A DNA stretch of 64,000 nucleotides from Rhodococcus sp. ABRD24. GTDB taxonomy: Bacteria > Actinomycetota > Actinomycetes > Mycobacteriales > Mycobacteriaceae. Shown here piece after piece: positions 1 through 64,000 of the stretch. The position numbers and the translations under genes are program-made. The notes beneath the pieces were generated by a model. That model was not told the origin of the DNA, did not search any database, and saw only the letters and a program-made list of their open reading frames with translations. Position 1 is the stretch's first letter, and every line of letters begins with the position of its first letter. The stretch spans positions 2,356,001-2,420,000 of the forward strand of contig NZ_CP035319.1 in NCBI RefSeq assembly GCF_004328705.1. The letters are read 5' to 3'.

Positions 1-1
1 G

Positions 2-244
2 AAACTCGAGCGGATCTTCGAATCTGCCGGACTGCCCGCCAGCGAAGACACCGACCGCAACGAACTCCACGCCTCCAAAACACTCAACGGACGCATCGCC
101 GCCAAAGGCGACTTCGACAACGAGACCGGCGAAATGCTCCTCACCGCACTGTCCACACTCACCAAACCCCGCAACCCGATCGACGACCCCGCCAACACCC
201 GCACACCCGGACAAGGGACTGCTGCATGGATAGGTGACATCTGA
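2..244 (+). pseudogene. DUF222/HNH endonuclease (13E12-like), internal fragment cut by an insertion
   Basis: The reading frame is open from the window edge to a TGA at 242-244. It reads LERIFESAGLPASEDTDRNE, then a stretch ending NTRTPGQ, which is typical of the DUF222 domain that precedes an HNH nuclease domain in actinobacterial 13E12-type genes. In family members TPGQ is followed by RRADAL; here the frame runs into unrelated DNA (GTAAWIGDI, stop). The break at about 216-222 coincides with the left edge of an IS3-type element. The last codons of the same kind of gene reappear at 6419-6515, beyond the nested insertions, and the HNH part is missing. It cannot make a working nuclease. Confidence 0.75.
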
Positions 245-283
245 TCTGTGGTGCCGACAGGCACTGCTGGAAGGATGTACCCC

Positions 284-577
284 GTGCCGAAGCCGTATCC
301 CAAAGAGTTCCGTGACGACATCGTCCGCGTCGCCCGAGGCCGTGAGCCTGGTCAGCAACTGAAGCAGATCGCCGCCGACTTCGGGATCAGCGAGTCCTGC
401 CTGGCCAGCTGGATGAAGGCCGCCGATGTCGAAGACGGCATCAAACCCGGAACCACCGCGAGCGAGAACGCCGAGCTGCGCGAGGCGCGGAAGCGGATCC
501 GGCTGCTCGAACAGGAGAACGAAGTCCTGCGTCGGGCGGCGGCGTATCTGTCGCAGGCGAACCTGCCGGGAAAATGA
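284..577 (+). CDS. IS3-family transposase OrfA
   Basis: This is a helix-turn-helix OrfA of IS3 type. The N-terminus reads PKPYPKEFRDDIVRVAR, an HTH segment follows (LKQIAADFGISESCLASWMK), and the C-terminal part is a leucine-zipper-like heptad stretch (ELREARKRIRLLEQENEVL) used for OrfA/OrfB oligomerisation. The GTG at 284 is chosen because GGAAGG (269-274) lies 9 nt upstream; an ATG at 275 in the same frame is too close to that site. The stop overlaps the ATG of orfB by 4 nt next to an A-run, the usual place for programmed frameshifting in IS3 elements. OrfA itself looks intact, but its partner is destroyed, so it is unlikely to support transposition. Confidence 0.8.
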   Translation: MPKPYPKEFRDDIVRVARGREPGQQLKQIAADFGISESCLASWMKAADVEDGIKPGTTASENAELREARKRIRLLEQENEVLRRAAAYLSQANLPGK

Positions 578-1198
578 TCTTCCCCCGCACGCGGGAGGTG
601 CCCCCACCGCTCGTCCGTGAACTGGCCGCCGACGGCATCCCCGTCGCGGTGACGTGCAGGGTCCTCAAAATCGCGCGTCAGCCTTACTACCGGTGGCTTG
701 CCGCACCTGTGACCGCTGCCGAACTCGATGAGGCATACCGGGCCAACGCCCTGTTCGACGCCCACCGCGACGACCGAAGAGTTCGGGTACCGGTTCCTCG
801 TCGACGAGGCCGCGGACGCCGGCCAGACGATGGCGCCGCGCACCGGCTGGCGGATCTGCTCAGCCAACAAGTGGTGGAGCTCATTCGGCAAGAAACGCGG
901 CACCAAACATGTCCGTTCCGGGCCGCCGGTCCACGACGACCTCGTCGCCCGAGACTTCACCGCCGATGAACGAAATCGGTTGTGGCTCACAGACATCACC
1001 TAGCATCACACCGGTGAGGGCAAGCTCTACCTGTGTGCAATCAAGGACGTGTACTCGAACCGGATCGTCGGCTACTCCATCGACTCGAGGATGAAGGCCC
1101 GACTCGCCGTCGACGCCCTCGACTCCGCCGTCGCCCGCCGGGCCGCGGCCGGGGATCAGGTCGCCGGCTGCATCGTCCACAGCGACCGCGGATCGCAG
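574..1198 (+). pseudogene. IS3-family transposase OrfB, broken
   Basis: Translation shows a typical IS3 OrfB: LVRELAADGIPVAVTCRVLK, a later EFGYRFLVDEAADAG, then RLWLTDIT and HSDRGSQ around the integrase core. It is broken in four ways. A 24-bp in-frame palindromic insert sits right after the first four codons (see repeat at 581-606). There is a frameshift near 770-781 (HRDD to EEFGYRF). A TAG stop at 1001-1003 falls where a sense codon, usually Glu, sits before HHTGEGKLYLCAIKD. The gene is truncated at 1198, where the IS30 element starts, so the final catalytic Glu region is lost. Confidence 0.85.
581..606. repeat. Micro-palindrome, copy A (inside IS3 orfB)
   Basis: TCCCCC, a small hairpin CCCGC-AC-GCGGG, then GGGAGGTGCCCCCA. 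Compared with usual OrfB N-termini (MIFPLVREL) this adds eight codons in frame. The flanks TCCCCC and GGGAGGTGCCCCCA are identical to the copy at 1874-1900, while the stem bases differ in a compensating way. Confidence 0.65.
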
Positions 1199-1226
1199 GG
1201 CGGATTCAAGGGGTCGTCGCAACACT
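1197..1226 (+). repeat. IS30 element left terminal inverted repeat
   Basis: AGGGCGGATTCAAGG followed by GGTCGTCGCAACACT. The reverse complement of 6386-6415 differs at about five positions. The inner 13 bp TCGTCGCAACACT are identical. Confidence 0.75.
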
Positions 1227-1250
1227 GCCTGGATATTCAGGCGGTAAGTA

Positions 1251-1258
1251 GATCACGC
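1251..1258. repeat. IS256 target-site duplication, left copy
   Basis: GATCACGC, identical to 2651-2658. An 8-bp duplication is normal for IS256-family insertion. Confidence 0.85.
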
Positions 1259-1286
1259 GGGACTGTCTGAATAACGGTGGATCCGG
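1259..1286 (+). repeat. IS256 element left inverted repeat
   Basis: GGGACTGTCTGAATAACGGT then GGATCCGG. It pairs with 2623-2650, with four mismatches. Confidence 0.85.
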
Positions 1287-1334
1287 GTTGGCCTGACACG
1301 CCGAGCCGCAGCGGCTTGGCGGGAAGGACCGGCC

Positions 1335-2611
1335 ATGACGGAAACACTGGAGCCCGTGGCTACCGAGGTGGATCCAAAGCAGCTCGCCGAGCAACTGCTG
1401 GAGCAGGCCCGCGGGCAAGGTGTCGAGCTGATGGGCCCGAACGGGCTGCTCAACCAGCTGACGAAGAACGTGCTCGAAACCGCGCTCGAGGCGGAGATGA
1501 CCGAGCACCTCGGCTACGACAAGCACGACCCGGCCGGCCGCGGCAGCGGCAACTCCCGGAACGGCACCCGCACCAAGACCGTGCTCACCGAGATCGGACC
1601 AGTCGACATCGAGGTCCCACGTGACACCGAGTCGTCGTTCGACCCGAAGATCGTCCGCAAGCGCCAGCGCCGACTCACGGGCATCGATGAAGTCGTATTG
1701 TCGCTCAGTGCAAAGGGTTTGACTACCGGAGAGATCGCCGCGCACTTCGACGACATCTACGGTGCAACGGCGAAAGAAGGACACCATCTCCCGCATCACC
1801 GACAAGGTGATCGAGGAGATGACCGAGTGGCAGAACCGGCCCCTGGACCGCGTCTACCCGGTGGTGTTCATCGTCCCCCACTCCGTGGGAGGTGCCCCCA
1901 GCCATCCACGTCAAGGTCCGCGACGGGCAGGTCACCAACCGGCCCGTCTACGTGGCTATCGGGGTCACCGTGGGCGGTGAACGAGACATCCTCGGGCTGT
2001 GGGTCGGCGACGGCGGCGAGGGCGCGAAGTTCTGGCTGTCGGTGCTCACCGAGATCAAGAACCGTGGCGTGGAAGACGTGTGCATCGTGGTCTGTGACGG
2101 ACTGAAGGGACTGCCCGATGCGATCAACACAGTGTGGGAACTCGCGATCGTGCAGACCTGCGTAATCCACTTGATTCACAACACCTTCCGGTTCGCGGCA
2201 CGCCAGTGCTGGGACGAGATGGCGCGCGACCTCAAGCCCGTCTACACGGCGCCGACGGAAGCTGCGGCGAAGGAACGGTTCGTCGAGTTCGCCGGAAAGT
2301 GGGGACCGAAATACCCGGCTATCGTGCGGCTGTGGGAGAACGCATGGTCGGAGTTCGTGCCGTTCCTCGACTACGACGTCGAGATCCGCAGGGTGATCTG
2401 CTCGACGAACGCGATCGAGTCGGTCAATGCCCGCTACCGGCGCGCGATCCGCGCCCGAGGGCACTTCCCGACCGACCAGGCCGCCCTCAAATGCCTGTAC
2501 CTGGCGACCCGGTCACTGGACCCCACCGGCCGCGGTAGGGCACGATGGGCGGCAAGGTGGAAGCCCGCACTGAACGCCTTCGCAATCACCTTCGAAGGAC
2601 GTATCAACTAA
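1335..2611 (+). pseudogene. IS256-family (mutator-type) transposase, frameshifted twice
   Basis: The N-terminal part (from ATG 1335) runs to about 1765 and contains NQLTKNVLETALEAEMTEHL and GNSRNGTRTKTVLTEIGPV. A one-base shift near 1762-1775 moves the frame to KDTISRITDKVIEEM. A 25-bp excess at 1874-1900 then replaces the DA of the expected FIDAIHVKVRDG, so the first catalytic Asp codon is lost and the frame shifts again to IHVKVRDGQVTNRPVYVAIG. The later catalytic motifs are intact in the third frame: VVCDGLKGLPDAI (Asp) and CSTNAIESVNARYRRA (Glu). The C-terminus is TFEGRIN with stop at 2609-2611. As it stands it is inactive. Confidence 0.9.
1874..1900. repeat. Micro-palindrome, copy B (inside IS256 transposase)
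   Basis: TCCCCC, hairpin CCCAC-TCC-GTGGG, then GGGAGGTGCCCCCA. It replaces the codon region of the first catalytic Asp and causes a frameshift. It shares both flanks with the copy at 581-606 but has a different, still self-complementary, stem. Confidence 0.65.
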
Positions 2612-2622
2612 CCGATGCCGAT

Positions 2623-2650
2623 CCGGATCCACCGTTTATCGGACACTCCC
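2623..2650 (-). repeat. IS256 element right inverted repeat
   Basis: The reverse complement begins GGGAGTGTCCGATAAACGGT and ends GGATCCGG. It matches the left repeat at 24 of 28 positions. Confidence 0.85.
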
Positions 2651-2658
2651 GATCACGC
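2651..2658. repeat. IS256 target-site duplication, right copy
   Basis: GATCACGC, identical to 1251-1258. Confidence 0.85.
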
Positions 2659-3074
2659 AGACGCTCGGCTGGGGTATCCCAGCCGAGCGTTTTGCGTGGG
2701 CGGCCGTTGAGTTCCTGAGCGACATGCTCGAGATCCTCGGGACCGTAGACACTCAGGTCGGTGCCCTTCGGGAAGTACTGCCGCAGCAGCCCGTTGGTGT
2801 TCTCGTTGCTGCCCCGCTGCCACGGGCTGGCCGGATCGCAGAAGTAGACGGCCATGTCGGCGGCCATGCTGAACTGCTTGTGTCGGGCCATCTCGGCACC
2901 CTGATCCCAGGTCAGCGACCCGCGCAGGTGCTCCGGAAGGGTCGTCATGGTGGCGATGAGCGCGTCACGCACCGATTCGGCGTCGTGCCCGGTCGGCAGG
3001 TGCAGCAGCATCGTGTAGCGGGTGGTGCGTTCGACCAGGGTGCCGATCGCGGACTTGTTCCGCTCACCGGTGAT
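2651..3074 (-). pseudogene. IS30-family transposase, 3' exon
   Basis: Reads ITGERNKSAIGTLVERTTRY from the intron's 3' edge, continues through HLPTGHDAESVRDALIATM and WDQGAEMARHKQF, and ends RPRKTLGWDTPAERLRD at the IS256 insertion. The DDE-type core is visible: WDQGAE holds the second Asp and the SNENTNGLLRQYFPKGTD region holds the Glu. The natural last codons (LLTA, stop) lie at 1250-1237 on the far side of the IS256 element. An apparent longer reading frame starting at 3251 is an artefact, because its first part is group II intron domain V/VI sequence. Confidence 0.85.
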
Positions 3075-3139
3075 GTAGGGGTCGGACCAGGGCGCGGTGC
3101 CGGGATTGCTCCTGGCCCGTTTCCCCGGCCCGCCCTCCG

Positions 3140-3173
3140 CACCGGACGTGCGACTCTCATCGCATCCGGCGCT
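3140..3173 (-). ncRNA. Group II intron domain V
   Basis: A 34-nt hairpin: minus strand GCGCCGGATGCGATGAGAG, then TCGCACGTCCGGTGC. The arms GCCGGATGCGA and TCGCACGTCCGG pair around a GAGA tetraloop, as in the catalytic domain V of group II introns. The usual AGC triad near the start reads CGC here. Domain VI and the 3' splice site follow at 3139-3075. Confidence 0.85.
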
Positions 3174-3190
3174 CCACGGAACTGCCACTG

Positions 3191-4676
3191 CTATGCGGGA
3201 ACCGAAGCTCCCGTGCTGGTCCACGGTGTGGGGATATTGCTCGCCCGCCACCGATACCGAGTAATCGGAACGGTGGTGGTGTCGAACATGATGATCCCGT
3301 TCTCTTGCGGACGATTACCTGGCCTGCCGGTCAGGAACCGCCGATAGAGATCCGCCCACGTGATCCGTTTGTGCCGTTTGAGCAGCCATTGGGTGACCCG
3401 GTGCCAGGCGAAGGCATCGAGGTAACCGAACGTCGCTTTCGACACGCCGTGACGGAAATACGCACACCACCCTCGGAGCACCGGGTTCAGCCGTCCGAGT
3501 AGATCAGCAAGGCCATGATGACGTGCCTTCTTCGTCAGCGCCCGCACCTTCGCCATGATCGAAAGCAACGCCTTCTTCGACGGATAGGTGTAGACGCTCA
3601 TCTTGTTGGTGCCCTTCTTGCGGCGCCGCTGGATGCGGAACCCCAGAAAATCGAACCCCTCGTCCAGGTGACATACCCGGGACTTCTCCACGGACAACCG
3701 CAGCCCCAGCGGGGCTATCACGTCCGCGACTTCGTCCCACAATGCGTCCGCATGCGCTTCGGTCCCGGCCACCATGATCACGAAATCGTCCGCATAGCGG
3801 ACGATCCGATAGGTGGCCCCGCCGCGCTTGCGGTGTGCATCTCGCCGCTGGGATGTCCGATGGGCATCCCATTTCGCACAGAAATGTGTATTCAACACCG
3901 TCAGAGCGATGTTGGCCAGCAGCGGTGAGAGTATGCCGCCCTGGGGTGTGCCGGTATCGGATTCCCTGACCGTTCCGTCGGAGGACATGATGCCCGCCTT
4001 CAGGAACGCCTTGATCAGGGCCAGGACCCGCTTGTCGACGACCCGCAGCCGGACCCGTTCCATGATCGCGGAATGGGCCAGCTCGTCGAAACACGCTGCG
4101 ATGTCAGCCTCGAACACCCAGTGATAGTTCCGGGACCCGAGGGCGTGAATCTCAGCGATCGCGTCCTGAGCACGACGTCTGGGGCGGAAACCGTAACTGA
4201 CCGGTTCGAAATCCGCCTCGAAGATCGGCTCCAACACCAGCAACAGGGACGCTTGCACCGTGCGGTCCATCGCGGTGGGGATACCCAGCCGCCTGAGCTT
4301 GCCGCTCCCCGGTTTGGGAATGAGTCTTTCCCGCACCGGAAGTGGAACAAACGTCCGAGACTTCAGCTGGTCTCGAACCTGACTCAGGAATGCCACCGCC
4401 TCGGCGTCACCCATGATGGACACCGGTGCCAGCCGGTCGACACCGGCCGAACGTGCGCCCTTGTTGCCCCGCACCCGTTCCCACGCGACGGTGAGAAAGT
4501 CCGGGTGGTGGACGAGGCCCAAACACATCATCGAACAGGCGGTCGGGATCGTCGACCGCCCAGTGGTGCAGCTTGCGTTGCATCTGTCGTACCCGCCATG
4601 CCGCCCGATCGGGATCGGGCCATGACAGCTCACCGGTATTCACCAGCGCCTGAAGTTCGTGTCGTGCGTGCTGCAT
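3191..4676 (-). pseudogene. Group II intron reverse transcriptase/maturase, one frameshift
   Basis: From an ATG at 4676 the first frame gives MQHARHELQALVNTGELSW and RVRQMQRKLHHWAVDDPDRL up to FDDVFG. At about 4518-4520 one extra base moves the frame, and the rest continues GLVHHPDFLTVAWERVRGNKG to the stop at 3191. The RT motifs are clear: GIPTAMDRTVQASLLLVLEP, YGFRPRRRAQDAI, GTPQGGILSPLLANIAL and the catalytic YADDF. A maturase (X) domain follows (LRGWCAYFRHGVSKATFGYL). The full length would be about 494 residues, normal for bacterial intron RTs without an endonuclease domain. Unless translation slips at the shift or starts at an internal codon, the protein lacks its N-terminus. Confidence 0.85.
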
Positions 4677-5258
4677 CAATTCCGCTGGGGCCCTTCGCCA
4701 TGTACGAGGCTTTCCCCCGCTCGGACTACTACGGCCCCTCCGCCCCACCGCGTGGCCATCGACAGACGACGCGTCAACCCGAACCACAGACCTCAGGATG
4801 AGGCCGATGCTCGGGAGCCTCGCGGTGGTTCCCACGTTCACCGTGAACCGCTCGAGGAGTGAGGTGCCCAGCTATGCCCCTGCGATATCGCCACGGCTAC
4901 GCCGCAGGCATTCACCATGGCCTTCGGAGCCGACGACCTAAACCGACCCCGAAGTTCCCAACACCGAAACGCGAGTGGTGTTGGTGCGCATCGCAGACCA
5001 GCCCGAATCCACCGGGTTAGAGCTGGCGGGAGACTTGAGAGGCGTTAGAACACTGGTTCCTCGCGTACACCTTCTCCTCATGCTTGCCGGACCCAGACCA
5101 TCCGGTAGTGCTGGCCTGTCCCGTCGTTGTCGGGGCTGCTTGCCACCCTCACCGGCGTCTCCCGGATCGGGCTGCCCCCAGCTTCGCTATGCTGCTGCGA
5201 CAGCACAACGGCGCAGGTCTCTCACCTCCGCTCGGTTACACAGCGCCTCGTGGCGCAC
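4677..5258 (-). other. Group II intron 5' region (domains I-III, untranslated)
   Basis: These 582 bp between the intron's 5' splice site and the maturase start hold no convincing protein-coding frame. By position they correspond to the structured domains I-III. I did not fold them or locate the exon-binding sites. Confidence 0.6.
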
Positions 5259-6362
5259 CAGATCGCCTTCCCAGTGCCCGGGCACGGCCCGGTCCAGGGC
5301 CTCGGCGGGACGGTCACTGATCATGATCATCGGATCGACGAACCGATGGGTGCGCTCGTCCGGTTTCCACTGCTGCTTGCGTCGGCCGCGTCCAGCTCGA
5401 AGTGCTTGCTGCACTTCCTTTTTCAATCCTCCACGGGCCTGGAAGTACAGTGCTTGGTAGATCGTCTCGTGGCTCACCCGCATGCTTTCGTCGTCGGGGA
5501 AGTCCCGACGCAAGCGATGCGAGATCTGCTCCGGCGACAGCTTCCGCGACAAGCCTTCCTCGACCGCTTCCCTCAGGACCGTGTTCCGAACCAGTTTGGA
5601 CTGCTTCGGCCGCGCCCGGGCAGCGGAGGCTGCCCGATCCGCCTGATACGGCAGATACCGGCCGTCGATGCTGCGGCGACGAATCTCCCTCGAGACGGTG
5701 GAGACGTTCTTGCCGATCCGGGTTGCGATCGTCCGTAGCGAGTCCTTCACCAGCAGGCCGTCGGCGAGCGCGATCCGGTCCTCGACCGACAGGTACCGGT
5801 CGCTGATCGTCGGTCGCGTGGTGTCATCACAGGTCGCACTGGTCACCGACTGTTTGTAGACGGTGTGGCGGGTGTAGTCCACGACCCGGCCGTCCGGGTG
5901 GATCCGCCTGTTGCTGGAATGCCGGATTCCCTGACGCCAGTCCCGCGCGGTGCGTTCGTTGACACCGACCTCACGCGCCGCTCGTGTCGTCGACCAACCC
6001 TCCGCGATCAACTCCAGACAGCGACGCTTCGCCTCGGGTTTGCCCTTCGGTCGGATTCTTTCGCTGCCGACCAGGCCCTCGGCCACCAGGATCCGGCGGG
6101 CCACCGAGTGCGCCACCCCGGACGCCCTCGCCGCTGCGCTGATCGAGCCGGTCTCGCCGTAGACCGTCACGATCAGCTGAGGGTCGGCGGTGCCGGCCCG
6201 GCCGCGAGACTTGCCCACCGGCCGGCCGACCGCCCGCAAGATTGCGTAGCACCGCTGCCGCGGAAGCCCGATCGCGGCCGCAGCCTCCTTGACCGGAATC
6301 CCGGCATCGACCAATCGCGTGAGTTGGTCACCGAACCGGACGCAGTCCTCCTGAAACGACAT
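5259..6362 (-). pseudogene. IS30-family transposase, 5' exon
   Basis: There are 368 codons from ATG 6362 to HWEGDL, where the group II intron begins. The N-terminus carries HTH-like segments (AAAAIGLPRQRCYAILRAVG, AAREVGVNERTARDWRQG) and an IS30-type HTH (YLSVEDRIALADGLLVKDSL, RTIATRIGKNVSTVSREIRR). LSPEQISHRLRRDFPDDESM and RVSHETIYQALYFQ follow, and the first catalytic Asp is in PGHWEGDL. The frame runs 23 codons into the intron before a stop at 5187. Together with 2651-3074 and 1250-1237 the coding sequence is exactly 1542 nt (513 residues), so the gene was intact before both insertions. Confidence 0.9.
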
Positions 6363-6403
6363 GATCGTCGCAACCTCTCGTTGAGAGTGTTGCGACGATC
6401 ATG
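6360..6403. promoter_or_regulatory. Long hairpin over the IS30 transposase start codon
   Basis: CATGATCGTCGCAAC (6360-6374) pairs with GTTGCGACGATCATG (6389-6403), 15 bp perfect, with an inner CTCTC/GAGAG stem. The start codon of the transposase (6362-6360) is inside the left arm, and the right arm belongs to the terminal repeat. RNA made from outside the element would fold the start codon away, a known way for ISs to limit expression from external promoters. Confidence 0.6.
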
Positions 6404-6415
6404 TGAACCCGCCCT
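6386..6415 (-). repeat. IS30 element right terminal inverted repeat
   Basis: The reverse complement reads AGGGCGGGTTCACAT then GATCGTCGCAACACT, pairing with 1197-1226. Confidence 0.75.
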
Positions 6416-6418
6416 TCG

Positions 6419-6515
6419 TGCAGGGGGTACCCCCAGGTTCACACCACCCAGCACAGTCGACCCCTACAAGAAACCCATCCCAGCCCACAACCGCGCCGGA
6501 CCAAACGCGGCATAG
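6419..6515 (+). pseudogene. DUF222/HNH endonuclease, 3' end fragment
   Basis: Directly right of the IS30 element the + strand reads RFTPPSTVDPYKKPIPAHNR, then AGPNAA and a TAG stop (6513-6515). A tail of this kind (WFTPP, then DP with basic residues and a short end) closes DUF222/HNH proteins, so it is most simply the last part of the gene broken at 216-222. The intervening HNH region is absent. A 12-bp palindrome GGGGGTACCCCC (6423-6434) sits at the junction. Confidence 0.55.
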
Positions 6516-6676
6516 CGCCGTGGCCGACACCTGAAGGTAACCATCACGGCCACAACAGTTCCCACGGCGGTACAGGGAGCGCTACGGGCAGCCCATGTGG
6601 AAGTACTCGACGCAAGCCTGGCTGCTCACGATGGCGCCCGGATCACTTCGGGATCACGAACGAGGGCTGACTCCAT
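6516..6676. other. Intergenic region, nothing recognised
   Basis: 161 bp between the DUF222 remnant and the phoD-like gene, which is read towards it. I see no convincing gene, promoter or strong hairpin. Confidence 0.4.
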
Positions 6677-8404
6677 TCACGCGCGTACCCCAGGCCGATG
6701 GCCAGCAGGGTCGAGTGGCGAACCTACGGGATGTGCCTGCTGCGAGCCGTCCGCGACCCGGTAGCTCGCTGCGTGCCGCGCCGTTCCGTGTCGATCGACA
6801 GGATCGTTGACATAGAACCAATCCATCTGTGCTGCTTGCCTGCTCACCTCGAAGACCCCGTACCCGTGCGAGTCGAGTTCGACGTACCGCACGTGACGGT
6901 TGATGGACTTGAACGCCTCTTCGGCAGCAATGGTCGCGGTGCGCGGTGGAACCTTCAGCATGTCGTCAATGTTCGGCGAAGTCACCGACGGGACCACGAA
7001 CTCGGTGCCCACCGTGCCCGCGCCGGGATAGTTCGCCGCGTCGGCCGGAAGGTCGCACGCCCAGGATGTGTGGATATCGCCGGTGAGAAAGACGGTGTTG
7101 CGGACACCCGCCGCGGTGATCGCATCGAAAAGGCGACGCCGGTCGGCTGTGTACCCGTCCCACTGGTCGGTGTTGAACGGGATGCCGGCGTCGGGCAGGC
7201 CGATCATCTCGGTGATTGCTGCGGTGGTCTGGGTATCGAGCGGCGGAAACACGCACGGCGTGATCATCACCGGGTTTCCGACCAGCTTCCAGCGCGTGGG
7301 GGAGGAGACGATTCCGGCAGTGAGCCAGTCCATCTGAGTCTGCCCTGCGATGGTGCGATCGGGAGCATCGATCTTGCGCCAGCCTGCGCCGGACGGTGCC
7401 TGCTCGTCGCGGTACGTGCGCAGATCGAGCATCGAGATCTCCGCCAATGAGCCGTATCTGAAGCGCCGATACAGTGCCGCGTCAGTTCCGGTTCCGTTGA
7501 CACGAACCGGCATCCACTCGAAGTAAGCACGCGTGGCACTGGCCTTGCGAGTGGCCCAGTCGCCTTGGGTGGCCGGGTCGTGATTCTCGGCGCCGCCGTT
7601 GTAGGAGTTGTCCGCGGACTCGTGGTCGTCCCACGTCGCGATGAACGGAACCTTGGCATGCAACGCCATGAGATCCGGATCGGTCTTGTACTGCGCATGC
7701 CGAATCCGGTAGTCCGCGAGCGAAACGATTTCGTGCGCCGGCTCGTGCAGGCGGATCGGTCCGTTGCGGGCACCGTACTCGCCGCGACCGTACTCGTAGA
7801 TGTAGTCCCCGAGGTGCAGAATTGCGTCGAGGTCGTCGCGCTCGGCGAGGTGCCGGTACGACGCGAAGTAGCCTGCCTCCCAGTTGGAACACGACACCAC
7901 CCCGAAGCGCAGACGGTCGAGGTCGGCATCGATGGCAGGTGCGGTACGAGTCCGTCCGACCGGCGAAATCTGGCCGAGAGCGGTGAAGCGGAAGTAGTAG
8001 GACGTCCCCGGGCGCAGGCCGGTGACGTCGACCTTCACGGTGTGGTCGGCGTCGGGGCCGGTAGTGACGGCACCGCTGCGTACGACCGTTTCGAAGCCCT
8101 CGTCTGTCGCGACCTGCCAGGCGAGCGCCACTGGAGCTCCTACACCCGTACCGGGCTGGGCCGCGGCGGACGGTGTGATGCGGGTCCAGATGATCACCCG
8201 GTCGGGAAGCGGATCACCCGACGCGACGCCGTGGACGAATCCCGGCGTCGCCGTGTCCGCCGACGCCCGCCCCGACGCCCCGGCCACCAGACCGGCGCCG
8301 GCCAGCGCCGCCGACCCTCGGAGCAGTGTGCGTCGGTTCAGTTCCGGACGGAGCCCACCGATCTCGTTCACTGCACCCTTCAGCAACCGATTATCGAACA
8401 CCAC
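6677..8404 (-). CDS. phoD: PhoD-like alkaline phosphatase/phosphodiesterase, Tat-exported
   Basis: This 575-residue protein would be exported folded by the Tat system: NRRTLLRG lies at residues 23-30, before a hydrophobic stretch and an ASA-type cleavage region. The mature part begins PGFVHGVASGDPLPDRVIIW, the PhoD N-terminal Fn3-like domain. Metallophosphatase motifs follow: LHLGDYIYEYG, TWDDHESADNS and LTGDIHTSWACDLP, which supply Asp, Asn and His metal ligands (Fe/Ca in characterised PhoD). It should release phosphate from phosphate esters outside the membrane. The start may be GTG 8404 or a later codon nearer the Tat motif. No PhoB-type box was identified. It stands alone; the fetB-like gene upstream is read in the same direction 58 bp away. 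Confidence 0.9.
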   Translation of the reverse strand: MVFDNRLLKGAVNEIGGLRPELNRRTLLRGSAALAGAGLVAGASGRASADTATPGFVHGVASGDPLPDRVIIWTRITPSAAAQPGTGVGAPVALAWQVATDEGFETVVRSGAVTTGPDADHTVKVDVTGLRPGTSYYFRFTALGQISPVGRTRTAPAIDADLDRLRFGVVSCSNWEAGYFASYRHLAERDDLDAILHLGDYIYEYGRGEYGARNGPIRLHEPAHEIVSLADYRIRHAQYKTDPDLMALHAKVPFIATWDDHESADNSYNGGAENHDPATQGDWATRKASATRAYFEWMPVRVNGTGTDAALYRRFRYGSLAEISMLDLRTYRDEQAPSGAGWRKIDAPDRTIAGQTQMDWLTAGIVSSPTRWKLVGNPVMITPCVFPPLDTQTTAAITEMIGLPDAGIPFNTDQWDGYTADRRRLFDAITAAGVRNTVFLTGDIHTSWACDLPADAANYPGAGTVGTEFVVPSVTSPNIDDMLKVPPRTATIAAEEAFKSINRHVRYVELDSHGYGVFEVSRQAAQMDWFYVNDPVDRHGTARHAASYRVADGSQQAHPVGSPLDPAGHRPGVRA

Positions 8405-8462
8405 GGAATCACAACCGAGTTCGGCCGAATGGTCAACTCAGTTCGGCTGAATCACGAACTGT

Positions 8463-9239
8463 TCACCCAGAGTTCCACTTGGGTCGCAACCGAAAATGTG
8501 GTCGGTGGACCCGCGCTCGGGCGACCAGCTCGATGGTGACCGCGACCGCACATGTCTGAGCGAGGAGCACTCCAACCAGGACCAGGATTTGAACTGCACC
8601 TGCCTGGGCAGCCGACCCAGTCGCAAGCAGCACACCGACGAATGCGCCCGGGAGCGTCACCAGTCCCACGGTGCGGGTCTGGTCGAGCCCCGGAATCAGT
8701 GCATCGGTCGCCGCGGGCCGGACCACCTCCATGCGGGCGTCCCGATCGCTGAGCCCGAGACTGAGTCCGGCTTCAACCTCTCCCCATCGCTGCTCGATAG
8801 CGTCGAGGCCGCGGCGGGCGGCCAGCGACGTCGCGGTCATCGCATTTCCGAGGATGATCCCCCCGATCGGGACCACGGCGACGCCTTCGAGTGGCACCAC
8901 CCCGCTGACCAGCATCAACGGCACAACCGCGCCGATCCCGGTGGCGAGCGACATCGTCAGCCATGCTGCCGACCGGCCGGCGTCCGCGCGCCTAGCGGAG
9001 GTGAAGACTGCGGCCACGAACATCACCGCCAGGACGAGTAGCGACGACCACAAACGGGCCAGCGCCGCCGCGAGGATCAGTGACACCGCAGCAAGTTGGA
9101 GCGCTCCGCGGATCGAAGCGGACGGAACAATACGGGGGCTACCGAGGCCGGTAACCAGGTAGACCGCCGCCGCGGCCGCCGCCATCACCGCGCACAGCAC
9201 GAACAGTGGGAGACCGGGGGTCACCACCGAGGTACCCAC
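8463..9239 (-). CDS. fetB: FetB/UPF0014-family ABC transporter permease
   Basis: A membrane protein of 258 residues with about seven hydrophobic segments. Family signatures are GGIILGNAMTATSLAARRGL, VEAGLSLGLSDRDA, a stretch around PGLDQTRTVGLVTLPGAFVG, and SAAQAGAVQILVLVGVLLAQ. FetB with the ATPase FetA exports iron in enterobacteria; many actinobacterial members are annotated only as UPF0014. No ATPase gene is adjacent, so its partner must be elsewhere or the function differs. The GTG at 9239 is preferred because AGGAGG (minus strand, 9254-9249) lies 9 nt upstream. An in-frame extension to 9350 has no such site. Confidence 0.85.
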   Translation of the reverse strand: MGTSVVTPGLPLFVLCAVMAAAAAAVYLVTGLGSPRIVPSASIRGALQLAAVSLILAAALARLWSSLLVLAVMFVAAVFTSARRADAGRSAAWLTMSLATGIGAVVPLMLVSGVVPLEGVAVVPIGGIILGNAMTATSLAARRGLDAIEQRWGEVEAGLSLGLSDRDARMEVVRPAATDALIPGLDQTRTVGLVTLPGAFVGVLLATGSAAQAGAVQILVLVGVLLAQTCAVAVTIELVARARVHRPHFRLRPKWNSG

Positions 9240-9350
9240 AGCCGCTCGCCTCCTGCCGGGTCCGTCCGATCGGTCGACGGCCGAAGGCTCGATCCATACG
9301 TGCGCGCCGTCCGCCACCAAATTCCACAGCAGCAACGGCCGTAGACGCAA

Positions 9351-9387
9351 CTCGGGCCCGAAGCCTATGAAAGGCTTCGGGCCCGAG
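9351..9387. terminator. Strong hairpin terminator
   Basis: CTCGGGCCCGAAGCCT (9351-9366), a 5-nt loop, and AGGCTTCGGGCCCGAG (9372-9387) form a perfect 16-bp stem. It lies just downstream of the 43-residue peptide gene read on the minus strand, so it should end that transcript before fetB. There is no clear T-run. Confidence 0.8.
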
Positions 9388-9414
9388 GGCGCTTGACTGC
9401 TCGGCGCTTAACCT

Positions 9415-9546
9415 CTAGACAACGAGTGCAGCGAAAGCGCCAAGGGCTGCGATGAGTGCGGCGAACGCGCCCACGGCCTCCGCACCTGCGACGACCTGAT
9501 CGAAGTCCACCGACCCGATAGCAGTACCGATCTCCTGCGAACCCAT
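9415..9546 (-). CDS. 43-residue acidic, hydrophobic peptide (possible small porin-like or membrane-active peptide)
   Basis: A short gene with a good ribosome site (AAGGGG, 7 nt before ATG 9546) and its own strong terminator. The peptide starts MGSQEIGTAIGSVDFDQVVA and ends in an Ala/Phe/Leu/Val-rich stretch (AFAALIAALGAFAALVV). It has four acidic and no basic residues and no cleavable signal. This size, charge and hydrophobicity recall the very short mycolate outer-membrane porins of corynebacteria (PorA/PorH type), but I see no direct homology, so that is only a suggestion. A membrane-active bacteriocin-like peptide is the alternative. A longer in-frame version from 9639 lacks a comparable ribosome site. 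Confidence 0.6.
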   Translation of the reverse strand: MGSQEIGTAIGSVDFDQVVAGAEAVGAFAALIAALGAFAALVV

Positions 9547-9709
9547 GTCATACCCCTTATTGCCAGTGAAGCGGTGCTTCGCCCTATCGCCGTTCTCGGC
9601 GCCACTGCATGTGTAGCGGACGACCGAAACAGATTCCAAGCCGTGAATGCGTTGAATGGCAATCCATTACAAAAATGAAACGCCCAGGTGCCTTAGCGTA
9701 AAAATTGCG

Positions 9710-12199
9710 TCATGTGGCGTTAACACCGAGGGCCCGCACCCGAAGATCTCGGGCCAGGTGGGCGCGCTGTTCCACGATCAGACGGCGCAGAGCACCCGGC
9801 GCCTCCACATTGACGGCGAGCCACGTATCAACCGAATCGAGCGAATCGGCCGCGGGAAACAGCCCCAGGACGATCCGGCGGGCAATTTCGATGCTCCGCT
9901 CGGCCCACACCGACCCGATCGCGGCAAAATAGGCATCGTCGTAGCACTTGATCAGCTCACGGTGCTCACCGGCACGAAAGCCGCCGATCACGGCGTCGAG
10001 GTGGTCGTTCGTCAGAGCCGCGTCCTCGAGCGCCGACGCCCAAGCCTGAGCCTTGACATCGGCCTCCGGCCGGGCGGCCAGCGCGCGCAGGTGGGCGGTT
10101 CGACCCGACGCGGTGCCGTCCCGCTCGAGCTCGGCGTCCAGTTCCGCTGCGGCGGCATGGCCGGTGGCGGCCAGTGCCGTCCAGAGGGACCAGCGCAGAT
10201 CGGGGTCCAGTGCCAGACCGTCCGGCGTCGGCCGCGCACCGTCAAGGATCGCGCGAATCTCGGGCGCCCGGCGGTCGTCGGCTGTGGCCGCCGACGCGAC
10301 TGCGCGGGCCCATGCCAACTGGGAACCGGACCCGGGCTCGGCGGCGTACATCGCGGTCCAGCAGGATTCGAGCCAGTCGCCGCGCCAGCGTTCCTGCGCG
10401 GGGGAAGCCAGGTAGTGGCCAACGGCAAAGGATGCGTTCGCCAGGACCGCGGCGAGCAGTGCCATGTTGGTCTCGGCGGGCGCAAACGCGCAGGCCATCG
10501 TGAGGTACCGTCCCGCGTCGAGTTCGCCGTCGCGGGTGGCGTTCCAGAGCGCCGACCAGATCAGTCCGCGGGCCAGCGGATCGACGACGCGGTCAAGCGA
10601 GCGCTCGATCGTCGCGAGCGAGCCCGCGTCGAGACGCACCTTCGCGTAGGTGAGATCGCCGTCGTTGAGCAGGCGCAGGGGAGCCGGTGACATCGTGACC
10701 GGCGTCCGCTCGGCGACGATGTCCAGCTCCACCCGATCGCGGCAGACGAGGTCGCCTGTGTCGTCGAAATCGTAGAGTCCCAATGCCAGTCGGTGCGGGC
10801 GCGGATCGGTCTGGACGATCTCGGCACCGTCGAGCATCAGCGTGGACACTCCGGACGTCTGCAGCCAGGCGCGGGCCCAGCCGGCGAGGTCGCGCCCCGA
10901 CGCCGCCGAGAGTTCGGTGAGCAGGTCCGAGAGCGTGGTGTTGCCGAATGCGTGTGTCCGGAAATAGCGTCTCGCCCCCTCGAAGAACGCATCGCGCCCG
11001 ACGTAGGCGACCAACTGTTTGAGCACGCTCGCGCCCTTGGCGTAGGTGATGCCGTCGAAGTTGAGCTTGGCTGCCTCCAGATCGACGATATCGGCGACGA
11101 TTGGATGCGTTGTGGGCAGTTGATCCTGCGAATAGGCCCACGCCTTACGACGATTCGCAAAGGCGACCCACGCATCGGTCCATTCGGTTGCCTCGGCGCT
11201 CGCGAGCGCGCCCATGTAGTCGGCGAAGGACTCCTTGAGCCACAGATCATCCCACCACACCATTGTCACGAGATCGCCGAACCACATATGGGCCATCTCA
11301 TGCAGGATCGTGTTGGCCCGGCCCTCGTACTGCGCAGCAGTGGCCGCACCCCGGAACACGTACGCCTCGGTGAAGGTGACGCAACCCGGGTTCTCCATCG
11401 CGCCCAGGTTGTATTCGGGCACGAACACCTGGTCGTACTTGCCCCATGGATACGGGTAGTCGAAGTGCTCGGCGAAGAAGTCGAGCCCCTGCACGGTCAC
11501 CGCGAAGACGGTGTCGGCATCCAGGTGCCCCGCTAGCGAAGCGCGACAGAGCACGCCGAGCGGAACCGTGAGATCACCCCTCCTCCAATTTGATTCGACT
11601 CGATAGTAGGGGCCGGCGACGATCGCGGTGATGTAGGTGGAGATGGGCAGAGTGCGGGAGAACTCGACGACCTGACGGGTGTCGTCGGTGTGACGGAGTT
11701 CGACCGGCCGGTTCGACACCGCCTCCCATTCCCTGGGAGCCGTGACGACAAACGTGAACGGCGCCTTCATGTCCGGTTGCTCGAAGCACGCGAACACGCG
11801 GCGTGCGTCCGCCGGCTCGTACTGGGTATAGAGGTAGGTCTGACCGTCGACCGGGTCGTGGAAGCGGTGCAGACCCTCACCAGAGCGGCTGTACGCTGCG
11901 GTGGCCTCGACGACCACCACATTCGACGCGCCAAGGTTGCGAACCGTAAGGCGGGCGCCGTCGTACTCCACGTCGACAGTCTCGCCATTGACGGTTACCG
12001 ACTCCACCGAGGAACCGATGAAGTCGAGCCACGTCTCGGAGACTGTCGCGTCGAACTCGACGATCGTGGTGGTGACGAAATCCGCCCGGGAGAGGTCGGG
12101 GGCAGCCGACACGTCGAGCTCGACGCGGTAGTCACGGACGGTGACGGCCGCGGATCGCGCGGCGGTCTCGGCACGGGTCAGGTTCGCGGTACTCACCAT
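9710..12199 (-). CDS. pepN: Aminopeptidase N (M1 family)
   Basis: A zinc aminopeptidase of 829 residues, cytosolic, that removes N-terminal residues from peptides. The substrate-anchoring GAMEN is at about 266-270. The zinc site HEMAH is at 300-304 with the third ligand Glu in WLKESFADY 19 residues on. QYEPADARRVFACFEQPDMK is the N-terminal domain signature, and a long ERAP1-like helical C-terminal domain ends with RDLRVRALGVNAT. The ATG at 12199 gives the family N-terminus (STANLTRAETAARS); the open frame continues 26 codons further upstream but without family character. It is monocistronic and divergent from the enoyl-CoA hydratase gene. Confidence 0.95.
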   Translation of the reverse strand: MVSTANLTRAETAARSAAVTVRDYRVELDVSAAPDLSRADFVTTTIVEFDATVSETWLDFIGSSVESVTVNGETVDVEYDGARLTVRNLGASNVVVVEATAAYSRSGEGLHRFHDPVDGQTYLYTQYEPADARRVFACFEQPDMKAPFTFVVTAPREWEAVSNRPVELRHTDDTRQVVEFSRTLPISTYITAIVAGPYYRVESNWRRGDLTVPLGVLCRASLAGHLDADTVFAVTVQGLDFFAEHFDYPYPWGKYDQVFVPEYNLGAMENPGCVTFTEAYVFRGAATAAQYEGRANTILHEMAHMWFGDLVTMVWWDDLWLKESFADYMGALASAEATEWTDAWVAFANRRKAWAYSQDQLPTTHPIVADIVDLEAAKLNFDGITYAKGASVLKQLVAYVGRDAFFEGARRYFRTHAFGNTTLSDLLTELSAASGRDLAGWARAWLQTSGVSTLMLDGAEIVQTDPRPHRLALGLYDFDDTGDLVCRDRVELDIVAERTPVTMSPAPLRLLNDGDLTYAKVRLDAGSLATIERSLDRVVDPLARGLIWSALWNATRDGELDAGRYLTMACAFAPAETNMALLAAVLANASFAVGHYLASPAQERWRGDWLESCWTAMYAAEPGSGSQLAWARAVASAATADDRRAPEIRAILDGARPTPDGLALDPDLRWSLWTALAATGHAAAAELDAELERDGTASGRTAHLRALAARPEADVKAQAWASALEDAALTNDHLDAVIGGFRAGEHRELIKCYDDAYFAAIGSVWAERSIEIARRIVLGLFPAADSLDSVDTWLAVNVEAPGALRRLIVEQRAHLARDLRVRALGVNAT

Positions 12200-12446
12200 C
12201 GGGATCCTGCCAGCCGCGGCACCGCCAGTGCACATCATGGAGGGTGTCCACCTGTTCCACTTCGTGAAGCCTTTCACGAGCGACTGTCAACTGTTGGTTT
12301 CGGTGCAGTGGCGGACCTGGTGTGGGCGGCGGTCTGGGGGATCCTGATGCCGTGCAGCATTCACCGGATCCGGCATTTGCGACCGCGCCCGGCGCCGCGG
12401 TTGCGGGTAGCATCGGGCCACCGCGGCCCCGACGTGACGGAGACAT
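12200..12446. other. Divergent promoter region of pepN and the enoyl-CoA hydratase gene
   Basis: 247 bp between two divergent starts. It must hold both promoters, but I could not assign -10/-35 boxes or an operator with confidence. Confidence 0.4.
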
Positions 12447-12449
12447 GTG

Positions 12450-13229
12450 ATGAACGATGGCGTCAGAATCGAGATCGACCCGAAAACGGGTATCGGCACC
12501 ATCCTCCTGGATCGCCCGGATCAACGGAATCCACTGTCCACCAACATGATGCGCGCGGTGACGACCACTCTTCGGGACATGGCCGATGACGAGAGGGTGC
12601 GGGTCGTCGTACTGCGCGCGTCCGGTCCGGTGTTCTCCGCCGGCCATGACCTCTCCGAGATGATCGACCGCACTATCGAGGACGAGCGCGTGGTCTTCGA
12701 CGTGTGCACCGAGATGATGGATACCGTGCAGGCGATTCCGCAACCGGTGATCGCCGCCGTGCAGGGCCCTGCGATCGCTGCCGGGTGCCAGCTGGCCGCA
12801 TCCTGCGACCTGGTGGTGGCGTCGAAGGCCGCGGTGTTCGGGACACCAGGCGTACGGATCGGGCTGTTCTGCTCCACTCCGATGGTCGCGGTCACCCGCG
12901 CTGTAGGCCGCAAGCGCGCGATGCAGATGCTGCTCACCGGCGAAACGATCGACGCCGACACCGCCGCCGACTGGGGGCTGGTGAACATCGTCGTCGCACC
13001 GGAAGACCTGGAATCCCGGACCCGCGAGCTGGCCGTCAAGATCGCCGCCTCCAGCCCACTGACACTCGCGATCGGCAAGCAGGCGTTCTACCGGCAGATC
13101 GACCTTCCGCAGGACGAGGCGTACAAGCTGATGGCCGAGACCATGGCCGCCAACGCCGTCACCTGCGATGCCCAGGAGGGGATGACCGCCTTCCTCGAGA
13201 AGCGAACGCCCGTGTGGAAGAACGAATGA
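12450..13229 (+). CDS. Enoyl-CoA hydratase/isomerase family protein (ECHDC3-like)
   Basis: A crotonase-fold protein of 259 residues. The first oxyanion-hole loop is seen in FSAGHDLSEM (SAGHDL) and the second in QGPAIAAGCQLAASCDLVVA (GxxxGxGxxL-like). The C-terminal helix region is NAVTCDAQEGMTAFLEKRTP. The AGHDL motif with a following His/Asp pattern, and the EGMTAFLEKR end with PVW, fit the ECHDC3-type subgroup. In many crotonases two Glu residues act in hydration; here the second position lies in TPGVRIGLFCSTPM without a Glu, so simple hydratase activity is uncertain. The ATG at 12450 is preceded by an in-frame GTG at 12447. No partner genes adjoin it. Confidence 0.85.
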   Translation: MNDGVRIEIDPKTGIGTILLDRPDQRNPLSTNMMRAVTTTLRDMADDERVRVVVLRASGPVFSAGHDLSEMIDRTIEDERVVFDVCTEMMDTVQAIPQPVIAAVQGPAIAAGCQLAASCDLVVASKAAVFGTPGVRIGLFCSTPMVAVTRAVGRKRAMQMLLTGETIDADTAADWGLVNIVVAPEDLESRTRELAVKIAASSPLTLAIGKQAFYRQIDLPQDEAYKLMAETMAANAVTCDAQEGMTAFLEKRTPVWKNE

Positions 13230-13371
13230 GATCAGTCCGACCAAGAGGTCCGGTCAAGAGGCGCGGCCACCGCCCAAATCAGACTGCGGATTCCCCACAC
13301 ATGCGCCACACCCAGCGGGATACCGTGCATTACAGACGCGGTCCACCAGCACATGCGCACCGGGAGGTTCC

Positions 13372-14925
13372 ATGAGCCCCGAACGACCCTGCGGTTCTGC
13401 CGTACCCGAGCACGTCGACGTCCTCATTGTCGGTGCCGGGCTGTCGGGCATCGGCGTAGCCAGCAGGCTCCACACGATCCATCCCCGCCGCACCTTCATG
13501 ATCCTCGAGGGTCGCGCCGTCTCCGGCGGCACATGGGACCTCTTCCGCTACCCGGGCATCCGCTCCGACTCCGACGTCCAGACCTTCGGGTACGACTTCA
13601 AGCCCTGGAAGGGCCGCAAGACACTCGCGCCTGCCGCCGACATCCTCGACTACATCCGCGAGACCTCCCGCGAGTTCGACGTGGAACGCCATATCCGCTA
13701 CAACCACAAGGTGATCCGCGCCGAATGGTCGTCGGAGACTGCCCGCTGGACCGTGACCGCTCAGCTCGGCGCCAGCGGCGACACCGCGACATTCACCGCG
13801 AACTGGTTGTTCTGTGCCAGCGGTTACTACAACTACGACAAGGGCTACACCCCGACGTTTCCCGGCGCCGAACGGTTCACCGGCCGGATCGTGCATCCGC
13901 AGGCCTGGCCGGAAGACCTCGACTACGCCGGAAAGCGCGTGGTGGTGATCGGCTCCGGCGCCACTGCCGTAACGCTCATCCCGGCGATGGCCGACACCGT
14001 CGGACACGTGACGATGCTGCAGCGTTCACCGTCCTACGTCATCCCGCTGCCGGCAGAGGACGTGCTTTCCGACGTGTTCCGCCGGGTGCTGGGGGAGCAG
14101 CGGGGCTACCGGCTCACCCGCAAGAAGAACATCGCGCAGAACGTCTGGATCTACAAGCTCTCCCGCCGCTTCCCCAAGCAGGTACGGGCCCTCATCCGCC
14201 GGCTCAACACCCGGCTGCTGCCGGCCGGGTTCGATGTCGACACCCACTTCAACCCCCGGTACGACCCGTGGGATCAGCGCCTGTGTGTCGTCCCCGACGG
14301 CGACCTGTTCAAGGCCATCTCGAAGGGTGAGGCGTCGGTGGTCACCGACACCATCGAAACGTTCGATGAGAAGGGCATAGTGCTCAGTTCCGGAAGACAC
14401 CTCGACGCGGACATCATCATCACCGCAACCGGACTGGATCTCCTCGCCCTCGGCGGCATCGACCTTCGCATGGACGGTGAACACATCGACATCACCGGTC
14501 GGCTCGCGTTCAAGGGCACCATGCTCTCCGACGTCCCCAACTTCTCGTTCGCCGTCGGTTATACCAACGCACCCTGGACCCTGAAGGTCGACCTGGTCGC
14601 CGACTACCTCTGTCGGCTGTTCGACGAGATGGACCGGCGCGGCGCACGCGTCGCGGTCGCCGAGAACAACGAGCCAGCCATGGAGACCCGTCCGCTGCTC
14701 GACTTCGCCGCCGGCTACATCCAGCGGTCGCTGGACCTGTGGCCGCAGGCTGGAACCAGGGACCCGTGGAACCTGCCGATGGACTATTACAAGGACGTGG
14801 TCGTGCTCCGGGACACCCCCGTCGATGACGGCACCCTCACGTTCAGCCATGCAGAACCGGCGCGTACGCCCACCGAATCCGGCGGCGATTCAGCAACCAC
14901 GCCGACAAATCCAAAGGCCGGGTAA
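13372..14925 (+). CDS. FAD-dependent monooxygenase, EthA/Baeyer-Villiger type
   Basis: 517 residues. The FAD-binding Rossmann motif is VLIVGAGLSGIGVASRL. The EthA hallmark ILEGRAVSGGTWDLFRYPGI is followed by RSDSDVQTFGYDFKPW. The Baeyer-Villiger signature FTGRIVHPQAWPEDLDY comes next, then an NADPH-binding motif VVVIGSGATAVTLIPAM. Such enzymes insert oxygen next to a carbonyl using NADPH and O2; EthA also activates thioamide drugs. GGAGG lies just before ATG 13372. No EthR-type regulator is next to it, and the substrate cannot be read from sequence. Confidence 0.92.
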   Translation: MSPERPCGSAVPEHVDVLIVGAGLSGIGVASRLHTIHPRRTFMILEGRAVSGGTWDLFRYPGIRSDSDVQTFGYDFKPWKGRKTLAPAADILDYIRETSREFDVERHIRYNHKVIRAEWSSETARWTVTAQLGASGDTATFTANWLFCASGYYNYDKGYTPTFPGAERFTGRIVHPQAWPEDLDYAGKRVVVIGSGATAVTLIPAMADTVGHVTMLQRSPSYVIPLPAEDVLSDVFRRVLGEQRGYRLTRKKNIAQNVWIYKLSRRFPKQVRALIRRLNTRLLPAGFDVDTHFNPRYDPWDQRLCVVPDGDLFKAISKGEASVVTDTIETFDEKGIVLSSGRHLDADIIITATGLDLLALGGIDLRMDGEHIDITGRLAFKGTMLSDVPNFSFAVGYTNAPWTLKVDLVADYLCRLFDEMDRRGARVAVAENNEPAMETRPLLDFAAGYIQRSLDLWPQAGTRDPWNLPMDYYKDVVVLRDTPVDDGTLTFSHAEPARTPTESGGDSATTPTNPKAG

Positions 14926-15026
14926 CGTTCCGCCCACAAAGGATGATTCTCATCCGAGAGGATTCATCAGACGCGGGGGCAGTCGGTAGAGGCGCTGCCG
15001 CGCGCCGGGAGCTCGAGGGGGACACC

Positions 15027-15506
15027 ATGAGGAGACTTGGCCGAGGCCGTATCGCGGTCGTACTAGCCGCGCTGGCCGCTACCACTGCACTCGGCACCTC
15101 ACCGGCGCAGGCCGCCCCGGTACCGGTGCAGGGTTTCGATACGTGGGCACTGTCGGAGGATGTCGCCAAGTGTGGAATCGTCCGGATCCCGATGAGGGTG
15201 GGCCTGAGCAGTGGATGGCCCGGCGCCGAGGCATACATCCTGCTCTCGCCGGAGTTCTACGGCCCCGACCTGACGCATCGCCTGACCAACTGTCTTATTC
15301 CGGTGACGGTCCACTGGGAAAACCTCGACACCGGAGTGGTGGGCAGCCGCACCGTCTACCCGATGGACAGCCGGCACCCCCGCAACTACCAGACCTCCGG
15401 GAACGCCGCCTATGTCGGATCAGGCCTTGGCCGCGTGCGGTTCTGGCTGACCACCGACACCCCGCACGTATCGGCACCGCCGATCGAAGCCGTCATCTCA
15501 CTCTGA
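15027..15506 (+). CDS. Secreted protein of unknown function
   Basis: Starts MRRLGRGRIAVVLAALAATT, a typical signal peptide ending in PAQAAP with cleavage near residue 29. The mature part is about 130 residues with two Cys (AKCGIVRIP and RLTNCLIPV), which probably form one disulfide, and a beta-rich composition (VTVHWENLDTGVVGSRTVYP). GGAGCTCGAGGGGGAC before ATG 15027 offers a ribosome site; an upstream in-frame ATG at 14943 would spoil the signal peptide. I do not recognise a family beyond small exported actinobacterial proteins. It lies 7 bp before the SanA/YdcF-like gene, so the two may be co-transcribed. Confidence 0.75.
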   Translation: MRRLGRGRIAVVLAALAATTALGTSPAQAAPVPVQGFDTWALSEDVAKCGIVRIPMRVGLSSGWPGAEAYILLSPEFYGPDLTHRLTNCLIPVTVHWENLDTGVVGSRTVYPMDSRHPRNYQTSGNAAYVGSGLGRVRFWLTTDTPHVSAPPIEAVISL

Positions 15507-15513
15507 CGCCGGC

Positions 15514-16227
15514 ATGGATGCTGCATCGAAAGACACTGCACCGCAATCAGAGAAGGAACCAGCGAGCAGAACGCGGCAGATCACCCTGCGCGTGATCCGG
15601 TGGTCTACTGCCCTCGTCGCGCTGGCTGGCGCCATCGTGCTCGTCTCCGCCAGCTGGGTCTCGATCGCCGCAGCCGGGCATCTCTACGACGCCGACGACG
15701 CACCGGAAGCCCCGGTCGTGATCGTGCTCGGCTCACAGGTTCGGGACGGAAAGCCGATGAAGTTCCTGGCCGGACGCCTCGACGCTGCCGTGCAACTGGT
15801 ACAGGACGGCAAGGTCCGGGCCGTGCTGGTATCCGGCGATGCGAACGGCCGTTCCGGCAACGAGATTCAGGCGATGACCGAGTACCTCGTGGCGGCGGGA
15901 GTCGATCCGGACCGCATCGTGGGCGACGAATACGGCCTCGACACCTACGACACGTGCGCGCGGGCGGTGCAGACGTACGGGGTGACGAAGGCTCTGATCG
16001 TCAGCCAGGGCCTGCACGTGTCCCGCGCGGTGGCGCTGTGCCGCGATGCGGGTATCGACGTCGACGGCGTAGAAGGCGCATGCGAGTGCAACCGGTTGGC
16101 AGTGGTACGCAACTACGCTCGCGAATGGCTGGCCAGACCGAAGGCCGTCCTCGATCTGCTGTCCGGACGCGATCCGGCAGTGGTCTCGCCGCCGGACGGA
16201 TCACTCGCCACGGTGTCCGCGGGCTGA
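15514..16227 (+). CDS. SanA/YdcF (DUF218) family membrane-anchored protein
   Basis: 237 residues with one N-terminal membrane segment (ALVALAGAIVLVSASWVSIA, about residues 33-52) and a DUF218 domain facing outside. Signatures are VVIVLGSQVRDGKPMKFLAG, VRAVLVSGDANG, DTYDTCARAV and ALIVSQGLHVSRAVALCRDA. SanA affects envelope barrier function and vancomycin tolerance in enterobacteria; the biochemical reaction of the family is not established. The C-terminal ECNRLAVVRNYAREWLARPK is usual for SanA. It follows the secreted-protein gene by 7 bp. Confidence 0.88.
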   Translation: MDAASKDTAPQSEKEPASRTRQITLRVIRWSTALVALAGAIVLVSASWVSIAAAGHLYDADDAPEAPVVIVLGSQVRDGKPMKFLAGRLDAAVQLVQDGKVRAVLVSGDANGRSGNEIQAMTEYLVAAGVDPDRIVGDEYGLDTYDTCARAVQTYGVTKALIVSQGLHVSRAVALCRDAGIDVDGVEGACECNRLAVVRNYAREWLARPKAVLDLLSGRDPAVVSPPDGSLATVSAG

Positions 16228-16252
16228 TGGACGGATCTCGGTGAAACCGCGC

Positions 16253-16930
16253 TCACACCTTGCTGCCGCCCGGCTCCGGTGCCGAGTTCGCCGACATCGA
16301 CAACGCCGCCGCCGAGACTGAGTCGGGACCAGGGGTCTCGTCCCTGTCAGCCAGCAGGATGGACGAAGTTACCGTCGCGCAGAGTTCACCATCAACATGC
16401 CGAATCTCGGCCTGGGTGTTCACGAATGCGGCACCACCGCGCTCGGTGACACCGACGACCGTCAGTGTGGTCATGAGCTCGTCACCGGCAACGATGTGCC
16501 GACTGAAAGTCAGCTTCTCTGTGGTGTGCAGAACGACCTGGGACTCGAGGCTGATACCCATGCCCAGCACAGCAAGGAGATCGTTGACCACCTCGGCGAG
16601 CAGAAGGGCCGTGAAAGTGGTTGGTACGACGATATTGCGATAGCCGGCCGCCCTGGCTGCGACCACATCATGGTGAACGGAATCCATGGCCAGCACGGCG
16701 CGGGCGAACTCTCGCACCTTTTCCTGGCCGACGACATATGTGTCGCGGGTACGGAATACTCGGCCGGGAAGGTCCGGGCTCAACGAAACCACTGGCTCCC
16801 CCTTTGATTCCTGCGAAAGATCGACCACTCGAATGTAACTTGCCGCATCCGCAGAGTAGTCGCGAAACACCCGAACCTGTCGCCGCCGCGACATCCTCGG
16901 GGCATGCCAACTTGAATCCAATTCGGACAC
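16253..16930 (-). CDS. MaoC-like hotdog-fold protein (FAS1/HadA-type dehydratase N-domain)
   Basis: Up to 225 residues. From about residue 56 it matches the MaoC N-terminal type hotdog domain: GRVFRTRDTYVVGQEKVREF and RNIVVPTTFTALLLAEVVND (the PPTF/VPTTF element), then HTTEKLTFSRHIVAGDEL and a central hot-dog strand pattern. Members act as (3R)-hydroxyacyl-ACP/CoA dehydratases or partners of them (HadA/HadC). The catalytic Asp/His pair of true hydratases is not evident, so it may be a non-catalytic partner. The start is uncertain: ATG 16930 lies over a possible operator half-site, and ATG 16894 is an alternative. It is divergent from the tetR operon. Confidence 0.75.
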   Translation of the reverse strand: MSELDSSWHAPRMSRRRQVRVFRDYSADAASYIRVVDLSQESKGEPVVSLSPDLPGRVFRTRDTYVVGQEKVREFARAVLAMDSVHHDVVAARAAGYRNIVVPTTFTALLLAEVVNDLLAVLGMGISLESQVVLHTTEKLTFSRHIVAGDELMTTLTVVGVTERGGAAFVNTQAEIRHVDGELCATVTSSILLADRDETPGPDSVSAAALSMSANSAPEPGGSKV

Positions 16931-16968
16931 TTGTTGACGGGATTCGGGGAGTGGCTATATCGTCGAAA

Positions 16969-16983
16969 TTGAATCTGATTCAA
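16969..16983. promoter_or_regulatory. Palindromic operator, probably for the adjacent TetR regulator
   Basis: TTGAATCTGATTCAA is a perfect 7-1-7 palindrome 13 bp before the tetR start codon. A related half-site TTGAATC lies at 16912-16918, by the divergent gene. Both spots fit autoregulation and control of the divergent pair. Confidence 0.65.
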
Positions 16984-16996
16984 AAACGGAGGGGCT

Positions 16997-17683
16997 GTGG
17001 CTGTGACCGGGAATCGGCGTGGTGACGCTTCGAAGGCGACGTTGCTGGCGGCGGGGCGGGCCGCGTTCAGTCAGCAACGCTACGAGGAAGTCTCGATCGT
17101 GGACCTGGCCCGCTCGATCGGGGTCGCGGCCGGGTCGATCAGCTATCACTTCGGCGGCAAGCGCGGCTTCTATCTAGCGGTGGTCGAGGAAGCCGCGCAG
17201 GAGTTCTGGAGCGAGTTGTTGCAGATGCGTGGCCCAGCTCTGGAGCGACTGACCCGAGGGGTCGAGAAGTTCCTCGACCGCGCCGAGCGCGAGCCCCGTG
17301 CATTCGAAGCCTTGATCGCCGACGTCGCCGATGCCGAGGTCCGGGCCATCCGCGAACAGCATCGGCAACAGGTCGCGCACGCCCTGGCGGTCGAGATCAC
17401 CGGCACCGATTCCACTGCGGTGCTGCGCGCGGCGATCAGCGGGTCGCTGTCGTTCATCGAGGGCATCGTCTTGCACTGGATGCACACCGGGGAGATCTCG
17501 CGTGAGCAGGTACGTGAGCTGATCCTGGCCAACTTCTTCAGCACCGTACTCGCAGCGGTGCGCGCCGATCCCGATATCGAGCTGGCCCAGCGAGTGCTGG
17601 ATGCGGTGATGTCGGATTCACAGATCCTCTCCCTGTTCGTCGGCGCGGAACTGGCGACCCGATCCACCGGCAACCTGGAGTGA
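16997..17683 (+). CDS. TetR-family transcriptional regulator
   Basis: 228 residues. The N-terminal HTH spans about residues 13-58: KATLLAAGRAAFSQQRYEEV and IGVAAGSISYHFGGKRGFYL (recognition helix with the SYHF motif). The C-terminal ligand domain is all-helical and unassigned. It is first in an operon: its stop overlaps a GTG of the SDR gene by 4 bp (an ATG 9 nt later is also possible), then fadD and a Baeyer-Villiger monooxygenase follow. It most likely represses the operon through the palindrome at 16969, with a lipid or acyl-CoA-like ligand; that is inference from the neighbours. Confidence 0.9.
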   Translation: MAVTGNRRGDASKATLLAAGRAAFSQQRYEEVSIVDLARSIGVAAGSISYHFGGKRGFYLAVVEEAAQEFWSELLQMRGPALERLTRGVEKFLDRAEREPRAFEALIADVADAEVRAIREQHRQQVAHALAVEITGTDSTAVLRAAISGSLSFIEGIVLHWMHTGEISREQVRELILANFFSTVLAAVRADPDIELAQRVLDAVMSDSQILSLFVGAELATRSTGNLE

Positions 17684-17688
17684 TTCGA

Positions 17689-18720
17689 ATGTCGATACAC
17701 ATTCCTTCCGGCCCTTCCCGGGCGGTGCATCACCCGATAGCCCGCGCCGGGGCATGGGCTATCGGCCCGCGCGGACTCCGCAACAGTGCGAAGCTGCGCC
17801 ACGAAGTCGAAGGCAAGGTCGTGGTGATCACTGGCGCCTCGTTCGGCGTGGGCGAAGCAACCGCGGCCCTGTTCGCTAAAGCGGGCGCGCGGGTGGTGCT
17901 CGCGGCACGGTCGATCGACCGTCTGCGTGAGGTCACTGAAGGGATCGTGGCCGACGGCGGGCAGGCCTCCGCCTATCCGCTGGATCTGACCAGCGAGGCG
18001 TCGGTGTCTGATTTCGCCGCCGCGGTGCTCCACGACTTCGGCGGGATCGACTACCTGATCCACAACGCGGGCAAATCGCTTCGCCGGTCGATCCACCTCT
18101 CCTACGACCGGCCCAAGGACGTCACCGCCACCACCGGCGCGAACTATGTCGGTCCGATGCGGCTGACATTGGCGCTGCTGCCGGGGATGCGGGCACGAGG
18201 ACGTGGGCACATCGTCAACGTGTCGACGGTCGGCATCATGTTCCCGGTGATGCCCAAGTGGAGCTTCTATCTGTCGTCGAAGGCAGCCTTCGATTGGTGG
18301 TTGCGCGCCGTCGGGATGGAGGCACGTACCGACGGGGTCACCCTGACCACGTTCTACGCCGGCCTGATGCACACCCGCATGAGTGCGCCGAGCCGCTGGA
18401 TGCGGATGCTGCCCGGCCAGACTCCAGATGATGCGGCGAAGGTGATCGCGCGGGCGGTGGTGAACAAGCCACGCACCATGACCCCGATCTACGGGCACCC
18501 CTCGGCGATCCTGGTTCCGCTGCTGCGGCTGCCACTCGAGATCGTCATCGGCGCCATCTACCGCCGACTCGGAGACACCCCGGTGTCGCTCGCGCGGGTG
18601 GCGGCAAGCTCCGCCGAACGCACCGCGGACCGGGCACCCAACGGGTCGATCGCACGTGCCGGGATGGGCCCGGTCGCTGATTCCCTCAGCGAGGGCGAGG
18701 TGAGCACGCGTGACCTCTGA
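17689..18720 (+). CDS. Short-chain dehydrogenase/reductase
   Basis: About 343 residues. The cofactor motif is VVVITGASFGVGEATAALFA (TGxxxGxG), then DYLIHNAGKSLRRS (NAG) and the active site Ser in IVNVSTVGIM with YLSSKAAFDWW (YxxxK written Y-LSSK). Past about residue 260 there is an extra C-terminal stretch with a hydrophobic segment (AILVPLLRLPLEIVIGAIYR), as in membrane-associated SDRs next to acyl-CoA synthetases in mycobacteria. It probably oxidises or reduces a lipid alcohol/ketone made or used by the neighbouring FadD and monooxygenase. The start is ATG 17689 or the overlapping GTG 17680. Confidence 0.85.
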   Translation: MSIHIPSGPSRAVHHPIARAGAWAIGPRGLRNSAKLRHEVEGKVVVITGASFGVGEATAALFAKAGARVVLAARSIDRLREVTEGIVADGGQASAYPLDLTSEASVSDFAAAVLHDFGGIDYLIHNAGKSLRRSIHLSYDRPKDVTATTGANYVGPMRLTLALLPGMRARGRGHIVNVSTVGIMFPVMPKWSFYLSSKAAFDWWLRAVGMEARTDGVTLTTFYAGLMHTRMSAPSRWMRMLPGQTPDDAAKVIARAVVNKPRTMTPIYGHPSAILVPLLRLPLEIVIGAIYRRLGDTPVSLARVAASSAERTADRAPNGSIARAGMGPVADSLSEGEVSTRDL

Positions 18721-20377
18721 CTTCCGGCACAAGATCCAGCAGTGGACTCAGGCCGTGCCGGCGATCGGGTCCTCGGGGATACTGACCCCTGTCGGGCCGC
18801 GGGCGGCCGTGAGGTTGGCGCGGAGCCTGCGCCGATACGGTCCCACCCCTGCGATGATGCTGGCGGCCAGCGCAATTCGACACCCGGATCGCGTAGCGGT
18901 GATCGATGACACCGGGCACTTGACGTATCGGCGACTGCAGCGCCGAGCAGAGGCGATCGCGGCCGCGCTCTACGCGCTGGCACCGTCGGCCCCTCGGTCG
19001 GTTGGCATCGTGTGCCGCAACCATCGCGGATTCGTCGAAGCCCTCACCGCGGGCGCGCAACTGGGCGCCGAATTGATCTTCATCAACACCGAACTCCCAC
19101 CGCAGCAGCTGCGGGCGATCATCATCCGCCACGATCCCGACATCCTCATCTTCGACGACGAGTACGAAGCCACGGTCGACGACGCCGGATACACGGGGTT
19201 GCGGGTGCTGGCCTGGCGCGAAGACACCGCCACGAGTACCGGAATTCCGACGTTGGACGACCTTGCTGTCCAACAACATCCGCGGCCACCACGGGTGCGG
19301 CGCGCGGTGAAGATAACCTTGCTCACCTCCGGGACCACGGGATTGGCCAAAGGTGTACCGCGAGCGATGAAGCTACGCGCGATCGCATTGCTGTGTACGA
19401 CGGCGATGGCGACGATACGGCTGCGCTCCTCCGATGTCGTCGCCGCAGCGCCGCCGTTCTTCCACGGCTTCGGGCTCGTCGCCCTGTTCGGACCGCTTGC
19501 CCTGGGTGGAACCGTGATCGCAAGGCGCCGTTTCGATGCGGCGCAAATGCTGGACGATATCGCCCGCCATGAGGCAACGGTGCTGATGGGAGTGCCGGTG
19601 ATGCTGCAACGGCTTCTCGCATCAGGCCTGGACCTGGCGGTGGCACAGCGATCATTACGGATCATCGTCACCGGCGCCGCGCCGATCACCCCGAACACGG
19701 TCTCCACCGTGATTGCCGCATTCGGCCCGATCCTGGTCAACGGCTACGGCTCCACCGAAGCGGGCTTGGTCACGATCGCGACTCCCGCCGATCTGATCGT
19801 CGCACCCGACACTGCAGGCCGTGCAGCACTGGGAGTGTCGGTGCGCGTCCTGGGCGCGGACCGTACCGAGGCCGCCGCGGGGGAGACCGGACTGATTTTC
19901 GTTCGCAGCGGTCTCGACTACGCCGGCTACACCCCCGACACCAATGCCCGCCCAACTGCGAAAGAGATCATCGACGGCCACGTCAACACCGGCGACATGG
20001 GCCACTTCGACTCGGCGCGGCGACTCTATATCGACGGCCGCTCCGATGACATGATCGTCTCCGGCGGGGAGAACGTGTTCCCCGGCGAGGTCGAAGCGTG
20101 CCTCACCGCCCATCCGCGCGTGTCCGACGCTGTCGTTCTCGGGGTCACGGATCCCGAATACGGACAGATTCTGCACGCGTTCGTCGTCACGACCGATACC
20201 GGGGCCGCGCCCTCCGACACCGAGCTCAAACATTTTGTCCGCGAGAGCCTCGAACGCTACAAGGTACCCAAACGGTTCATCGTCGTCGACGAGATCCCCC
20301 GCAACGCCAGTGGCAAAGTTCTGCGCGCGGCACTGCACGCCCACAATGCGAGTTCCTCGCGCCCCAGAGAGGCATAA
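18710..20377 (+). CDS. Acyl-CoA synthetase (FadD-like, adenylate-forming)
   Basis: 555 residues of the ANL superfamily. The P-loop-like ITLLTSGTTGLAKGVPRAMK and A5 motif NGYGSTEAG are present, with STGD-equivalent HVNTGDMGHFD, the hinge RSDDMIVSGGENVFPGEVE and the catalytic Lys region IPRNASGKVLRAALH. It would activate a fatty or alicyclic acid with ATP and CoA. GTG 18710 overlaps the SDR stop by 11 bp, so translation is coupled. The substrate is unknown; the operon with an SDR and a Baeyer-Villiger enzyme resembles parts of the mycobacterial mymA-type gene sets (monooxygenase, SDR, fadD). Confidence 0.9.
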   Translation: MTSDFRHKIQQWTQAVPAIGSSGILTPVGPRAAVRLARSLRRYGPTPAMMLAASAIRHPDRVAVIDDTGHLTYRRLQRRAEAIAAALYALAPSAPRSVGIVCRNHRGFVEALTAGAQLGAELIFINTELPPQQLRAIIIRHDPDILIFDDEYEATVDDAGYTGLRVLAWREDTATSTGIPTLDDLAVQQHPRPPRVRRAVKITLLTSGTTGLAKGVPRAMKLRAIALLCTTAMATIRLRSSDVVAAAPPFFHGFGLVALFGPLALGGTVIARRRFDAAQMLDDIARHEATVLMGVPVMLQRLLASGLDLAVAQRSLRIIVTGAAPITPNTVSTVIAAFGPILVNGYGSTEAGLVTIATPADLIVAPDTAGRAALGVSVRVLGADRTEAAAGETGLIFVRSGLDYAGYTPDTNARPTAKEIIDGHVNTGDMGHFDSARRLYIDGRSDDMIVSGGENVFPGEVEACLTAHPRVSDAVVLGVTDPEYGQILHAFVVTTDTGAAPSDTELKHFVRESLERYKVPKRFIVVDEIPRNASGKVLRAALHAHNASSSRPREA

Positions 20378-20379
20378 CG

Positions 20380-21870
20380 ATGGAAACCACTCCTTCCCGT
20401 GACCCATCGATCGTGATCATCGGCGCCGGCATCGCCGGCATCGCTGCCGCGGTCACGTTCAAACAGGCGGGATTCGACGACTTCGTCATCCTGGAAAAGG
20501 GATCCGATGTCGGCGGTGTCTGGCATTGGAACCGCTATCCCGGCCTGGCCTGTGATGTGCCCTCTCAGGTGTATCAGTTCTCCTTCGCCCCGAAACCGGA
20601 CTGGACGCGAGTTTGGGCGGAGGGCAGCGAAATCCAGCAATATCACCGTGACGTCGTCAAGCAGTTCGGGCTCGAATCACACCTGATGCTCGACAGCGAG
20701 GTCACCGATGCCGTCCACGGTGAGGACGGTTGGGCGCTGACGCTGGCCGACGGTCGCGCTCTGCATGCCGATTTCGTGATCGCCGCAACCGGTGTGCTGC
20801 ATCACCCCTTCACCCCGGATATCCCGGGACGCGATACTTTCGCCGGACCGCTGGTGCACACCGCTCGCTGGGACGATTCGATCGTCACCGCGGGCAAGCG
20901 GATCGCGGTCATCGGCAGCGGATCGACGGGGGTCCAGATCGTGTCGGCCCTGCAACCCGAGGCCACGAAACTGGTCCAGTTCACCCGTACGCCACAGTGG
21001 GTGCTGTGGGCACCCATGTGGATACCGCAACCGAAGCTGTTCGGACGGCTACTGGCGTCGGCGCCGGGTCTGCATCGTCGGATCTATGACGGCGGGTTGT
21101 GGGCCTCGGGGATCCTGGCCGATATCGTCCTGCACCCGACGTGGAGACGCCGCCTGGTGCAACGGTTCGCCCGCTGGTCCCTGCGGGCACAGGTCCGCGA
21201 TCCCGAGCTGAGAAACAAGCTGACCCCCGATTATCAGCCGCTGTGCAAACGCCAGGTGCTTTCCGGCACGTACTTCCGGGCGATCACCGCGGGCAACGCC
21301 GAGCTGGTGACCGAGTCGATCACCGAGATCACCCCGACCGGTATCCGCACCGCCGACGGAGTCGAGCACGAGGTCGATGTCATCGTCTTCGCTACCGGGT
21401 TCCATCCGCACAACTACATGCGCCCGATGAACCTGCGTGGCCGCGACGGTCTCACCATCGACGAGGCGTGGGCGAAAGGTCCAGTGGCGTACCGAATGAC
21501 CGCCATCCCAGGGTTCCCGAATCTCTTCACCGTGCTGGGCCCCAACTCGCCGACAGGGTCGATCTCGCTGCAATACTCGGCGGAGCTGACCGCCCGCTAC
21601 ATCACCCGCTGGCTCGAGCGCTTCCGGGCCGGCGAATTCGACACCGTCGAGGTCACCGAGGACGCGACAACCCGCTTCAACGATTCCGTCGCCGAAGCCA
21701 TGGGCCCGACGGTGTGGAATACCGGCTGCAACTCCTGGTACTTCACCGACCAGCAGACCATCGACCTATGGCCCTTCGACCGCAAGACGATGACCCACCT
21801 GCTCACCGAGCCCGAGGATCAGGACTTCCTGATCACCAGGGCAGATCGAGCAGCACCCACTCAGACATAG
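20380..21870 (+). CDS. Baeyer-Villiger-type flavin monooxygenase
   Basis: 496 residues. FAD motif IVIIGAGIAGIAAAVTFKQA, then VGGVWHWNRYPGLACDVPSQ, the Baeyer-Villiger signature FAGPLVHTARWDD (FxGxxxHxxxWD), and NADPH motif IAVIGSGSTGVQIVSALQP. It converts ketones to esters or lactones with NADPH and O2. The ATG at 20380 starts 2 nt after the fadD stop. With the upstream SDR (alcohol to ketone), this enzyme (ketone to ester/lactone) and a FadD (released acid to acyl-CoA), the operon reads as an alicyclic or long-chain ketone catabolic route. That order is inferred. Confidence 0.92.
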   Translation: METTPSRDPSIVIIGAGIAGIAAAVTFKQAGFDDFVILEKGSDVGGVWHWNRYPGLACDVPSQVYQFSFAPKPDWTRVWAEGSEIQQYHRDVVKQFGLESHLMLDSEVTDAVHGEDGWALTLADGRALHADFVIAATGVLHHPFTPDIPGRDTFAGPLVHTARWDDSIVTAGKRIAVIGSGSTGVQIVSALQPEATKLVQFTRTPQWVLWAPMWIPQPKLFGRLLASAPGLHRRIYDGGLWASGILADIVLHPTWRRRLVQRFARWSLRAQVRDPELRNKLTPDYQPLCKRQVLSGTYFRAITAGNAELVTESITEITPTGIRTADGVEHEVDVIVFATGFHPHNYMRPMNLRGRDGLTIDEAWAKGPVAYRMTAIPGFPNLFTVLGPNSPTGSISLQYSAELTARYITRWLERFRAGEFDTVEVTEDATTRFNDSVAEAMGPTVWNTGCNSWYFTDQQTIDLWPFDRKTMTHLLTEPEDQDFLITRADRAAPTQT

Positions 21871-22025
21871 GCTGCGACCGAGATCGCCGCCATGGCTTCA
21901 ACTCACCCGGGGGGGCAAATCCCCCTACCCTGAGGAATGGAACGCCGCTAGCGTTCGAGGTGTTGCTCGACGTGTTCGAACGACGACCGCGGTCCGGTGG
22001 ACCCCCGACCAGACGGGCCGCGGCT

Positions 22026-22061
22026 GGGCGGTGGTAGCTGCAGATCCTGCTACCACCGCCC
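22026..22061. terminator. Bidirectional hairpin terminator
   Basis: GGGCGGTGGTAGC (22026-22038), a 10-nt loop, GCTACCACCGCCC (22049-22061): a perfect 13-bp stem between the convergent monooxygenase and cutinase-like genes. The rest of the 249-bp gap shows only a short G-run/C-run at 21911-21927. Confidence 0.75.
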
Positions 22062-22119
22062 GAACCATTTCGACCTCAACAGGTTCCACTGTCGACAGGT
22101 CGCGGATCGGGAGCCCCTC

Positions 22120-23823
22120 CTACCCGGCGGGACTCGGAACCGCCGTGGTGGTGCTGACCTTGGTCGTGGTCGCAGGCGCCGACGTGCCCGGCGCGATCGA
22201 CGTCGACGGCGACCCCGGTGTTGGCGTCTCGGTCGCACCCGCCAGGTCCGTCGTCGGGGCGAGCGTCGACGGCGCAGGGGTCTGCGGCGAGGATGCGGGG
22301 GGAGCCGCGGACTCCGAGGGAGTCTCCGACGTCGTAGCCGAAGGCGTCGACGTCGCGGACGGGCCGGTCGTGGGTATCGGCGTCACAGCCGTCGACAACT
22401 CATTCAGTGCGGCAACCAGTTCGGCCGCACCGGGCCGCGCCGCCGGGTTGATCGCCTGCCCGTTCTGCGCCTGCTTCGCGAGGTAGGTCAGCCAGGCCGC
22501 GGCATACTCGGCCGAGGTGAGCGGCTTACCCGCGGCGGCGTCCGCGTCGCTCCAGTAGTCGAAGTGGTGTCCAACCCCTGGTGCCAAGGTCAGCTGGTAA
22601 GGATCGCTCATGATCACCGGGATCGTATTCTGATTCGTCAGGATGAGACCGATGATCTCCTTGAGCACCTTCTGTGGCAGATAGGCCAACGGGGACATAT
22701 CCTCTGTCCGGATCGAGTCCGCCTGTGTCGGTGCCGATATCGGCTCGAGCGTCGCTGTCGGCGCCGTGGTCACTGTCGCTGCCGGCTGCCCGGGCGTGTA
22801 CGACGGACTCGACACCTTCAGTAGCACCTCGAGAAACGTCTGGTCGCTCTGCATCCAGTTCGGCTGTGAGTCGATCTCCGCGAACGCGTCGAGCGCGATA
22901 CGACTGAGAACCACGGCGACGTCCTGGCCGGTCGCCAGCGTGAGGCCCTCGCGCTCGAATGCGTCGACGTTCAGCTGCCGACCCACGTTCACCATCAGCT
23001 GCAACAGCGAAATATTCTGGGGTGCAGAGCAGAAGAGGTCGCCTTCCGAGCAGAACGACGCGATCTTCCCGTTCAGCGCACCGAACCCGCCCGCCGTGTC
23101 CGGCAGGACACCCGCTCCTGATACCGGCTTCTTTCCGTCCTGATACACCGTGTCGAATCCGTCCGGATTGCCGAACGGATTCTTCGAACCGGGGAACGCA
23201 CCCTGCCCCGCCGTGCGCCCCGCGTCGGCGATGATGACGACTCCGACAACATTCGCGGGATCGACGATCCCGAATCCGCCGTCGACTCCGGCCTCCTGGT
23301 GCCCGATATTCATCGCGACTCGCCGGGCAACATCGGCGCCCTCGCTGTAGCCGACGATCGAGAACTTGGTGTTCGGGCACGATACGCGGATCTCCCGCAT
23401 CACCGATTGGGTGTTCGTCACACCCGTCGTCACCGCGTTCTCGTAGTCGGCCATGTTCGCCGGGTAGGCAATGTAGAGCGCGGCGTAAGAGCCTGGCGTG
23501 ACCGAACCGTTCGGCGCGTTGACGACCTGCTGCATGTGCGGGCTGCCGAAGTCGTTCGACATCGCCGCGGGCAGCTCGTTGCCATCGGCGTCTACCAGCA
23601 TCTTCGTCGTACCCGCCACCGGAGTATCGCCGCGGCCGGCTACCGAGATGGTGACCATGTCGTGGCACTCCGTGGTCGACGCTGTCAACGCGGCATCGAT
23701 CGTCCGCGGAGCCGGCGACCACAGCGCCCACGCGAGCGTGATCAGTACCGCCACCCCCAACGCCACGGGCGTGAGCACACCTGCAGCCGTCCGATGTCGC
23801 GCGGTGAAACCACGAAAAGTCAT
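22120..23823 (-). CDS. Cutinase-like exported esterase with a Pro/Ser/Thr-rich tail
   Basis: 567 residues. An N-terminal signal-anchor (VALGVAVLITLAWALWSPAP) is followed by the alpha/beta-hydrolase domain: ECHDMVTISVAGRGDTP, SYAALYIAYPANMADYENAV, and the nucleophile elbow KFSIVGYSEGADVARRV (GYSEG, where most cutinase-like proteins have GYSQG). A later FCSEGDLFCSAP gives the Asp and paired Cys. A family C-terminal domain carries the His region GVGHHFDYW. From about residue 480 to the end it is a low-complexity Thr/Ser/Pro/Ala tail likely to cross the wall. Mycobacterial relatives cleave lipid esters or phospholipids. ATG 23823 has GGGGAG 4 nt upstream. Confidence 0.82.
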   Translation of the reverse strand: MTFRGFTARHRTAAGVLTPVALGVAVLITLAWALWSPAPRTIDAALTASTTECHDMVTISVAGRGDTPVAGTTKMLVDADGNELPAAMSNDFGSPHMQQVVNAPNGSVTPGSYAALYIAYPANMADYENAVTTGVTNTQSVMREIRVSCPNTKFSIVGYSEGADVARRVAMNIGHQEAGVDGGFGIVDPANVVGVVIIADAGRTAGQGAFPGSKNPFGNPDGFDTVYQDGKKPVSGAGVLPDTAGGFGALNGKIASFCSEGDLFCSAPQNISLLQLMVNVGRQLNVDAFEREGLTLATGQDVAVVLSRIALDAFAEIDSQPNWMQSDQTFLEVLLKVSSPSYTPGQPAATVTTAPTATLEPISAPTQADSIRTEDMSPLAYLPQKVLKEIIGLILTNQNTIPVIMSDPYQLTLAPGVGHHFDYWSDADAAAGKPLTSAEYAAAWLTYLAKQAQNGQAINPAARPGAAELVAALNELSTAVTPIPTTGPSATSTPSATTSETPSESAAPPASSPQTPAPSTLAPTTDLAGATETPTPGSPSTSIAPGTSAPATTTKVSTTTAVPSPAG

Positions 23824-24120
23824 GTCGCTCCCCAAACCCCAACCAACCAAACAGGAACCACGTGCGGATAGACCCCCCTACCGCGCGTTACGTCACCACT
23901 GACGTCGCGGCGTGGGGCGGAAGCGTTACAGCGGATACCCGCGCTGCGGATCCCGAGGGGGATTCACCTCGACTCGACACGGAGTGCCGACAGGCGTGTC
24001 ATGATCCTTCGCATTTGGGTCGTGCAGCCCGGGGTCCGATCTCCAAGATTCCATTGCACCAACAGGACGGGCGCAGCGGTACCTCCGGGGTATGTGCGAC
24101 GTCATAGAAGGGAGCACCAC
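23824..24120. other. Divergent intergenic region
   Basis: 297 bp upstream of both the esterase and the Pks13-type module. I see no clear operator or RNA. The frame open from 24001 is not credited because the better ribosome site is at 24107-24114. Confidence 0.4.
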
Positions 24121-25674
24121 GTGTCGGATGGACAACGCAGGACGAATCAGGAGACGGACGCCCGAATCCCTGGCGTACATGTCACCCTTCCCGACGGCCG
24201 GCATGCCTGGGAGGTTGAGGCGTGCCGAGTATCCGGGTTCGATGCGCTGGTCATCGCCGCGGCCGCGCAGGTACTTCCCGCAGTCACGCTGACCGCCGGA
24301 GTCCCACACGGCAATGTGCCGTCGGACGGTGCCCTCACCACCACACTGGTGCCGCACCTCGGGGGAGCCTCGGTACAGGTGCACGGCAAAGCGAACACCA
24401 ACGCCACACACCGCGTCACTTCGGCGGGCTTCGCGCTGCTGTTCGAAGCCGTCGTCTCGTCGGGCGATGCCGTCCCGGCGCCGGGAACTTCGATTGGCGG
24501 ACCCGCGCAGTCGATTTCACCGATCGACAAAGCTCCCGCGGACGGCGCGATTGCTATCGAAGCGCAGTGCACACCCACCGGGTCCAGCGATATCCATGTC
24601 CCGCCCCGTGATGCGGCCGAACGGTTGACGTTCGCGACGTGGGCGGTGGTCACCGGCAAGTCCGCAAAGAGCATCTTCGCGACACTCCCCGTGGTCGACG
24701 ACACCACCGCCGAGAAGCTCGCGGCGCGACTCACCAAGCGCGCCGGCGGCGAGATCACTGTGAACGACGTGCTGGGCGCCGAGACCGTCGAGCAGCTCGC
24801 CGAGGTCGTCCGTCAGCACCTCGAGGATGGAATCAAGATCGACGGCCTGGTCCGTACCCTGCGTCCGCGCGCCGAGGGGTCGAATGCGGTACCGGTGTTC
24901 GTGTTCCACCCGGCCGGTGGTTCGACGGTGGCGTACGAACCACTACTCCGACGTCTGCCCGCGCACACCCCGATGTTCGGACTCGAGCGCGTCGAGGGCC
25001 CCCTCGAGGAGCGCGCCAAGGCATACGTCCCGCTGCTGCGCGAGATCCAGGGCGACGGGCCGTACGTGCTGTACGGGTGGTCGTTCGGTGGCGCCCTGGC
25101 ATACGCCGTGGCGAAGGAGCTACGCCGGGACGGCGCCGATGTCCGGCTCGTCGGGCTGATCGACACCGTCATGCCCGGCGAGAAGGTCGAGGACTCCCCG
25201 GATGAGATCCGTCGACGGTGGCAGCGATATGCCGCGTTCGCGAAGAAGACGTACAACGTCGACGCGCCGCTGCCGTACGACCGGCTCGCCGCGGCCGACA
25301 GCGACGAGGAACAAATCCGAATCCTCATGGACCTGCTGAGGTTGAGCGGCACCAAGATCCCCAGCGGCATCCTCGAGCACCAGCGCACGTCGTGGCTCGA
25401 CAACCGGGCCGTACCGTCCACCGACTTCGGGACCTACGACGGCGCAGTCGTGCTGTACATGGCCGAGGCCTACCTGGACGACCAGATCGCTCTCGAGCCC
25501 GCATTCGCGACCCGGCAGCCGGACGGCGGATGGGGCGAGGCAGTGCAGGCCCTGGAGGTCGTCCACGTCAGCTGCGACCACATCCAGATCGTCGACGAAC
25601 CGTACATCTCGAAGGTCGCGGCCGATCTGGCCGAGAAGCTGGGCGCCATCGAGTCCGAGGTGCGGATTGGCTGA
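24121..25674 (+). CDS. Free-standing Pks13-type C-terminal module (carrier-like region plus thioesterase/acyltransferase)
   Basis: 517 residues that match the C-terminal third of the mycolate condensase Pks13 but without KS and AT domains. Residues about 10-150 are a linker-like region (GVHVTLPDGRHAWEVEACRV). About 170-235 is a degenerate carrier-like segment (KSIFATLPVVDDTTAEKLAA, TVEQLAEVV) with no DSL serine visible. From about 240 the thioesterase reads VFVFHPAGGSTVAYEPLLRR, the nucleophile elbow LYGWSFGGALAYAVAKEL, GLIDTVMPGE (Asp), YDGAVVLYMAEAY and a final His in VSCDHIQIVDEPY. In Pks13 this domain transfers the beta-ketoacyl chain to trehalose. The start GTG 24121 is chosen for GAAGGGAG 6 nt upstream. 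It may be a paralogue acting in trans on a related ester. Confidence 0.85.
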   Translation: MSDGQRRTNQETDARIPGVHVTLPDGRHAWEVEACRVSGFDALVIAAAAQVLPAVTLTAGVPHGNVPSDGALTTTLVPHLGGASVQVHGKANTNATHRVTSAGFALLFEAVVSSGDAVPAPGTSIGGPAQSISPIDKAPADGAIAIEAQCTPTGSSDIHVPPRDAAERLTFATWAVVTGKSAKSIFATLPVVDDTTAEKLAARLTKRAGGEITVNDVLGAETVEQLAEVVRQHLEDGIKIDGLVRTLRPRAEGSNAVPVFVFHPAGGSTVAYEPLLRRLPAHTPMFGLERVEGPLEERAKAYVPLLREIQGDGPYVLYGWSFGGALAYAVAKELRRDGADVRLVGLIDTVMPGEKVEDSPDEIRRRWQRYAAFAKKTYNVDAPLPYDRLAAADSDEEQIRILMDLLRLSGTKIPSGILEHQRTSWLDNRAVPSTDFGTYDGAVVLYMAEAYLDDQIALEPAFATRQPDGGWGEAVQALEVVHVSCDHIQIVDEPYISKVAADLAEKLGAIESEVRIG

Positions 25675-25739
25675 ACGGCATCCGCTGAGGATCTGGTCTT
25701 CGACGAGCGCCGGTTGCACGGGCCTGGACACTCATGGTT

Positions 25740-27047
25740 TCAGTGATCGGGTTCGAGAGATAGCGCCGCCGCCCTGTCCAACAGCATCTTCCGCTCACGG
25801 TCGTTGCCAGTGATCCGGGCAGCATCCTCGAATTCCTTGCGTGCCTCTTTGTTTCGACCGATTCGCGACAGAAGCTCGCCGCGGGTCGCGGGTAGCAGCC
25901 GGTAGCCGACGAGGCGCCCGCCGTCGACGAGACTGTCGACGATGCGAAGCGCCGCGTCGGGACCGGACGCCATCGCTACCGCCGCAGCACGATTCAGCTC
26001 GACGATCGGCGACGGCGCGAGCCTCCCGAGCGCCTCGTAGAGCAGCACGATCCGATCCCAGTCGGTCTCGTCCACGGACGATGCGACCGCATGGCACTCC
26101 GCGATGGCTGCCTGCAAGGCATACGCGCCGCGTCCGCGCCCGAGCGCGTCGGTTCGGGCCAGCGCGGCGCGTCCCCGGGTGATGCAGCCCCGATCCCAGC
26201 GTCGCCTGTCCTGGTCGGCGAGCAGCACCGGATCACCGTTCGCATCGAGCCGCGCCGGGAACCGGGCCGCCGTCAGTTCCATCAGCGCGAGGAGTCCGTG
26301 CACATCCGGCTCGCGCGGCAGGAGCTCGGCCAGGATGCGTCCGAGCCGGACTGCCTCGCGACTCAGTTCCGGACGCATCCACTCATCACCCGCGCTCGAC
26401 ACGTGCCCCTCATTGAACACGAGATACAGCACGCCGAGCACCGCACCGAGTCGAGTGCCGAACTCGGTGCGCGGAGGTACCTCGAACGGTACCTTCGCTG
26501 CTGCAAGGGTTTTCTTCGCACGGACGATCCGCTGCTGCACGGTCGCCGTCGACACCAGGAACGCGCGCGCGATCTCCTCACTCGACAACCCACCTACTAC
26601 GCGTAGCGTCAGCGCAACCTGCGCCTCCCGGGAGAGCACCGGATGGCATGACACGAAGACGAGGCGGAGCACGTCGTCGTCGATTCGGTCCGGGTCCCAA
26701 GGAAGTTCGGCAGATGCTACTGCCGTGTCCTCGGTCTCGAGGTCACGCGCGATGGCGGCGACTCGCTCGTCGTAGCGTTCCTGCCGCCGCCAGCCGTCGA
26801 TCGCCTTGCGCTTCGCGACGGTGGTGAGCCAGGCCCCGGGATTCGCCGGGACACCCGCCCGCGGCCACTGCGCGAGCGCATCGACGAGGGCCTCCTGCGC
26901 AAGGTCCTCGGCCAGGCCGAAGTCGCCCACGGTGCGGGTCAGCGTCGCGACGATGCGGGCAGACTCGATCCGCCACACCGCAGCGACGGAACGCCGCGCG
27001 GACTCCTCGGTGGAATCCGCCCGGCGCTCGATGGAGGCGTCGGACAT
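25740..27047 (-). CDS. ECF sigma factor with C-terminal TPR-like domain (ECF42/DUF6596 type)
   Basis: 435 residues. Region sigma-2: ARIVATLTRTVGDFGLAEDL, AQEALVDALAQWP and WLTTVAKRKAIDGWRR. Region sigma-4: LTLRVVGGLSSEEIARAFLV and TVQQRIVRAKKTL. The long C-terminal half (from about 190) carries VLYLVFNEGHVSS and helical repeat-like sequence (YALQAAIAECHA, ALGRLAPSPIVELNRAAAVA), as in ECF42. No anti-sigma gene is present; this group is instead encoded with YCII/DGPF proteins, as here. The ATG at 27047 is 4 nt after the YCII stop. It probably directs transcription of its own pair. Confidence 0.92.
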   Translation of the reverse strand: MSDASIERRADSTEESARRSVAAVWRIESARIVATLTRTVGDFGLAEDLAQEALVDALAQWPRAGVPANPGAWLTTVAKRKAIDGWRRQERYDERVAAIARDLETEDTAVASAELPWDPDRIDDDVLRLVFVSCHPVLSREAQVALTLRVVGGLSSEEIARAFLVSTATVQQRIVRAKKTLAAAKVPFEVPPRTEFGTRLGAVLGVLYLVFNEGHVSSAGDEWMRPELSREAVRLGRILAELLPREPDVHGLLALMELTAARFPARLDANGDPVLLADQDRRRWDRGCITRGRAALARTDALGRGRGAYALQAAIAECHAVASSVDETDWDRIVLLYEALGRLAPSPIVELNRAAAVAMASGPDAALRIVDSLVDGGRLVGYRLLPATRGELLSRIGRNKEARKEFEDAARITGNDRERKMLLDRAAALSLEPDH

Positions 27048-27051
27048 GCAA

Positions 27052-27474
27052 TCAGGCCCTGCGACCCTCGAGCTCCTCACGCCAGCCCTCTTCCTTCTGA
27101 ATCCACTCATTGTCCTGTGGGAAATCCTCGACCCCGGTCACCCGGCGAACCTCGATCTTGGAGCCCGGGCCCACCGGCACCCGCTTGGCCCATTCGGCCG
27201 CTTCCTCCTTGGACGCGACCTCGAGGATCCAGAATCCGTTGAACAGTTCCTTGGTCTCCCCGTACGGACCGTCGGTGACGAGCGGGGTGTCCCCGGAGAA
27301 GTCGACGACGAAGCCCTCGTCCGCGTCGGCCAGCCCCTCCCCGGCGAGCAGTACGCCAGCCTTGATCATCGACTCGTTGAACTTGCCCATTGCCTCGATG
27401 ACCTGCTCGAACGGGACGCTCTTGTAGGCCTCGACAGCCTCGTCGGTCGCGCGCATGATCAGCATGTACTTCAT
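27052..27474 (-). CDS. YCII-related (DGPF-domain) protein, partner of the ECF42 sigma factor
   Basis: 140 residues: MKYMLIMRATDEAVEAYKSV, then AGEGLADADEGFVVDFSG and the family motif TDGPYGETKELFNGFWILEV, with a conserved KRVPVGPGSKIEVRRV end. The fold is a small dimeric alpha/beta barrel; no reaction is established. It is co-encoded upstream of the sigma factor (4-nt gap), the standard arrangement of this family, and is thought to act in the same regulatory circuit. The ATG at 27474 follows GAAGGAG. The frame open to 27597 is not used. Confidence 0.9.
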   Translation of the reverse strand: MKYMLIMRATDEAVEAYKSVPFEQVIEAMGKFNESMIKAGVLLAGEGLADADEGFVVDFSGDTPLVTDGPYGETKELFNGFWILEVASKEEAAEWAKRVPVGPGSKIEVRRVTGVEDFPQDNEWIQKEEGWREELEGRRA

Positions 27475-27633
27475 TGGTTCACTCCTTCTGTCGGGCCGTA
27501 TCTCGACCCTCTCATCCAAGACGTCGAACGGGAAGACGTCGGATCGACACGGTTCGAGATTTGATTTTCGGACACCGCGAGAGCATCGGCGCCGCAATCT
27601 TCACCTGGTTCGATAGATGCCGCAGAGAGAAAT

Positions 27634-27648
27634 ACTATGTAACGTAGT
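27634..27648. promoter_or_regulatory. BlaI-type operator, site 1 (tlpA-ccdA promoter)
   Basis: ACTATGTAACGTAGT inside AAAT...TTTTT, about 44 bp before the tlpA start. It shares ACTA-N7-TAGT and the A/T flanks with 29290, 32007 and 34359. Confidence 0.75.
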
Positions 27649-27691
27649 TTTTTGGGGGGTTCGGATCGAGCTACTGCATGAAGGGACGCCA

Positions 27692-28417
27692 GTGCGGACT
27701 GAGGTTTCTTGTCCATGCGCCGAATCCGGCCCGGGTCGGAGCGGCCGGGTCGATCGACAGCGAGGTCGGACCGCCGTGCCAACGGTTCGAAGTTGGGCTC
27801 CGCGATCGCGGCCTGAGCGCCGTGGCCGGCCTCGGGCTCTCGCGCTTGCGGCAGGCATGGTCGCCGTTGTCGCCCTCGCCGGCTGCTCTACGGGATCCGA
27901 TGCCGTGGCGCTGGGTGGATCTTTCGACTTCGTCTCGCCGGGTGGCCAGATCGACATCTTCTACGACCCGCCGAGCAGCCGAGGGAAGATCGGGGCGATC
28001 TCCGGCCCCGACCTCATGGATGACGCGCGAACCGTGTCATTGGCCGACTACGGCGGACAAGTTGTCGTGATCAACCTGTGGGGGCAGTGGTGTGCGCCCT
28101 GCCGATCCGAAGCAGATGACCTCGAGCGGGTCTACGAAGAAACGAAAGCCCTTGGCGTGCAATTCCTAGGGATCAACGTGCGCGATCCTCAGCGTGACAA
28201 AGCCCAGGACTTCGTGATCGACAACAAGGTCTCGTACCCCTCCGTCTACGATCCGCCGATGCGCACCCTGATCGCGCTGGGTGGCAACTATCCCACCAGC
28301 GTTATCCCCTCGACGCTGGTGCTCGACCGTCAGCATCGTGTGGCTGCTGTCTTTCTACGCGCCCTGTTGGTCGAGGACCTGAAACCTGTGGTCGAACGTT
28401 TGGCAGCCGAACAGTGA
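27692..28417 (+). CDS. TlpA/ResA-like thioredoxin lipoprotein
   Basis: An exported thiol-disulfide protein with a lipobox (VAVVALAGCSTG) and a thioredoxin domain: VVVINLWGQWCAPCRSEADD contains WCxPC, and NYPTSVIPSTLVLDRQHRVA supplies the cis-Pro. It would keep apocytochrome c haem-binding Cys or other extracytoplasmic thiols reduced, receiving electrons from the CcdA protein encoded next (4-bp overlap). The start is uncertain: GTG 27692 has GAAGGGA upstream but gives an unusually long charged region before the lipobox; GTG 27776 would give a normal signal. Expression is probably controlled by the BlaI-type site at 27634. Confidence 0.88.
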   Translation: MRTEVSCPCAESGPGRSGRVDRQRGRTAVPTVRSWAPRSRPERRGRPRALALAAGMVAVVALAGCSTGSDAVALGGSFDFVSPGGQIDIFYDPPSSRGKIGAISGPDLMDDARTVSLADYGGQVVVINLWGQWCAPCRSEADDLERVYEETKALGVQFLGINVRDPQRDKAQDFVIDNKVSYPSVYDPPMRTLIALGGNYPTSVIPSTLVLDRQHRVAAVFLRALLVEDLKPVVERLAAEQ

Positions 28418-29223
28418 CGGTCCTCGCTCAGGGCCTCGGCGCAGACTTCCAGGATGCTGCCGCCACTGGGCCGCTCCTCCTTGCTCTCGGTGCCTGCCTT
28501 CTCGCTGGCCTGGTGTCGTTCGCGTCACCGTGTGTCGTACCTCTGGTGCCTGGATATCTGTCCTACCTCGCTGGTGTCGCGGGTGCCGACACTCCTCCAG
28601 CGGTGACCCCCGATTCCCCCCGTGCGCCGTTTCGGGATCGATGGCGAGTAGCCGGGGCCGCGGCGCTGTTCGTTGCGGGATTCACAGTGGTCTTCGTCCT
28701 GGCCACGGCATCGGTCTTCGGCGTGATCGGTGCATTGCGGCTGAACCAGGATCTACTCCAGCGGGTTGGCGGGGTGATCACGATCGTGATGGGCCTGGCC
28801 TTCCTCGGGCTGATTCCTGCGCTGCAGAGGGATTCCAGGCCCACTCCGCGTCGAGTACCTTCTCTTGCAGGAGCTCCGCTACTTGGCGGCGTCTTCGGGC
28901 TCGGCTGGACGCCATGTCTGGGCCCGACACTTGCGGGAGTCTTGTCGGTCGCGGCCGGTACCGAGGGAATCACCGCAGTTCGCGGCGTGGTGCTCATTGT
29001 CGCCTACTGCATCGGACTGGGACTACCCTTCGTCGCACTCGGATTCGGATCCGCCAAGGCGTTGCGGGGAATCGGCTGGATGCGCAGATACTCCCGGGTG
29101 ATCCAGATCGCCGGCGGCCTCATGCTGATCGTGGTGGGCGTCGCCCTGGTCAGTGGCATGTGGGAAATCTTCGTCGGTTGGCTGCGCAATGAGTTCGTCA
29201 CTGCGGTAGTGCTGCCCATCTGA
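28414..29223 (+). CDS. ccdA: CcdA-type thiol-redox membrane protein
   Basis: 269 residues, about six membrane segments. The two redox Cys are in FASPCVVPLVPGYLSYLAG and GLGWTPCLGPTLAGVLS, the canonical positions in TM1 and TM4. It passes electrons from cytosolic thioredoxin to exported thioredoxins such as the upstream TlpA-like protein, for cytochrome c maturation or metal-thiol handling. GTG 28414 overlaps the tlpA stop (GTGA), so the pair is translationally coupled. A ResB/CcsA pair is not in the window, so the pair may serve a specialised role rather than general cytochrome assembly. Confidence 0.92.
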   Translation: MTVLAQGLGADFQDAAATGPLLLALGACLLAGLVSFASPCVVPLVPGYLSYLAGVAGADTPPAVTPDSPRAPFRDRWRVAGAAALFVAGFTVVFVLATASVFGVIGALRLNQDLLQRVGGVITIVMGLAFLGLIPALQRDSRPTPRRVPSLAGAPLLGGVFGLGWTPCLGPTLAGVLSVAAGTEGITAVRGVVLIVAYCIGLGLPFVALGFGSAKALRGIGWMRRYSRVIQIAGGLMLIVVGVALVSGMWEIFVGWLRNEFVTAVVLPI

Positions 29224-29289
29224 CCGAGACCGATCGCCGTCGAACGTACGGAAGCCGGGAAGACTGCCCGCACAGCAAAGCCTTGAAAT

Positions 29290-29304
29290 ACTATTGTACG
29301 TAGT
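29290..29304. promoter_or_regulatory. BlaI-type operator, site 2 (DUF3105-DUF305 promoter)
   Basis: ACTATTGTACGTAGT preceded by GAAAT, 46 bp before the DUF3105 start. Confidence 0.75.
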
Positions 29305-29350
29305 AATTCCCTGAGGGTCGGGACCGGACGAGAGGACACGGGTTCGTGCG

Positions 29351-30121
29351 ATGACAGACAACCGGAAGAAGACCAAGTCAGGCGGCATCCCTGGCACGCG
29401 GCGAATTCCCTGGCAACTGATCGGTGCAGTCACGGTCGTTCTGGGACTGGTCGCGGTCATCGCATACAACACGGTGCCTCGGGCCCTGGAACAGGCTGAG
29501 GCCCAACGGTATGCGCCCAGCTCGGATAATCCGGATCCGTCCACGGACATTGCCGGGGTGGTCGAGGCCGAGTACCCCGCTGGGAATCACGTCCAAGCAC
29601 CGCAGCAAGTCGCCTACGACAAGACTCCGCCGTTCGGAGGCGCGCACGACCAGTACTGGGCCACATGCACCGGCGTCGTCTACCCGGAGCCTATTCGCAG
29701 TGAGAACGCCGTCCATTCGCTCGAACACGGCGCAGTGTGGCTTACCTACAATCCGGACAGGATCAGCTCCGACGACATCGGAGCGCTCGCCGCGAAGGTC
29801 GACGGCGAACCGTACTCATTGATGTCGCCCTACCCTGATCTCGATACGACGATCTCTCTCCAATCCTGGGGCCGTCAGCTCAAACTCGACGATGCACGGG
29901 ACGAGCGGATCGGACAGTTCATCACCGCCCTGAGACAGAATCCCAACACCCACCCCGAGGCGGGTGCGAGCTGTTCGACATTGCGTGGGGGTTTTGACCC
30001 GGACAACCCACCACCGTTCGCGCCGCCTGCGTCCGGTCCTGACAGTGTCCCGGTCGCAGAAGCTCCCGCCGAACCGCAAGGCCGTCCCACTGCCGTACCA
30101 CCCGGGGATGGAAATGGCTGA
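29351..30121 (+). CDS. DUF3105 membrane-anchored protein
   Basis: 256 residues. One N-terminal membrane segment (LIGAVTVVLGLVAVIAYNTV) is followed by an exported domain with the DUF3105 signatures: GNHVQAPQQVAYDKTPPFGG, HDQYWATCTGVVYPEPIRSE, NAVHSLEHGAVWLTYNPD and SLMSPYPDLD. Conserved His/Glu in HSLEHG suggests metal or ligand binding; no function is established. It ends with a Pro-rich tail. Its stop overlaps the start of the DUF305 gene, and such DUF3105/DUF305 pairs are common in actinobacteria. It is probably BlaI-controlled through the site at 29290. Confidence 0.9.
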   Translation: MTDNRKKTKSGGIPGTRRIPWQLIGAVTVVLGLVAVIAYNTVPRALEQAEAQRYAPSSDNPDPSTDIAGVVEAEYPAGNHVQAPQQVAYDKTPPFGGAHDQYWATCTGVVYPEPIRSENAVHSLEHGAVWLTYNPDRISSDDIGALAAKVDGEPYSLMSPYPDLDTTISLQSWGRQLKLDDARDERIGQFITALRQNPNTHPEAGASCSTLRGGFDPDNPPPFAPPASGPDSVPVAEAPAEPQGRPTAVPPGDGNG

Positions 30122-30845
30122 ACCCCGCGGCGACGATGCCCCGATCACCGGCAGCGGGGACGACGCCCGACGAGGATTCTCGCGGGTTGGAACGGTGCTC
30201 GCGGTAGCTCTCGCCGTCCTGGCCGGACTGCTCGTCGGAGCAGCGGGCCAGAGGTGGCTCGCCGGCGAAGCGGTTGCACCACCGCCTCCGGATTCTGTCG
30301 ATGTCGGTTTCGCCCGGGACATGTCGGTTCATCACGGCCAGGCAGTGGAGATGTCGGCGATGGCGTTGACGAACTCCGATGATCCGGCCGTACGGACCCT
30401 TGCCTACGATGTGATCACTACCCAGCAGAGCCAGATCGGCACGATGCAGGGTTGGCTGACGCTGTGGAATCGGTCGCCCAGTGCTACTGGTGCGCCGATG
30501 AATTGGATGTCCGCCGAGGAGCCTTCCGAATCGATGGATCACTCGATGCCGGGGATGAACGACGCGATGGCGACGGAGCCGTCCCGAATGCCGGGCATGG
30601 CGACCACCGAAGAGTTGGCCGAGCTTCGGCGAACCGTCGGACCCGCATTCGACGTTCGGTACCTTCAACTGTTGCTTCGCCATCACCAGGGCGGTATTCC
30701 GATGGCGCAGTATGGCGCCGAGGCTGCGACGGTGCCTGCTGTCTCGTCGCTCGCGGAGCAGATGGTCGATACTCAGCAGGCGGAATCAATCGCCATCGAG
30801 CAGATGCTGGCTTCGAAAGGTGCCGCGCCACTTCCGATGAACTGA
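30114..30845 (+). CDS. DUF305 family exported protein, Met-rich
   Basis: 243 residues from ATG 30114 (ATG 30108 is also in frame), overlapping the DUF3105 stop. A membrane segment (VGTVLAVALAVLAGLLVGAA) precedes two DUF305 halves: DVGFARDMSVHHGQAVEMSA and RYLQLLLRHHQGGIPMAQYG. Between them is a Met/His-rich linker (SMDHSMPGMNDAMATEPSRM, then PGM). DUF305 proteins are ferritin-like four-helix folds often found with copper-resistance genes, and the Met/His-rich linker suits Cu(I) or Cu(II) binding, but binding is inferred. Confidence 0.9.
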   Translation: MAEPRGDDAPITGSGDDARRGFSRVGTVLAVALAVLAGLLVGAAGQRWLAGEAVAPPPPDSVDVGFARDMSVHHGQAVEMSAMALTNSDDPAVRTLAYDVITTQQSQIGTMQGWLTLWNRSPSATGAPMNWMSAEEPSESMDHSMPGMNDAMATEPSRMPGMATTEELAELRRTVGPAFDVRYLQLLLRHHQGGIPMAQYGAEAATVPAVSSLAEQMVDTQQAESIAIEQMLASKGAAPLPMN

Positions 30846-30935
30846 GGCCCTGTCTGATTTCCTGCGATGCCCCTCGCTCCGATGGTTTTACTGCACAACG
30901 GATTCGGAGTACGAGAAGGACCGCAATCCGGCCTG

Positions 30936-31880
30936 TCAGCCCCGGTGGAGAGACTTGAGGAAATCGTTGTACTCTGCGAGAGCAGCGTCGCCCTGCTGGC
31001 TTCGCTTGTCGTCCAAGGCATTGACACGCTCCTCGTCACGACGCCAACGGATGGCGAAGATCACGACGACGAACAATGCGACCGGCTCACCGTAGGACCA
31101 GGCCAGCGCACCGGCCAACTGCTGGTCTGCCATCAGGTCCACGCCCCAGTCCGCTGGGGGAGAAGCGAACGTCGATAGTAGTGGCGAGGTGGCCATCATC
31201 AGAATGACTCCGATGAAGACATGCAGCGGCATCTCGACGAACAGGTCGAAGAACCGGCCCAGGTAGCTCTGCCGGACGGGAAGCGGACCGGTGGAGAGCA
31301 CCGGGACGATGAACAAGATTCCCGTGGCGATGAAGAACACTTCGAGTGCTGTATGCCCAGCCCACGACCGCGAGACGATGTCGAATACCGGTGACAGATA
31401 GATGCCGTAGTAACTGAACAGGAACAGCGGAATGGTGATTCCTGGATGAAGTACCACTCGGGCGGTGCGGCTGCGGAGCGCTCCGAGAGCGCAGCGCAGA
31501 ACCGCAACTCCCCAGCCGGTGTGCGGTGTCGACCTCAACAGCAACGTTCCGGGACAGCCGAGAACGAGTAGCGGCGGCACCACCATCGACAACGTCAGAT
31601 GCTGGAACATCCAGGCACTGAAAATCTCGAACCCGTAGCCCTCGATGCCCAGGCCGGTGACCAGCATCAGAAGCAGGCATCCACAGAGGAAGCTGACGGT
31701 GCGAAACCAGTGCCACTGTCGGCCCTTTCGGCATACTTGCCGAACCGCCCAGCAGTACCAGATCGCCAGGGCGAGACCTGCCAGCGGTAGCAGTGGAAGG
31801 GGTTGGGGGTTCCAGGAGACCATGGCTCCCAACGAGGGCGGCAACTCAGGCCTACTGACCCAGTCCATTGCCGACGTCAC
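30936..31880 (-). CDS. ctaG: CtaG-family cytochrome c oxidase assembly protein
   Basis: About 310 residues with seven or so membrane segments: LAGLALAIWYCWAVRQVCRK, FSAWMFQHLTLSMVVPPLLV, FLFSYYGIYLSPVFDIVSRS and FVEMPLHVFIGVILMMATSP. These are features of the caa3-type CtaG family (Caa3_CtaG), which delivers copper to, or stabilises, cytochrome oxidase and is often next to copper genes. GTG 31880 overlaps the stop of a 22-codon upstream frame; ATG 31868 is an alternative start. Upstream is the BlaI-type site at 32007. Its C-terminus (EERVNALDDKRSQQGDAALA) is cytosolic and charged. Confidence 0.88.
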   Translation of the reverse strand: MTSAMDWVSRPELPPSLGAMVSWNPQPLPLLPLAGLALAIWYCWAVRQVCRKGRQWHWFRTVSFLCGCLLLMLVTGLGIEGYGFEIFSAWMFQHLTLSMVVPPLLVLGCPGTLLLRSTPHTGWGVAVLRCALGALRSRTARVVLHPGITIPLFLFSYYGIYLSPVFDIVSRSWAGHTALEVFFIATGILFIVPVLSTGPLPVRQSYLGRFFDLFVEMPLHVFIGVILMMATSPLLSTFASPPADWGVDLMADQQLAGALAWSYGEPVALFVVVIFAIRWRRDEERVNALDDKRSQQGDAALAEYNDFLKSLHRG

Positions 31881-31945
31881 GCCCTACTCCGGTTCCGTCG
31901 TAGGGCCCTTTCGCACGATCTGTCGATGGCGGGGATGGCGGTCAT
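31877..31945 (-). CDS. Possible 22-residue leader peptide before ctaG
   Basis: ATG 31945 opens a short frame starting MTAIPAIDRSCERALRRNRS whose TGA overlaps the GTG of ctaG (GTGA). It is Arg-rich and lies between the operator at 32007 and ctaG. There is no strong ribosome site (AGGAAG is about 13 nt away), so it may be chance. Confidence 0.25.
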   Translation of the reverse strand: MTAIPAIDRSCERALRRNRSRA

Positions 31946-32006
31946 GATCGGGTGCCCGCTTCCTGTCGAAACGCGATCAGTAAGTCATCGACAGCTTAGC
32001 TGAAAT

Positions 32007-32021
32007 ACTATGCAGGATAGT
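32007..32021. promoter_or_regulatory. BlaI-type operator, site 3 (ctaG promoter)
   Basis: ACTATGCAGGATAGT preceded by TGAAAT and followed by TTT. It matches the reverse complement of site 4 at nearly every position. It lies upstream of ctaG and directly after the BlaR-like gene. Confidence 0.72.
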
Positions 32022-32060
32022 TTTAAAGTTACTCGACGGGTCCGATGCTCGAAAACCGAT

Positions 32061-33008
32061 TCAGGTCAACACGATGCACGCTGCCATCGTCGTAGCCGAA
32101 ACGACCGCGAGCGCGGTGACAGTAGGCACCGTGACAGTGAACGCCGCTGCCGCGCAGCACGCGAGTCGCGGAAATCGACTGCGCGGGTTCCGGCGCAGTC
32201 GCCACAGGCGCAGATCCATGTCGCTCCCCAACCCGAGGGTCCACGCCGGCGTCTGCGAAGAGGCGCCGGCGACAGCGGAGAGCGCCGAGCTGACCGCGGC
32301 GGGGCTGGTGGCGCGGGCAGCTTGCTGGTCGGCCGCAAGCTCGATCACTGTGTGGACTGCGTGCTGGGCGCGGACGAAGAGCGGCACGACAGGAAAGGCG
32401 CTCGCGAGGACGTCACAGACGCTGACGATCAGATGATGATGTCCGTTCAGATGAGCACGTTCGTGAGCCAGGACAGCGTCTCGCTCGATACTGCTGAGGC
32501 TGGACGACAAACCTTCTGTAGCGACGACGAAACCCGGGCGGCCGGACACCGAATAGGCCATCGGCACCGGGTGCTCGAGCCACATCACGTCCCTGTCGGC
32601 ACGTTCGGTCTTTGCGACGACAGCGATGACGTCGCGGTGAAGATCCTGCACCCGCGACCGAGCCACAGACTGCTTACGCGCGTAGATGGCAGCTCGGACC
32701 ACCAGACCGGCGGCGCCGACGAGGCCTATGACTGCCAGGAGTCCGGTGATCCACGGCTGGAAGGTGTGTTGAACGGTGGAGAAGCACCGCATGACGGCAT
32801 CGGCGATCCCCTCGGCGGGTGCATGGTCAGGCCAGGCAAGGGTAATCACGGCTGAGCTGGCGAAGAACAGCGCCGTCGCGATACTGGCGAGCCAGAAGAC
32901 CAGTACGACGTTCGGGCGAACGCCCCAGTAGGGCAGGCGCTCGAGGACGGGTGCGGCGAGCATCGCCATCAGGACGGCACCGACCAGCAGGACGCTCGCG
33001 AGAGTCAC
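32061..33008 (-). CDS. blaR: M56-family membrane protease, BlaR1/MecR1-like without penicillin-binding domain
   Basis: 315 residues. N-terminal membrane segments (SVLLVGAVLMAMLAAPVLER, VLVFWLASIATALFFASSAV, ITGLLAVIGLVGAAGLVVRA), then the zinc protease site ERDAVLAHERAHLNGHHHLI (HExxH as HERAH) with a later ELAADQQA that may give the third ligand, and a last membrane segment. BlaR1 proteases inactivate BlaI when their sensor is triggered; here no extracellular beta-lactam sensor domain is attached, so the signal is unknown. It overlaps the blaI 3' end by 4 bp. Confidence 0.88.
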   Translation of the reverse strand: MTLASVLLVGAVLMAMLAAPVLERLPYWGVRPNVVLVFWLASIATALFFASSAVITLAWPDHAPAEGIADAVMRCFSTVQHTFQPWITGLLAVIGLVGAAGLVVRAAIYARKQSVARSRVQDLHRDVIAVVAKTERADRDVMWLEHPVPMAYSVSGRPGFVVATEGLSSSLSSIERDAVLAHERAHLNGHHHLIVSVCDVLASAFPVVPLFVRAQHAVHTVIELAADQQAARATSPAAVSSALSAVAGASSQTPAWTLGLGSDMDLRLWRLRRNPRSRFPRLACCAAAAFTVTVPTVTALAVVSATTMAACIVLT

Positions 33009-33364
33009 GTGCGGCGATTCTTCCGCGACCCGCGCTGCAATGCCTCGCGTTCGGCGTCGGAGATGGTGCGTGCAAAGTGCAGCAGGACTGCCGCGGAATC
33101 ATTGCTGCTGTCGAGTAGTTCACGCAACGCCTGAGAGGTCGCTTCCTCTCGTGTGCGTGCAGGTCGATAGAAGTAGGCGCGACTTCGCTTCTCTCGATCG
33201 ACCCAGCCCTTCTCGTGGAGATGGGTAACCACCGTGAGGATGGTGGTGTACGCGAACTGTTTGCGCTCGCTGAGCGTGGCCAGTAGGTCGTGCACCGACA
33301 TCGGCTCCGTAGCCGACCACAGGACGTCCATCACCTCGGCTTCGAGACCACCGAGTCCCTTCAT
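33005..33364 (-). CDS. blaI: BlaI/MecI/CopY-family repressor
   Basis: 119 residues from ATG 33364 (GGGAGAG upstream). Winged-helix region: GLGGLEAEVMDVLWSATEPM, LATLSERKQFAYTTILTVVT (recognition helix YTTILT) and KGWVDREKRSRAYFYRPART (wing). The C-terminal dimerisation helices follow (SQALRELLDSSNDSAAVLLH). It should bind as a dimer to the ACTA-N7-TAGT palindromes found before four transcription units here, including its own upstream M23 gene. It is released when the partner M56 protease acts. CopY members instead use a Cys-x-Cys copper site, which is absent here. Confidence 0.93.
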   Translation of the reverse strand: MKGLGGLEAEVMDVLWSATEPMSVHDLLATLSERKQFAYTTILTVVTHLHEKGWVDREKRSRAYFYRPARTREEATSQALRELLDSSNDSAAVLLHFARTISDAEREALQRGSRKNRRT

Positions 33365-33404
33365 GGCTCTCCCTATCACATGCCGAAAATCCGTTCCCGG
33401 TCCG

Positions 33405-34325
33405 TCAGTCAGATGATGTCACGTTGACGCCACGCGCCCGAAGCCACGCCGTCGGGTCGATCTTCGTACCGTCGGATTGCCAGACCTCATAGTGCAAATG
33501 CGGACCGGTCGATTGCCCCCGATTTCCGACCGTCGCGATCTGCTCGCCTGCCCTGATCTTCTGCCCTGCCGTGACGAGCGCTTCGTTGATATGTCCGAAA
33601 ACGCCAATAGTGCCGTCGTCCTGCAGTATTCGCACCCACAGTCCGAAGCCGGACGCTGGACCTGCTTCGAGGACTGTTCCATCGGTGACGGACACAATTG
33701 GTGTACCAATGTCGTTGGCGATGTCGAGTCCGTAGTGTGTCGTTCCCCAACGCGCGCCATAACTCGAGGTGAGCGTCCCGCTCACCGGAGCCATCGTCCC
33801 TCCGAACGACCGAGGAGGCGATGTCAGCTCGGCATCTTGGGCTCGGACCGCGGACTCGCGCGCGGCCTGTTCACTCAACTGCCTGGCCGCTTCTTCGGCT
33901 CGCTGTCGCGCCTTGCCGAGCTGTTCCGCGAACTCACTCGCGTCCGGAATCTTCGGAATCTGCAAGATCTGCGGCGACGCAGACAGGAGCGGTGTCGCAA
34001 AGCCCTCCGACGGGTTCTGGACGACCCCCGTCTGTGGCGCCGCATCGGCTGGCGAGGCGTGCCCGGTCGAGGAACCCGCCGCGATCAAGGCACCGCTGGC
34101 CACAGACAAGACCATGACCCGACCACCCGGCCCTGCGGACGTCGGCCGACGATGAGCGCCGCCGCGCCGCCGCCGGGTGGTGTCACTGTGCGAGTCTCGG
34201 CGGTCTCGATGCCCACCGATGGTGAGCCCCGAAGCAGTGTGTCTATGGTCCTTGGTCTCATGCGCGTGGGCAGTCTCGATACTCCAGTGACGTGCCAAGA
34301 TCATGTTCCTTGCTCGCTGCAACAT
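33405..34325 (-). CDS. M23-family peptidoglycan endopeptidase (LytM-like)
   Basis: 306 residues from ATG 34325. A basic N-terminus and hydrophobic segment (VMVLSVASGALIAAGSSTGH) are followed by a coiled-coil-like stretch (FAEQLGKARQRAEEAARQLS, EQAARESAVRAQD) and a C-terminal M23 domain: SSYGARWGTTHYGLDIANDI (HxxxD), VRILQDDGTIGVFGHINEAL and GQSTGPHLHYEVWQSDGTKI (HLH). All zinc and catalytic residues are present. It would cut cross-links in the wall. It is first in an apparent operon with blaI (40-nt gap) and blaR, behind the operator at 34359, so wall remodelling is tied to the BlaI signal. Confidence 0.9.
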   Translation of the reverse strand: MLQRARNMILARHWSIETAHAHETKDHRHTASGLTIGGHRDRRDSHSDTTRRRRGGAHRRPTSAGPGGRVMVLSVASGALIAAGSSTGHASPADAAPQTGVVQNPSEGFATPLLSASPQILQIPKIPDASEFAEQLGKARQRAEEAARQLSEQAARESAVRAQDAELTSPPRSFGGTMAPVSGTLTSSYGARWGTTHYGLDIANDIGTPIVSVTDGTVLEAGPASGFGLWVRILQDDGTIGVFGHINEALVTAGQKIRAGEQIATVGNRGQSTGPHLHYEVWQSDGTKIDPTAWLRARGVNVTSSD

Positions 34326-34358
34326 AACGAAATGGTGACGGACAGCGACCACCCTACT

Positions 34359-34373
34359 ACTATCTTGCATAGT
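34359..34373. promoter_or_regulatory. BlaI-type operator, site 4 (M23-blaI-blaR promoter)
   Basis: ACTATCTTGCATAGT, 33 bp before the M23 start. It overlaps a second inverted repeat GCATAGT-TTTTC-ACTATGC (34367-34385). Control at this spot would make blaI autoregulated. Confidence 0.75.
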
Positions 34374-34431
34374 TTTTCACTATGCGTGGTGGGACGCCCG
34401 CTACCAGGGGATTCAGCGCGCGGACGCGGAC

Positions 34432-34701
34432 GTGGGCAAGCCCTCCAAGGAGGATGCGCCCAACACCCGTGCTGTCGCATGTCTACTCTGCGGACCGTTG
34501 ACCGCGGTGATGCAGGGCGAGATTATCCGATCCATGGGACTGCACGCGGTCGCCGTCGCCGGACTCACCGCCGCGGTCGCCTCGCCGTTCACATGGAATC
34601 ACCTCTGGGTGTGGCTCGTTCCGTTGCTCGTCTGGACCGCGGCCCGCGCCCTGTCGAACACGTGGTGGTGTCTAGGAGTGGGCGCACTCTTCTGTGTCTG
34701 A
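34432..34701 (+). pseudogene. Probable remnant of a GT87-like membrane glycosyltransferase
   Basis: The frame reads GLHAVAVAGLTAAVASPFTW then NHLWVWLVPLLVWTAARALS. The SPFTWNHLWVW element is typical of the C-terminal part of GT-C mannosyltransferases (GT87/DUF2029: SPISWxHHWVWV). Only about 60 residues match and no upstream catalytic part is seen, so this is a fragment. The first 25 residues are unrelated. It lies at the edge between the BlaI regulon and a stretch of unknown membrane genes, which suggests a past rearrangement. Confidence 0.35.
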
Positions 34702-34784
34702 AACGGCAACGAGCGCAGTGGTGAGACAGTTCCGAATCCGCCTCTGCGTCAGAAGTGATGGGCGTCGAAACTACCCTTCGCCGT

Positions 34785-35945
34785 TTACCCAGTGAGGCCT
34801 GAGGGAGGTACCGACTTCGAGCGTTTGAGGGCGAACCAACCAGCAACGAGGACAATCACGAGCATGATGACGTTGTGAACGTACTTCGGGATCGGTGCGA
34901 CCGTTCCGATCAGCGGGTCGTAGGTGAACGCGAAGACGCCCCGGCTGATGAGGAAGGCGAGAGCGACTGCGGAGATGCAGCGAATGCCCCATCCCGGCCT
35001 GCGGGCACCGATGAGAATGAGCGCGCCCGCGCCCACGGTGACTCCGACCCCCAGTAAGAATCCGCTCCAATTCTCTCCTGCGAAGTTGCGTAAACACGCG
35101 AGCGTCAACATCACAGCGAACACTGCACCGACCACCGGAGCGGGATCGGATTCGGCGACTTCACGTTTCGCCTTTCGCCGATATCGCCTGCCGAGCAGGT
35201 AGGTGAGTACGAGGCAGACGATCACCAGAGCGCCCGAGGCGAACAACTGGTGAGCAGAAGCGTTACGGGATTCCGGATCGCTCATGATCATCATTGCCGC
35301 TCCGACATAGGCAGCGGTGGCAATGATCAGGCCGGTCCGCCCCAGCCATCCCTCTCGGGCGCGCTCCGGCTGCCATGCCTCTGCCAAGGCGACCGGAGCG
35401 CCGAAGCTGAAGATCACGTGTCCGAGGATGAAGTTGTATGCGCTGGACGCGCTGATCCCGAAGACTGGAATGAGTGTTGCCTGGTACGTCACGGCCCATC
35501 CGTCGTAGCCGTGGTAGTTCTCGCTGAAGAGGGACTGATCGATGAGACACGCCTGCGCAATTGCCAAGGCCAACATGATCATGAGTAAGGAATCCCAACC
35601 CCATCCAGCCCGGCGGACTGCCTCGCGCGCCAGCAAGGCAGGTGCGCCGTAGAGGGCAGCGAAGAACACCACTTCGAACAAGATCGGCCCCACGCGACCG
35701 GTGCTGTCCGCATACGCCGACAGCAACTCGGCGCTGACCGCACTGAGCACCGCCAATGCGACGATCCGAACTGCCGTGAGAAAGTGATCGCTTCGCCGTG
35801 GCGCACGTTTGGCTCCACCGCGATTACTGGAGATGGGCGTAGGAGTGAACGTGCGCTCATGCTTGGCATTCTGTGAAAACTCTTGTGCTTCTTGTCTATT
35901 GCATGGAATGCTGTGCACCATTCTGTTGCGGATCGCGGGCCGCAT
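34785..35945 (-). CDS. Multi-spanning membrane protein of unknown function
   Basis: 386 residues with about nine to ten hydrophobic segments, among them FLTAVRIVALAVLSAVSAEL, ILFEVVFFAALYGAPALLAR, MIMLALAIAQACLIDQSLFS and VVGAVFAVMLTLACLRNFAG. I do not recognise a named family. The N-terminal 50 residues are basic and cytosolic. ATG 35945 lies 6 nt after the stop of the upstream YqeB-like gene, so the two are probably co-transcribed behind the TetR gene; a later ATG at 35921 is possible. Confidence 0.7.
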   Translation of the reverse strand: MRPAIRNRMVHSIPCNRQEAQEFSQNAKHERTFTPTPISSNRGGAKRAPRRSDHFLTAVRIVALAVLSAVSAELLSAYADSTGRVGPILFEVVFFAALYGAPALLAREAVRRAGWGWDSLLMIMLALAIAQACLIDQSLFSENYHGYDGWAVTYQATLIPVFGISASSAYNFILGHVIFSFGAPVALAEAWQPERAREGWLGRTGLIIATAAYVGAAMMIMSDPESRNASAHQLFASGALVIVCLVLTYLLGRRYRRKAKREVAESDPAPVVGAVFAVMLTLACLRNFAGENWSGFLLGVGVTVGAGALILIGARRPGWGIRCISAVALAFLISRGVFAFTYDPLIGTVAPIPKYVHNVIMLVIVLVAGWFALKRSKSVPPSGLTG

Positions 35946-35951
35946 GCCCGA

Positions 35952-36641
35952 TCAGTTGCAGTTCAGAGGGCGCCAGTACTGACGCTTGCCGCTGTCGCGA
36001 ACGACAATGCGATGGCGCGCCAGCTCGCTTCGCAGCTCGCGCTGATCCTCCGAGTCTCCGCTGTCCATAGCGTCCTGGCGGGCTCTCAGTATCGCGTTGG
36101 CATCCTGGGACAGGCCGGATGCTCCATCGATCCATCGCGTAAACGAATCGGCGTGCGGGTCGCGCCCACGCCACGAATAGCCGTGTGAAGTGAAGGCAAC
36201 CTCGAGCGCGTCCAGTGACAGGCCCGTTCTTTCCCGCGCGAGTTCCTCACTTACCGAACCCAACAGGACCAGATGGCCCTCGTCGACGAATACGCAGTTC
36301 ACCTCAGCCGCAGAGAGTATCGTGACCTCGTCGCTCCGCCTGATCGTGACGTTCTGATCGTCAACCGTGACCGACACGATGTGGTCGTAGGCCATGACCG
36401 CGAGCAAGCAGCCGGCCAGAAGACCCACAATGGCGACGACCAGCGCCACCTTGAATCCGATGACATCCGCCAGCTCGGTGATCTTGTCCTGGTTCGGAAA
36501 CCACGCCAACGCCGCCAACCAGGAAGGAACTCGGCTCAAGACGAGGCCAACCAGGGCGCCGAAGATCGGCAACATCGTCCATAGTGCGATGTGCAGGACT
36601 GTGGAGTGACGGACCGTTGTCTTGTCGAGAGTGGCGCTCAT
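35952..36641 (-). CDS. YqeB-like membrane protein
   Basis: 229 residues. Two N-terminal membrane segments (MLPIFGALVGLVLSRVPSWL and VALVVAIVGLLAGCLLAVMA) are followed by a soluble part with the pattern of actinobacterial YqeB-like proteins: VTVDDQNVTIRRSDE, NCVFVDEGHLVLLGSVSEEL and FTSHGYSWRGRDPHADSFTR. The function of the family is unknown. A good ribosome site (GAGGGG) precedes ATG 36641. It lies between the TetR gene (upstream) and the multi-spanning protein gene. Confidence 0.7.
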   Translation of the reverse strand: MSATLDKTTVRHSTVLHIALWTMLPIFGALVGLVLSRVPSWLAALAWFPNQDKITELADVIGFKVALVVAIVGLLAGCLLAVMAYDHIVSVTVDDQNVTIRRSDEVTILSAAEVNCVFVDEGHLVLLGSVSEELARERTGLSLDALEVAFTSHGYSWRGRDPHADSFTRWIDGASGLSQDANAILRARQDAMDSGDSEDQRELRSELARHRIVVRDSGKRQYWRPLNCN

Positions 36642-36656
36642 GTCTGATCCCCCTCG

Positions 36657-37322
36657 TCACTTGTCGACAGGCCGACGGCCCGCGGGAGCAGTTGCCGTAT
36701 CGGCCGCAACGATGGCGCGGACATACAGTGAGGACCACTGCTCGGCGAACGCATCAATCTGATCCGGCTCCCGGCCCCGCAGGAGTCCCGGTACTTCGCC
36801 CATCCCTGATGTCAGAACCGACACGTAGAGAGCAGCATCCACGTCGCGGAACTGGCCGTAGGATTGACCTTCTTCGACAAAGCTGACCAATTCCGCGGTG
36901 CCAGATCGGCCGCTGATTGCAACTGCCTCATGAATTTCCGGAACCTGAATCTGCCTGCGTATCTCGGTCATTGCGCTGACCTGATCGCCGTCGCGCGCGC
37001 AGTACTGGACGAAGCGGGTCAGCATGCCTTCGAGCGCGGCGGGGTAACTGTCGTCGTGGCCGGCCTCCGACGGCTCAGCCATCGCCGCGTCGAGTCGCGC
37101 TTCGACTGTCTCGAGCACTGCCCGCATCAGCGCTTCCTTCTTTTCGAAGTGGTAGGTGATCAGCCCGGGGCTGATCGATGCGTGTTTCGCAATACGGGTG
37201 AATGATGCTGCCTTGTAGCCGCTCTCGGCGACAACAGAGATCGTCGAATCGATGATCTGTGCGCGCCTGGCAGCTTCGATGAACGAAGTGCGAGCCCGCC
37301 CATCCGCAGATGCTGTACGCAT
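36657..37322 (-). CDS. TetR-family transcriptional regulator
   Basis: 221 residues from ATG 37322. HTH: RAQIIDSTISVVAESGYKAA, SFTRIAKHASISPGLITYHF, EKKEALM. The C-terminal domain (YCARDGDQVSAMTEIRRQIQ, EGQSYGQFRDVDAALYVSVL) is the kind found in regulators of efflux or membrane-stress genes. Its stop is 15 bp before the start of the YqeB-like gene, so it heads that operon and probably controls it. The promoter region contains the AT-rich inverted repeat at 37332-37349. The start at 37322 gives a very short leader. Confidence 0.88.
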   Translation of the reverse strand: MRTASADGRARTSFIEAARRAQIIDSTISVVAESGYKAASFTRIAKHASISPGLITYHFEKKEALMRAVLETVEARLDAAMAEPSEAGHDDSYPAALEGMLTRFVQYCARDGDQVSAMTEIRRQIQVPEIHEAVAISGRSGTAELVSFVEEGQSYGQFRDVDAALYVSVLTSGMGEVPGLLRGREPDQIDAFAEQWSSLYVRAIVAADTATAPAGRRPVDK

Positions 37323-37331
37323 AACTAAAAT

Positions 37332-37349
37332 ACTATATGGGCAACTAGT
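37332..37349. promoter_or_regulatory. Inverted repeat before the TetR gene (candidate operator)
   Basis: ACTATATGGGCAACTAGT, 10 bp before the tetR start. The ends ACTA/TAGT resemble the BlaI-type sites but the spacing is 18, not 15, so it is more likely the TetR protein's own site. The surrounding 37323-37596 gap (274 bp) holds no other recognised element. Confidence 0.4.
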
Positions 37350-37596
37350 AGATGACAAGGTGGCATCTTCCCTCGCACTCCAGCGCTGGGGTTCGGCCTC
37401 CTTCATCGTTCTCTTCTGATTGATCCGCCATTGCAGTCATCAGGCCCCCTGCGGTCATGATTCGCACGTGGGTGGCACCGACTCGACGGCTCCTGTGATC
37501 TGGCTACTGGTCTGGCGACAGGCTTCCTGCGGACCCAACCAGGCAGTCTCAACACTGCTACCGTTGCGAAACGGAGATTTCAGGCGGGACTGAACG

Positions 37597-37944
37597 ATGG
37601 AAGACGCCGTACTGGCGATGATTTTCCTGGCAGGCGCCGGCATGTGCGCTCTTGCTGCATACACCGGCGCCCAGGGCTGGGTCACTGATCCCGCGAAGGG
37701 CTACAAAGTTCCGTCCAAGGTGCGGGCCAGCCCGGAACTGACCGGAGTCGCGAACACTCTCGTCGCCCGGTGGTGCACTGTGGCATCGGTTCTCTATCTG
37801 ATCCCGGCGGCAGCGTTGGTACCCAGTGTCTTCTCGGAGTTTCAGATCCCGCTCCCCACCTGGAAACTCGTAGCCCTCGCCGCATACGGCATGGTGGTCA
37901 GCATGGTGGCCGCTTATCCGTTTGAGCGAATCTCGCGTCTGTGA
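37597..37944 (+). CDS. Small membrane protein of unknown function
   Basis: 115 residues with three membrane segments: AVLAMIFLAGAGMCALAAYT, WCTVASVLYLIPAAALVPSV and LVALAAYGMVVSMVAAYPFE. Between the first two lies a polar loop (DPAKGYKVPSKVRASPELTG). I do not recognise the family. GGCGGGA precedes the ATG by about 6 nt. It is divergent from the TetR gene, which may control it. Confidence 0.6.
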   Translation: MEDAVLAMIFLAGAGMCALAAYTGAQGWVTDPAKGYKVPSKVRASPELTGVANTLVARWCTVASVLYLIPAAALVPSVFSEFQIPLPTWKLVALAAYGMVVSMVAAYPFERISRL

Positions 37945-38064
37945 CATGCCGCCTCCCGGCCCGATCCTGAGTGGTTTGAGGTCGTCGAGGTCGGGCTGGC
38001 CCTACCAGGAAGACTCGGGTTCAGCGTATGGCACTCGTACCCGATCCTCGCTGGAATGGTGGGT

Positions 38065-38457
38065 ATGAACAAGATTCTTCACCGCCTCTCCAGCGCAACG
38101 GTTCTCGTCGCATGCCTTGCCCTGTCGGGGTGTTCGTCGAGCGAGCACTCCGAGCAGGAGTCGTTCGCATTTGCTGGCACTACGCTCAACGTGATCCATG
38201 ACAACGCCAACATGCCCGTCACGGTGTCGGCGCACACTGTCGCAATCGAGGAAAGCAGTCAGGTGATCGTGGAGGTCCAGACCCAAACCTTGGGACAGAG
38301 CCCAGAGACTCCGGCCTGGTCGTTGACCGATGACACCTTGGACATCGGCACCCCGTGCGCCGGCAGCGTCGTCGGGTATTGCGAGGCGAGCTATTCGATC
38401 CGGGTTCCCGCGGGAACCGAGGTGATGGTCAACGGTCGGCCGACGACAGTCGGTTGA
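38065..38457 (+). CDS. Small lipoprotein of unknown function
   Basis: 130 residues from ATG 38065. Signal and lipobox MNKILHRLSSATVLVACLAL then SGCSSSE. The mature part has beta-rich repeats (TLNVIHDNANMPVTVSAHTV, QVIVEVQTQTLGQS) and ends YSIRVPAGTEVMVNGRPTTV, like a short DUF4097-type adhesin domain truncated to one unit. It is convergent with the response regulator gene (3 bp apart). The DUF4097 comparison is tentative. Confidence 0.6.
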   Translation: MNKILHRLSSATVLVACLALSGCSSSEHSEQESFAFAGTTLNVIHDNANMPVTVSAHTVAIEESSQVIVEVQTQTLGQSPETPAWSLTDDTLDIGTPCAGSVVGYCEASYSIRVPAGTEVMVNGRPTTVG

Positions 38458-38460
38458 TCG

Positions 38461-39162
38461 TCACCCCTCCTGTCCACGCAGATAAGCCAGAACCGCTGCG
38501 ACACGGCGGTTCTGGTCGTCGTTGGGCGGCAGGTCGAGCTTCATCATCGTGTTTCCGATGTGCTTGACGACCGCCGCTTCGGAGATGACCAGACGCCGCG
38601 CTATGGCAGAGTTGGAGTGGCCTTCGGCCATGACCGCCAAGACCTCTCGCTCGCGTGCGGTGAGTCGTTGGAGCGGGTCGCGGCGACGTTTGATCATCTG
38701 GCTGATCACTGCGGGGTCTACCGCTGTGCCGCCGGCATGGACGCGGCGGAGCGTGTCTGCGAACTCGTTGACGTCGCTGACCCGATCCTTGAGCAGGTAT
38801 CCGATCCCTGCCCCGTCGGCGCTGTCGAGAAGCTCGGCGACGTAGCTCTGTTCGACATACTGGCTGAGGACCACCACGGGAAGAGCAGGACGCTCCTTGC
38901 GCAGGATCACCGCGGCGGCGAGACCTTCGGATCGATAGGTCGGCGGCATCCGCACATCGGTGACTACCAGGTCCGGATCGGATTCCCGTCCCGCGGCGAT
39001 CAGCTCCTCGGCTGTGCCCACCGCAGCGACGATGACGAATCCGTTGCGCTCGAGCAGGACCTCGAGCCCTTCGCGCAGGAGTGTGTTGTCCTCGGCAATG
39101 ACGACGCGGAGAGGCTCCGGAAGCGGAGACGACGCAGCCGTCCTGGTGACAGCTTCGGTCAT
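38461..39162 (-). CDS. NarL/LuxR-family response regulator
   Basis: 233 residues. Receiver domain: RVVIAEDNTLLREGLEVLLE with the acidic pocket, the phosphoacceptor Asp in DPDLVVTDVRMPP, the Ser/Thr site in VVVLSQYVEQSYVAEL and Lys in GYLLKDRVSD. Output HTH: LTAREREVLAVMAEGHSNSA, IARRLVISEAAVVKHIGNTM. It pairs with the kinase encoded just upstream (4-bp overlap). The likely target is the divergent ABC transporter operon from 40549. Confidence 0.94.
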   Translation of the reverse strand: MTEAVTRTAASSPLPEPLRVVIAEDNTLLREGLEVLLERNGFVIVAAVGTAEELIAAGRESDPDLVVTDVRMPPTYRSEGLAAAVILRKERPALPVVVLSQYVEQSYVAELLDSADGAGIGYLLKDRVSDVNEFADTLRRVHAGGTAVDPAVISQMIKRRRDPLQRLTAREREVLAVMAEGHSNSAIARRLVISEAAVVKHIGNTMMKLDLPPNDDQNRRVAAVLAYLRGQEG

Positions 39163-40487
39163 CTGCGGCCTCCCTCGAGCACACCGAGCGTGATGGTGAC
39201 GATCGTCGGTCCGCCGAGAGGCGAGTCGATCACCAGGTCTCCGTCGAGTGCAGCGACGCGGTCGGCGATCCCGTCGAGCCCGCCGTTCTCGTGTCGGCGC
39301 GTACCGGCTCCGCCGCAGCCGTCGTCGCGAACGCTGATCTCGACGAGTTCGGTTTCGGGTTGGAGCCGACGGAGAATGACGTCGGCCTGGCTGGCCCCGC
39401 TGTGTTTGACAACGTTCGCGAGAAGCTCTGCGACGCAGAAGTACAAGTTGGTTTCGACATCGGCGGGCAGGCGGTCGGCGAGCTGATCGTCGATGGTGAT
39501 CGGGATGGCGAACAAGTCGGCCAGTTCGCCGACCGCTGCACCAAGGCCGTGATCGATGAGTACCTGCGGATGGATATTGCGCACGAAGCGGCGCAGAGCC
39601 TCCAAGGTCTGACGGGCCTGGCTTTGGGCGCGGGCCACGTCGGCGCGGCCGGGTGCATCGGCCGGCATCGCGGCAAGGGCGAGTCCCAGGGTCATGCTCA
39701 CCGACAGTAGTTGCGGTTGAACACCGTCGTGCAGATCGCTTTCGATACGACGACGCTCGACATCGAAGGCGCGCACCAGACGCGCGCGCGATTGCGCGGT
39801 CATGCTCAGGTCGCGCTGTAACCGCTGTTCCGGACGGGTCAGCACCTGAAACACCAACGAGGCGTGAGCCCGAGCAGCGGCAGGCGACGCGAAGACGAGA
39901 CCTGCCAGCAAGGCCACTGCGATGACGGCTGCAAACAAGGATTGGGACACAGTGTTCACCGTGAACGGCCCGATGACCGCCTGGTCACCGATCGCCACCA
40001 GGAACGGGCTGACCAACGCGACCAGGGAGCCCACGCCTACCAAGGCAGAAAGGACGGCGACGGCACCACCGAGCGTCAGCATGACGACCGTGTAGGCCAA
40101 AGGCCTGACCAGGGTCCGCGGCTCGCTCAGCCGGGTCTCGGGTCTTCCTCCTGCAGCCCGGTCGAGCAGGGCGGCGGCTCCACTCCAATCTGCTCGCGCG
40201 AGGGCGACCGAGAGGAGGGGAAGACCCATACCGAGCAGCCCCAAGCCCGCAACCAGGATGGCTCCCACCCCGCCGGTGCTGTGGCCAGAACCGTTGAGTG
40301 CGAGGGCGATCAGCCTGCCCAGCAACACAACACCGCCTAGTGCAGTCAGTGCCCGTGCTACGACTGCCGCCGTATAGAGCACACCCCGCCACCGCTTGAC
40401 GATCGGTAGCACCTCCTGCTGCAACTCCACACGACTCACCTGCCCATCGTAAGGACGAATTGGCGGCGACGCGGTAGAGCCAGCCAT
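39159..40487 (-). CDS. Sensor histidine kinase (HisKA_3 type)
   Basis: 442 residues from ATG 40487. Four to six N-terminal membrane segments (VVARALTALGGVVLLGRLIA, GGVGAILVAGLGLLGMGLPL, LAYTVVMLTLGGAVAVLSAL, LFAAVIAVALLAGLVFASPA) precede the dimerisation/phosphoacceptor helix DVERRRIESDLHDGVQPQLL (His in LHDGVQ) and the ATPase domain (NLYFCVAELLANVVKHSGAS N-box, VRDDGCGGAG, GGLDGIADRVAALDG). It has almost no extracytoplasmic loop, like LiaS/BceS-type kinases that sense through a partner transporter, which fits the divergent FtsX-type ABC transporter. Confidence 0.93.
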   Translation of the reverse strand: MAGSTASPPIRPYDGQVSRVELQQEVLPIVKRWRGVLYTAAVVARALTALGGVVLLGRLIALALNGSGHSTGGVGAILVAGLGLLGMGLPLLSVALARADWSGAAALLDRAAGGRPETRLSEPRTLVRPLAYTVVMLTLGGAVAVLSALVGVGSLVALVSPFLVAIGDQAVIGPFTVNTVSQSLFAAVIAVALLAGLVFASPAAARAHASLVFQVLTRPEQRLQRDLSMTAQSRARLVRAFDVERRRIESDLHDGVQPQLLSVSMTLGLALAAMPADAPGRADVARAQSQARQTLEALRRFVRNIHPQVLIDHGLGAAVGELADLFAIPITIDDQLADRLPADVETNLYFCVAELLANVVKHSGASQADVILRRLQPETELVEISVRDDGCGGAGTRRHENGGLDGIADRVAALDGDLVIDSPLGGPTIVTITLGVLEGGRR

Positions 40488-40548
40488 ACCGTCATTCGAC
40501 GGTCCGGCCCTACTGCGCCATACCGGTGCATGCGATGTGCTGGATGCT

Positions 40549-41298
40549 ATGAGCGAACCAGCCTCGCACGGCACCCTCTTACAGCTCCGTGACGTGACAC
40601 GCACTTACCAGTCCGGGAAGTCCACTCTCACGGCACTCGACCGCGTCACACTCGGCTGCCGCCGGGGTTCGTGGACGGCCATCATGGGTCCGTCCGGGTC
40701 GGGCAAGTCCACCCTGCTGAACTGCGCCGCCGGGCTGGACACGCCGGACTCGGGACAGGTCTTCCTCGACGGCCGTGACATCGCCAGCTTGGGCGATGAC
40801 GTACTGACCCGGATGCGGCGCACCGCAATTGGTTTCGTCTTCCAACAGTTCAACCTCGTCGATGCCCTGACTGCGGCACAGAACGTCACTCTCCCGCTCC
40901 GGCTGGCCGGGCACAAGGGCGCCGACGCTATCGCAGCACAATCCCTGAACACCCTCGGTCTCGGTGAGCACATGCACCACAAGCCACGTGAGCTGTCCGG
41001 CGGCCAGCAACAGCGGGTAGCCATCGCACGAGCCCTGGCGACCAAGCCGCACATCCTCTTCGCCGACGAGCCGACCGGTGCGCTGGACAGCAGATCCGCC
41101 GCCACGGTGCTGGACCTCATTCGTGCACTTGTCGACCAGCAGGCACAGACGATTCTGATGGTCACCCACGATCCCCATGCCGCGGCGCGCGCCGACCACG
41201 TTGCCTTCCTCCGCGATGGCCGCCTCGTCACGACCCTGGACGGCGCGGGTGCCAATCAGATCGCCTCGACCCTAGCGGATCTGGAGAGTCTGCGATGA
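40549..41298 (+). CDS. ABC transporter ATP-binding protein (MacB/LolD/BceA-like)
   Basis: 249 residues from ATG 40549. Walker A GPSGSGKST, Q-loop FVFQQFNLVDALTAAQN, signature LSGGQQQRVAIARAL, Walker B ILFADEPTGALDS and switch His MVTHDPHAA. It powers the FtsX-type permease encoded next (start overlaps the stop by 4 bp). It is divergent from the kinase/response regulator pair, the arrangement of antibiotic- or lipoprotein-handling ABC systems. Confidence 0.94.
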   Translation: MSEPASHGTLLQLRDVTRTYQSGKSTLTALDRVTLGCRRGSWTAIMGPSGSGKSTLLNCAAGLDTPDSGQVFLDGRDIASLGDDVLTRMRRTAIGFVFQQFNLVDALTAAQNVTLPLRLAGHKGADAIAAQSLNTLGLGEHMHHKPRELSGGQQQRVAIARALATKPHILFADEPTGALDSRSAATVLDLIRALVDQQAQTILMVTHDPHAAARADHVAFLRDGRLVTTLDGAGANQIASTLADLESLR

Positions 41299-43226
41299 CT
41301 CGTCTCGCCGTCCGCACCTTCTTCGACCGCTGGCAACTCTTCGCCGGGACAGTCCTCGCCGTAACCGCCGGTGTCGCCATCGTCCACGCCGGAATGACGA
41401 TCATCCTCGGAGTCGAGAATGCCGGGGCGCCGGGAGGTTCGACTCCTGAGCAGGTCGAGCGGTTTCGGCAATCTGCCAGCGGTGCAAGCACTTTGACTGG
41501 CATGACGGTGACGCTCGGAGCATTCCTGACGATCTTCGTGGTCGGCTCTACCTTCAACTTCGCCGTCGATCAACGTCGACGCGACCTCGCGGTCCTGAGA
41601 CTTGGCGGTGTCACCTCTCGCCAGATACGAAGGCTGCTGCTCGCCGAGGCGGTCCTTATTGCTCTTGTCGGCACCGCGGCGGGCGCTCTGCTCGGGCTCG
41701 GGGTCACCGCCCTGCAGCGCACTATCCTGACGTGGCTCGGTACCTTTCCGGACGGGCTGACCACCCCGGTCCAGCCAGCCGTTCTGGTGCTCGATCTCGT
41801 GGTCGCGGTCACGGTGTGTCTCGCGGGCGCGTGGGGTGCCGCTCGACGGGCCACGAAGTTCAGTCCGCTGGACGCCCTGCGCCGCAGCACCAGCGAGCAG
41901 AAAGTGATGACCACCCGCCGGTGGATCGTCGCGGTCCTTGCCATCGCACTCACCGCGGTCCAGACCTACTTCTCGGCGACAGCTGGCGGAATGCTGATCC
42001 CGTTGCTACTCGGTATGGGAATCGTCATTACCGCCTCGGTGGCGATGAGTCGCCTGTCGCCACTACTCGTGCCGGCTGCGGCGCGAGCACTCACGCCCTG
42101 GGCGCGCCGCTCACCGGTCGCAGACCTCGCTGTCGCGAACCTGCGCGATGCCGTTCGCCGCACCGCATCGTCTGCCGCACCGATGATCGTGCTCGTCAGT
42201 CTCGTCATGGGTCTACAGGGAATCCTCGATACGCAGACGCGAGCGACGGCCACCGAGGCCACCCAACTCCTGCGTGCTGATCTGATCGCGACAGGAGTCG
42301 GCATCGACCTCGCAGCACTCGACGCCATCGACGGTGTCTCGCTGGCGGCACCTGAGACCGTCGTTCCCCTCACCGTTGTACTCGCCCGGGGCGGCGACGC
42401 CACGGACGCTCCGGGCACGGTCGTCGCCGTCGATCCAGATGCCTTCCGCGCCACTCACCTTCAACGCCCAGCGAGCGGTGACATCGGCGAATTCGCTTCC
42501 GGTAGCATCGTCTTCGGCCCCGGTCTGGACAGCACGATGCTCCGCAGCCACTACGACCAGATCACGCTGACCATCGACGGCGACATCGTCACACTCGATG
42601 AGGCAGCCCGCATGGGAGAAACCCTCGCCGGGGTCGATGGTTTCTACATCGACCGCTCCATCCTGCCGACCGACATGCTCGACGGACCCACCACCGTCCT
42701 CATCCAACTCGAGCCCGGAGCCCACACCGGCGCGGTCGAACGCGAACTCGCCGCTGCGGGAGCGACCACCGTGCAAACGCCCGCAGAGTCTTCCGGAGAA
42801 CGAGACAGTGTCAAGGACAGTGAGAACCGCGCAGTGATGGCCGCGATCGTGGGACTCGGCAGCCTGTACGCGCTCATCAGCGTGCTCAGCACTATCGCGA
42901 TCGCTATCGGTCAACGGCGGACGGAACTGGCGACACTACGACTGACCGGCTTCACCCGGCGTCAAATCCAAAGCGTCACCGTCGTCGAAGCCCTCGCCGC
43001 CACGACCATCGGACTCATCCTTGGCGCGGTCGCCGCCGTCCTCGCCCTCGTAGGCCTCTGGGCCGCGACGTACCGCGTCTACGGCACGCCGGTGATCGCG
43101 ATCCCCTGGACCCTCCTGGGCGCCATCACCATGCTTGCGGCCACGCTCACCACCATCACAGCAGTCGTGGCCACGCGATTCGTGATCAAGACCCCGGCCA
43201 TCCAGGCACTGGGAAACCGGGAGTGA
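41295..43226 (+). CDS. FtsX-like ABC transporter permease (two FtsX units)
   Basis: 643 residues. An N-terminal membrane segment precedes a first FtsX block (LGAFLTIFVVGSTFNFAVDQ, RRRDLAVLRLGGVTSRQIRR, LLLAEAVLIALVGTAAGALL). Central segments and an extracytoplasmic domain follow (about 350-510, LDSTMLRSHYDQITLTIDGD), then a second FtsX block (VGLGSLYALISVLSTIAIAI, TELATLRLTGFTRRQIQSVT, VVEALAATTIGLILGAVAAV). This is a mechanotransmission-type permease as in MacB/BceB families, likely moving a peptide or lipid out of the membrane or relieving its effect. Confidence 0.92.
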   Translation: MTRLAVRTFFDRWQLFAGTVLAVTAGVAIVHAGMTIILGVENAGAPGGSTPEQVERFRQSASGASTLTGMTVTLGAFLTIFVVGSTFNFAVDQRRRDLAVLRLGGVTSRQIRRLLLAEAVLIALVGTAAGALLGLGVTALQRTILTWLGTFPDGLTTPVQPAVLVLDLVVAVTVCLAGAWGAARRATKFSPLDALRRSTSEQKVMTTRRWIVAVLAIALTAVQTYFSATAGGMLIPLLLGMGIVITASVAMSRLSPLLVPAAARALTPWARRSPVADLAVANLRDAVRRTASSAAPMIVLVSLVMGLQGILDTQTRATATEATQLLRADLIATGVGIDLAALDAIDGVSLAAPETVVPLTVVLARGGDATDAPGTVVAVDPDAFRATHLQRPASGDIGEFASGSIVFGPGLDSTMLRSHYDQITLTIDGDIVTLDEAARMGETLAGVDGFYIDRSILPTDMLDGPTTVLIQLEPGAHTGAVERELAAAGATTVQTPAESSGERDSVKDSENRAVMAAIVGLGSLYALISVLSTIAIAIGQRRTELATLRLTGFTRRQIQSVTVVEALAATTIGLILGAVAAVLALVGLWAATYRVYGTPVIAIPWTLLGAITMLAATLTTITAVVATRFVIKTPAIQALGNRE

Positions 43227-43348
43227 ACAGGGCTCGAGCCAGCCGCCATGTTCGTGTGGTTGCCGACTTCTCATTCATGCGACGAGGTCCCGGATATCGA
43301 CCATTTCTCCGGGGAGCAGCCAAGCATCAGCAGGCTGGCGGGGTCAGG

Positions 43349-44200
43349 TCATCTGAGCAGGAATTCGAGGGCGATCCGCTCGAACGCCTCCTTGGCTTCG
43401 ACCATCACCCAGTGCCCGCAGTTGGGGAAGATGTGCAGTTCGGCATTGGGAATCAGACGCATCGGAATCATCGGCATGTCCGGAGGGCACTGCCGGTCCT
43501 CACGGCCCCACGTCAGCAAGGTCGGGCATTGCACGTTGCCCATCATCGACCAATACGGAGGCAGACGGGAGTCCGACATCGCCTGCTGCTGCGCCTCGAA
43601 TGCCTTGGAGCCGTACATCGCGGCGAGCGTCTTGTGCGACTCGGGATCGTTGGCCGTCTCCCAGCGTTCCTCGATCCGTTCCTCAGTGATGATCACGCGG
43701 TCGTAGACCATGCATTCGAGCCAGCGCACCAATTTCTCGCGGCTGGGCCCGTCGGCGAAATCTTGCAGCAGCCGGGTGCCCTCACTCGGGTTCTGACTGA
43801 ATATGTTCGGCCCTACGCCACCAATAGTGACGAGTTTGGTCACCCGATCGGGATGCTTCATGGCCACATTGACGCCGACCACCCCTCCCATCGAGTTACC
43901 GATCATCGCCGCGGAATCGATGCCGAGGGCGTCCATGAAGCGGATCACCGCAGAGCCGGCGGTCAGGACCGGGTGCCCGGCGACTGGGTCACTCACGCCG
44001 AATCCCGGGAATTCGAGGATGTAGCAGTGGAAGTGCTTGGCGAAGACGTCCAGGTTTCCTCTGTAGTTCCGCCAGCCGCTGACTCCGATTCCGGAGCCGT
44101 GCAACAACAGCAGCGGCGGCCCCTCGCCCGCCTCGTGGTAGCGCAGCACCCCCTTGTCGGTGGTGATCTCCCTCTTGGTCCCCTCGTAAGTCGCGTCCAC
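43349..44200 (-). CDS. Alpha/beta-hydrolase, HsaD/BphD-like meta-cleavage product hydrolase
   Basis: 283 residues. LLLLHGSGIGVSGWRNYRGN (oxyanion HG), nucleophile Ser in SAAMIGNSMGGVVGVNVAMK, Asp in LLTWGREDRQCPPD and His in IFPNCGHWVMVEAKEAF. The segment GPNIFSQNPSEGTRLLQDFA and MVYDRVIITEERIEERW is close to HsaD, which splits the C-C bond of a ring-opened steroid (4,9-DSHA). A KstR-type palindrome lies just before the start, pointing to steroid-related control. The bona fide hsaC/hsaA/hsaB genes are not in the window, so this may be a paralogue. Confidence 0.87.
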   Translation of the reverse strand: MDATYEGTKREITTDKGVLRYHEAGEGPPLLLLHGSGIGVSGWRNYRGNLDVFAKHFHCYILEFPGFGVSDPVAGHPVLTAGSAVIRFMDALGIDSAAMIGNSMGGVVGVNVAMKHPDRVTKLVTIGGVGPNIFSQNPSEGTRLLQDFADGPSREKLVRWLECMVYDRVIITEERIEERWETANDPESHKTLAAMYGSKAFEAQQQAMSDSRLPPYWSMMGNVQCPTLLTWGREDRQCPPDMPMIPMRLIPNAELHIFPNCGHWVMVEAKEAFERIALEFLLR

Positions 44201-44208
44201 CCCATCAC

Positions 44209-44226
44209 ACTAGAACACGTTCCAGT
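44209..44226. promoter_or_regulatory. KstR-type operator before the HsaD-like gene
   Basis: ACTAGAACACGTTCCAGT, a near-perfect palindrome 8 bp before the start codon on the minus strand. It fits the TAGAAC-NN-GTTCTA pattern of the cholesterol repressor KstR, with one arm position changed. Confidence 0.65.
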
Positions 44227-44301
44227 TTAATGGGGTTGGGATCGTTCCCGCGGTCACGCTGCACGCGGTACGGCTTGCCTACACCTATGGAGCAGAATCG
44301 A

Positions 44302-45273
44302 TTAAAGGGTTGTTTCATCGTCGGCCGACTCATCAAATGTCCGTCTGTACTGCCCCGGTGTAACACCGAACTCTCGGGTGAATGCCTGATGGAGCCCAAT
44401 TGTGCTGCCGTAACCGACAGCCACCGCAATCCTCTCCAGCGAGTCGGCGCTGCACTCGAGGAGGCGGCGGGTTTCGAGAAGTCGCCGATCACGCAGGTAC
44501 GAAGCCGGTGTGCGACCGATTGTCGTGGTGAATTCGCGCGCGAATGTCGACTGAGGCAGGCCGGTCAGGTCGGCGAGAGATTGGACGGTCCAAGGGCGGC
44601 TGTAGTGCATGTTGATCGCAATCAACGCGTCACCGAGCCGTGGATGACGTAGTGCGCGTCCGACGTGCGTGTCGATGTCGTCGTGCAGCGCAAGTCGCAG
44701 TCCCAGCAGATACGCGAGCTCGAACGAGCGAAGTTGGACGGCCTCTGTCCCGTTTCCCGGGGAATTGGTTTCGGCGAGAATTCCGTCGAGCAGATGGGCG
44801 AGCAGTGGCTGGGTGGCAATTCGGTCTCGACGAACGATCAAGACGTCGGGCAGCATCCGGTACAGCAGGTACTCCCCAGAGGAGTCGTAGTCGAGTCCCG
44901 CACAGAGCATTCGGCCGATCTGTGGCGTCGAAGGGTCACCGAGGGTGAGAACGGCCGCCGAGCCGGGCGCACGTTCGGGCAGCAGATCACTGATGTACGG
45001 CGCGTTCGTGCACGGCACGCCTGAGACCACGTGTGCCGCACCGCGAGGGAACATCGCCAAGTCACCGGCCGCGAGATGATGCCGCTCGCCTGTGCCGAAC
45101 GTGATCGTGGCGGTGCCGATGAGCATGTAGTGAATCAAGGCGCGGGGTTCAGGACGACCCTGAACCGCCCAGGCGTGATGCAAGTGCCAATCGGAATGGT
45201 AAGCACCGTGAAGCCGTAAGGGCGAGAGAATCGAGCTGAGAACGTCTGCGTTGTGTTCCCCCACATCCACCAT
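44302..45273 (-). CDS. AraC-family regulator with N-terminal cupin
   Basis: 323 residues. The N-terminal half is a cupin ligand domain (HYMLIGTATITFGTGERHHL, AAGDLAMFPRGAAHVVSG). The C-terminal AraC double HTH reads IAINMHYSRPWTVQSLADLT, GLPQSTFAREFTTTIGRTPA, LECSADSLERIAVAVGYGST and EFGVTPGQYRRTF. Its start is 72 bp from that of the NmrA-like gene on the opposite strand, so it probably activates the metabolite cluster 45345-51435, which contains no other regulator. Confidence 0.93.
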   Translation of the reverse strand: MVDVGEHNADVLSSILSPLRLHGAYHSDWHLHHAWAVQGRPEPRALIHYMLIGTATITFGTGERHHLAAGDLAMFPRGAAHVVSGVPCTNAPYISDLLPERAPGSAAVLTLGDPSTPQIGRMLCAGLDYDSSGEYLLYRMLPDVLIVRRDRIATQPLLAHLLDGILAETNSPGNGTEAVQLRSFELAYLLGLRLALHDDIDTHVGRALRHPRLGDALIAINMHYSRPWTVQSLADLTGLPQSTFAREFTTTIGRTPASYLRDRRLLETRRLLECSADSLERIAVAVGYGSTIGLHQAFTREFGVTPGQYRRTFDESADDETTL

Positions 45274-45344
45274 GAGTGATAATCATAGCGTCGAGGTTGA
45301 ATTCTTTATTGTTACCACTGGATCAACCCGGCAATGTCAGCCGA

Positions 45345-46220
45345 ATGAATTCACCTGACACTGTCCACGTTGCGGTCCTGGGGTCAGCCGGCGCGCAGGG
45401 CTCCGCAATCGCCGACGCACTCGACGCCGCCGGAGTCCCGACCCGCCGAATCTCACGCACCGGCAATGGCTCCGGAACGGCGGCCGCCGACCTCCGCGAC
45501 ACCGGCGCACTGACGGCAGCACTATCCGGAATCGATGTCGCGGTACTGACCCTGCCGCTCGACTTCTCCTCGGAAGCAGCGCATTTCGCTCGCAATGTCG
45601 CGGATGCCGCGGCTGCCTCCGGTGTCCAGCGCATCGTGTTCAACACCAATACCCGAATCCCCGACGAGATCACCGATGCACCAGGCTTTGAAACAAGGCG
45701 TGCTGCGCGGATCACGCTGGAGACCGGTGCAGTCCCGGTGACGATCATCGAGCCTGCCGTGTACCTCGACAACCTGCTCGCCCCGGGCGTGCTGACACAC
45801 AGCCGCGACGGATCTGTACTGCGATACCCGATTCCGGAAGGACTTCCCGTGTCATGGCTCGCCGCGTCGGATCTCGGTCGTGCCGTGGCCGCAGCCTGCC
45901 TGAACGGACGCGGCGGCGAGGTCGTTCGACCGGGCCGGGCCCCGCTGACGCCGGAGGAGCTTGCAGGCGCGATCGAAGGCGCGATCGGGACGTCGGTGCG
46001 CTTCGAAGCGCTCGATCCCGCTCTCTTCGAACAGGGTCTGGCAGCGGTCGCGGGTCCCAACGCCGCAGCAGGGGTTGCATCGATCTATCGGTGGCTCACC
46101 GCGAACCCAGGTAGCACGGTTATGGCGGCGCCGGCCGAGCAACCGGCCTGGATGCCTCAACCGGCCACGGCGTCAGCCTGGGCTGCCGATTTCCTGAAGC
46201 CCGTCGCTTCCAAGGGCTGA
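45345..46220 (+). CDS. NmrA-like NAD(P)-binding protein
   Basis: 291 residues from ATG 45345. The Rossmann motif HVAVLGSAGAQGSAIADALD (GxxGxxG) is present, then IDVAVLTLPLDFSSEAAHFA, RIVFNTNTRIPDEI and a family-type PAVYLDNLLAPGVLTHSRDG. The YxxxK catalytic pair of classical SDRs is absent, as in NmrA regulators and atypical SDRs. It could be a redox enzyme, a quinone/aldehyde reductase or a redox sensor. It is the first gene of the cluster, 4 bp before the PrnB-like gene. Confidence 0.85.
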   Translation: MNSPDTVHVAVLGSAGAQGSAIADALDAAGVPTRRISRTGNGSGTAAADLRDTGALTAALSGIDVAVLTLPLDFSSEAAHFARNVADAAAASGVQRIVFNTNTRIPDEITDAPGFETRRAARITLETGAVPVTIIEPAVYLDNLLAPGVLTHSRDGSVLRYPIPEGLPVSWLAASDLGRAVAAACLNGRGGEVVRPGRAPLTPEELAGAIEGAIGTSVRFEALDPALFEQGLAAVAGPNAAAGVASIYRWLTANPGSTVMAAPAEQPAWMPQPATASAWAADFLKPVASKG

Positions 46221-46224
46221 TCCA

Positions 46225-47364
46225 GTGACCATGCCCTACAGCGGAGCTTCCCAGCTCATGACCGGCATCAAAGCCCTTCCGGATCCGCACTACCTCTGCG
46301 CTGCCGTGCAAGCCGCGGATCCATTGAATGCCGACGTTCTCCTCACCGACCTGGCCGCCATGAACGAGCGCGCCGACACGACCGCCCTGTGGGCTCTGCA
46401 ACGTGAGCTCACCCACCGCACGCTGACGCTCCTAGCAGCGCGCAGCCTCTCTGGCGTCGAGTCCCTCGCAGTGATGCGCGACATCGGCATCGTCCTCGGT
46501 TCGGTCAAACGCCACGGCACCGAACCACTGGAAGTGACACCGGATCTGTCACCGGCACTGCTCGCCCTCGGCTGGCAGACGGGTCTTATTCCGCGCGACA
46601 CCGTCCAGCACTACACCGCGTGGAACCCTCGCGGTGAACGTCGACGCAGATACACCGACGACCCACAAGAGCAACACCTCCAGGACGCCGTTTCGACTGT
46701 GTTCCCACAGCTCAGCGCGTCGCTGACAATCAGCAGTGAGCTGTCGGAACTCGATCCGCGGGACTCACGTTTCGCCCCGTTGATGTCATGCCTCGACGGA
46801 ATCACGGTGTCGATGGTGACCACGATCGACACCGTCGTTCGCAGTGTCTCACCGGTGTTCTTCGCTCAGGTACTGCGACCGTACTTCGAGGAAATCACCA
46901 TCGCCGGCACTACCTACCTCGGCCCGGCAGCAGCGCAGGTCCCGCTGTGGTTGGTCGATCTGTGCTTGTGGGCGTCCGACCGCAACGCCGACGGATACCG
47001 CAAGTTTCTCGACGACTCACTGCCATACGCGCTACCCAGTTGGCGCGCGTTTCACGATGCGCACCACCGGCATCCGTCGATTGTCACGCGGTTGACCACT
47101 GGGTTCGCAGCAGAACCGCAGAATGCCGACCTCGAGCGATCCGCCGAAGCCACCGCTCGGTTGCTCCGGACTCTCAAGACGTTCCGCGGTCGTCATATCG
47201 GTATCGCCAAGAAGGCGTACGCCGATGATGTTCGGTTGTACGAAAACGGTAGTGGCGGCGCACCGGTCGCGTTACTGAAGGAGATTCTCGACCTGACACG
47301 AGAGAACGAAACTCTGTTGAACAAGCCCACCACATCGCACCGGCCGGTTGCGGCGGCACGATGA
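46225..47364 (+). CDS. PrnB-family heme enzyme (tryptophan/indoleamine dioxygenase superfamily)
   Basis: 379 residues clearly related to PrnB (monodechloroaminopyrrolnitrin synthase). Shared blocks: VMRDIGIVLGSVKRHGTEPL, HYTAWNP, RYTDDPQEQHLQ, VSPVFFAQVLRPYFEEITIA, GTTYLGPAAAQVPLWLVDLC, DDSLPYALPSWRAF and, near the C-terminus, LRTLKTFRGRHIGIAKKAY, where His324 corresponds to the heme ligand, followed by NGSGG at about 341. PrnB rearranges 7-chloro-tryptophan to an aminophenylpyrrole; relatives of unknown substrate exist. It is tightly linked (4-bp overlap) to the FAD monooxygenase gene that follows. No halogenase is present, so the substrate may be tryptophan itself or another indole. Confidence 0.9.
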   Translation: MTMPYSGASQLMTGIKALPDPHYLCAAVQAADPLNADVLLTDLAAMNERADTTALWALQRELTHRTLTLLAARSLSGVESLAVMRDIGIVLGSVKRHGTEPLEVTPDLSPALLALGWQTGLIPRDTVQHYTAWNPRGERRRRYTDDPQEQHLQDAVSTVFPQLSASLTISSELSELDPRDSRFAPLMSCLDGITVSMVTTIDTVVRSVSPVFFAQVLRPYFEEITIAGTTYLGPAAAQVPLWLVDLCLWASDRNADGYRKFLDDSLPYALPSWRAFHDAHHRHPSIVTRLTTGFAAEPQNADLERSAEATARLLRTLKTFRGRHIGIAKKAYADDVRLYENGSGGAPVALLKEILDLTRENETLLNKPTTSHRPVAAAR

Positions 47365-48587
47365 CTCGCATTCTGATTGCCGGTGCCGGGATCGCGGGCC
47401 TCACATGTGCGCTGGCCTTACACTCGCAGGGGGAGTGTAAGGTCACCGTATTCGAGCAGGCGCCGCAGGTCAGGCCATTGGGTTCTGGGGTGAATCTGAT
47501 GCCGCAGGCCACCCGGCACTTCGCTGACCTCGGCATCCTCGACGACCTACGAGGCGTCGCCATTGCCACCTCGACCATGCAGCTGGCCACTGCACGGGGA
47601 CAGATCCTGTGGAGCGAGCAACGCGGAGGAGGACCGGACTCCACGGCGCCTCAGCTATCGATCCACCGAGGTTGGCTCACCAGCACATTGGTCGAACATG
47701 TGCGAGAGCGGCTGGGGCCGGCATCGATCATCCCCGGCGCTCGGTTGATCGATGTCGATTCTCGCTGCAGGACTGCGACGTTCGCTCAACCGGATGGTTC
47801 CACTCGGACGGAGACCTTCGACATACTGGTCGGCGCGGACGGTATCCGGTCCGTAACGCGAAACTCGGTGCGCGGTGGGGCGACCGAGCTGCAATTCGCC
47901 GGTGCCACCATCTGGCGCGGAGTGACGCGATTCAGCAGCTTCGCGGACGGCGCAACTATGGTCATCGCCGGAGACGGCCGCTGCAAAGTTGTGTTCTATC
48001 CGTTGGCGCACTACGACGACGGAACATGCCTGATGAACTGGGCTGCTGCAACTCCGGAGAGCGACGGGAACAGCGAGAGGGGGAACTGGAACGCCGCCGC
48101 TACCGCCGAAGAGTTCGCCGGTCACTTCTCCGGCTGGCACATACACGGCGTCGACATCGAGCATCTGATGCGCAGCACCGACTTTCCGTTTGCATACCCG
48201 ATGGTCGATATCGATCCACTCCCCGCCTGGACCCGAGGTCCGATCACCTTGATCGGCGATGCCGCCCACGCGATGTATCCGATCGGATCCAACGGTGCCA
48301 CGCAGTCCGTGATCGACGCGGCCGTCCTCGCCGGCCACCTCGCGTCCGGGATCGACCCCCGAGAAGGGTTGGCTCGCTATGAATCCGAGCGTCGACCTGC
48401 AACCACTGAGATCCAGAAGGCGAACCGAGCTCGTGGCCCCGAGGTGGTCATCGATCTCGCCGCGGAGCGCGCCCCTCACGGATTCACCGAACTGTCTGAT
48501 GTCTTCGCCCCTGGCGAGCTCGAACACATCGCCGGTCGCTACGCCGCAGCGACCGGCGCCCCAACCCCCATCAGGAGCCACTCATGA
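47361..48587 (+). CDS. FAD-dependent aromatic monooxygenase, PhzS/salicylate hydroxylase-like
   Basis: 408 residues. FAD motif ILIAGAGIAGLTCALALHSQ, DG motif FDILVGADGIRSVTRNSV, and GD motif ITLIGDAAHAMYPIGSNGAT. The MYPIGSNGA version is typical of PhzS and related single-component hydroxylases. It would hydroxylate, perhaps with decarboxylation, an aromatic substrate using NAD(P)H and O2. Start and stop overlap its neighbours by 4 bp on both sides, so it is translationally coupled to the PrnB-like and HpaB-like genes. Confidence 0.93.
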   Translation: MTRILIAGAGIAGLTCALALHSQGECKVTVFEQAPQVRPLGSGVNLMPQATRHFADLGILDDLRGVAIATSTMQLATARGQILWSEQRGGGPDSTAPQLSIHRGWLTSTLVEHVRERLGPASIIPGARLIDVDSRCRTATFAQPDGSTRTETFDILVGADGIRSVTRNSVRGGATELQFAGATIWRGVTRFSSFADGATMVIAGDGRCKVVFYPLAHYDDGTCLMNWAAATPESDGNSERGNWNAAATAEEFAGHFSGWHIHGVDIEHLMRSTDFPFAYPMVDIDPLPAWTRGPITLIGDAAHAMYPIGSNGATQSVIDAAVLAGHLASGIDPREGLARYESERRPATTEIQKANRARGPEVVIDLAAERAPHGFTELSDVFAPGELEHIAGRYAAATGAPTPIRSHS

Positions 48588-50068
48588 CCCGTACGGGCGA
48601 CCAGTACCTACGTGATCTCGCCAACCGCCCCCGATCTGTCTGGCTCGGCGACAAGCATATTCGTGATATCACCGACCATCCCGCCTTCGCGCACACTGCC
48701 CGGTCCATCGCGGCACTCTACGATCAGGCGGCTGTCGATACCGATACATCGGTACTCCGAGACCCTGACAATGCGCGCAGCGACGGAACACCGGCACTGC
48801 GTGCATACAGTATCCCGCACAACCATGCCGACCTGACGGCCAAACACAACGCCCATGACGCATGGGCACGGCCGAGCTTCGGATTCCTCGGGAGGTCCCC
48901 GGATTACATGGCGGCCGGCGCAGCCGGCTGGGCAACACGCCCAGAGGCTTTCACCTCTCCGGCGTTCGACGGTGCCGCCAACGCCGCGGCCCTGTACCAG
49001 CGGCTGCGTGACAATGACCTGTTCGCGGCCTTCACCATCACCAACCCCTCCACGAACAGGGCCATATCCGTGGACGCGCAGGGTGCCGGTGACCTCCTGA
49101 TGCACGTCGACAGGGAAACCGCGGACGGTATCGTCATCAGCGGCGCGAAGACCATAGGAACCGGTGCCGTGTTCGCCGACGACATCATCGTCGGCACCAT
49201 CGAGCCGCTTCGAAGTGAAGACGAGCCGTACGCCTTCACTCTCACGCTCGATCCCACCGCCGAGGGTGTGCACCTGATCTCTCGGACCAGCTACGAATCC
49301 ACTGCCACCAGCGCCGCCGACAATCCACTCTCGCACCGTTTCGACGAGAATGACGCACTGTTGGTGTGCCAAGAGGTGCACGTCCCCTGGGAACGCGTCC
49401 TCACCTATCGTGACATCGAGGCGACCGGCAGAATCTGGTGGGGCACACCCGCATACACCAACATGGCGCACCAGGCCGCCGTACGCTTCGCGGTGAAACT
49501 CGAGTTCCTCGCCGGACTGGCAATGGTGATCGCCGAAGAGAATGGAGGGGCCCGCAATCCGTCCGTGCGTGCGGAGCTCGGCCGTCTCGCCGGATACGCG
49601 CACACCGCGCAGGCAATCGCCCTCGGAGCGGCGTCTGCTTACGAAGTCGATCCCGGCGACCACGGTGCTGTGCGTGTCAATCAAGCGATCATTTTTGCCC
49701 AGCGCCAGTTTGCCGCCGAGGCCTATCCGGCGGTACTCCACCAACTACGGATGCTGTGTGGCGGCAGTCTGACCCAGCTTCCCGTATCGATCGAGGACCT
49801 GTCGGCACCAGTGATCGGCGACTTACTCAACCGGTACAGCCGAACCGCCGGACAGACGGCAGAGGACCGGATCCGCCTGATGAAACTGGTATGGGACGTC
49901 ACCGGTTCCGAATTCGCAATCCGCCATGCGCATTACGAGCAGTTCTACCAAGGAGCCCCCCACGTGTATCTGGGCCAGCTCGCAGGAACCGCGAATGCCG
50001 CCGCAATGGCCGAGTATGCCTCCACTGCACTACATGTTGCAGATCCTGCGGTGGTCACAGCACGATGA
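48584..50068 (+). CDS. HpaB-family FADH2-dependent monooxygenase
   Basis: 494 residues of the 4-hydroxyphenylacetate 3-monooxygenase large-subunit family: TGDQYLRDLANRPRSVWLGD, RDITDHPAFAHTARSIAALY, NHADLTAKHNAHDAW, a flavin-side segment DNDLFAAFTITNPSTNRAIS, HVDRETADGIVISGAKTIGT and VQEVHVPWERVLTY-like CQEVHVPWERVLTYRDIE. It hydroxylates phenols, or in secondary metabolism amino-pyrroles and indoles, using FADH2 from a separate reductase. No flavin reductase gene lies in the cluster, so it must come from elsewhere. ATGA overlaps at both ends. Confidence 0.92.
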   Translation: MTRTGDQYLRDLANRPRSVWLGDKHIRDITDHPAFAHTARSIAALYDQAAVDTDTSVLRDPDNARSDGTPALRAYSIPHNHADLTAKHNAHDAWARPSFGFLGRSPDYMAAGAAGWATRPEAFTSPAFDGAANAAALYQRLRDNDLFAAFTITNPSTNRAISVDAQGAGDLLMHVDRETADGIVISGAKTIGTGAVFADDIIVGTIEPLRSEDEPYAFTLTLDPTAEGVHLISRTSYESTATSAADNPLSHRFDENDALLVCQEVHVPWERVLTYRDIEATGRIWWGTPAYTNMAHQAAVRFAVKLEFLAGLAMVIAEENGGARNPSVRAELGRLAGYAHTAQAIALGAASAYEVDPGDHGAVRVNQAIIFAQRQFAAEAYPAVLHQLRMLCGGSLTQLPVSIEDLSAPVIGDLLNRYSRTAGQTAEDRIRLMKLVWDVTGSEFAIRHAHYEQFYQGAPHVYLGQLAGTANAAAMAEYASTALHVADPAVVTAR

Positions 50069-51435
50069 GGGCTACCGCTCCGGCGCCCGGTCGGATCAGC
50101 AGTGCCGTGGGGTGGACTCTGGCACTGACTCAGTTTCTGCTCATTCTCGACACCGCAGTACTGAACGTGGCCGTTCCGCACATCGCCGACGGGGTCGGCC
50201 TCTCACAGGCCGAACAAGGTTGGGTGATCAATGCATTCGTCGTACCCTTCGCCGGACTTCTCCTCGCGGCCGGCTACGCAGCCGATCGAATCGGGCGCCG
50301 AAAGGTGCTCGCCACCGGATTGAGTGTCCTCGCTGTCGGAGCGGCGCTCGGAGTCGTCGCTGTGAACGGCCCGATGATCATCGTCAGCCGTGCGGTCCAA
50401 GGCGTCGGCGGAGCGCTCGCGGGTGCCGCTGCGATGTCGGTCGTGTTCGCATTGTTCACCGGGCCAGACCGAGGAAAGGTGCTGGCTCTCTTCGCAACGA
50501 TGGCAGGCGTCGGCGGCGTAGCCGGCACCATCGTCGGCGGCACAGCCACCGAACTCCTGGGCTGGCGTTCCCTGTTCGCACTGAACGTCGTTGCCGCCGT
50601 ACTGCTCCTCGTCGCGGTGAAGCGAACGGTTCCTCAGGACGGGCCCCGAGAAGTCGGCACCACAGCTCACCGGCAAAGACGATCCGGATCGATAGCGATG
50701 ACGATCGCGCTCGCCGCCGCAGCGTATGCCGTCACCGCTATGACCGATCATTCATGGCGATCTCCGCACGTGCTCATCGGCTCGGCCGTTGCCATCGGTG
50801 CAGTAATCGCGTTCGTCGCTGCGGAATGGGGCGCCCCACGGCCGGTGATTCCCCGCCAGGTGTGGCGCAATCCCGCACTCCTGTCGGCCCTGGCCCTCGC
50901 CGGCACAGGGCAGTTCGTGATCACCCCGATCTTTCTCCTGGTCAGTATCTACGCACAACAGGCCATGGGGTACAGCCCGGCCGCAGCAGGATTGGTGTTG
51001 CTGCCGATGTCCCTACTCATCGTCGCGATCGCACCGACCTTGCCCCGCCTGATTCAGATGTTCGGCGTGCACACCCTCATGCTCGCGGGCTTCGTCGCCG
51101 CCACTGCCGGAGCGCTCTGGTTGACGATGCTGCATCCGGATGCCGACTACCTCACCTCGGTCCTCGGTCCCACTCTGCTCGTCGGCCTCGGTGTTCCGAC
51201 GATCGCGATCACCACCAACCTGGCCGCGGCCGCGGCGGCAGAGACTGCGACAGCAGCCATCGAGCCCGGTTTGACCGCCGGACTGCTCACCACGGCCCAA
51301 CAATTCGGGGCCGCAATGGGCCTTGCTGCCCTCCCCGCGATTGCGGCCTCTTCGTCCGGGTACGACACCGCATTCCTCACCGCAGCCAGCGTCGCGGCTA
51401 TCGCGGCCATGCTCGCCGCGCTTCGTGCGCTTTGA
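50065..51435 (+). CDS. MFS transporter (DHA2-like drug/metabolite exporter)
   Basis: 456 residues from ATG 50065, which overlaps the previous stop (ATGA). About 12-14 membrane segments. TM1 and motif D: LTQFLLILDTAVLNVAVPHI. Motif A: GYAADRIGRRKVLATGLSV. Motif C-like: AGVGGVAGTIVGGTATELLG. These mark proton-driven exporters. Being the last gene of the coupled set, it probably exports the product of the PrnB/monooxygenase pathway or gives self-protection. Confidence 0.93.
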   Translation: MRATAPAPGRISSAVGWTLALTQFLLILDTAVLNVAVPHIADGVGLSQAEQGWVINAFVVPFAGLLLAAGYAADRIGRRKVLATGLSVLAVGAALGVVAVNGPMIIVSRAVQGVGGALAGAAAMSVVFALFTGPDRGKVLALFATMAGVGGVAGTIVGGTATELLGWRSLFALNVVAAVLLLVAVKRTVPQDGPREVGTTAHRQRRSGSIAMTIALAAAAYAVTAMTDHSWRSPHVLIGSAVAIGAVIAFVAAEWGAPRPVIPRQVWRNPALLSALALAGTGQFVITPIFLLVSIYAQQAMGYSPAAAGLVLLPMSLLIVAIAPTLPRLIQMFGVHTLMLAGFVAATAGALWLTMLHPDADYLTSVLGPTLLVGLGVPTIAITTNLAAAAAAETATAAIEPGLTAGLLTTAQQFGAAMGLAALPAIAASSSGYDTAFLTAASVAAIAAMLAALRAL

Positions 51436-51534
51436 ACACACGCCCGGCCCCGGAGTTCGCCCTGGCCGCGCGAATGCCTACGAGAACGCCCCCGCCCAGC
51501 GCGCTGGAGACATCAGACCGGCACCGCTGCAGTC

Positions 51535-52239
51535 TCAGAACCGCTCGTCCCGTATCGCAGTGAGAGTGAGCTCCCGCACGGACGACGCGCTCGAAAGCGA
51601 CATGATGGACCGCACGATGTCCACGACGTCGTGGACAGGTATCAACGTGCCGCCACCCCGTGCTACCGCGGTCTCGCGGGGCACATCGAGTCCGTCGTCC
51701 GTGTTGAGATAGCCCAATTGCAGCACCGTCACCGCGAGGCCGTCTGCACGGAATCCTTCTCTGAGCGCATCGGCGATTCCGTTGAGCGCGAACTTCGACG
51801 CACCGAACGCGACTTCTGGCCTGCCACTGCGTGAAAGCCCGGATGTCGAGCCAGTCAGGAACACTCGGGGCTGAGCCTGTCCGATCATCCGGGGGACGAG
51901 CCGCTTGAGGAGCAGAATGGCTGCGGTGATGTTCGTATCGATCAGCGACATCGTCTCGGTGTCGGACTGCTCGACAAAGCGATAGTCCGGGCCGAAGGCG
52001 CTCTCCTCCCACAATCCGATGTTGTAGATGAGAATGTCCACGGGTCCGGTGAGTGATCGATCGACCGTCTCGGCCGCAATGAGCGGGTCGCCGAGATCCG
52101 CTTCGATCCATGAGCGCGCGTAGTGCGGCCCCGGACATCGACGCGATACGCCAAGCACGTCGTGCCCGTCGCCGCTCAACCCGTCGACCAGTGCTCGACC
52201 GAGCCCCCGGCTCCCTCCGACGACGACTACCCGCGCCAC
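51535..52239 (-). CDS. Short-chain dehydrogenase/reductase
   Basis: 234 residues from GTG 52239, which has AAAGGAGG 5 nt upstream. VVVVGGSRGLGRALVDGLSG (GxxxGxG), YNIGLWEESA in place of NAG, Ser in VFLTGSTSGLSRSG, and a substitution where the YxxxK Tyr is expected: EVAFGASKFALNGIADAL reads F-GASK. Without the Tyr it may not be a normal oxidoreductase. It is convergent with the MFS gene and downstream of the carotenoid-oxygenase operon, separated by a terminator. Confidence 0.82.
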   Translation of the reverse strand: MARVVVVGGSRGLGRALVDGLSGDGHDVLGVSRRCPGPHYARSWIEADLGDPLIAAETVDRSLTGPVDILIYNIGLWEESAFGPDYRFVEQSDTETMSLIDTNITAAILLLKRLVPRMIGQAQPRVFLTGSTSGLSRSGRPEVAFGASKFALNGIADALREGFRADGLAVTVLQLGYLNTDDGLDVPRETAVARGGGTLIPVHDVVDIVRSIMSLSSASSVRELTLTAIRDERF

Positions 52240-52354
52240 GCTGCCCTCCTTTCGACAAACCTCGCCGGTAGACACTAGTTCAGCCCCGAAGCGGACTTGT
52301 ACCAAGCCTCCTGGACGATGGCTTTCGGAACGCTGCGCGCAGACGACCTTCGAA

Positions 52355-52389
52355 CCGCCCCTCAGTCCGCACCGCGGGCCGAGGGGCGG
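52355..52389. terminator. Hairpin terminator after the carotenoid-oxygenase operon
   Basis: CCGCCCCTC (52355-52363), 17-nt loop, GAGGGGCGG (52381-52389), just past the minus-strand stop at 52395. Confidence 0.6.
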
Positions 52390-52394
52390 CTTCT

Positions 52395-53876
52395 CTAGGT
52401 ACGCGCCTCGGCCAACTGATCGGCGCGCACCCAGGTGGCATGGAATCCTGAGGGCACCCGGCGCGGCAGCAACACCCGCGCGATCGGTCCCGCCGCGACA
52501 TCCTCTGCGTCGAAGATGTTGATCTCTCCCCGATCCTCGGCCTCGTCGTTCACGAAGCACACCAGGTAGCCGTCGGTCTCGCCCGTCGATCCGTCGCGCG
52601 GCGCGAACGGTGCCTCCGAACCCCAACGCCCGGAGCCGAACTTGTGCTCCTCCTTGGTGCCCGTTTGTGAGTCGAAGCGCACGAGCCCGTCGAACAGCAG
52701 CGTCGGCTCGTTGCCGAGGCTCATGCTGTACGAGTACCGGTGCGACCGGCCCATGACCCGCGAATCCACGCTGGGGAACTCGATGTTGGAGTTGTCGAGT
52801 TCGGTCTCGACGGTGGCGCCCGTGCGCAGGTTGAAACGGTACCGGTAGAGCTGTGCATCGAGCCGCATGTACGCGAGCATGTTCGACAGGGGTGAGGCGA
52901 AAGTCGTCTGGTGCTGTGGGTTCTTCACCCGGCACACGTCCATGATGATCTCGTCGCCCTCTTCCCACGAGTTGACCACGTGGTAGATGTAGCAGGGCTT
53001 CACTTCGAACCAGCGCACGTCGCTGCCGTTTCCGTGACGGGGAATGACCGCGAATCGAGCGGGCAACTCCTGGTCGTAGAAGATCCGGTACTTGCCGGCC
53101 CGGCGCGCATCGTGGTCCTGCACCAGCGGCAAGTCCATGAGGATCGAGTAGTTGGCGGTGATCCCGATGTCGTGCGGAAGCCTCGGACCAGGTAGCTCGA
53201 TCTGCGTGAGGTGCGTCTGACGACCGTCGGCGCCGATGATGCCATAGCGCAGAAAGTCCTGGTCCGGCCCGTAGTCGAACCAGATCAATTCTCCGGTGGC
53301 CTCATCGACCTTGGGGTGGGCCATCATGTCACCGGCGAATGTGCCCAGGAAGTCCTGTGCACCAAGTGTTTCCAGAGACAATGGATCGACACTGTAGGGC
53401 GTTCCGCAGAGATACCACGTCGCCAGGACCTGCCCGCGGTGGTAGATGACGTCGGTGTTGGCGGAATCCTTGATCCCGAGACCGTGCCCATTGCCCCACG
53501 GATTGCCCTTCGGGTTCTCCATGAGTCCGGTCCACAGGGCGCGGCCTGCATCGGACTCCTCGTGGAATGCCTTCGTCCGAACGTACCGATTGCGGTACCG
53601 CACCTTCCCGTTCTCGAAGTGCGCGGCGTGAATCATGCCGTCTCCATCGAACATGTGATAGCGACCCGGCGCCTCGAACTGCCGGTTCGGGCCATTCCGG
53701 AGATACACGCCGTTGAGGTCTTTGGGGATCTCACCGATGACCGTGAGCTCGTCCAGAACGAGTTCGTCGCTGACCGGCGCGAAAACTCCGACGGTGTACG
53801 GATTAGCGTCGGTGGCGTCGACCGGGCGAGCGACAGCGATGGGATCACCATTCGCTCGGGGCTGATTGGAAGTCAT
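52395..53876 (-). CDS. Carotenoid/stilbene cleavage dioxygenase (RPE65 family)
   Basis: 493 residues, non-heme Fe(II) oxygenase that splits a conjugated double bond into two carbonyl products. Fe-ligand His regions: GDMMAHPKVDEATGE, GPRLPHDIGITANYSILMDL, CYIYHVVNSWEEGDEIIMDV, and the C-terminal RVPSGFHATWV. The N-terminus has the family DLNGVYLRNGPNRQFEAPGR and YHMFDGDGMIHAAHFENGKV. The overall features fit lignostilbene or apocarotenoid dioxygenases; substrates cannot be told apart here. It is the last of five same-strand genes that could degrade the resulting aldehyde (ALDH, ligase, thiolase, thioesterase). Confidence 0.92.
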   Translation of the reverse strand: MTSNQPRANGDPIAVARPVDATDANPYTVGVFAPVSDELVLDELTVIGEIPKDLNGVYLRNGPNRQFEAPGRYHMFDGDGMIHAAHFENGKVRYRNRYVRTKAFHEESDAGRALWTGLMENPKGNPWGNGHGLGIKDSANTDVIYHRGQVLATWYLCGTPYSVDPLSLETLGAQDFLGTFAGDMMAHPKVDEATGELIWFDYGPDQDFLRYGIIGADGRQTHLTQIELPGPRLPHDIGITANYSILMDLPLVQDHDARRAGKYRIFYDQELPARFAVIPRHGNGSDVRWFEVKPCYIYHVVNSWEEGDEIIMDVCRVKNPQHQTTFASPLSNMLAYMRLDAQLYRYRFNLRTGATVETELDNSNIEFPSVDSRVMGRSHRYSYSMSLGNEPTLLFDGLVRFDSQTGTKEEHKFGSGRWGSEAPFAPRDGSTGETDGYLVCFVNDEAEDRGEINIFDAEDVAAGPIARVLLPRRVPSGFHATWVRADQLAEART

Positions 53877-53878
53877 GC

Positions 53879-54406
53879 CTACTCCGCTTCGGTGTCGTTG
53901 GGGGTTGATCGATCAGATGAATGCTTTTCGGGTGCTGGGGGATAGAGCACCAGCTGGGTACAGCGAAAGAGCGCAATCGCCATCCCGGCTTCATCACGGA
54001 CCGTCGCGTCCCACACCTGGGTGCGCCGCCCGCCGTGGATGAGAGTCGCCGCGACGGTGACCGTCCCGGACCGGGCAGTGCCGAGATAGTTGGTCTTGAG
54101 TTCGAGTGTGGTGAATCCCGACGCCTCCGCAGGCAGCGCCAGCCGTGCGCCGACACCGCACACCGTGTCGGCCAAGGCCACGACGGTAGCCGCGTGCAGA
54201 TATCCGTTCGGCGCCAACAACTCCTCGCGAACGGCCAGTTCGCCGGTGACCGCCGCGGCCGATGCTTCGAGGATGCGCATTCCGACCAGGCCGGGGAACC
54301 TGCCCGCGAGCATCGTGGTCATCTCGTCGGCAATGTTCTCGCCGGACCCGGTCGGTGTCTCGCGCGGCCTGCCGACCGGAGCGCCGTCGACATCTGGTGA
54401 TCCCAT
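53879..54406 (-). CDS. PaaI-family thioesterase (hotdog fold)
   Basis: 175 residues. The hotdog core is FPGLVGMRILEASAAAVTGE, ELLAPNGYLHAATVVALADT (NGYLHAATVVALADT, where the G-H/active Asp region lies) and SGFTTLELKTNYLGTARSGT. It should hydrolyse aromatic or acyl-CoA thioesters, freeing CoA when the pathway stalls, as PaaI does. It lies 2 bp each from the FadD and carotenoid-oxygenase genes. The extra 35-residue N-terminus is polar and of unknown role. Confidence 0.87.
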   Translation of the reverse strand: MGSPDVDGAPVGRPRETPTGSGENIADEMTTMLAGRFPGLVGMRILEASAAAVTGELAVREELLAPNGYLHAATVVALADTVCGVGARLALPAEASGFTTLELKTNYLGTARSGTVTVAATLIHGGRRTQVWDATVRDEAGMAIALFRCTQLVLYPPAPEKHSSDRSTPNDTEAE

Positions 54407-54408
54407 GG

Positions 54409-56148
54409 TCAGCCGACCTTCGCGACCGCGCCGCGAATATCGCGGCGTTGCAGCTTTCCGACCGGGTTCCGGGGAAGCTGGTCGACCGTGACGAGCCGCT
54501 CCGGCAGCTTGAACGACGCGACGTCCTTTGCCCGCAGGAACTCGACCAGTTCCTCGAGTGCAACCGCCTCACCATCCTTGGAAACCACTACCGCACAGCA
54601 CTTTTCGCCGAGGACGTCGTCGTGATACCCGACAATGGCTACGTCGGCGACTGCGGGGTGGTCGATGAGGATTCCCTCGATCTCGGCGGGAGCGATGTTC
54701 ATTCCCCCGCGGATGATGATCTCCTTGCTCCGGTCGACGAACTTGAGGTACTCGCCGCCTTCTCCGCACAGCTCGAAAATATCTCCGCTGCAGAGGTATC
54801 CGTCCTCGTCGAACGGGCTCGACGCAGCGGTTCCCTCGAGGTAGCCAGCGAAGACCGTCGGCCCCTTCAATCGGAGCTCGCCGCGCCCGCCCACCGCCGT
54901 GACCTGCTCGCCCGTCGCCAGATCCACCAGTCGCACCGAGGTGCGCTTGGCCACACCGGTGGCCCACGACCTGGCAGGTGCGCCGTAGTTCGGCAGGTAC
55001 TCGGCACGGATCATCGGATCCGGTGTGTCCGACGGAGCTCCGAGCAGGCACACGCCCTCGTTCGACCCGAAGAAGTTGAGCACCTCGACGCCGAGCGAGT
55101 ATTGCCAGTCACGCACGACGCCAGGGGGCAGCGGAGCACCGCCCGACCCCACCCGGCGGAGCGCGGACAGATCGTGCGCGGCCCGAAGGTCCTCTCGCTG
55201 CAGCAGCATGGTGAGAATCGCCGGTGGCATGCTCGTGTGAGTGACGCGGTAGCGCTGTAGCTGATCGAGATAGACGGCGAGGTCCAGTGGATGGTGGTGG
55301 ACCAGGTGGCCACCGCCGAGCAACCAGGGCAGCAGCGATGTCGCGAACCCTGCCATGTTGACCATCGGGAAGGGGTTGAGCATGACGGACGCCGCGTCAG
55401 TCTCCAGACCGTCCTGAACAGCCTGCCCGACCGCAATCCAATCACCGTGACAGCGGAGCACGCCCTTGGGTGCGGCCTCCGTGCCGCTGGTCCAGCAGAT
55501 CGTGATGCAGTCGTTCACCGATCGGGGCAGGGCCGCGCCGACGCGGTGCGCGGCATCGAGCGCTTCGGCGCTGGCGGGGACCGCGTCCAACGGCAGTCCT
55601 CCGTTCGATGCAGGTGCGCCGAAGGTGAACACGGTGCGCAACGAGGGCAACTCGCCGATCAGGCTGAGCGCCTCCTCGGACGGTGTCCGGTCGCCGAAGC
55701 TGTTGACGGTGACAACCGCAACGGCCGAAGCGGATTCGACAATTCGGGTCAGTTCGTACCGTCGGTACGAGGCAGGCATGGGGGCCGCGATCGCCCCGAT
55801 GCGCCACAGGGCGAAGTAGATCGCGGTCAAGGCGACGGAGTTGGGCATCAGTACCGCGACGACATCGCCGGGGCCGATTCCCGATTCGTGCAGCTTGGCG
55901 GCAAGGTCGTCGATGCGTGCGTCGAGTTCCTGCCAGGTCAACGACTCCGGTTCGATCCCGCACAACGCGGGCAGGTTCATCGGATCGGTCACCGCCGGGG
56001 CGCCACCGCGACTCCGGATCTGGTCGTCGAGGAGGTCCAGCACGGTCAGCGGCGACCACCAGTGGTGTTCGAGGTAGTCCTCGACACGCTGATCGGGATG
56101 ACACGGGCGTAAGCGGTTGGCCGCGTGGCCTTCCGAGATGGCGTTCAT
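54409..56148 (-). CDS. Acyl-CoA synthetase (FadD/4-coumarate ligase type)
   Basis: 579 residues from ATG 56148 (AAAGGA upstream). AMP-binding motifs: ITICWTSGTEAAPKGVLRCH (P-loop), NFFGSNEGVCLL (A5), GYLCSGDIFELCG, FVDRSKEIIIRGGMNIAPAE (hinge) and LPRNPVGKLQRRDIRG (catalytic Lys). The first residue of the usual YGxTE (here FGSNE) is unusual but keeps Glu. It would make CoA esters of the acid formed from the aldehyde dehydrogenase product. It lies 26 bp after the thiolase gene in the same direction. Confidence 0.92.
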   Translation of the reverse strand: MNAISEGHAANRLRPCHPDQRVEDYLEHHWWSPLTVLDLLDDQIRSRGGAPAVTDPMNLPALCGIEPESLTWQELDARIDDLAAKLHESGIGPGDVVAVLMPNSVALTAIYFALWRIGAIAAPMPASYRRYELTRIVESASAVAVVTVNSFGDRTPSEEALSLIGELPSLRTVFTFGAPASNGGLPLDAVPASAEALDAAHRVGAALPRSVNDCITICWTSGTEAAPKGVLRCHGDWIAVGQAVQDGLETDAASVMLNPFPMVNMAGFATSLLPWLLGGGHLVHHHPLDLAVYLDQLQRYRVTHTSMPPAILTMLLQREDLRAAHDLSALRRVGSGGAPLPPGVVRDWQYSLGVEVLNFFGSNEGVCLLGAPSDTPDPMIRAEYLPNYGAPARSWATGVAKRTSVRLVDLATGEQVTAVGGRGELRLKGPTVFAGYLEGTAASSPFDEDGYLCSGDIFELCGEGGEYLKFVDRSKEIIIRGGMNIAPAEIEGILIDHPAVADVAIVGYHDDVLGEKCCAVVVSKDGEAVALEELVEFLRAKDVASFKLPERLVTVDQLPRNPVGKLQRRDIRGAVAKVG

Positions 56149-56174
56149 GGCGTCCTTTCGTGCGGTGCTATGGG

Positions 56175-57377
56175 TCAACGGAGGCGGCGGACAACGACGG
56201 CGGCACCGAGCCCGAGCGCTGCCGGAATGGTCACCAGGGCGTACTCGCCGTCCACGCGGGAGAGCTGATCCAGGGCGTTGACAAGGAGAGCCCCACCGCC
56301 TGCGCCCAGTGGGTGGCCGGTGGCGAGCGATCCGCCGAGTGGATTGACCTTGTTCGGATCGAGTCCCAGCTCCCGGGTCATCACCAGGACGGACGCGGCG
56401 AAGGACTCGTTGGCTTCGATCACGTCGAGTTGTCCTGCGGTGATCCCGGCGTTCTCGAGGGCGCGCCTGGAGGCGGCGACCGATGCCGTGAGTAGCGGTG
56501 AGCGCACGGCGGCCTGGGCAACGCCCACCACCTCCGCAATCGGCTCGTGGCCGATCCGATGGCGCGCGGCGGAGGACCCGAAGAGCGCGAGCGCCGCGCC
56601 ATCCGCCATCTGCGGGGCGGTGGCGGCAGTGTGGAGCCCGCCATCCGGACGCCCGACCGCGGGCAGACGCATCGCCACCCTGCTCCACGACGGATCCTCC
56701 CCGAACAGCGGGGCGAGTTCGGCGAGTGATTCGAGGGTGACGTCCGGTCGAGGTCCCTCGTCCGACTCGAGGATGGTGGCGGCGCCGGAGCGGACCGGAA
56801 TCACCGACCGGGACGCCGGGGCAGCGGCGGCACGCCGGTGAGAGGTCACCGCGTATGCGTCGAGATCCGTTCGTGTCAAACCGTATTCGGATGCAGTGAG
56901 GTCCGCGGAGACCCCAATGGTCACGTAGCCCGTGCGGTCCCCGAGTTCCTCGTCATCGACAAAGGCCGGCCGGTCCGACAGCATCGGCACCCGCGACATC
57001 GACTCGACGCCTCCGGCGACGACGACATCTGCGATGCCGGAGGCAACCTTGGCCGAGGCGGACTCGATCGCGTCCAGCCCCGAGCAGCACAGCCGCGAGA
57101 CCACCCCGGCGCCGACCTGGTCCGGCCAGCCCGCCCAGAGCACTCCGGCGCGGGCAACGTTGCCGCCTTGTTCACCGGCGGCCGTGCTGGTGCCGACAAT
57201 GACATCGTCGACCGCTTCGGCGGGGAGTCCGCGGTCCTGCAGGGCGGACAGCAACTGGGCGAGGAGTTCGTGCGCGGGTACGGCGGCGAGCGTGCCGCCC
57301 TGACGCCGGGCCCGGGCCTTCGGCGTGCGAACCGCGTCGTAGATGTAGACGCCGGATGTGAACTGAGACATGGTCAT
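56175..57377 (-). CDS. Thiolase-family protein lacking the C-terminal catalytic Cys
   Basis: 400 residues. The nucleophile Cys is in GVVSRLCCSGLDAIESASAK, the His in NPLGGSLATGHPLGAGGGAL, and NESFAAS matches NEAFA. In thiolases the fourth element is CxGxGxG (general acid/base Cys); here the C-terminus reads LVTIPAALGLGAAVVVRR with no Cys at that place. The protein may cleave slowly, act as a condensing enzyme partner, or bind without thiolysis. ATG 57377 overlaps the stop of the PaaN-like gene. It is in one operon with FadD, PaaI and the carotenoid oxygenase. Confidence 0.88.
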   Translation of the reverse strand: MTMSQFTSGVYIYDAVRTPKARARRQGGTLAAVPAHELLAQLLSALQDRGLPAEAVDDVIVGTSTAAGEQGGNVARAGVLWAGWPDQVGAGVVSRLCCSGLDAIESASAKVASGIADVVVAGGVESMSRVPMLSDRPAFVDDEELGDRTGYVTIGVSADLTASEYGLTRTDLDAYAVTSHRRAAAAPASRSVIPVRSGAATILESDEGPRPDVTLESLAELAPLFGEDPSWSRVAMRLPAVGRPDGGLHTAATAPQMADGAALALFGSSAARHRIGHEPIAEVVGVAQAAVRSPLLTASVAASRRALENAGITAGQLDVIEANESFAASVLVMTRELGLDPNKVNPLGGSLATGHPLGAGGGALLVNALDQLSRVDGEYALVTIPAALGLGAAVVVRRLR

Positions 57378-59035
57378 TCCCCCTCAACCTGGCGACGATC
57401 CTGGACGATTCGGAATCGTCCGGAGATGAAGGACTCGTCCGTGAGGGTCGCGTTGCCCGCCGGATTGAGACCGGTGACGTGGTAGTCGCTGTAGGCGGCC
57501 GCGAACTGCATGGGCATCGAGGACACCAGATTCGCCGACAGGGAGGCCCCGGCATCGGCGTACGCGTCGGCGACCTCGTCGACGACGGCGTCGTCGGTGC
57601 AGTAGAGGTACGAACTGATCGCGCCATGGCTGCGGACGCTCGCTGTCGCGTGCTCCACCGCCGAGGCGGTGTCGGCGGCGTCGACGAGGAACGCGACCGG
57701 GCCGAACTGTTCGCCGTCGGGAAGCGTCTCGCCCCGACGCGGGTCGACCCGGATCACCAGCGGAGTCACCGCTCGGGCCTGGGGGTAGTCCGGATGGGCG
57801 TACGGCACCGGCCTGCGGAGCAGAGTCCCGTCGACCTCGGCCGCGTCGGCCAGGGCGGTGACCGAGTGCAGTGTCGCCTCGGACTGCAGTGCGCCACAGA
57901 CAGCTCCGGCGCGGCGAGGTGCGCCGGCGAGGTCGTCGATTGCCGACAGGAGGGCGGCGATGACGTCATCTCGTGCGATCACGCCGTCGTCCGTGCGCAC
58001 GCCCGCGTCTGGAATGTAGATGTTCTGCGGAGTGGTGCACATCTGGCCGCTGAAGAGCGAGAGACCGCCGGCGAGCGTGCGCATCGCCTCCGACAGGTCG
58101 GACACGGAATCGAGGACGACGGTGTTGACGCCCGCGGTCTCGGTGAATACCAGGGTGTTCGGGACGTTGCGTTCCAGCCACGACCCGAACGTGGGGCTGC
58201 CGGTGAAGTCGACGATCCGCACCTCGGGACTGGTGGCCAGCTTCGCCGCGACCGGGGCAGCCGCGGTGTCGACGACGAGCTGAACGGCATCGACGGGCAG
58301 TTGCGCTTCGGCCAGGACCTCGCGCATCACGCCCACCGCGAGCGCGGTCGCAAGCACCGAGCGAGGGTGCGGCTTGACCAGGACCGGATTTCCCGTCGCG
58401 AGGTTGGCGAGGATCGCCGGATAGGCGTTCCAGGCAGGGAACGACGCGCAGGCGACGACGAGTGCGGTGCCGAGCGGGCGCGTGCGAAACCGCTTCCGCA
58501 GCGTCACATTCGATTTGCCGAATCTCTGTTGCCACGTGACATTTTCGGGAACTCGGGCCATGGCCGACCAGGCCATGGCGACCGCCTCCAGACCGCGGTC
58601 GAGCGCATTGGTCCCGCTACCGCTGCAGGCCATGTTGAGGCTCTGCCCGGTGGTGTGCGAGGTGACCGCCGCAAATTCCTGGCCGCGGTGGTGAATACGG
58701 TGCAGCGCCTCGAGACACACGCCGACCCGCAGTTCGACAGCCGCGTCGCGGAGGGCGGCGGCGGTGGCGGCCGCCCCCTCGAGCGCTTCGTCCACGGACG
58801 GCGCGCCGTAGCTGACGTTGAGCGCCTTCCCGGTGTACGGCGATACCTCGTCGGCGGTGATCACCGAGTTGGTGGGGGACGACAGCGCCAGGGTAGCGCC
58901 GTCATAGGCGCCGACGAGGGCATCGGACTGCGCGGCGTCGGGAGGGGCGATGGGCGCATAGCCGGTCCACGCGGTGCGGGTGCGGTTGGCCTCTGCCGCG
59001 GCCTGCAGCAGTTCGAGGTGGGTTTCGAAGAACAT
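57374..59035 (-). CDS. paaN: PaaN-like aldehyde dehydrogenase
   Basis: 553 residues from ATG 59035. The opening MFFETHLELLQAAAEANRTR and TAWTGYAPIAPP matches actinobacterial PaaN proteins. NAD-binding and catalytic parts: ALVVACASFPAWNAYPAILA, GNPVLVKPHP, FTETAGVNTVVLD (Glu), LSLFSGQMCTTPQNIYIP (Cys in GQMC) and EQFGPVAFLV. It oxidises an aldehyde, possibly a CoA-linked ring-opened semialdehyde or the product of the carotenoid/stilbene oxygenase. It is the first gene of the operon, with the 17-bp shared motif at 59133-59149 in its promoter. The start could also be 59056. Confidence 0.88.
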   Translation of the reverse strand: MFFETHLELLQAAAEANRTRTAWTGYAPIAPPDAAQSDALVGAYDGATLALSSPTNSVITADEVSPYTGKALNVSYGAPSVDEALEGAAATAAALRDAAVELRVGVCLEALHRIHHRGQEFAAVTSHTTGQSLNMACSGSGTNALDRGLEAVAMAWSAMARVPENVTWQQRFGKSNVTLRKRFRTRPLGTALVVACASFPAWNAYPAILANLATGNPVLVKPHPRSVLATALAVGVMREVLAEAQLPVDAVQLVVDTAAAPVAAKLATSPEVRIVDFTGSPTFGSWLERNVPNTLVFTETAGVNTVVLDSVSDLSEAMRTLAGGLSLFSGQMCTTPQNIYIPDAGVRTDDGVIARDDVIAALLSAIDDLAGAPRRAGAVCGALQSEATLHSVTALADAAEVDGTLLRRPVPYAHPDYPQARAVTPLVIRVDPRRGETLPDGEQFGPVAFLVDAADTASAVEHATASVRSHGAISSYLYCTDDAVVDEVADAYADAGASLSANLVSSMPMQFAAAYSDYHVTGLNPAGNATLTDESFISGRFRIVQDRRQVEGE

Positions 59036-59098
59036 GGACGCTCGTTCCTGTGTCAACAGAGTTGTGGCGAGATCAGTCAGTCATCGGGATGGGATGTT

Positions 59099-59118
59099 CG
59101 GACGCGGGCGGGCGTCCG
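59099..59118. terminator. Weak hairpin, possible end of the HxlR-type gene transcript
   Basis: CGGACGC (59099-59105) and GCGTCCG (59112-59118) around a G-rich 6-nt loop, downstream of the HxlR-type gene on the minus strand. It is short and has no T-run. Confidence 0.35.
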
Positions 59119-59132
59119 CTTTGACCGAAGTA

Positions 59133-59149
59133 ACTACTGTTATTGAAGT
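59133..59149. promoter_or_regulatory. Shared operator-like motif, copy 1 (PaaN operon promoter)
   Basis: ACTACTGTTATTGAAGT, 98 bp before the paaN-like start. Its reverse complement matches 61466-61482 at 15 of 17 positions. ACTWC and GWAGT form the arms. Confidence 0.65.
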
Positions 59150-59218
59150 GAACCAGGGCACAGAGTGGGTTGTCAACGGTCGACGACGTCGGACCGCTCG
59201 AGGGTGAGCGTGCTTCGG

Positions 59219-60160
59219 CTAGCTCGGAAGCTGAGTGCCGAACGGGAAGGGCTCGAAGCGCACGGAGGTGCGTTCCAGCCTGGTCTCACATCCGCGGCAG
59301 CGCAGCGCGGGGAGCAGCCAGGACCCACAGTCGGGGTGGCGGAGTTTCGGACCGAGCGGGAGCTCGTCGGGATGCGCGACCTGCGTCCACGACAGCAGGA
59401 AGGCGAAGATCGGGAAGAGTCCCCGGCCGCGCGGGGTCATCACGTAGTCGCGCCCGCCACCGTGTTCGCTCCGGGTGAGTATCTGCACCTCCGACAGCCG
59501 CCCCAGCCGCTCGGTGAGCGTCGTCGGCGAGATGCTCAGGATCGACTGGAACTCACCGAAGCGGCGAACTCCCGACAACGCCAAGCCCGTCACCATAGCG
59601 CTCCAACGGTCGCCGATCGCCTCCATGACCTCGGTGAACTGCAGGTCGACTCGGCTCACCGACGGGGCATTGCGTGTCGATCGCCTTCGTCCGCTCCGTG
59701 CGACGAGAACCAGCGATTCGCGGTCCAGTTCGAGCTGCGCATCGCGGGTGCCGACAGCGCCGTTACAGTGCCTGCACATCATCGACGGTGGTCCCCGATG
59801 GCCGCAGTCGATGTGCACCAGCTCGGGTTGCAGGAGCCCCTCCGGGGACCATTCGCGCTGCCAGGCCCAGACGCTGGCCAGGATCTCCCAGGTCGCCAGG
59901 CCGAGTTCGGTGAGCAGGTAGTCGTGGCGGTCGGCGCTGTTCGGCTGCGGCCGGCGCTCCATCAGGCCAGCCTCCACCAGCGCATTCAGTCGTGCCGTCA
60001 GCATGGCCGGCGGCGCGCCGGTTCGCTCGATCCACTGGCTGAAGCGACGCACATGATCGACGAAGGCCTCACGAAGGATGGCGAGGGTCAGCCGGTCGCC
60101 GAGCAGGTCGATCGTCTGGGCAACCGGGCTCGCAGGTGCGGCGGTGCCGGATTCTGCCAC
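59219..60160 (-). CDS. Double-HxlR transcriptional regulator with two Cys clusters
   Basis: 313 residues from GTG 60160 (GGGGAGG 8 nt upstream). Two similar halves. HTH 1 (about 12-95): LLGDRLTLAILREAFVDHVR, PAMLTARLNALVEAGLMERR. HTH 2 (about 173-262): AIGDRWSAMVTGLALSGVRR, SPTTLTERLGRLSEVQILTR. Each half is followed by the same spaced Cys cluster, C-x9-C-x2-C: C119/C129/C132 and C278/C288/C291, with His nearby (H121, H275), likely zinc knuckles. HxlR proteins respond to aldehydes or redox; here the metal-binding Cys clusters could sense a reactive product. It lies between the two catabolic units that share the operator motif. Confidence 0.88.
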   Translation of the reverse strand: MAESGTAAPASPVAQTIDLLGDRLTLAILREAFVDHVRRFSQWIERTGAPPAMLTARLNALVEAGLMERRPQPNSADRHDYLLTELGLATWEILASVWAWQREWSPEGLLQPELVHIDCGHRGPPSMMCRHCNGAVGTRDAQLELDRESLVLVARSGRRRSTRNAPSVSRVDLQFTEVMEAIGDRWSAMVTGLALSGVRRFGEFQSILSISPTTLTERLGRLSEVQILTRSEHGGGRDYVMTPRGRGLFPIFAFLLSWTQVAHPDELPLGPKLRHPDCGSWLLPALRCRGCETRLERTSVRFEPFPFGTQLPS

Positions 60161-60212
60161 GTCACCCACCTCCCCGTACTGCCTGCCACGATCGCGTCCT
60201 ACGGATCGTCCG

Positions 60213-61406
60213 TCAGGCTTCCAACACAATAGCGATGCCCTGCCCCACGCCGATGCATGCAGCCGCGACCCCGATGCCTCCGCCGCGCCGGCGCAGATGG
60301 CGCAGGCAATCGACCACCATCCGCGCAGCCGAGGCGCCGAGCGGATGACCCAGGGCGATGGCGCCGCCGAAGGGGTTGACCCGATCGGCCGGGATACCGG
60401 GTAGTTCCCGCAGGCAGGACAGGACCATCGCGGCGAACGCCTCGTTGAGCTCGAGTACTCGTACGTCGGCGAGCCCGAGACCCGCACGGCTGAGCGCCTT
60501 CGAGATGGCGGCCACGGGCGCCAGCGCGAATCTGTCGGGCTCGGTGCCGACCACAGCCGAAGCCAGCACCCGGCCGAGCGGTTCGACACCGAGATCATCC
60601 GCAACGGCCCCGGTGCCCACCAGCGCCGCGACCGCTCCATCGCTGATCGGAGACGAGTTTCCGGCAGTGACGCTGCCGCCGCTGGAGAAGGCCGGGCGCA
60701 GGGCTGCCAGTGTCGTCGAGTCGGTCTCTCGGATCGATTCGTCGCGGCCGAGGTTCGGGTGCGACGCGACGAAACTGTCGTGCACGCCGTCCTCCCAAGC
60801 CTGACCGGCCAGTTCATGGGACCGCAGGGCCCATTCATCCTGCTCGGCCCGCCCGACGCCCAGTTGCTCCGCCACCCGTTCCGCCGATCTGCCGAGCGTC
60901 TCGACCCAGGCAGCCGGGAATCGGGGGTTCGGCATTCGCCACCCGACAGTGGTGGGGATCAGCTCCATCGACCGAGGAAACGCGGAGTCCACCGGCGGAA
61001 GCACATACGGAGCGCGGCTCATACTCTCGGAGCCTCCGGCTATCGCGATCTCGGCGTCACCGACCGCAACGCGCCTGACCGCGGACAACACCGCCTCGGC
61101 GCCGGAGCCACACAGTCGGTTGACCGAGACGCCCGGAATCGTGTGCGGGAGCCCCGCGAGCAGCACCGCCATCCGGGCCACATTGCGGTTGTCCTCGCCC
61201 GCGCCGTTGGCGTTTCCCCAGACAACGTCGTCGATGCGGCCGGGATCGAGAGTGGGATGCCTGCGCACCAGCTCAGCGATGGGAAGAGCGGCCAGGTCGT
61301 CGGCCCGGATGTGAGAGAGCGCCCCTCGGGCCGCACCGAACGGGGTCCGGACCGCATCGATCACCCACGGGGTGTGTCGGTCAGTCGGGGAAAGGCGTTG
61401 GATCAT
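60213..61406 (-). CDS. Thiolase (acetyl-CoA C-acyltransferase)
   Basis: 397 residues with all four thiolase elements: nucleophile Cys in SVNRLCGSGAEAVLSAVRRV, LELNEAFAAMVLSC, VNPFGGAIALGHPLGASAAR (His) and AAACIGVGQGIAIVLEA (second Cys). It would cut a beta-ketoacyl-CoA with CoA, in the manner of beta-ketoadipyl-CoA thiolases (PcaF/PaaJ). It shares a divergent promoter region with the second acyl-CoA ligase and, unlike the thiolase at 56175-57377, is catalytically complete. Confidence 0.93.
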   Translation of the reverse strand: MIQRLSPTDRHTPWVIDAVRTPFGAARGALSHIRADDLAALPIAELVRRHPTLDPGRIDDVVWGNANGAGEDNRNVARMAVLLAGLPHTIPGVSVNRLCGSGAEAVLSAVRRVAVGDAEIAIAGGSESMSRAPYVLPPVDSAFPRSMELIPTTVGWRMPNPRFPAAWVETLGRSAERVAEQLGVGRAEQDEWALRSHELAGQAWEDGVHDSFVASHPNLGRDESIRETDSTTLAALRPAFSSGGSVTAGNSSPISDGAVAALVGTGAVADDLGVEPLGRVLASAVVGTEPDRFALAPVAAISKALSRAGLGLADVRVLELNEAFAAMVLSCLRELPGIPADRVNPFGGAIALGHPLGASAARMVVDCLRHLRRRGGGIGVAAACIGVGQGIAIVLEA

Positions 61407-61465
61407 GGGGACTCCTCCTGGGTGGTCGGGGCGCGGCCCTTGCGGAATTACGTCCGCCGTTGTCT

Positions 61466-61482
61466 ACTTCAATAACTGTAGC
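61466..61482. promoter_or_regulatory. Shared operator-like motif, copy 2 (thiolase/ligase divergent promoter)
   Basis: ACTTCAATAACTGTAGC, 15 of 17 positions equal to the reverse complement of 59133-59149. It sits 17 bp before the ligase start and 59 bp before the thiolase start. Confidence 0.65.
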
Positions 61483-61498
61483 GAATGGAGGGCGTCCG

Positions 61499-63061
61499 AT
61501 GTCCATAGCCGACGTGGTTCGAACCGCAGCCGATCGGTACGGGCCCGCGATCGCGATCGAGGACAGCTGCGAGTCTCGAACGTTCACCGAACTGTCCGAT
61601 CGGGCACACGCGCTCGCCGGGAGCCTGCACGGTCTCGGCATCGCGGCGGGGAGCCGGGTCGTGGTCCTGCTCGGCAACTCCGCCGCCGCAGTCGAGGTCG
61701 ATCTCGCACTGGCGATCGGCGGGTTCGTCCGGGTTTCACTGAATCCACGTGTGGGTCAGATCGATTGGGAGCGCGTCGTCCGCGACTGTGAACCAGACGC
61801 GCTGATCGTCGACCCACGGATAGACGGCGCGGCCGAGTTCGCCGCCCGAACGACCACCTCGACCGTGATCACCGTCGACGGAGCTTCGCCGGCAGGGCCA
61901 TCGCTCGACGAGTTGGCGGCCGGTGTCGCGGGCCGCGCCCCGCTACCCACACCCGAGCCGAACTCGCTGTGCGCGCTGCACTATTCGTCCGGGACCACCG
62001 GGATTCCGAAGGGGGCCCAGCGGACCCACGCGAACCGGTTGGCCTCGCTGGGCGCGATGCGCGACCACGTGCTCGCCGGCACCCTCGACGGAGCCGAGCC
62101 GGCGGTCTTCCTGCACGCGGGCCCCGTCATTCACACCAGCGGCTTGTTCGTGCTGCCCTTCCTCGAGGCCGGCGGGCGACAGGTGCTGCTCGATCACGTC
62201 GGCCCGGCGGATCTGATCGACGCCGTCGAGGCCCACTCCGCGACACACACCGCGCTGGTGCCCACAGTCATCGCCCGACTGCTGGACTTCGACGACGATC
62301 GGCTGTCGGTGATGCGTCGGCGCATGCGCATGCTCGCGTATGCGGGTGCCCCGATGCCGGTCGAGCACATCCGGCAGGCATACCACCGCATCACGCCGAA
62401 TCTTGTGCAGTACTACGGAATGGTCGAGGCGATCCCACCCCTCACTGTGCTGACCGCAGCGGACCATCGACGTGGGGTGCTCGAGAATGCCGACCTGCTC
62501 GGCTCGGTGGGACGGGCCTGTCCGGGGGCGGAGATCACGTTCCGCGCTCCCGATGACACCGACACCGACGGGGAAGTCGGCGAGCTGGTCGTCGCAGGCG
62601 CCGCGGTCAGCCCCGGCTATCACAATGCGGGCACGCGAAAGGATTTGGGCAAGAGCCACATCGACGGCTGCCTGCACTCGGGCGACCTCGGCTACCGCGA
62701 CCCGGACGGTTACATCCATCTGACCGGCCGTAGCAAGGACATGATCATCACCGGCGGATACAACGTCTATCCCCGCGAGGTGGAAGAGGCGATCTCCGCA
62801 ATCCCCGGCGTCGGCGATGTCGTCGTCGTCGGACTGCCGGACGAGGTGTGGGGGCAACGCATTGTCGCCGCGTACACGTCGGTGGCTGGGGAGAGCGTCG
62901 ATGGCGGCGCCGTGCTGGCGGAAAGCCGCAGGAGTCTGCCCGACTACAAACGCCCCAAAGCCGCGCACCGTGTCGACCGGCTCCCGTTGACCGCGCTCGG
63001 CAAGGTTGATCGGGCCGCGGCCACTGAGTTGCTCGACGCTCTCGTCCGCGCCGCATCATGA
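61499..63061 (+). CDS. Acyl-CoA synthetase (FadD-like)
   Basis: 520 residues from ATG 61499 (GGAGGGC, 5 nt). Motifs: LHYSSGTTGIPKGAQRTHAN, QYYGMVEAIPP (A5), LHSGDLGYRDPDGYIHLTGR, SKDMIITGGYNVYPREVEEA and LPLTALGKVDRAAATE (catalytic Lys). The substrate is unknown. The divergent thiolase and the nitronate monooxygenase following on the same strand suggest activation of an unusual carboxylic acid. An in-frame TTG upstream at 61460 is not used because it has no ribosome site. Confidence 0.92.
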   Translation: MSIADVVRTAADRYGPAIAIEDSCESRTFTELSDRAHALAGSLHGLGIAAGSRVVVLLGNSAAAVEVDLALAIGGFVRVSLNPRVGQIDWERVVRDCEPDALIVDPRIDGAAEFAARTTTSTVITVDGASPAGPSLDELAAGVAGRAPLPTPEPNSLCALHYSSGTTGIPKGAQRTHANRLASLGAMRDHVLAGTLDGAEPAVFLHAGPVIHTSGLFVLPFLEAGGRQVLLDHVGPADLIDAVEAHSATHTALVPTVIARLLDFDDDRLSVMRRRMRMLAYAGAPMPVEHIRQAYHRITPNLVQYYGMVEAIPPLTVLTAADHRRGVLENADLLGSVGRACPGAEITFRAPDDTDTDGEVGELVVAGAAVSPGYHNAGTRKDLGKSHIDGCLHSGDLGYRDPDGYIHLTGRSKDMIITGGYNVYPREVEEAISAIPGVGDVVVVGLPDEVWGQRIVAAYTSVAGESVDGGAVLAESRRSLPDYKRPKAAHRVDRLPLTALGKVDRAAATELLDALVRAAS

Positions 63062-63105
63062 ACTCGCGCAGCCACGTACACCGAACGATTTCGATAGAGG
63101 ACACC

Positions 63106-64000
63106 ATGAACGACTCGTTCCTGACCACCCTTCGCCTGCCCGTCGTCGCGGCACCGATGTTCCTGGTATCCGGCCCGGAACTCGTCACCGCCGCCTGCAC
63201 GGCCGGCGTCGTCGGCTCCTTCCCGACCCAGAACTGCCGCACCACAGCGGATCTCGACACCTGGATGGGATCGATCACCGATCAGCTCCACGCGGCAGAC
63301 ACCACCGCAGGCCCGGTCGCCCCGTGGGCGGCAAACGTGATCACGCACAGCAGCAATGCCCGACTCGCGGACGACCTGCGTCTCATCGCCGAGTACAAGC
63401 CGCAGATCGTCATCACCGCCTTGGGGTCCCCGAAACCCGTGATGGACATCGTCAAGGGCTACGGCGGCGCGGTGATCGCCGATGTCGTGAACCTGCGCCT
63501 CGCGCACAAGGCAGCAGACGCGGGCGTGGACGGCATGGCCTGCGTGTCGGCGGGTGCAGGCGGACACACGGGCCACCTGTCGCCCTTTGCGTTCACGTCC
63601 GCCGTCCGCGAGTTCTTCGACGGGATGATCATCATCGGCGGCGGCATCAGCGACGGTCACGGTGTCGCGGGGGCGATCACCGCAGGCGCCGACCTGGTCT
63701 ACATGGGCACCCGGTTCCTGGCAGCCGCGGAGAGCATGGCCGTGGACGGCTACAAGCAGATGGTCGTCGACCACGGACCCGACGACCTCGTGATCAGCTC
63801 CGCGATCACGGGCACCCCGGCCTCCTGGCTCAAGCCCAGCCTCGTCGCCTGCGGACTCGATCCCGACAATCTGACGCGTCCGGCCGGGGAGAAGAACTAC
63901 ACCGCGGGCGCGGAATCGATGAAGCGCTGGAAGGATGTCTGGGCCGCCGGCCAGGGCCTCGCTCCCATCCGTGCGATCGAACCGGTGAGCACGATCATCG
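63106..64000 (+). CDS. Nitronate monooxygenase/2-nitropropane dioxygenase family (partial, runs off the window)
   Basis: At least 298 residues of an FMN-dependent TIM barrel: LPVVAAPMFLVSGPELVTAA, APWAANVITHSSNARLADDL, VIADVVNLRLAHKAADAGVD, the active site ACVSAGAGGHTGHLSPFAFT (the GGHTG His) and MIIIGGGISDGHGVAGAITA, GADLVYMGTRFLAAAES. It oxidises nitronates, or in related enzymes reduces enoyl groups. GATAGAGG precedes ATG 63106 by 5 nt, 44 bp after the ligase stop, so it is in that transcript. The 3' end lies outside the window. Confidence 0.9.
   Translation, partial: MNDSFLTTLRLPVVAAPMFLVSGPELVTAACTAGVVGSFPTQNCRTTADLDTWMGSITDQLHAADTTAGPVAPWAANVITHSSNARLADDLRLIAEYKPQIVITALGSPKPVMDIVKGYGGAVIADVVNLRLAHKAADAGVDGMACVSAGAGGHTGHLSPFAFTSAVREFFDGMIIIGGGISDGHGVAGAITAGADLVYMGTRFLAAAESMAVDGYKQMVVDHGPDDLVISSAITGTPASWLKPSLVACGLDPDNLTRPAGEKNYTAGAESMKRWKDVWAAGQGLAPIRAIEPVSTII

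Follow-up and report, generated by a model that had tools for sequence, protein, structure and literature searches.

Six adjacent genes of Rhodococcus sp. ABRD24, at positions 44302-51435 of the window (the whole 64-kb stretch of DNA analysed here), form a real unit that is more than a chance assembly, since all six recur together at 56 of 80 PrnB loci. We favour, with moderate confidence, the hypothesis that they constitute a self-contained, horizontally acquired specialised-metabolite cassette, in which L-tryptophan would undergo a PrnB-type rearrangement followed by oxidation and export.

Organisation of the gene cluster

The coordinates in Table 1 are those of the original prediction, and the Pfam matches bear out the six gene identities that it assigned. 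The gene for the AraC-type regulator is divergent from the rest of the operon. The full NmrA-like reading frame runs from 45276 to 46220 on the forward strand, with the ATG at 45345 as the likelier start. A gap of 4 bp separates it from the gene of the PrnB homologue, whose own start is unsure (GTG at 46225, or ATG at 46231 or 46258); the database version of the protein (P0002, 368 residues) fits the last of these. ATGA overlaps are found at all three junctions from PrnB to the MFS gene (47361-47364, 48584-48587 and 50065-50068), so the proposed coupling by 4-bp overlaps is real, but the ATGA type is not confined to the last two junctions as first described.

Table 1 Features of the cassette, in window coordinates
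Feature	Position	Strand	Basis
AraC-type regulator, Cupin_6 sensor domain	44302..45273	-	Cupin_6 100.7 bits, HTH_18 72.5 bits (Pfam)
AraC/NmrA intergenic region, divergent, presumed promoter	45274..45344		71 bp, AraC start 45273 to ATG 45345
NmrA-like NAD(P)-fold protein	45345..46220	+	NmrA 74.9 bits (Pfam)
PrnB-family (IDO/TDO fold) putative heme protein	46225..47364	+	PF08933 129 bits, cut-off 27; 2v7i match
PhzS-like FAD monooxygenase (FMO)	47361..48587	+	FAD_binding_3 (Pfam); NF005720 442 bits
HpaB-type FADH2-dependent monooxygenase	48584..50068	+	HpaB_N 239.7, HpaB 163.3 bits (Pfam)
MFS transporter, EmrB/DHA2-like, presumed exporter	50065..51435	+	MFS_1 152 bits (Pfam)

There are no tRNA genes in the 64-kb window. 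The repeats within 43000-52000 look like chance matches inside coding sequence.

Recurrence of the gene set

Genome mining for the same gene set had been suggested with the original prediction. All locus counts given here refer to 80 PrnB loci, leaving out L001 and L082-L085; the relatives were the best 80 of 99. They include some loci cut by contig ends, four where PrnB stands without other cassette genes (L056, L069, L071 and L072) and one with PrnB and a distant MFS match only (L052). The relatives occur in other actinobacteria and in proteobacteria. Where all six genes are present they are found in several orders, and the exact order of the window is seen at three loci. Relatives of the FMO are found at 74 of the 80 loci, of the AraC regulator at 68, of the NmrA-like protein at 67, and of HpaB and the MFS protein at 63 each. 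The PrnB-FMO pair is thus the most constant part of the cluster, and in Streptomyces sp. Root1304 (L050) the two form a single frame of 856 residues. An FMO domain is also carried by one HpaB protein (P0217). Distance matrices for the six proteins agree with one another at r of 0.83-0.96, values inflated by the shared ancestry of many Streptomyces rows. The close Streptomyces genomes number 16. The MFS gene is absent from seven Streptomyces loci that have both flanking glg genes, and three of these seven also lack HpaB; export and the HpaB step are therefore not universal.

Among viral contigs, 13 stretches fit a pattern and none of them encodes a relative. The pathway had been called new, and no earlier description of the cassette was found; this holds for the open-licence literature among the matches listed, with parts of the survey running from 2015 or 2020 onward.

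The PrnB homologue

The protein encoded at the centre of the cassette is assigned from its sequence to the PrnB-family fold, as a putative heme protein. A sequence search matched residues 26-359 to PfPrnB (2v7i) with an E value of 4.1e-59, and the second hit was FbPrnB (9dfg), at 4.5e-43. Each match covers about 335 residues, with identities over the aligned segments of 37% and 29% respectively. The presumed proximal heme ligand His324, the substrate-side Tyr332 and the lid residue Ser343 align with His313, Tyr321 and Ser332 of PfPrnB, in keeping with the heme-ligand histidine that had been recognised earlier, and they are conserved in 80, 81 and 80 of 81 sequences. Tyr130, which by alignment corresponds to Tyr104 of FbPrnB, is kept in all 81. 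The AlphaFold2 model is helical, with a mean pLDDT of 85.6.

The reaction of PrnB ranks among the strangest in heme chemistry. As described in one report (PMC11791213), it shares a fold superfamily with IDO and TDO, takes Trp as well as 7-Cl-Trp, and the pyrrolnitrin enzyme is inactive after purification, activity being reconstituted only with crude cell extract. The reaction of the Rhodococcus homologue may differ from that of pyrrolnitrin PrnB, given the identity of 37% to PfPrnB and a tree in which PfPrnB and FbPrnB fall outside the cassette family on long branches.

Tryptophan genes at related loci

The window's own cassette contains no trp genes, and the argument for the substrate is one by family. 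A trpD gene is present at ten of the 80 PrnB loci (two Aquabacterium and eight actinobacteria), accompanied by a TrpG-like gene at eight of the ten and a TrpE-like gene at six. These ten loci represent two architectures other than that of the window. All ten genomes have at least two TrpD above the cut-off, compared with one of eight hand-chosen control genomes, which carry the cassette but no trpD beside it; one of the controls (L004) also has two low-scoring TrpD pieces of 72 and 49 bits. Each Aquabacterium genome has two TrpE, and the TrpE of L008 scores above the curated cut-off. The component I gene of the actinobacterial type falls below it, the two examples scored reaching 312 and 324 bits against a cut-off of 517.7, and PF04715 gives weak matches or none reported at these loci. 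These second copies point to tryptophan, the substrate proposed originally, as the likely substrate of the PrnB homologue.

Two further candidates for tryptophan supply were rejected. In a gammaproteobacterial metagenome-assembled genome (L020), an apparent trpE beside PrnB has as neighbours a ketosynthase, a chorismate enzyme, an aminotransferase IV, YceG and thymidylate kinase, which resemble what we take to be the core fabF-pabB-pabC-mltG-tmk run. The GATase-chorismate fusion of Variovorax L009 matches pabB, at 356.2 bits against a cut-off of 328.4.

The oxidising enzymes and their partners

The FMO matches PhzS (2rgj) over residues 4-361 (E value 1.6e-80, 274 bits) and exceeds the NCBIfam cut-off of 400 bits for NF005720/PRK07538, which places it in the PhzS subfamily. 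Its GxGxxG, DG and GD motif residues are kept in each of the 73-74 covering sequences, of 75. Unlike PhzS, it is partnered by PrnB, and there is no phenazine gene among the six.

The HpaB-type protein resembles the 4-hydroxyphenylacetate 3-monooxygenases (6qyh, 2yyg) in having both Pfam domains, but it scores below the equivalog cut-offs (249.5 of 480.2 bits for TIGR02309 and 248.9 of 885.2 bits for TIGR02310) and has no adjoining HpaC. Of the Arg-Tyr-His triad of HpaB phenol hydroxylases, R104 is retained in all 64 aligned copies and Y108 in 54, with Cys in the other ten, while the position of the catalytic His is occupied by F150 in all 64. Phe is also found there in 118 of the best 120 of 338 homologues, while by eye five compared chains, E. 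coli HpaB included, have His. Because of this substitution the protein is predicted not to be an ordinary phenol hydroxylase. The equivalent His of TtHpaB deprotonates the phenol, according to PMC10537072, and the catechol-like product suggested earlier is correspondingly less attractive. The enzyme might instead N-oxygenate an aniline or oxidise a pyrrole. We regard this as possible but doubtful, and it is compatible with the pathway proposed below, so the two do not compete. The retained Arg and Tyr argue the other way, and HadA employs a His at a different place (PMC8342789), so that loss of the histidine at position 150 does not exclude hydroxylation. No HpaC-type reductase is encoded among the six genes; the corresponding profile, PF01613, has six matches elsewhere in the genome, none assigned to the cassette.

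In the NmrA-like protein, G13, G16, Q18 and G19 do not vary across the 68 sequences aligned. Its best solved relative is 5f5l, labelled 'Monooxygenase' (E value 6.2e-13), and it is perhaps an NADPH-dependent quinone or quinone-imine reductase, or a monooxygenase partner. The best NCBIfam match of the MFS protein is TIGR00711 (EmrB), at 141.7 bits against a cut-off of 230.2.

Proposed pathway and alternatives

In the pathway that we infer, the PrnB homologue would rearrange L-tryptophan, most likely to 3-(2-aminophenyl)pyrrole or a closely related compound. The FMO would be the first to oxidise this product, a place we give it because the PrnB-FMO pair is so constant. The HpaB-type enzyme would then add a second oxygen, with FADH2 supplied by a general host flavin reductase, and the NmrA-like protein could use NADPH to reduce a quinone or quinone-imine state. 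The MFS protein would export the product, and the AraC/cupin protein would switch the operon.

A different chemistry for the first step would have the PrnB homologue oxygenate tryptophan in the manner of IDO/TDO or MarE, giving N-formylkynurenine, an oxindole or a hydroxyindole, which the FMO and HpaB would process in a kynurenine- or oxindole-like biosynthetic branch. The shared fold superfamily is in its favour, as are the distance of the cassette family from PfPrnB in the tree and a PF03301 search that found no TDO in the genome. Kynurenine 3-monooxygenases do appear among the distant solved relatives of the FMO (E value 6.5e-11), but at 45 bits they are far less close than PhzS. The sequence search with the PrnB homologue returned four hits, PfPrnB and FbPrnB first, with no IDO or TDO up to an E value of 10; together with the conserved Tyr332 and lid Ser, this makes such an oxygenation rather unlikely.

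It is less probable still that the operon is catabolic or detoxifying, degrading or modifying an aromatic substrate, be it tryptophan, indole or a xenobiotic, that the MFS protein expels. Catabolic pathways often contain HpaB and FAD monooxygenases, the AraC protein has a cupin sensor, and the flanks look catabolic, with an HsaD-like hydrolase at 43349-44200 and a CoA ligase, thiolase and aldehyde dehydrogenase at 54409-59056. However, six of seven neighbouring proteins (HsaD-like, SDR, carotenoid oxygenase, thioesterase, thiolase and aldehyde dehydrogenase) have no tblastn match anywhere in the 80 loci at a threshold of E 1e-10. The seventh finds AMP ligases at three of the 80, two of which (L002 and L003) share the window's gene order, but these matches are distant (26-29% identical). 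A catabolic link between the cassette and its flanking genes was therefore judged unlikely. Synteny with a congener begins only at 52304, to the right of the cassette, which was probably acquired horizontally. The six genes include no ring-cleavage domain (Pfam) and no CoA enzyme, and extra tryptophan biosynthesis genes at relatives' loci are the reverse of tryptophan breakdown. Because trpD and anthranilate-synthase-like genes, and also scytonemin-type genes, stand at related loci, a biosynthetic tryptophan product, as originally predicted, is likelier than catabolism.

Relation to known clusters and the wider family

The cassette is like prnABCD in its PrnB sequence over the whole fold, with the heme His, Tyr and lid Ser, and a tryptophan-type substrate would be expected. 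It differs in having a PhzS-like FMO, HpaB, NmrA, MFS and AraC genes in place of the halogenase and Rieske genes. No PrnA or PrnC halogenase and no Rieske PrnD was found among the six genes (Pfam), which upholds the view that this is not pyrrolnitrin synthesis. Searching the genome with PF04820 turned up two matches, of which one is the cassette FMO and the other, at 37 bits, exceeds the cut-off only together with neighbours; five of 14 control genomes match too.

More tentatively, PrnB-like proteins could lie at the heart of a broad and unrecognised family of redox compounds or pigments that are made from tryptophan and exported, in which PrnB and a PhzS-like FMO form an interchangeable core joined by lineage-specific additions. 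If so, the additions would be HpaB-NmrA-MFS in the window, a lone ketosynthase and second FMO elsewhere, and scytonemin-type DsbA, ScyD/E and ebo proteins, serving periplasmic maturation, in a third group. The Aquabacterium locus would then be a scytonemin-like pathway built on PrnB in place of the cyanobacterial core enzymes. A large natural PrnB family with a fixed FMO partner would offer new enzymes and candidate activating partners, and a starting point for mining genomes for a family of tryptophan products spanning actinobacteria and proteobacteria.

The window's six genes include no ScyD/E, DsbA or ebo gene (Pfam). At three proteobacterial loci, the PrnB-FMO pair is adjoined by a ScyD/ScyE-family gene and DsbA, which recalls the scytonemin/ebo clusters of cyanobacteria and the EDB cluster of Pseudomonas fluorescens NZI7. 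The likeness is partial in the gammaproteobacterial L020, which has the ScyD/E-family gene and DsbA, and extends in the two Aquabacterium loci (L008 and L012) to ebo-like genes, the pair there being surrounded by ScyD/E-family, DsbA, EboA, EboC-like, TatD-like and trpEGD genes.

Gene organisation

The comparisons of protein and DNA sequence indicate that the cassette is real, conserved and of tryptophan-type biosynthesis; none of the papers listed by the literature searches describes the six-gene set. Gene and domain calls agree with the coordinates and annotations of the original prediction for all six genes. It had also proposed coupling by overlap, with ATGA at the last two junctions. The coupling holds, but the count was slightly too modest: PrnB-FMO, FMO-HpaB and HpaB-MFS all have an ATGA overlap. 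The gap from NmrA to PrnB is 4 bp. The later of the two NmrA starts is the more likely, giving a divergent intergenic region of 71 bp.

Features of the cassette, its surroundings and three related loci
Feature	Position	Strand	Remarks
Sensor and transporter genes	38461-43226		LuxR-like response regulator (by eye), HisKA_3 kinase, ABC ATPase, FtsX-like permease
HsaD/BphD-like hydrolase	43349-44200		Immediately left of cassette
Six-gene cassette	44302-51435		AraC gene on minus strand, five-gene divergent run opposite
AraC regulator with Cupin_6 domain		-	Divergent from NmrA-like, PrnB-like, PhzS-like FMO, HpaB-like and MFS genes
NmrA start, ORF as given	45276		GTG
NmrA start, alternative	45345		ATG
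Start of synteny	52304		With one congener
Oxygenase run	52395-59056	-	RPE65/carotenoid-cleavage-type oxygenase, hotdog thioesterase, AMP ligase, thiolase, aldehyde dehydrogenase
Single PrnB-FMO open frame	L050:7920-10490		Streptomyces
ScyD/E-family gene, PrnB-FMO and DsbA	L020:6903-11688		Gammaproteobacterial MAG
Scytonemin-like locus	L008:1324-16779		Aquabacterium

Conservation of the cassette

A scan of genome contigs gave 99 PrnB relatives, and the best 80 were taken with up to 8 kb per side, some loci being cut by contig ends. Among these best 80, tblastn detected FMO at 74, AraC at 68, NmrA at 67, HpaB and MFS at 63 each, and the complete set at 56. The six genes form one conserved unit. 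The six proteins have correlated pairwise distances (r 0.83-0.96), though the Streptomyces rows are of shared ancestry.

The six-gene loci fall into three main gene orders. The order in the window is also found in Nocardioides (L002), Crenobacter (L003) and a member of the Neisseriaceae (L080). The commonest, in Streptomyces, is NmrA< AraC> HpaB> MFS> PrnB> FMO>, and mostly sits between glgE (at 46 loci) and glgP (at 51). The third includes additional genes and was seen in Streptomyces, Kitasatospora, Plantactinospora, Actinokineospora and one Pseudonocardiales genome. This cluster type (L040, L063, L065-L068, L070, L073, and also L051, L054 and L055) has one more FMO and a single PKS-type ketosynthase standing alone; some of its loci also carry a DsbA-like protein, a BBE-type oxidase, a MocR regulator or trpD/G/E genes.

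At L050, PrnB and FMO are a single frame of 856 residues, and one database HpaB protein (P0217) also bears an FMO domain; either could be a sequencing slip. Partly lost cassettes also lie between glgE and glgP, without HpaB and MFS at L016, L030 and L076, and without MFS at L022, L036, L041 and L062. PrnB-like genes without the usual partners occur at L052, L056, L069, L071 and L072; in four of these five a gene of cluster c25, a methyltransferase in its single annotated member, is called beside PrnB.

Origin of the cassette

The PrnB homologue is found in one of 14 genomes of the genus, the host's own, and matches in four of 151 relatives, the other three being 30-37% identical. Its domain, PF08933, is present in 9/394 genomes of a class-wide sample, and in a Streptomyces sample the protein was matched in 23/199, 16 of these with E <1e-70. 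Among the DNA matches listed for five congeners (40 of about 300 first-look candidates scored per genome), none falls within the cassette apart from a 42-nt piece. To the right of the cassette, synteny begins with the congener whose carotenoid oxygenase is closest (90% DNA identity); no left boundary of the non-syntenic DNA was located. Third-position GC is 0.69-0.74 in the six genes versus 0.75-0.83 in the five neighbours measured. In a tree made by a quick method, and with long branches, the window PrnB groups with Rhodococcus qingshengii (92%), one further contig and Tsukamurella proteins, followed by Nocardioides and Luteipulveratus and then by a mostly proteobacterial set. The plain reading is that the cassette was gained horizontally.

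The PrnB homologue

In sequence searches the protein matches the pyrrolnitrin PrnB structures PfPrnB (2v7i, E 4.1e-59) and FbPrnB (9dfg, E 4.5e-43), with 37% and 29% identity over the aligned segments, and weakly a third structure, 2nwb (E 8.1e-5). Counted from the alignment, H324, Y332 and S343 stand opposite PfPrnB H313, Y321 and S332; Tyr321 is presumably on the substrate side, and Y332 its counterpart. H324 is conserved in 80 of 81 PrnB sequences, Y332 in all 81 and S343 in 80. The sole copy lacking both the heme His and the lid Ser is L076, which looks degenerate, since HpaB and MFS are also absent at its locus. In FbPrnB, the lid Ser319 is described as touching the substrate carboxylate and Tyr104 as making the pocket narrower (PMC11791213); the aligned equivalents are Ser343 and Tyr130. 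The AlphaFold2 model is nearly all helix (mean pLDDT 85.6), with lid residues 341-343 below 50, which agrees with the lid being disordered in PfPrnB.

The accompanying enzymes

By its score (442 bits against a cut-off of 400; PhzS match E 1.6e-80) the FMO falls in the PhzS-like subfamily. The NmrA-like protein keeps G13, G16, Q18 and G19 in all 68 sequences; among solved structures its best relative is 5f5l, 'Monooxygenase', which we take to be KstA11 of kosinostatin.

Although the HpaB-like protein aligns with E. coli HpaB (6qyh, E 1.2e-65), it scores far under both equivalog cut-offs. In TtHpaB the triad Arg100-Tyr104-His142 is described as holding the phenol oxygen, with the His deprotonating the phenol (PMC10537072). 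The window counterparts are R104, Y108 and F150. Phe occupies the F150 site in all 64 aligned copies (window and 63 loci), and in 118 of the best 120 of 338 HpaB homologues (one Leu, one His); the Y108 site is Cys in 10/64. Because Phe replaces the catalytic His, the substrate probably has no phenol at that point, as expected for aniline or pyrrole oxidation. HpaC is absent among the six genes; there are six flavin reductase matches elsewhere in the genome.

Tryptophan genes at related loci

Ten loci have trpD near PrnB-FMO: L008 and L012 (Aquabacterium), L040, L063, L065, L066, L067, L068, L070 and L073. A TrpG-like gene is present at eight and a TrpE-like gene at six; L040 and L067 have trpD alone. 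TrpD of L008, L066 and L070 scores far above the curated cut-off. All ten genomes hold at least two TrpD over cut-off, compared with one (L017) of eight cassette genomes of our choice without trpD at the locus; control genome L004 has one full TrpD and two low-scoring pieces. TrpE of L008 is over cut-off (558.7 vs 517.7 bits), and each Aquabacterium genome has two copies of TrpE. At L063 and L073 the component I gene has TrpE as its best match, under cut-off at 312 and 324 bits; the PF04715 domain is weak at L063 and otherwise not reported at the actinobacterial trp loci. Two further candidates were struck out, L020 as a core-type gene run and L009 as scoring over the pabB cut-off.

Tryptophan genes of its own mark a pathway as biosynthetic, and its starting point is most probably tryptophan. 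The window's six-gene cassette contains no trp genes, so this argument reaches it by descent only.

Scytonemin- and ebo-like relatives

At L008, PrnB-FMO is flanked on one side by a ScyD/ScyE-family gene (302.3 bits, cut-off 80), DsbA, a dehydroquinate-synthase-like gene and an EboC-like UbiA (116.6 of 250, under cut-off), and on the other by an EboA-domain gene, a TatD-like gene, a type I phosphodiesterase and trpEGD. The EboA domain scores 135.7 against 50 bits; with the EboA family model the score is 118.8 bits, under its cut-off of 320. These genes recur at L012, where ScyD/E is 89% and EboA 76% identical to the L008 counterpart. At L020 PrnB-FMO is preceded by DsbA and directly followed by a ScyD/E-family gene that shares 62% identity with the one at L008.

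Transfer of the scytonemin monomer to the periplasm is described as requiring ebo genes, and the EDB cluster of P. fluorescens NZI7 as holding a full ebo set (PMC6282210); EDB is described as converting tryptophan to nematode-repelling indoles (PMC9655573), and dsbA and trp genes as possible parts of scytonemin clusters (PMC6939163). The Aquabacterium loci resemble scytonemin clusters in the ScyD/E family, DsbA, ebo-type and trp genes. HpaB and MFS were not found by tblastn at L008, L012 or L020, which would fit another export route.

Flanking genes

The RPE65-type oxygenase is 83-98% identical in 5/13 congeners, so its run appears to be distinct from the cassette. For the HsaD/BphD-like hydrolase, the five congeners searched have DNA of 72-82% identity at another place. 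The genes further left look like a peptide-sensing or efflux module.
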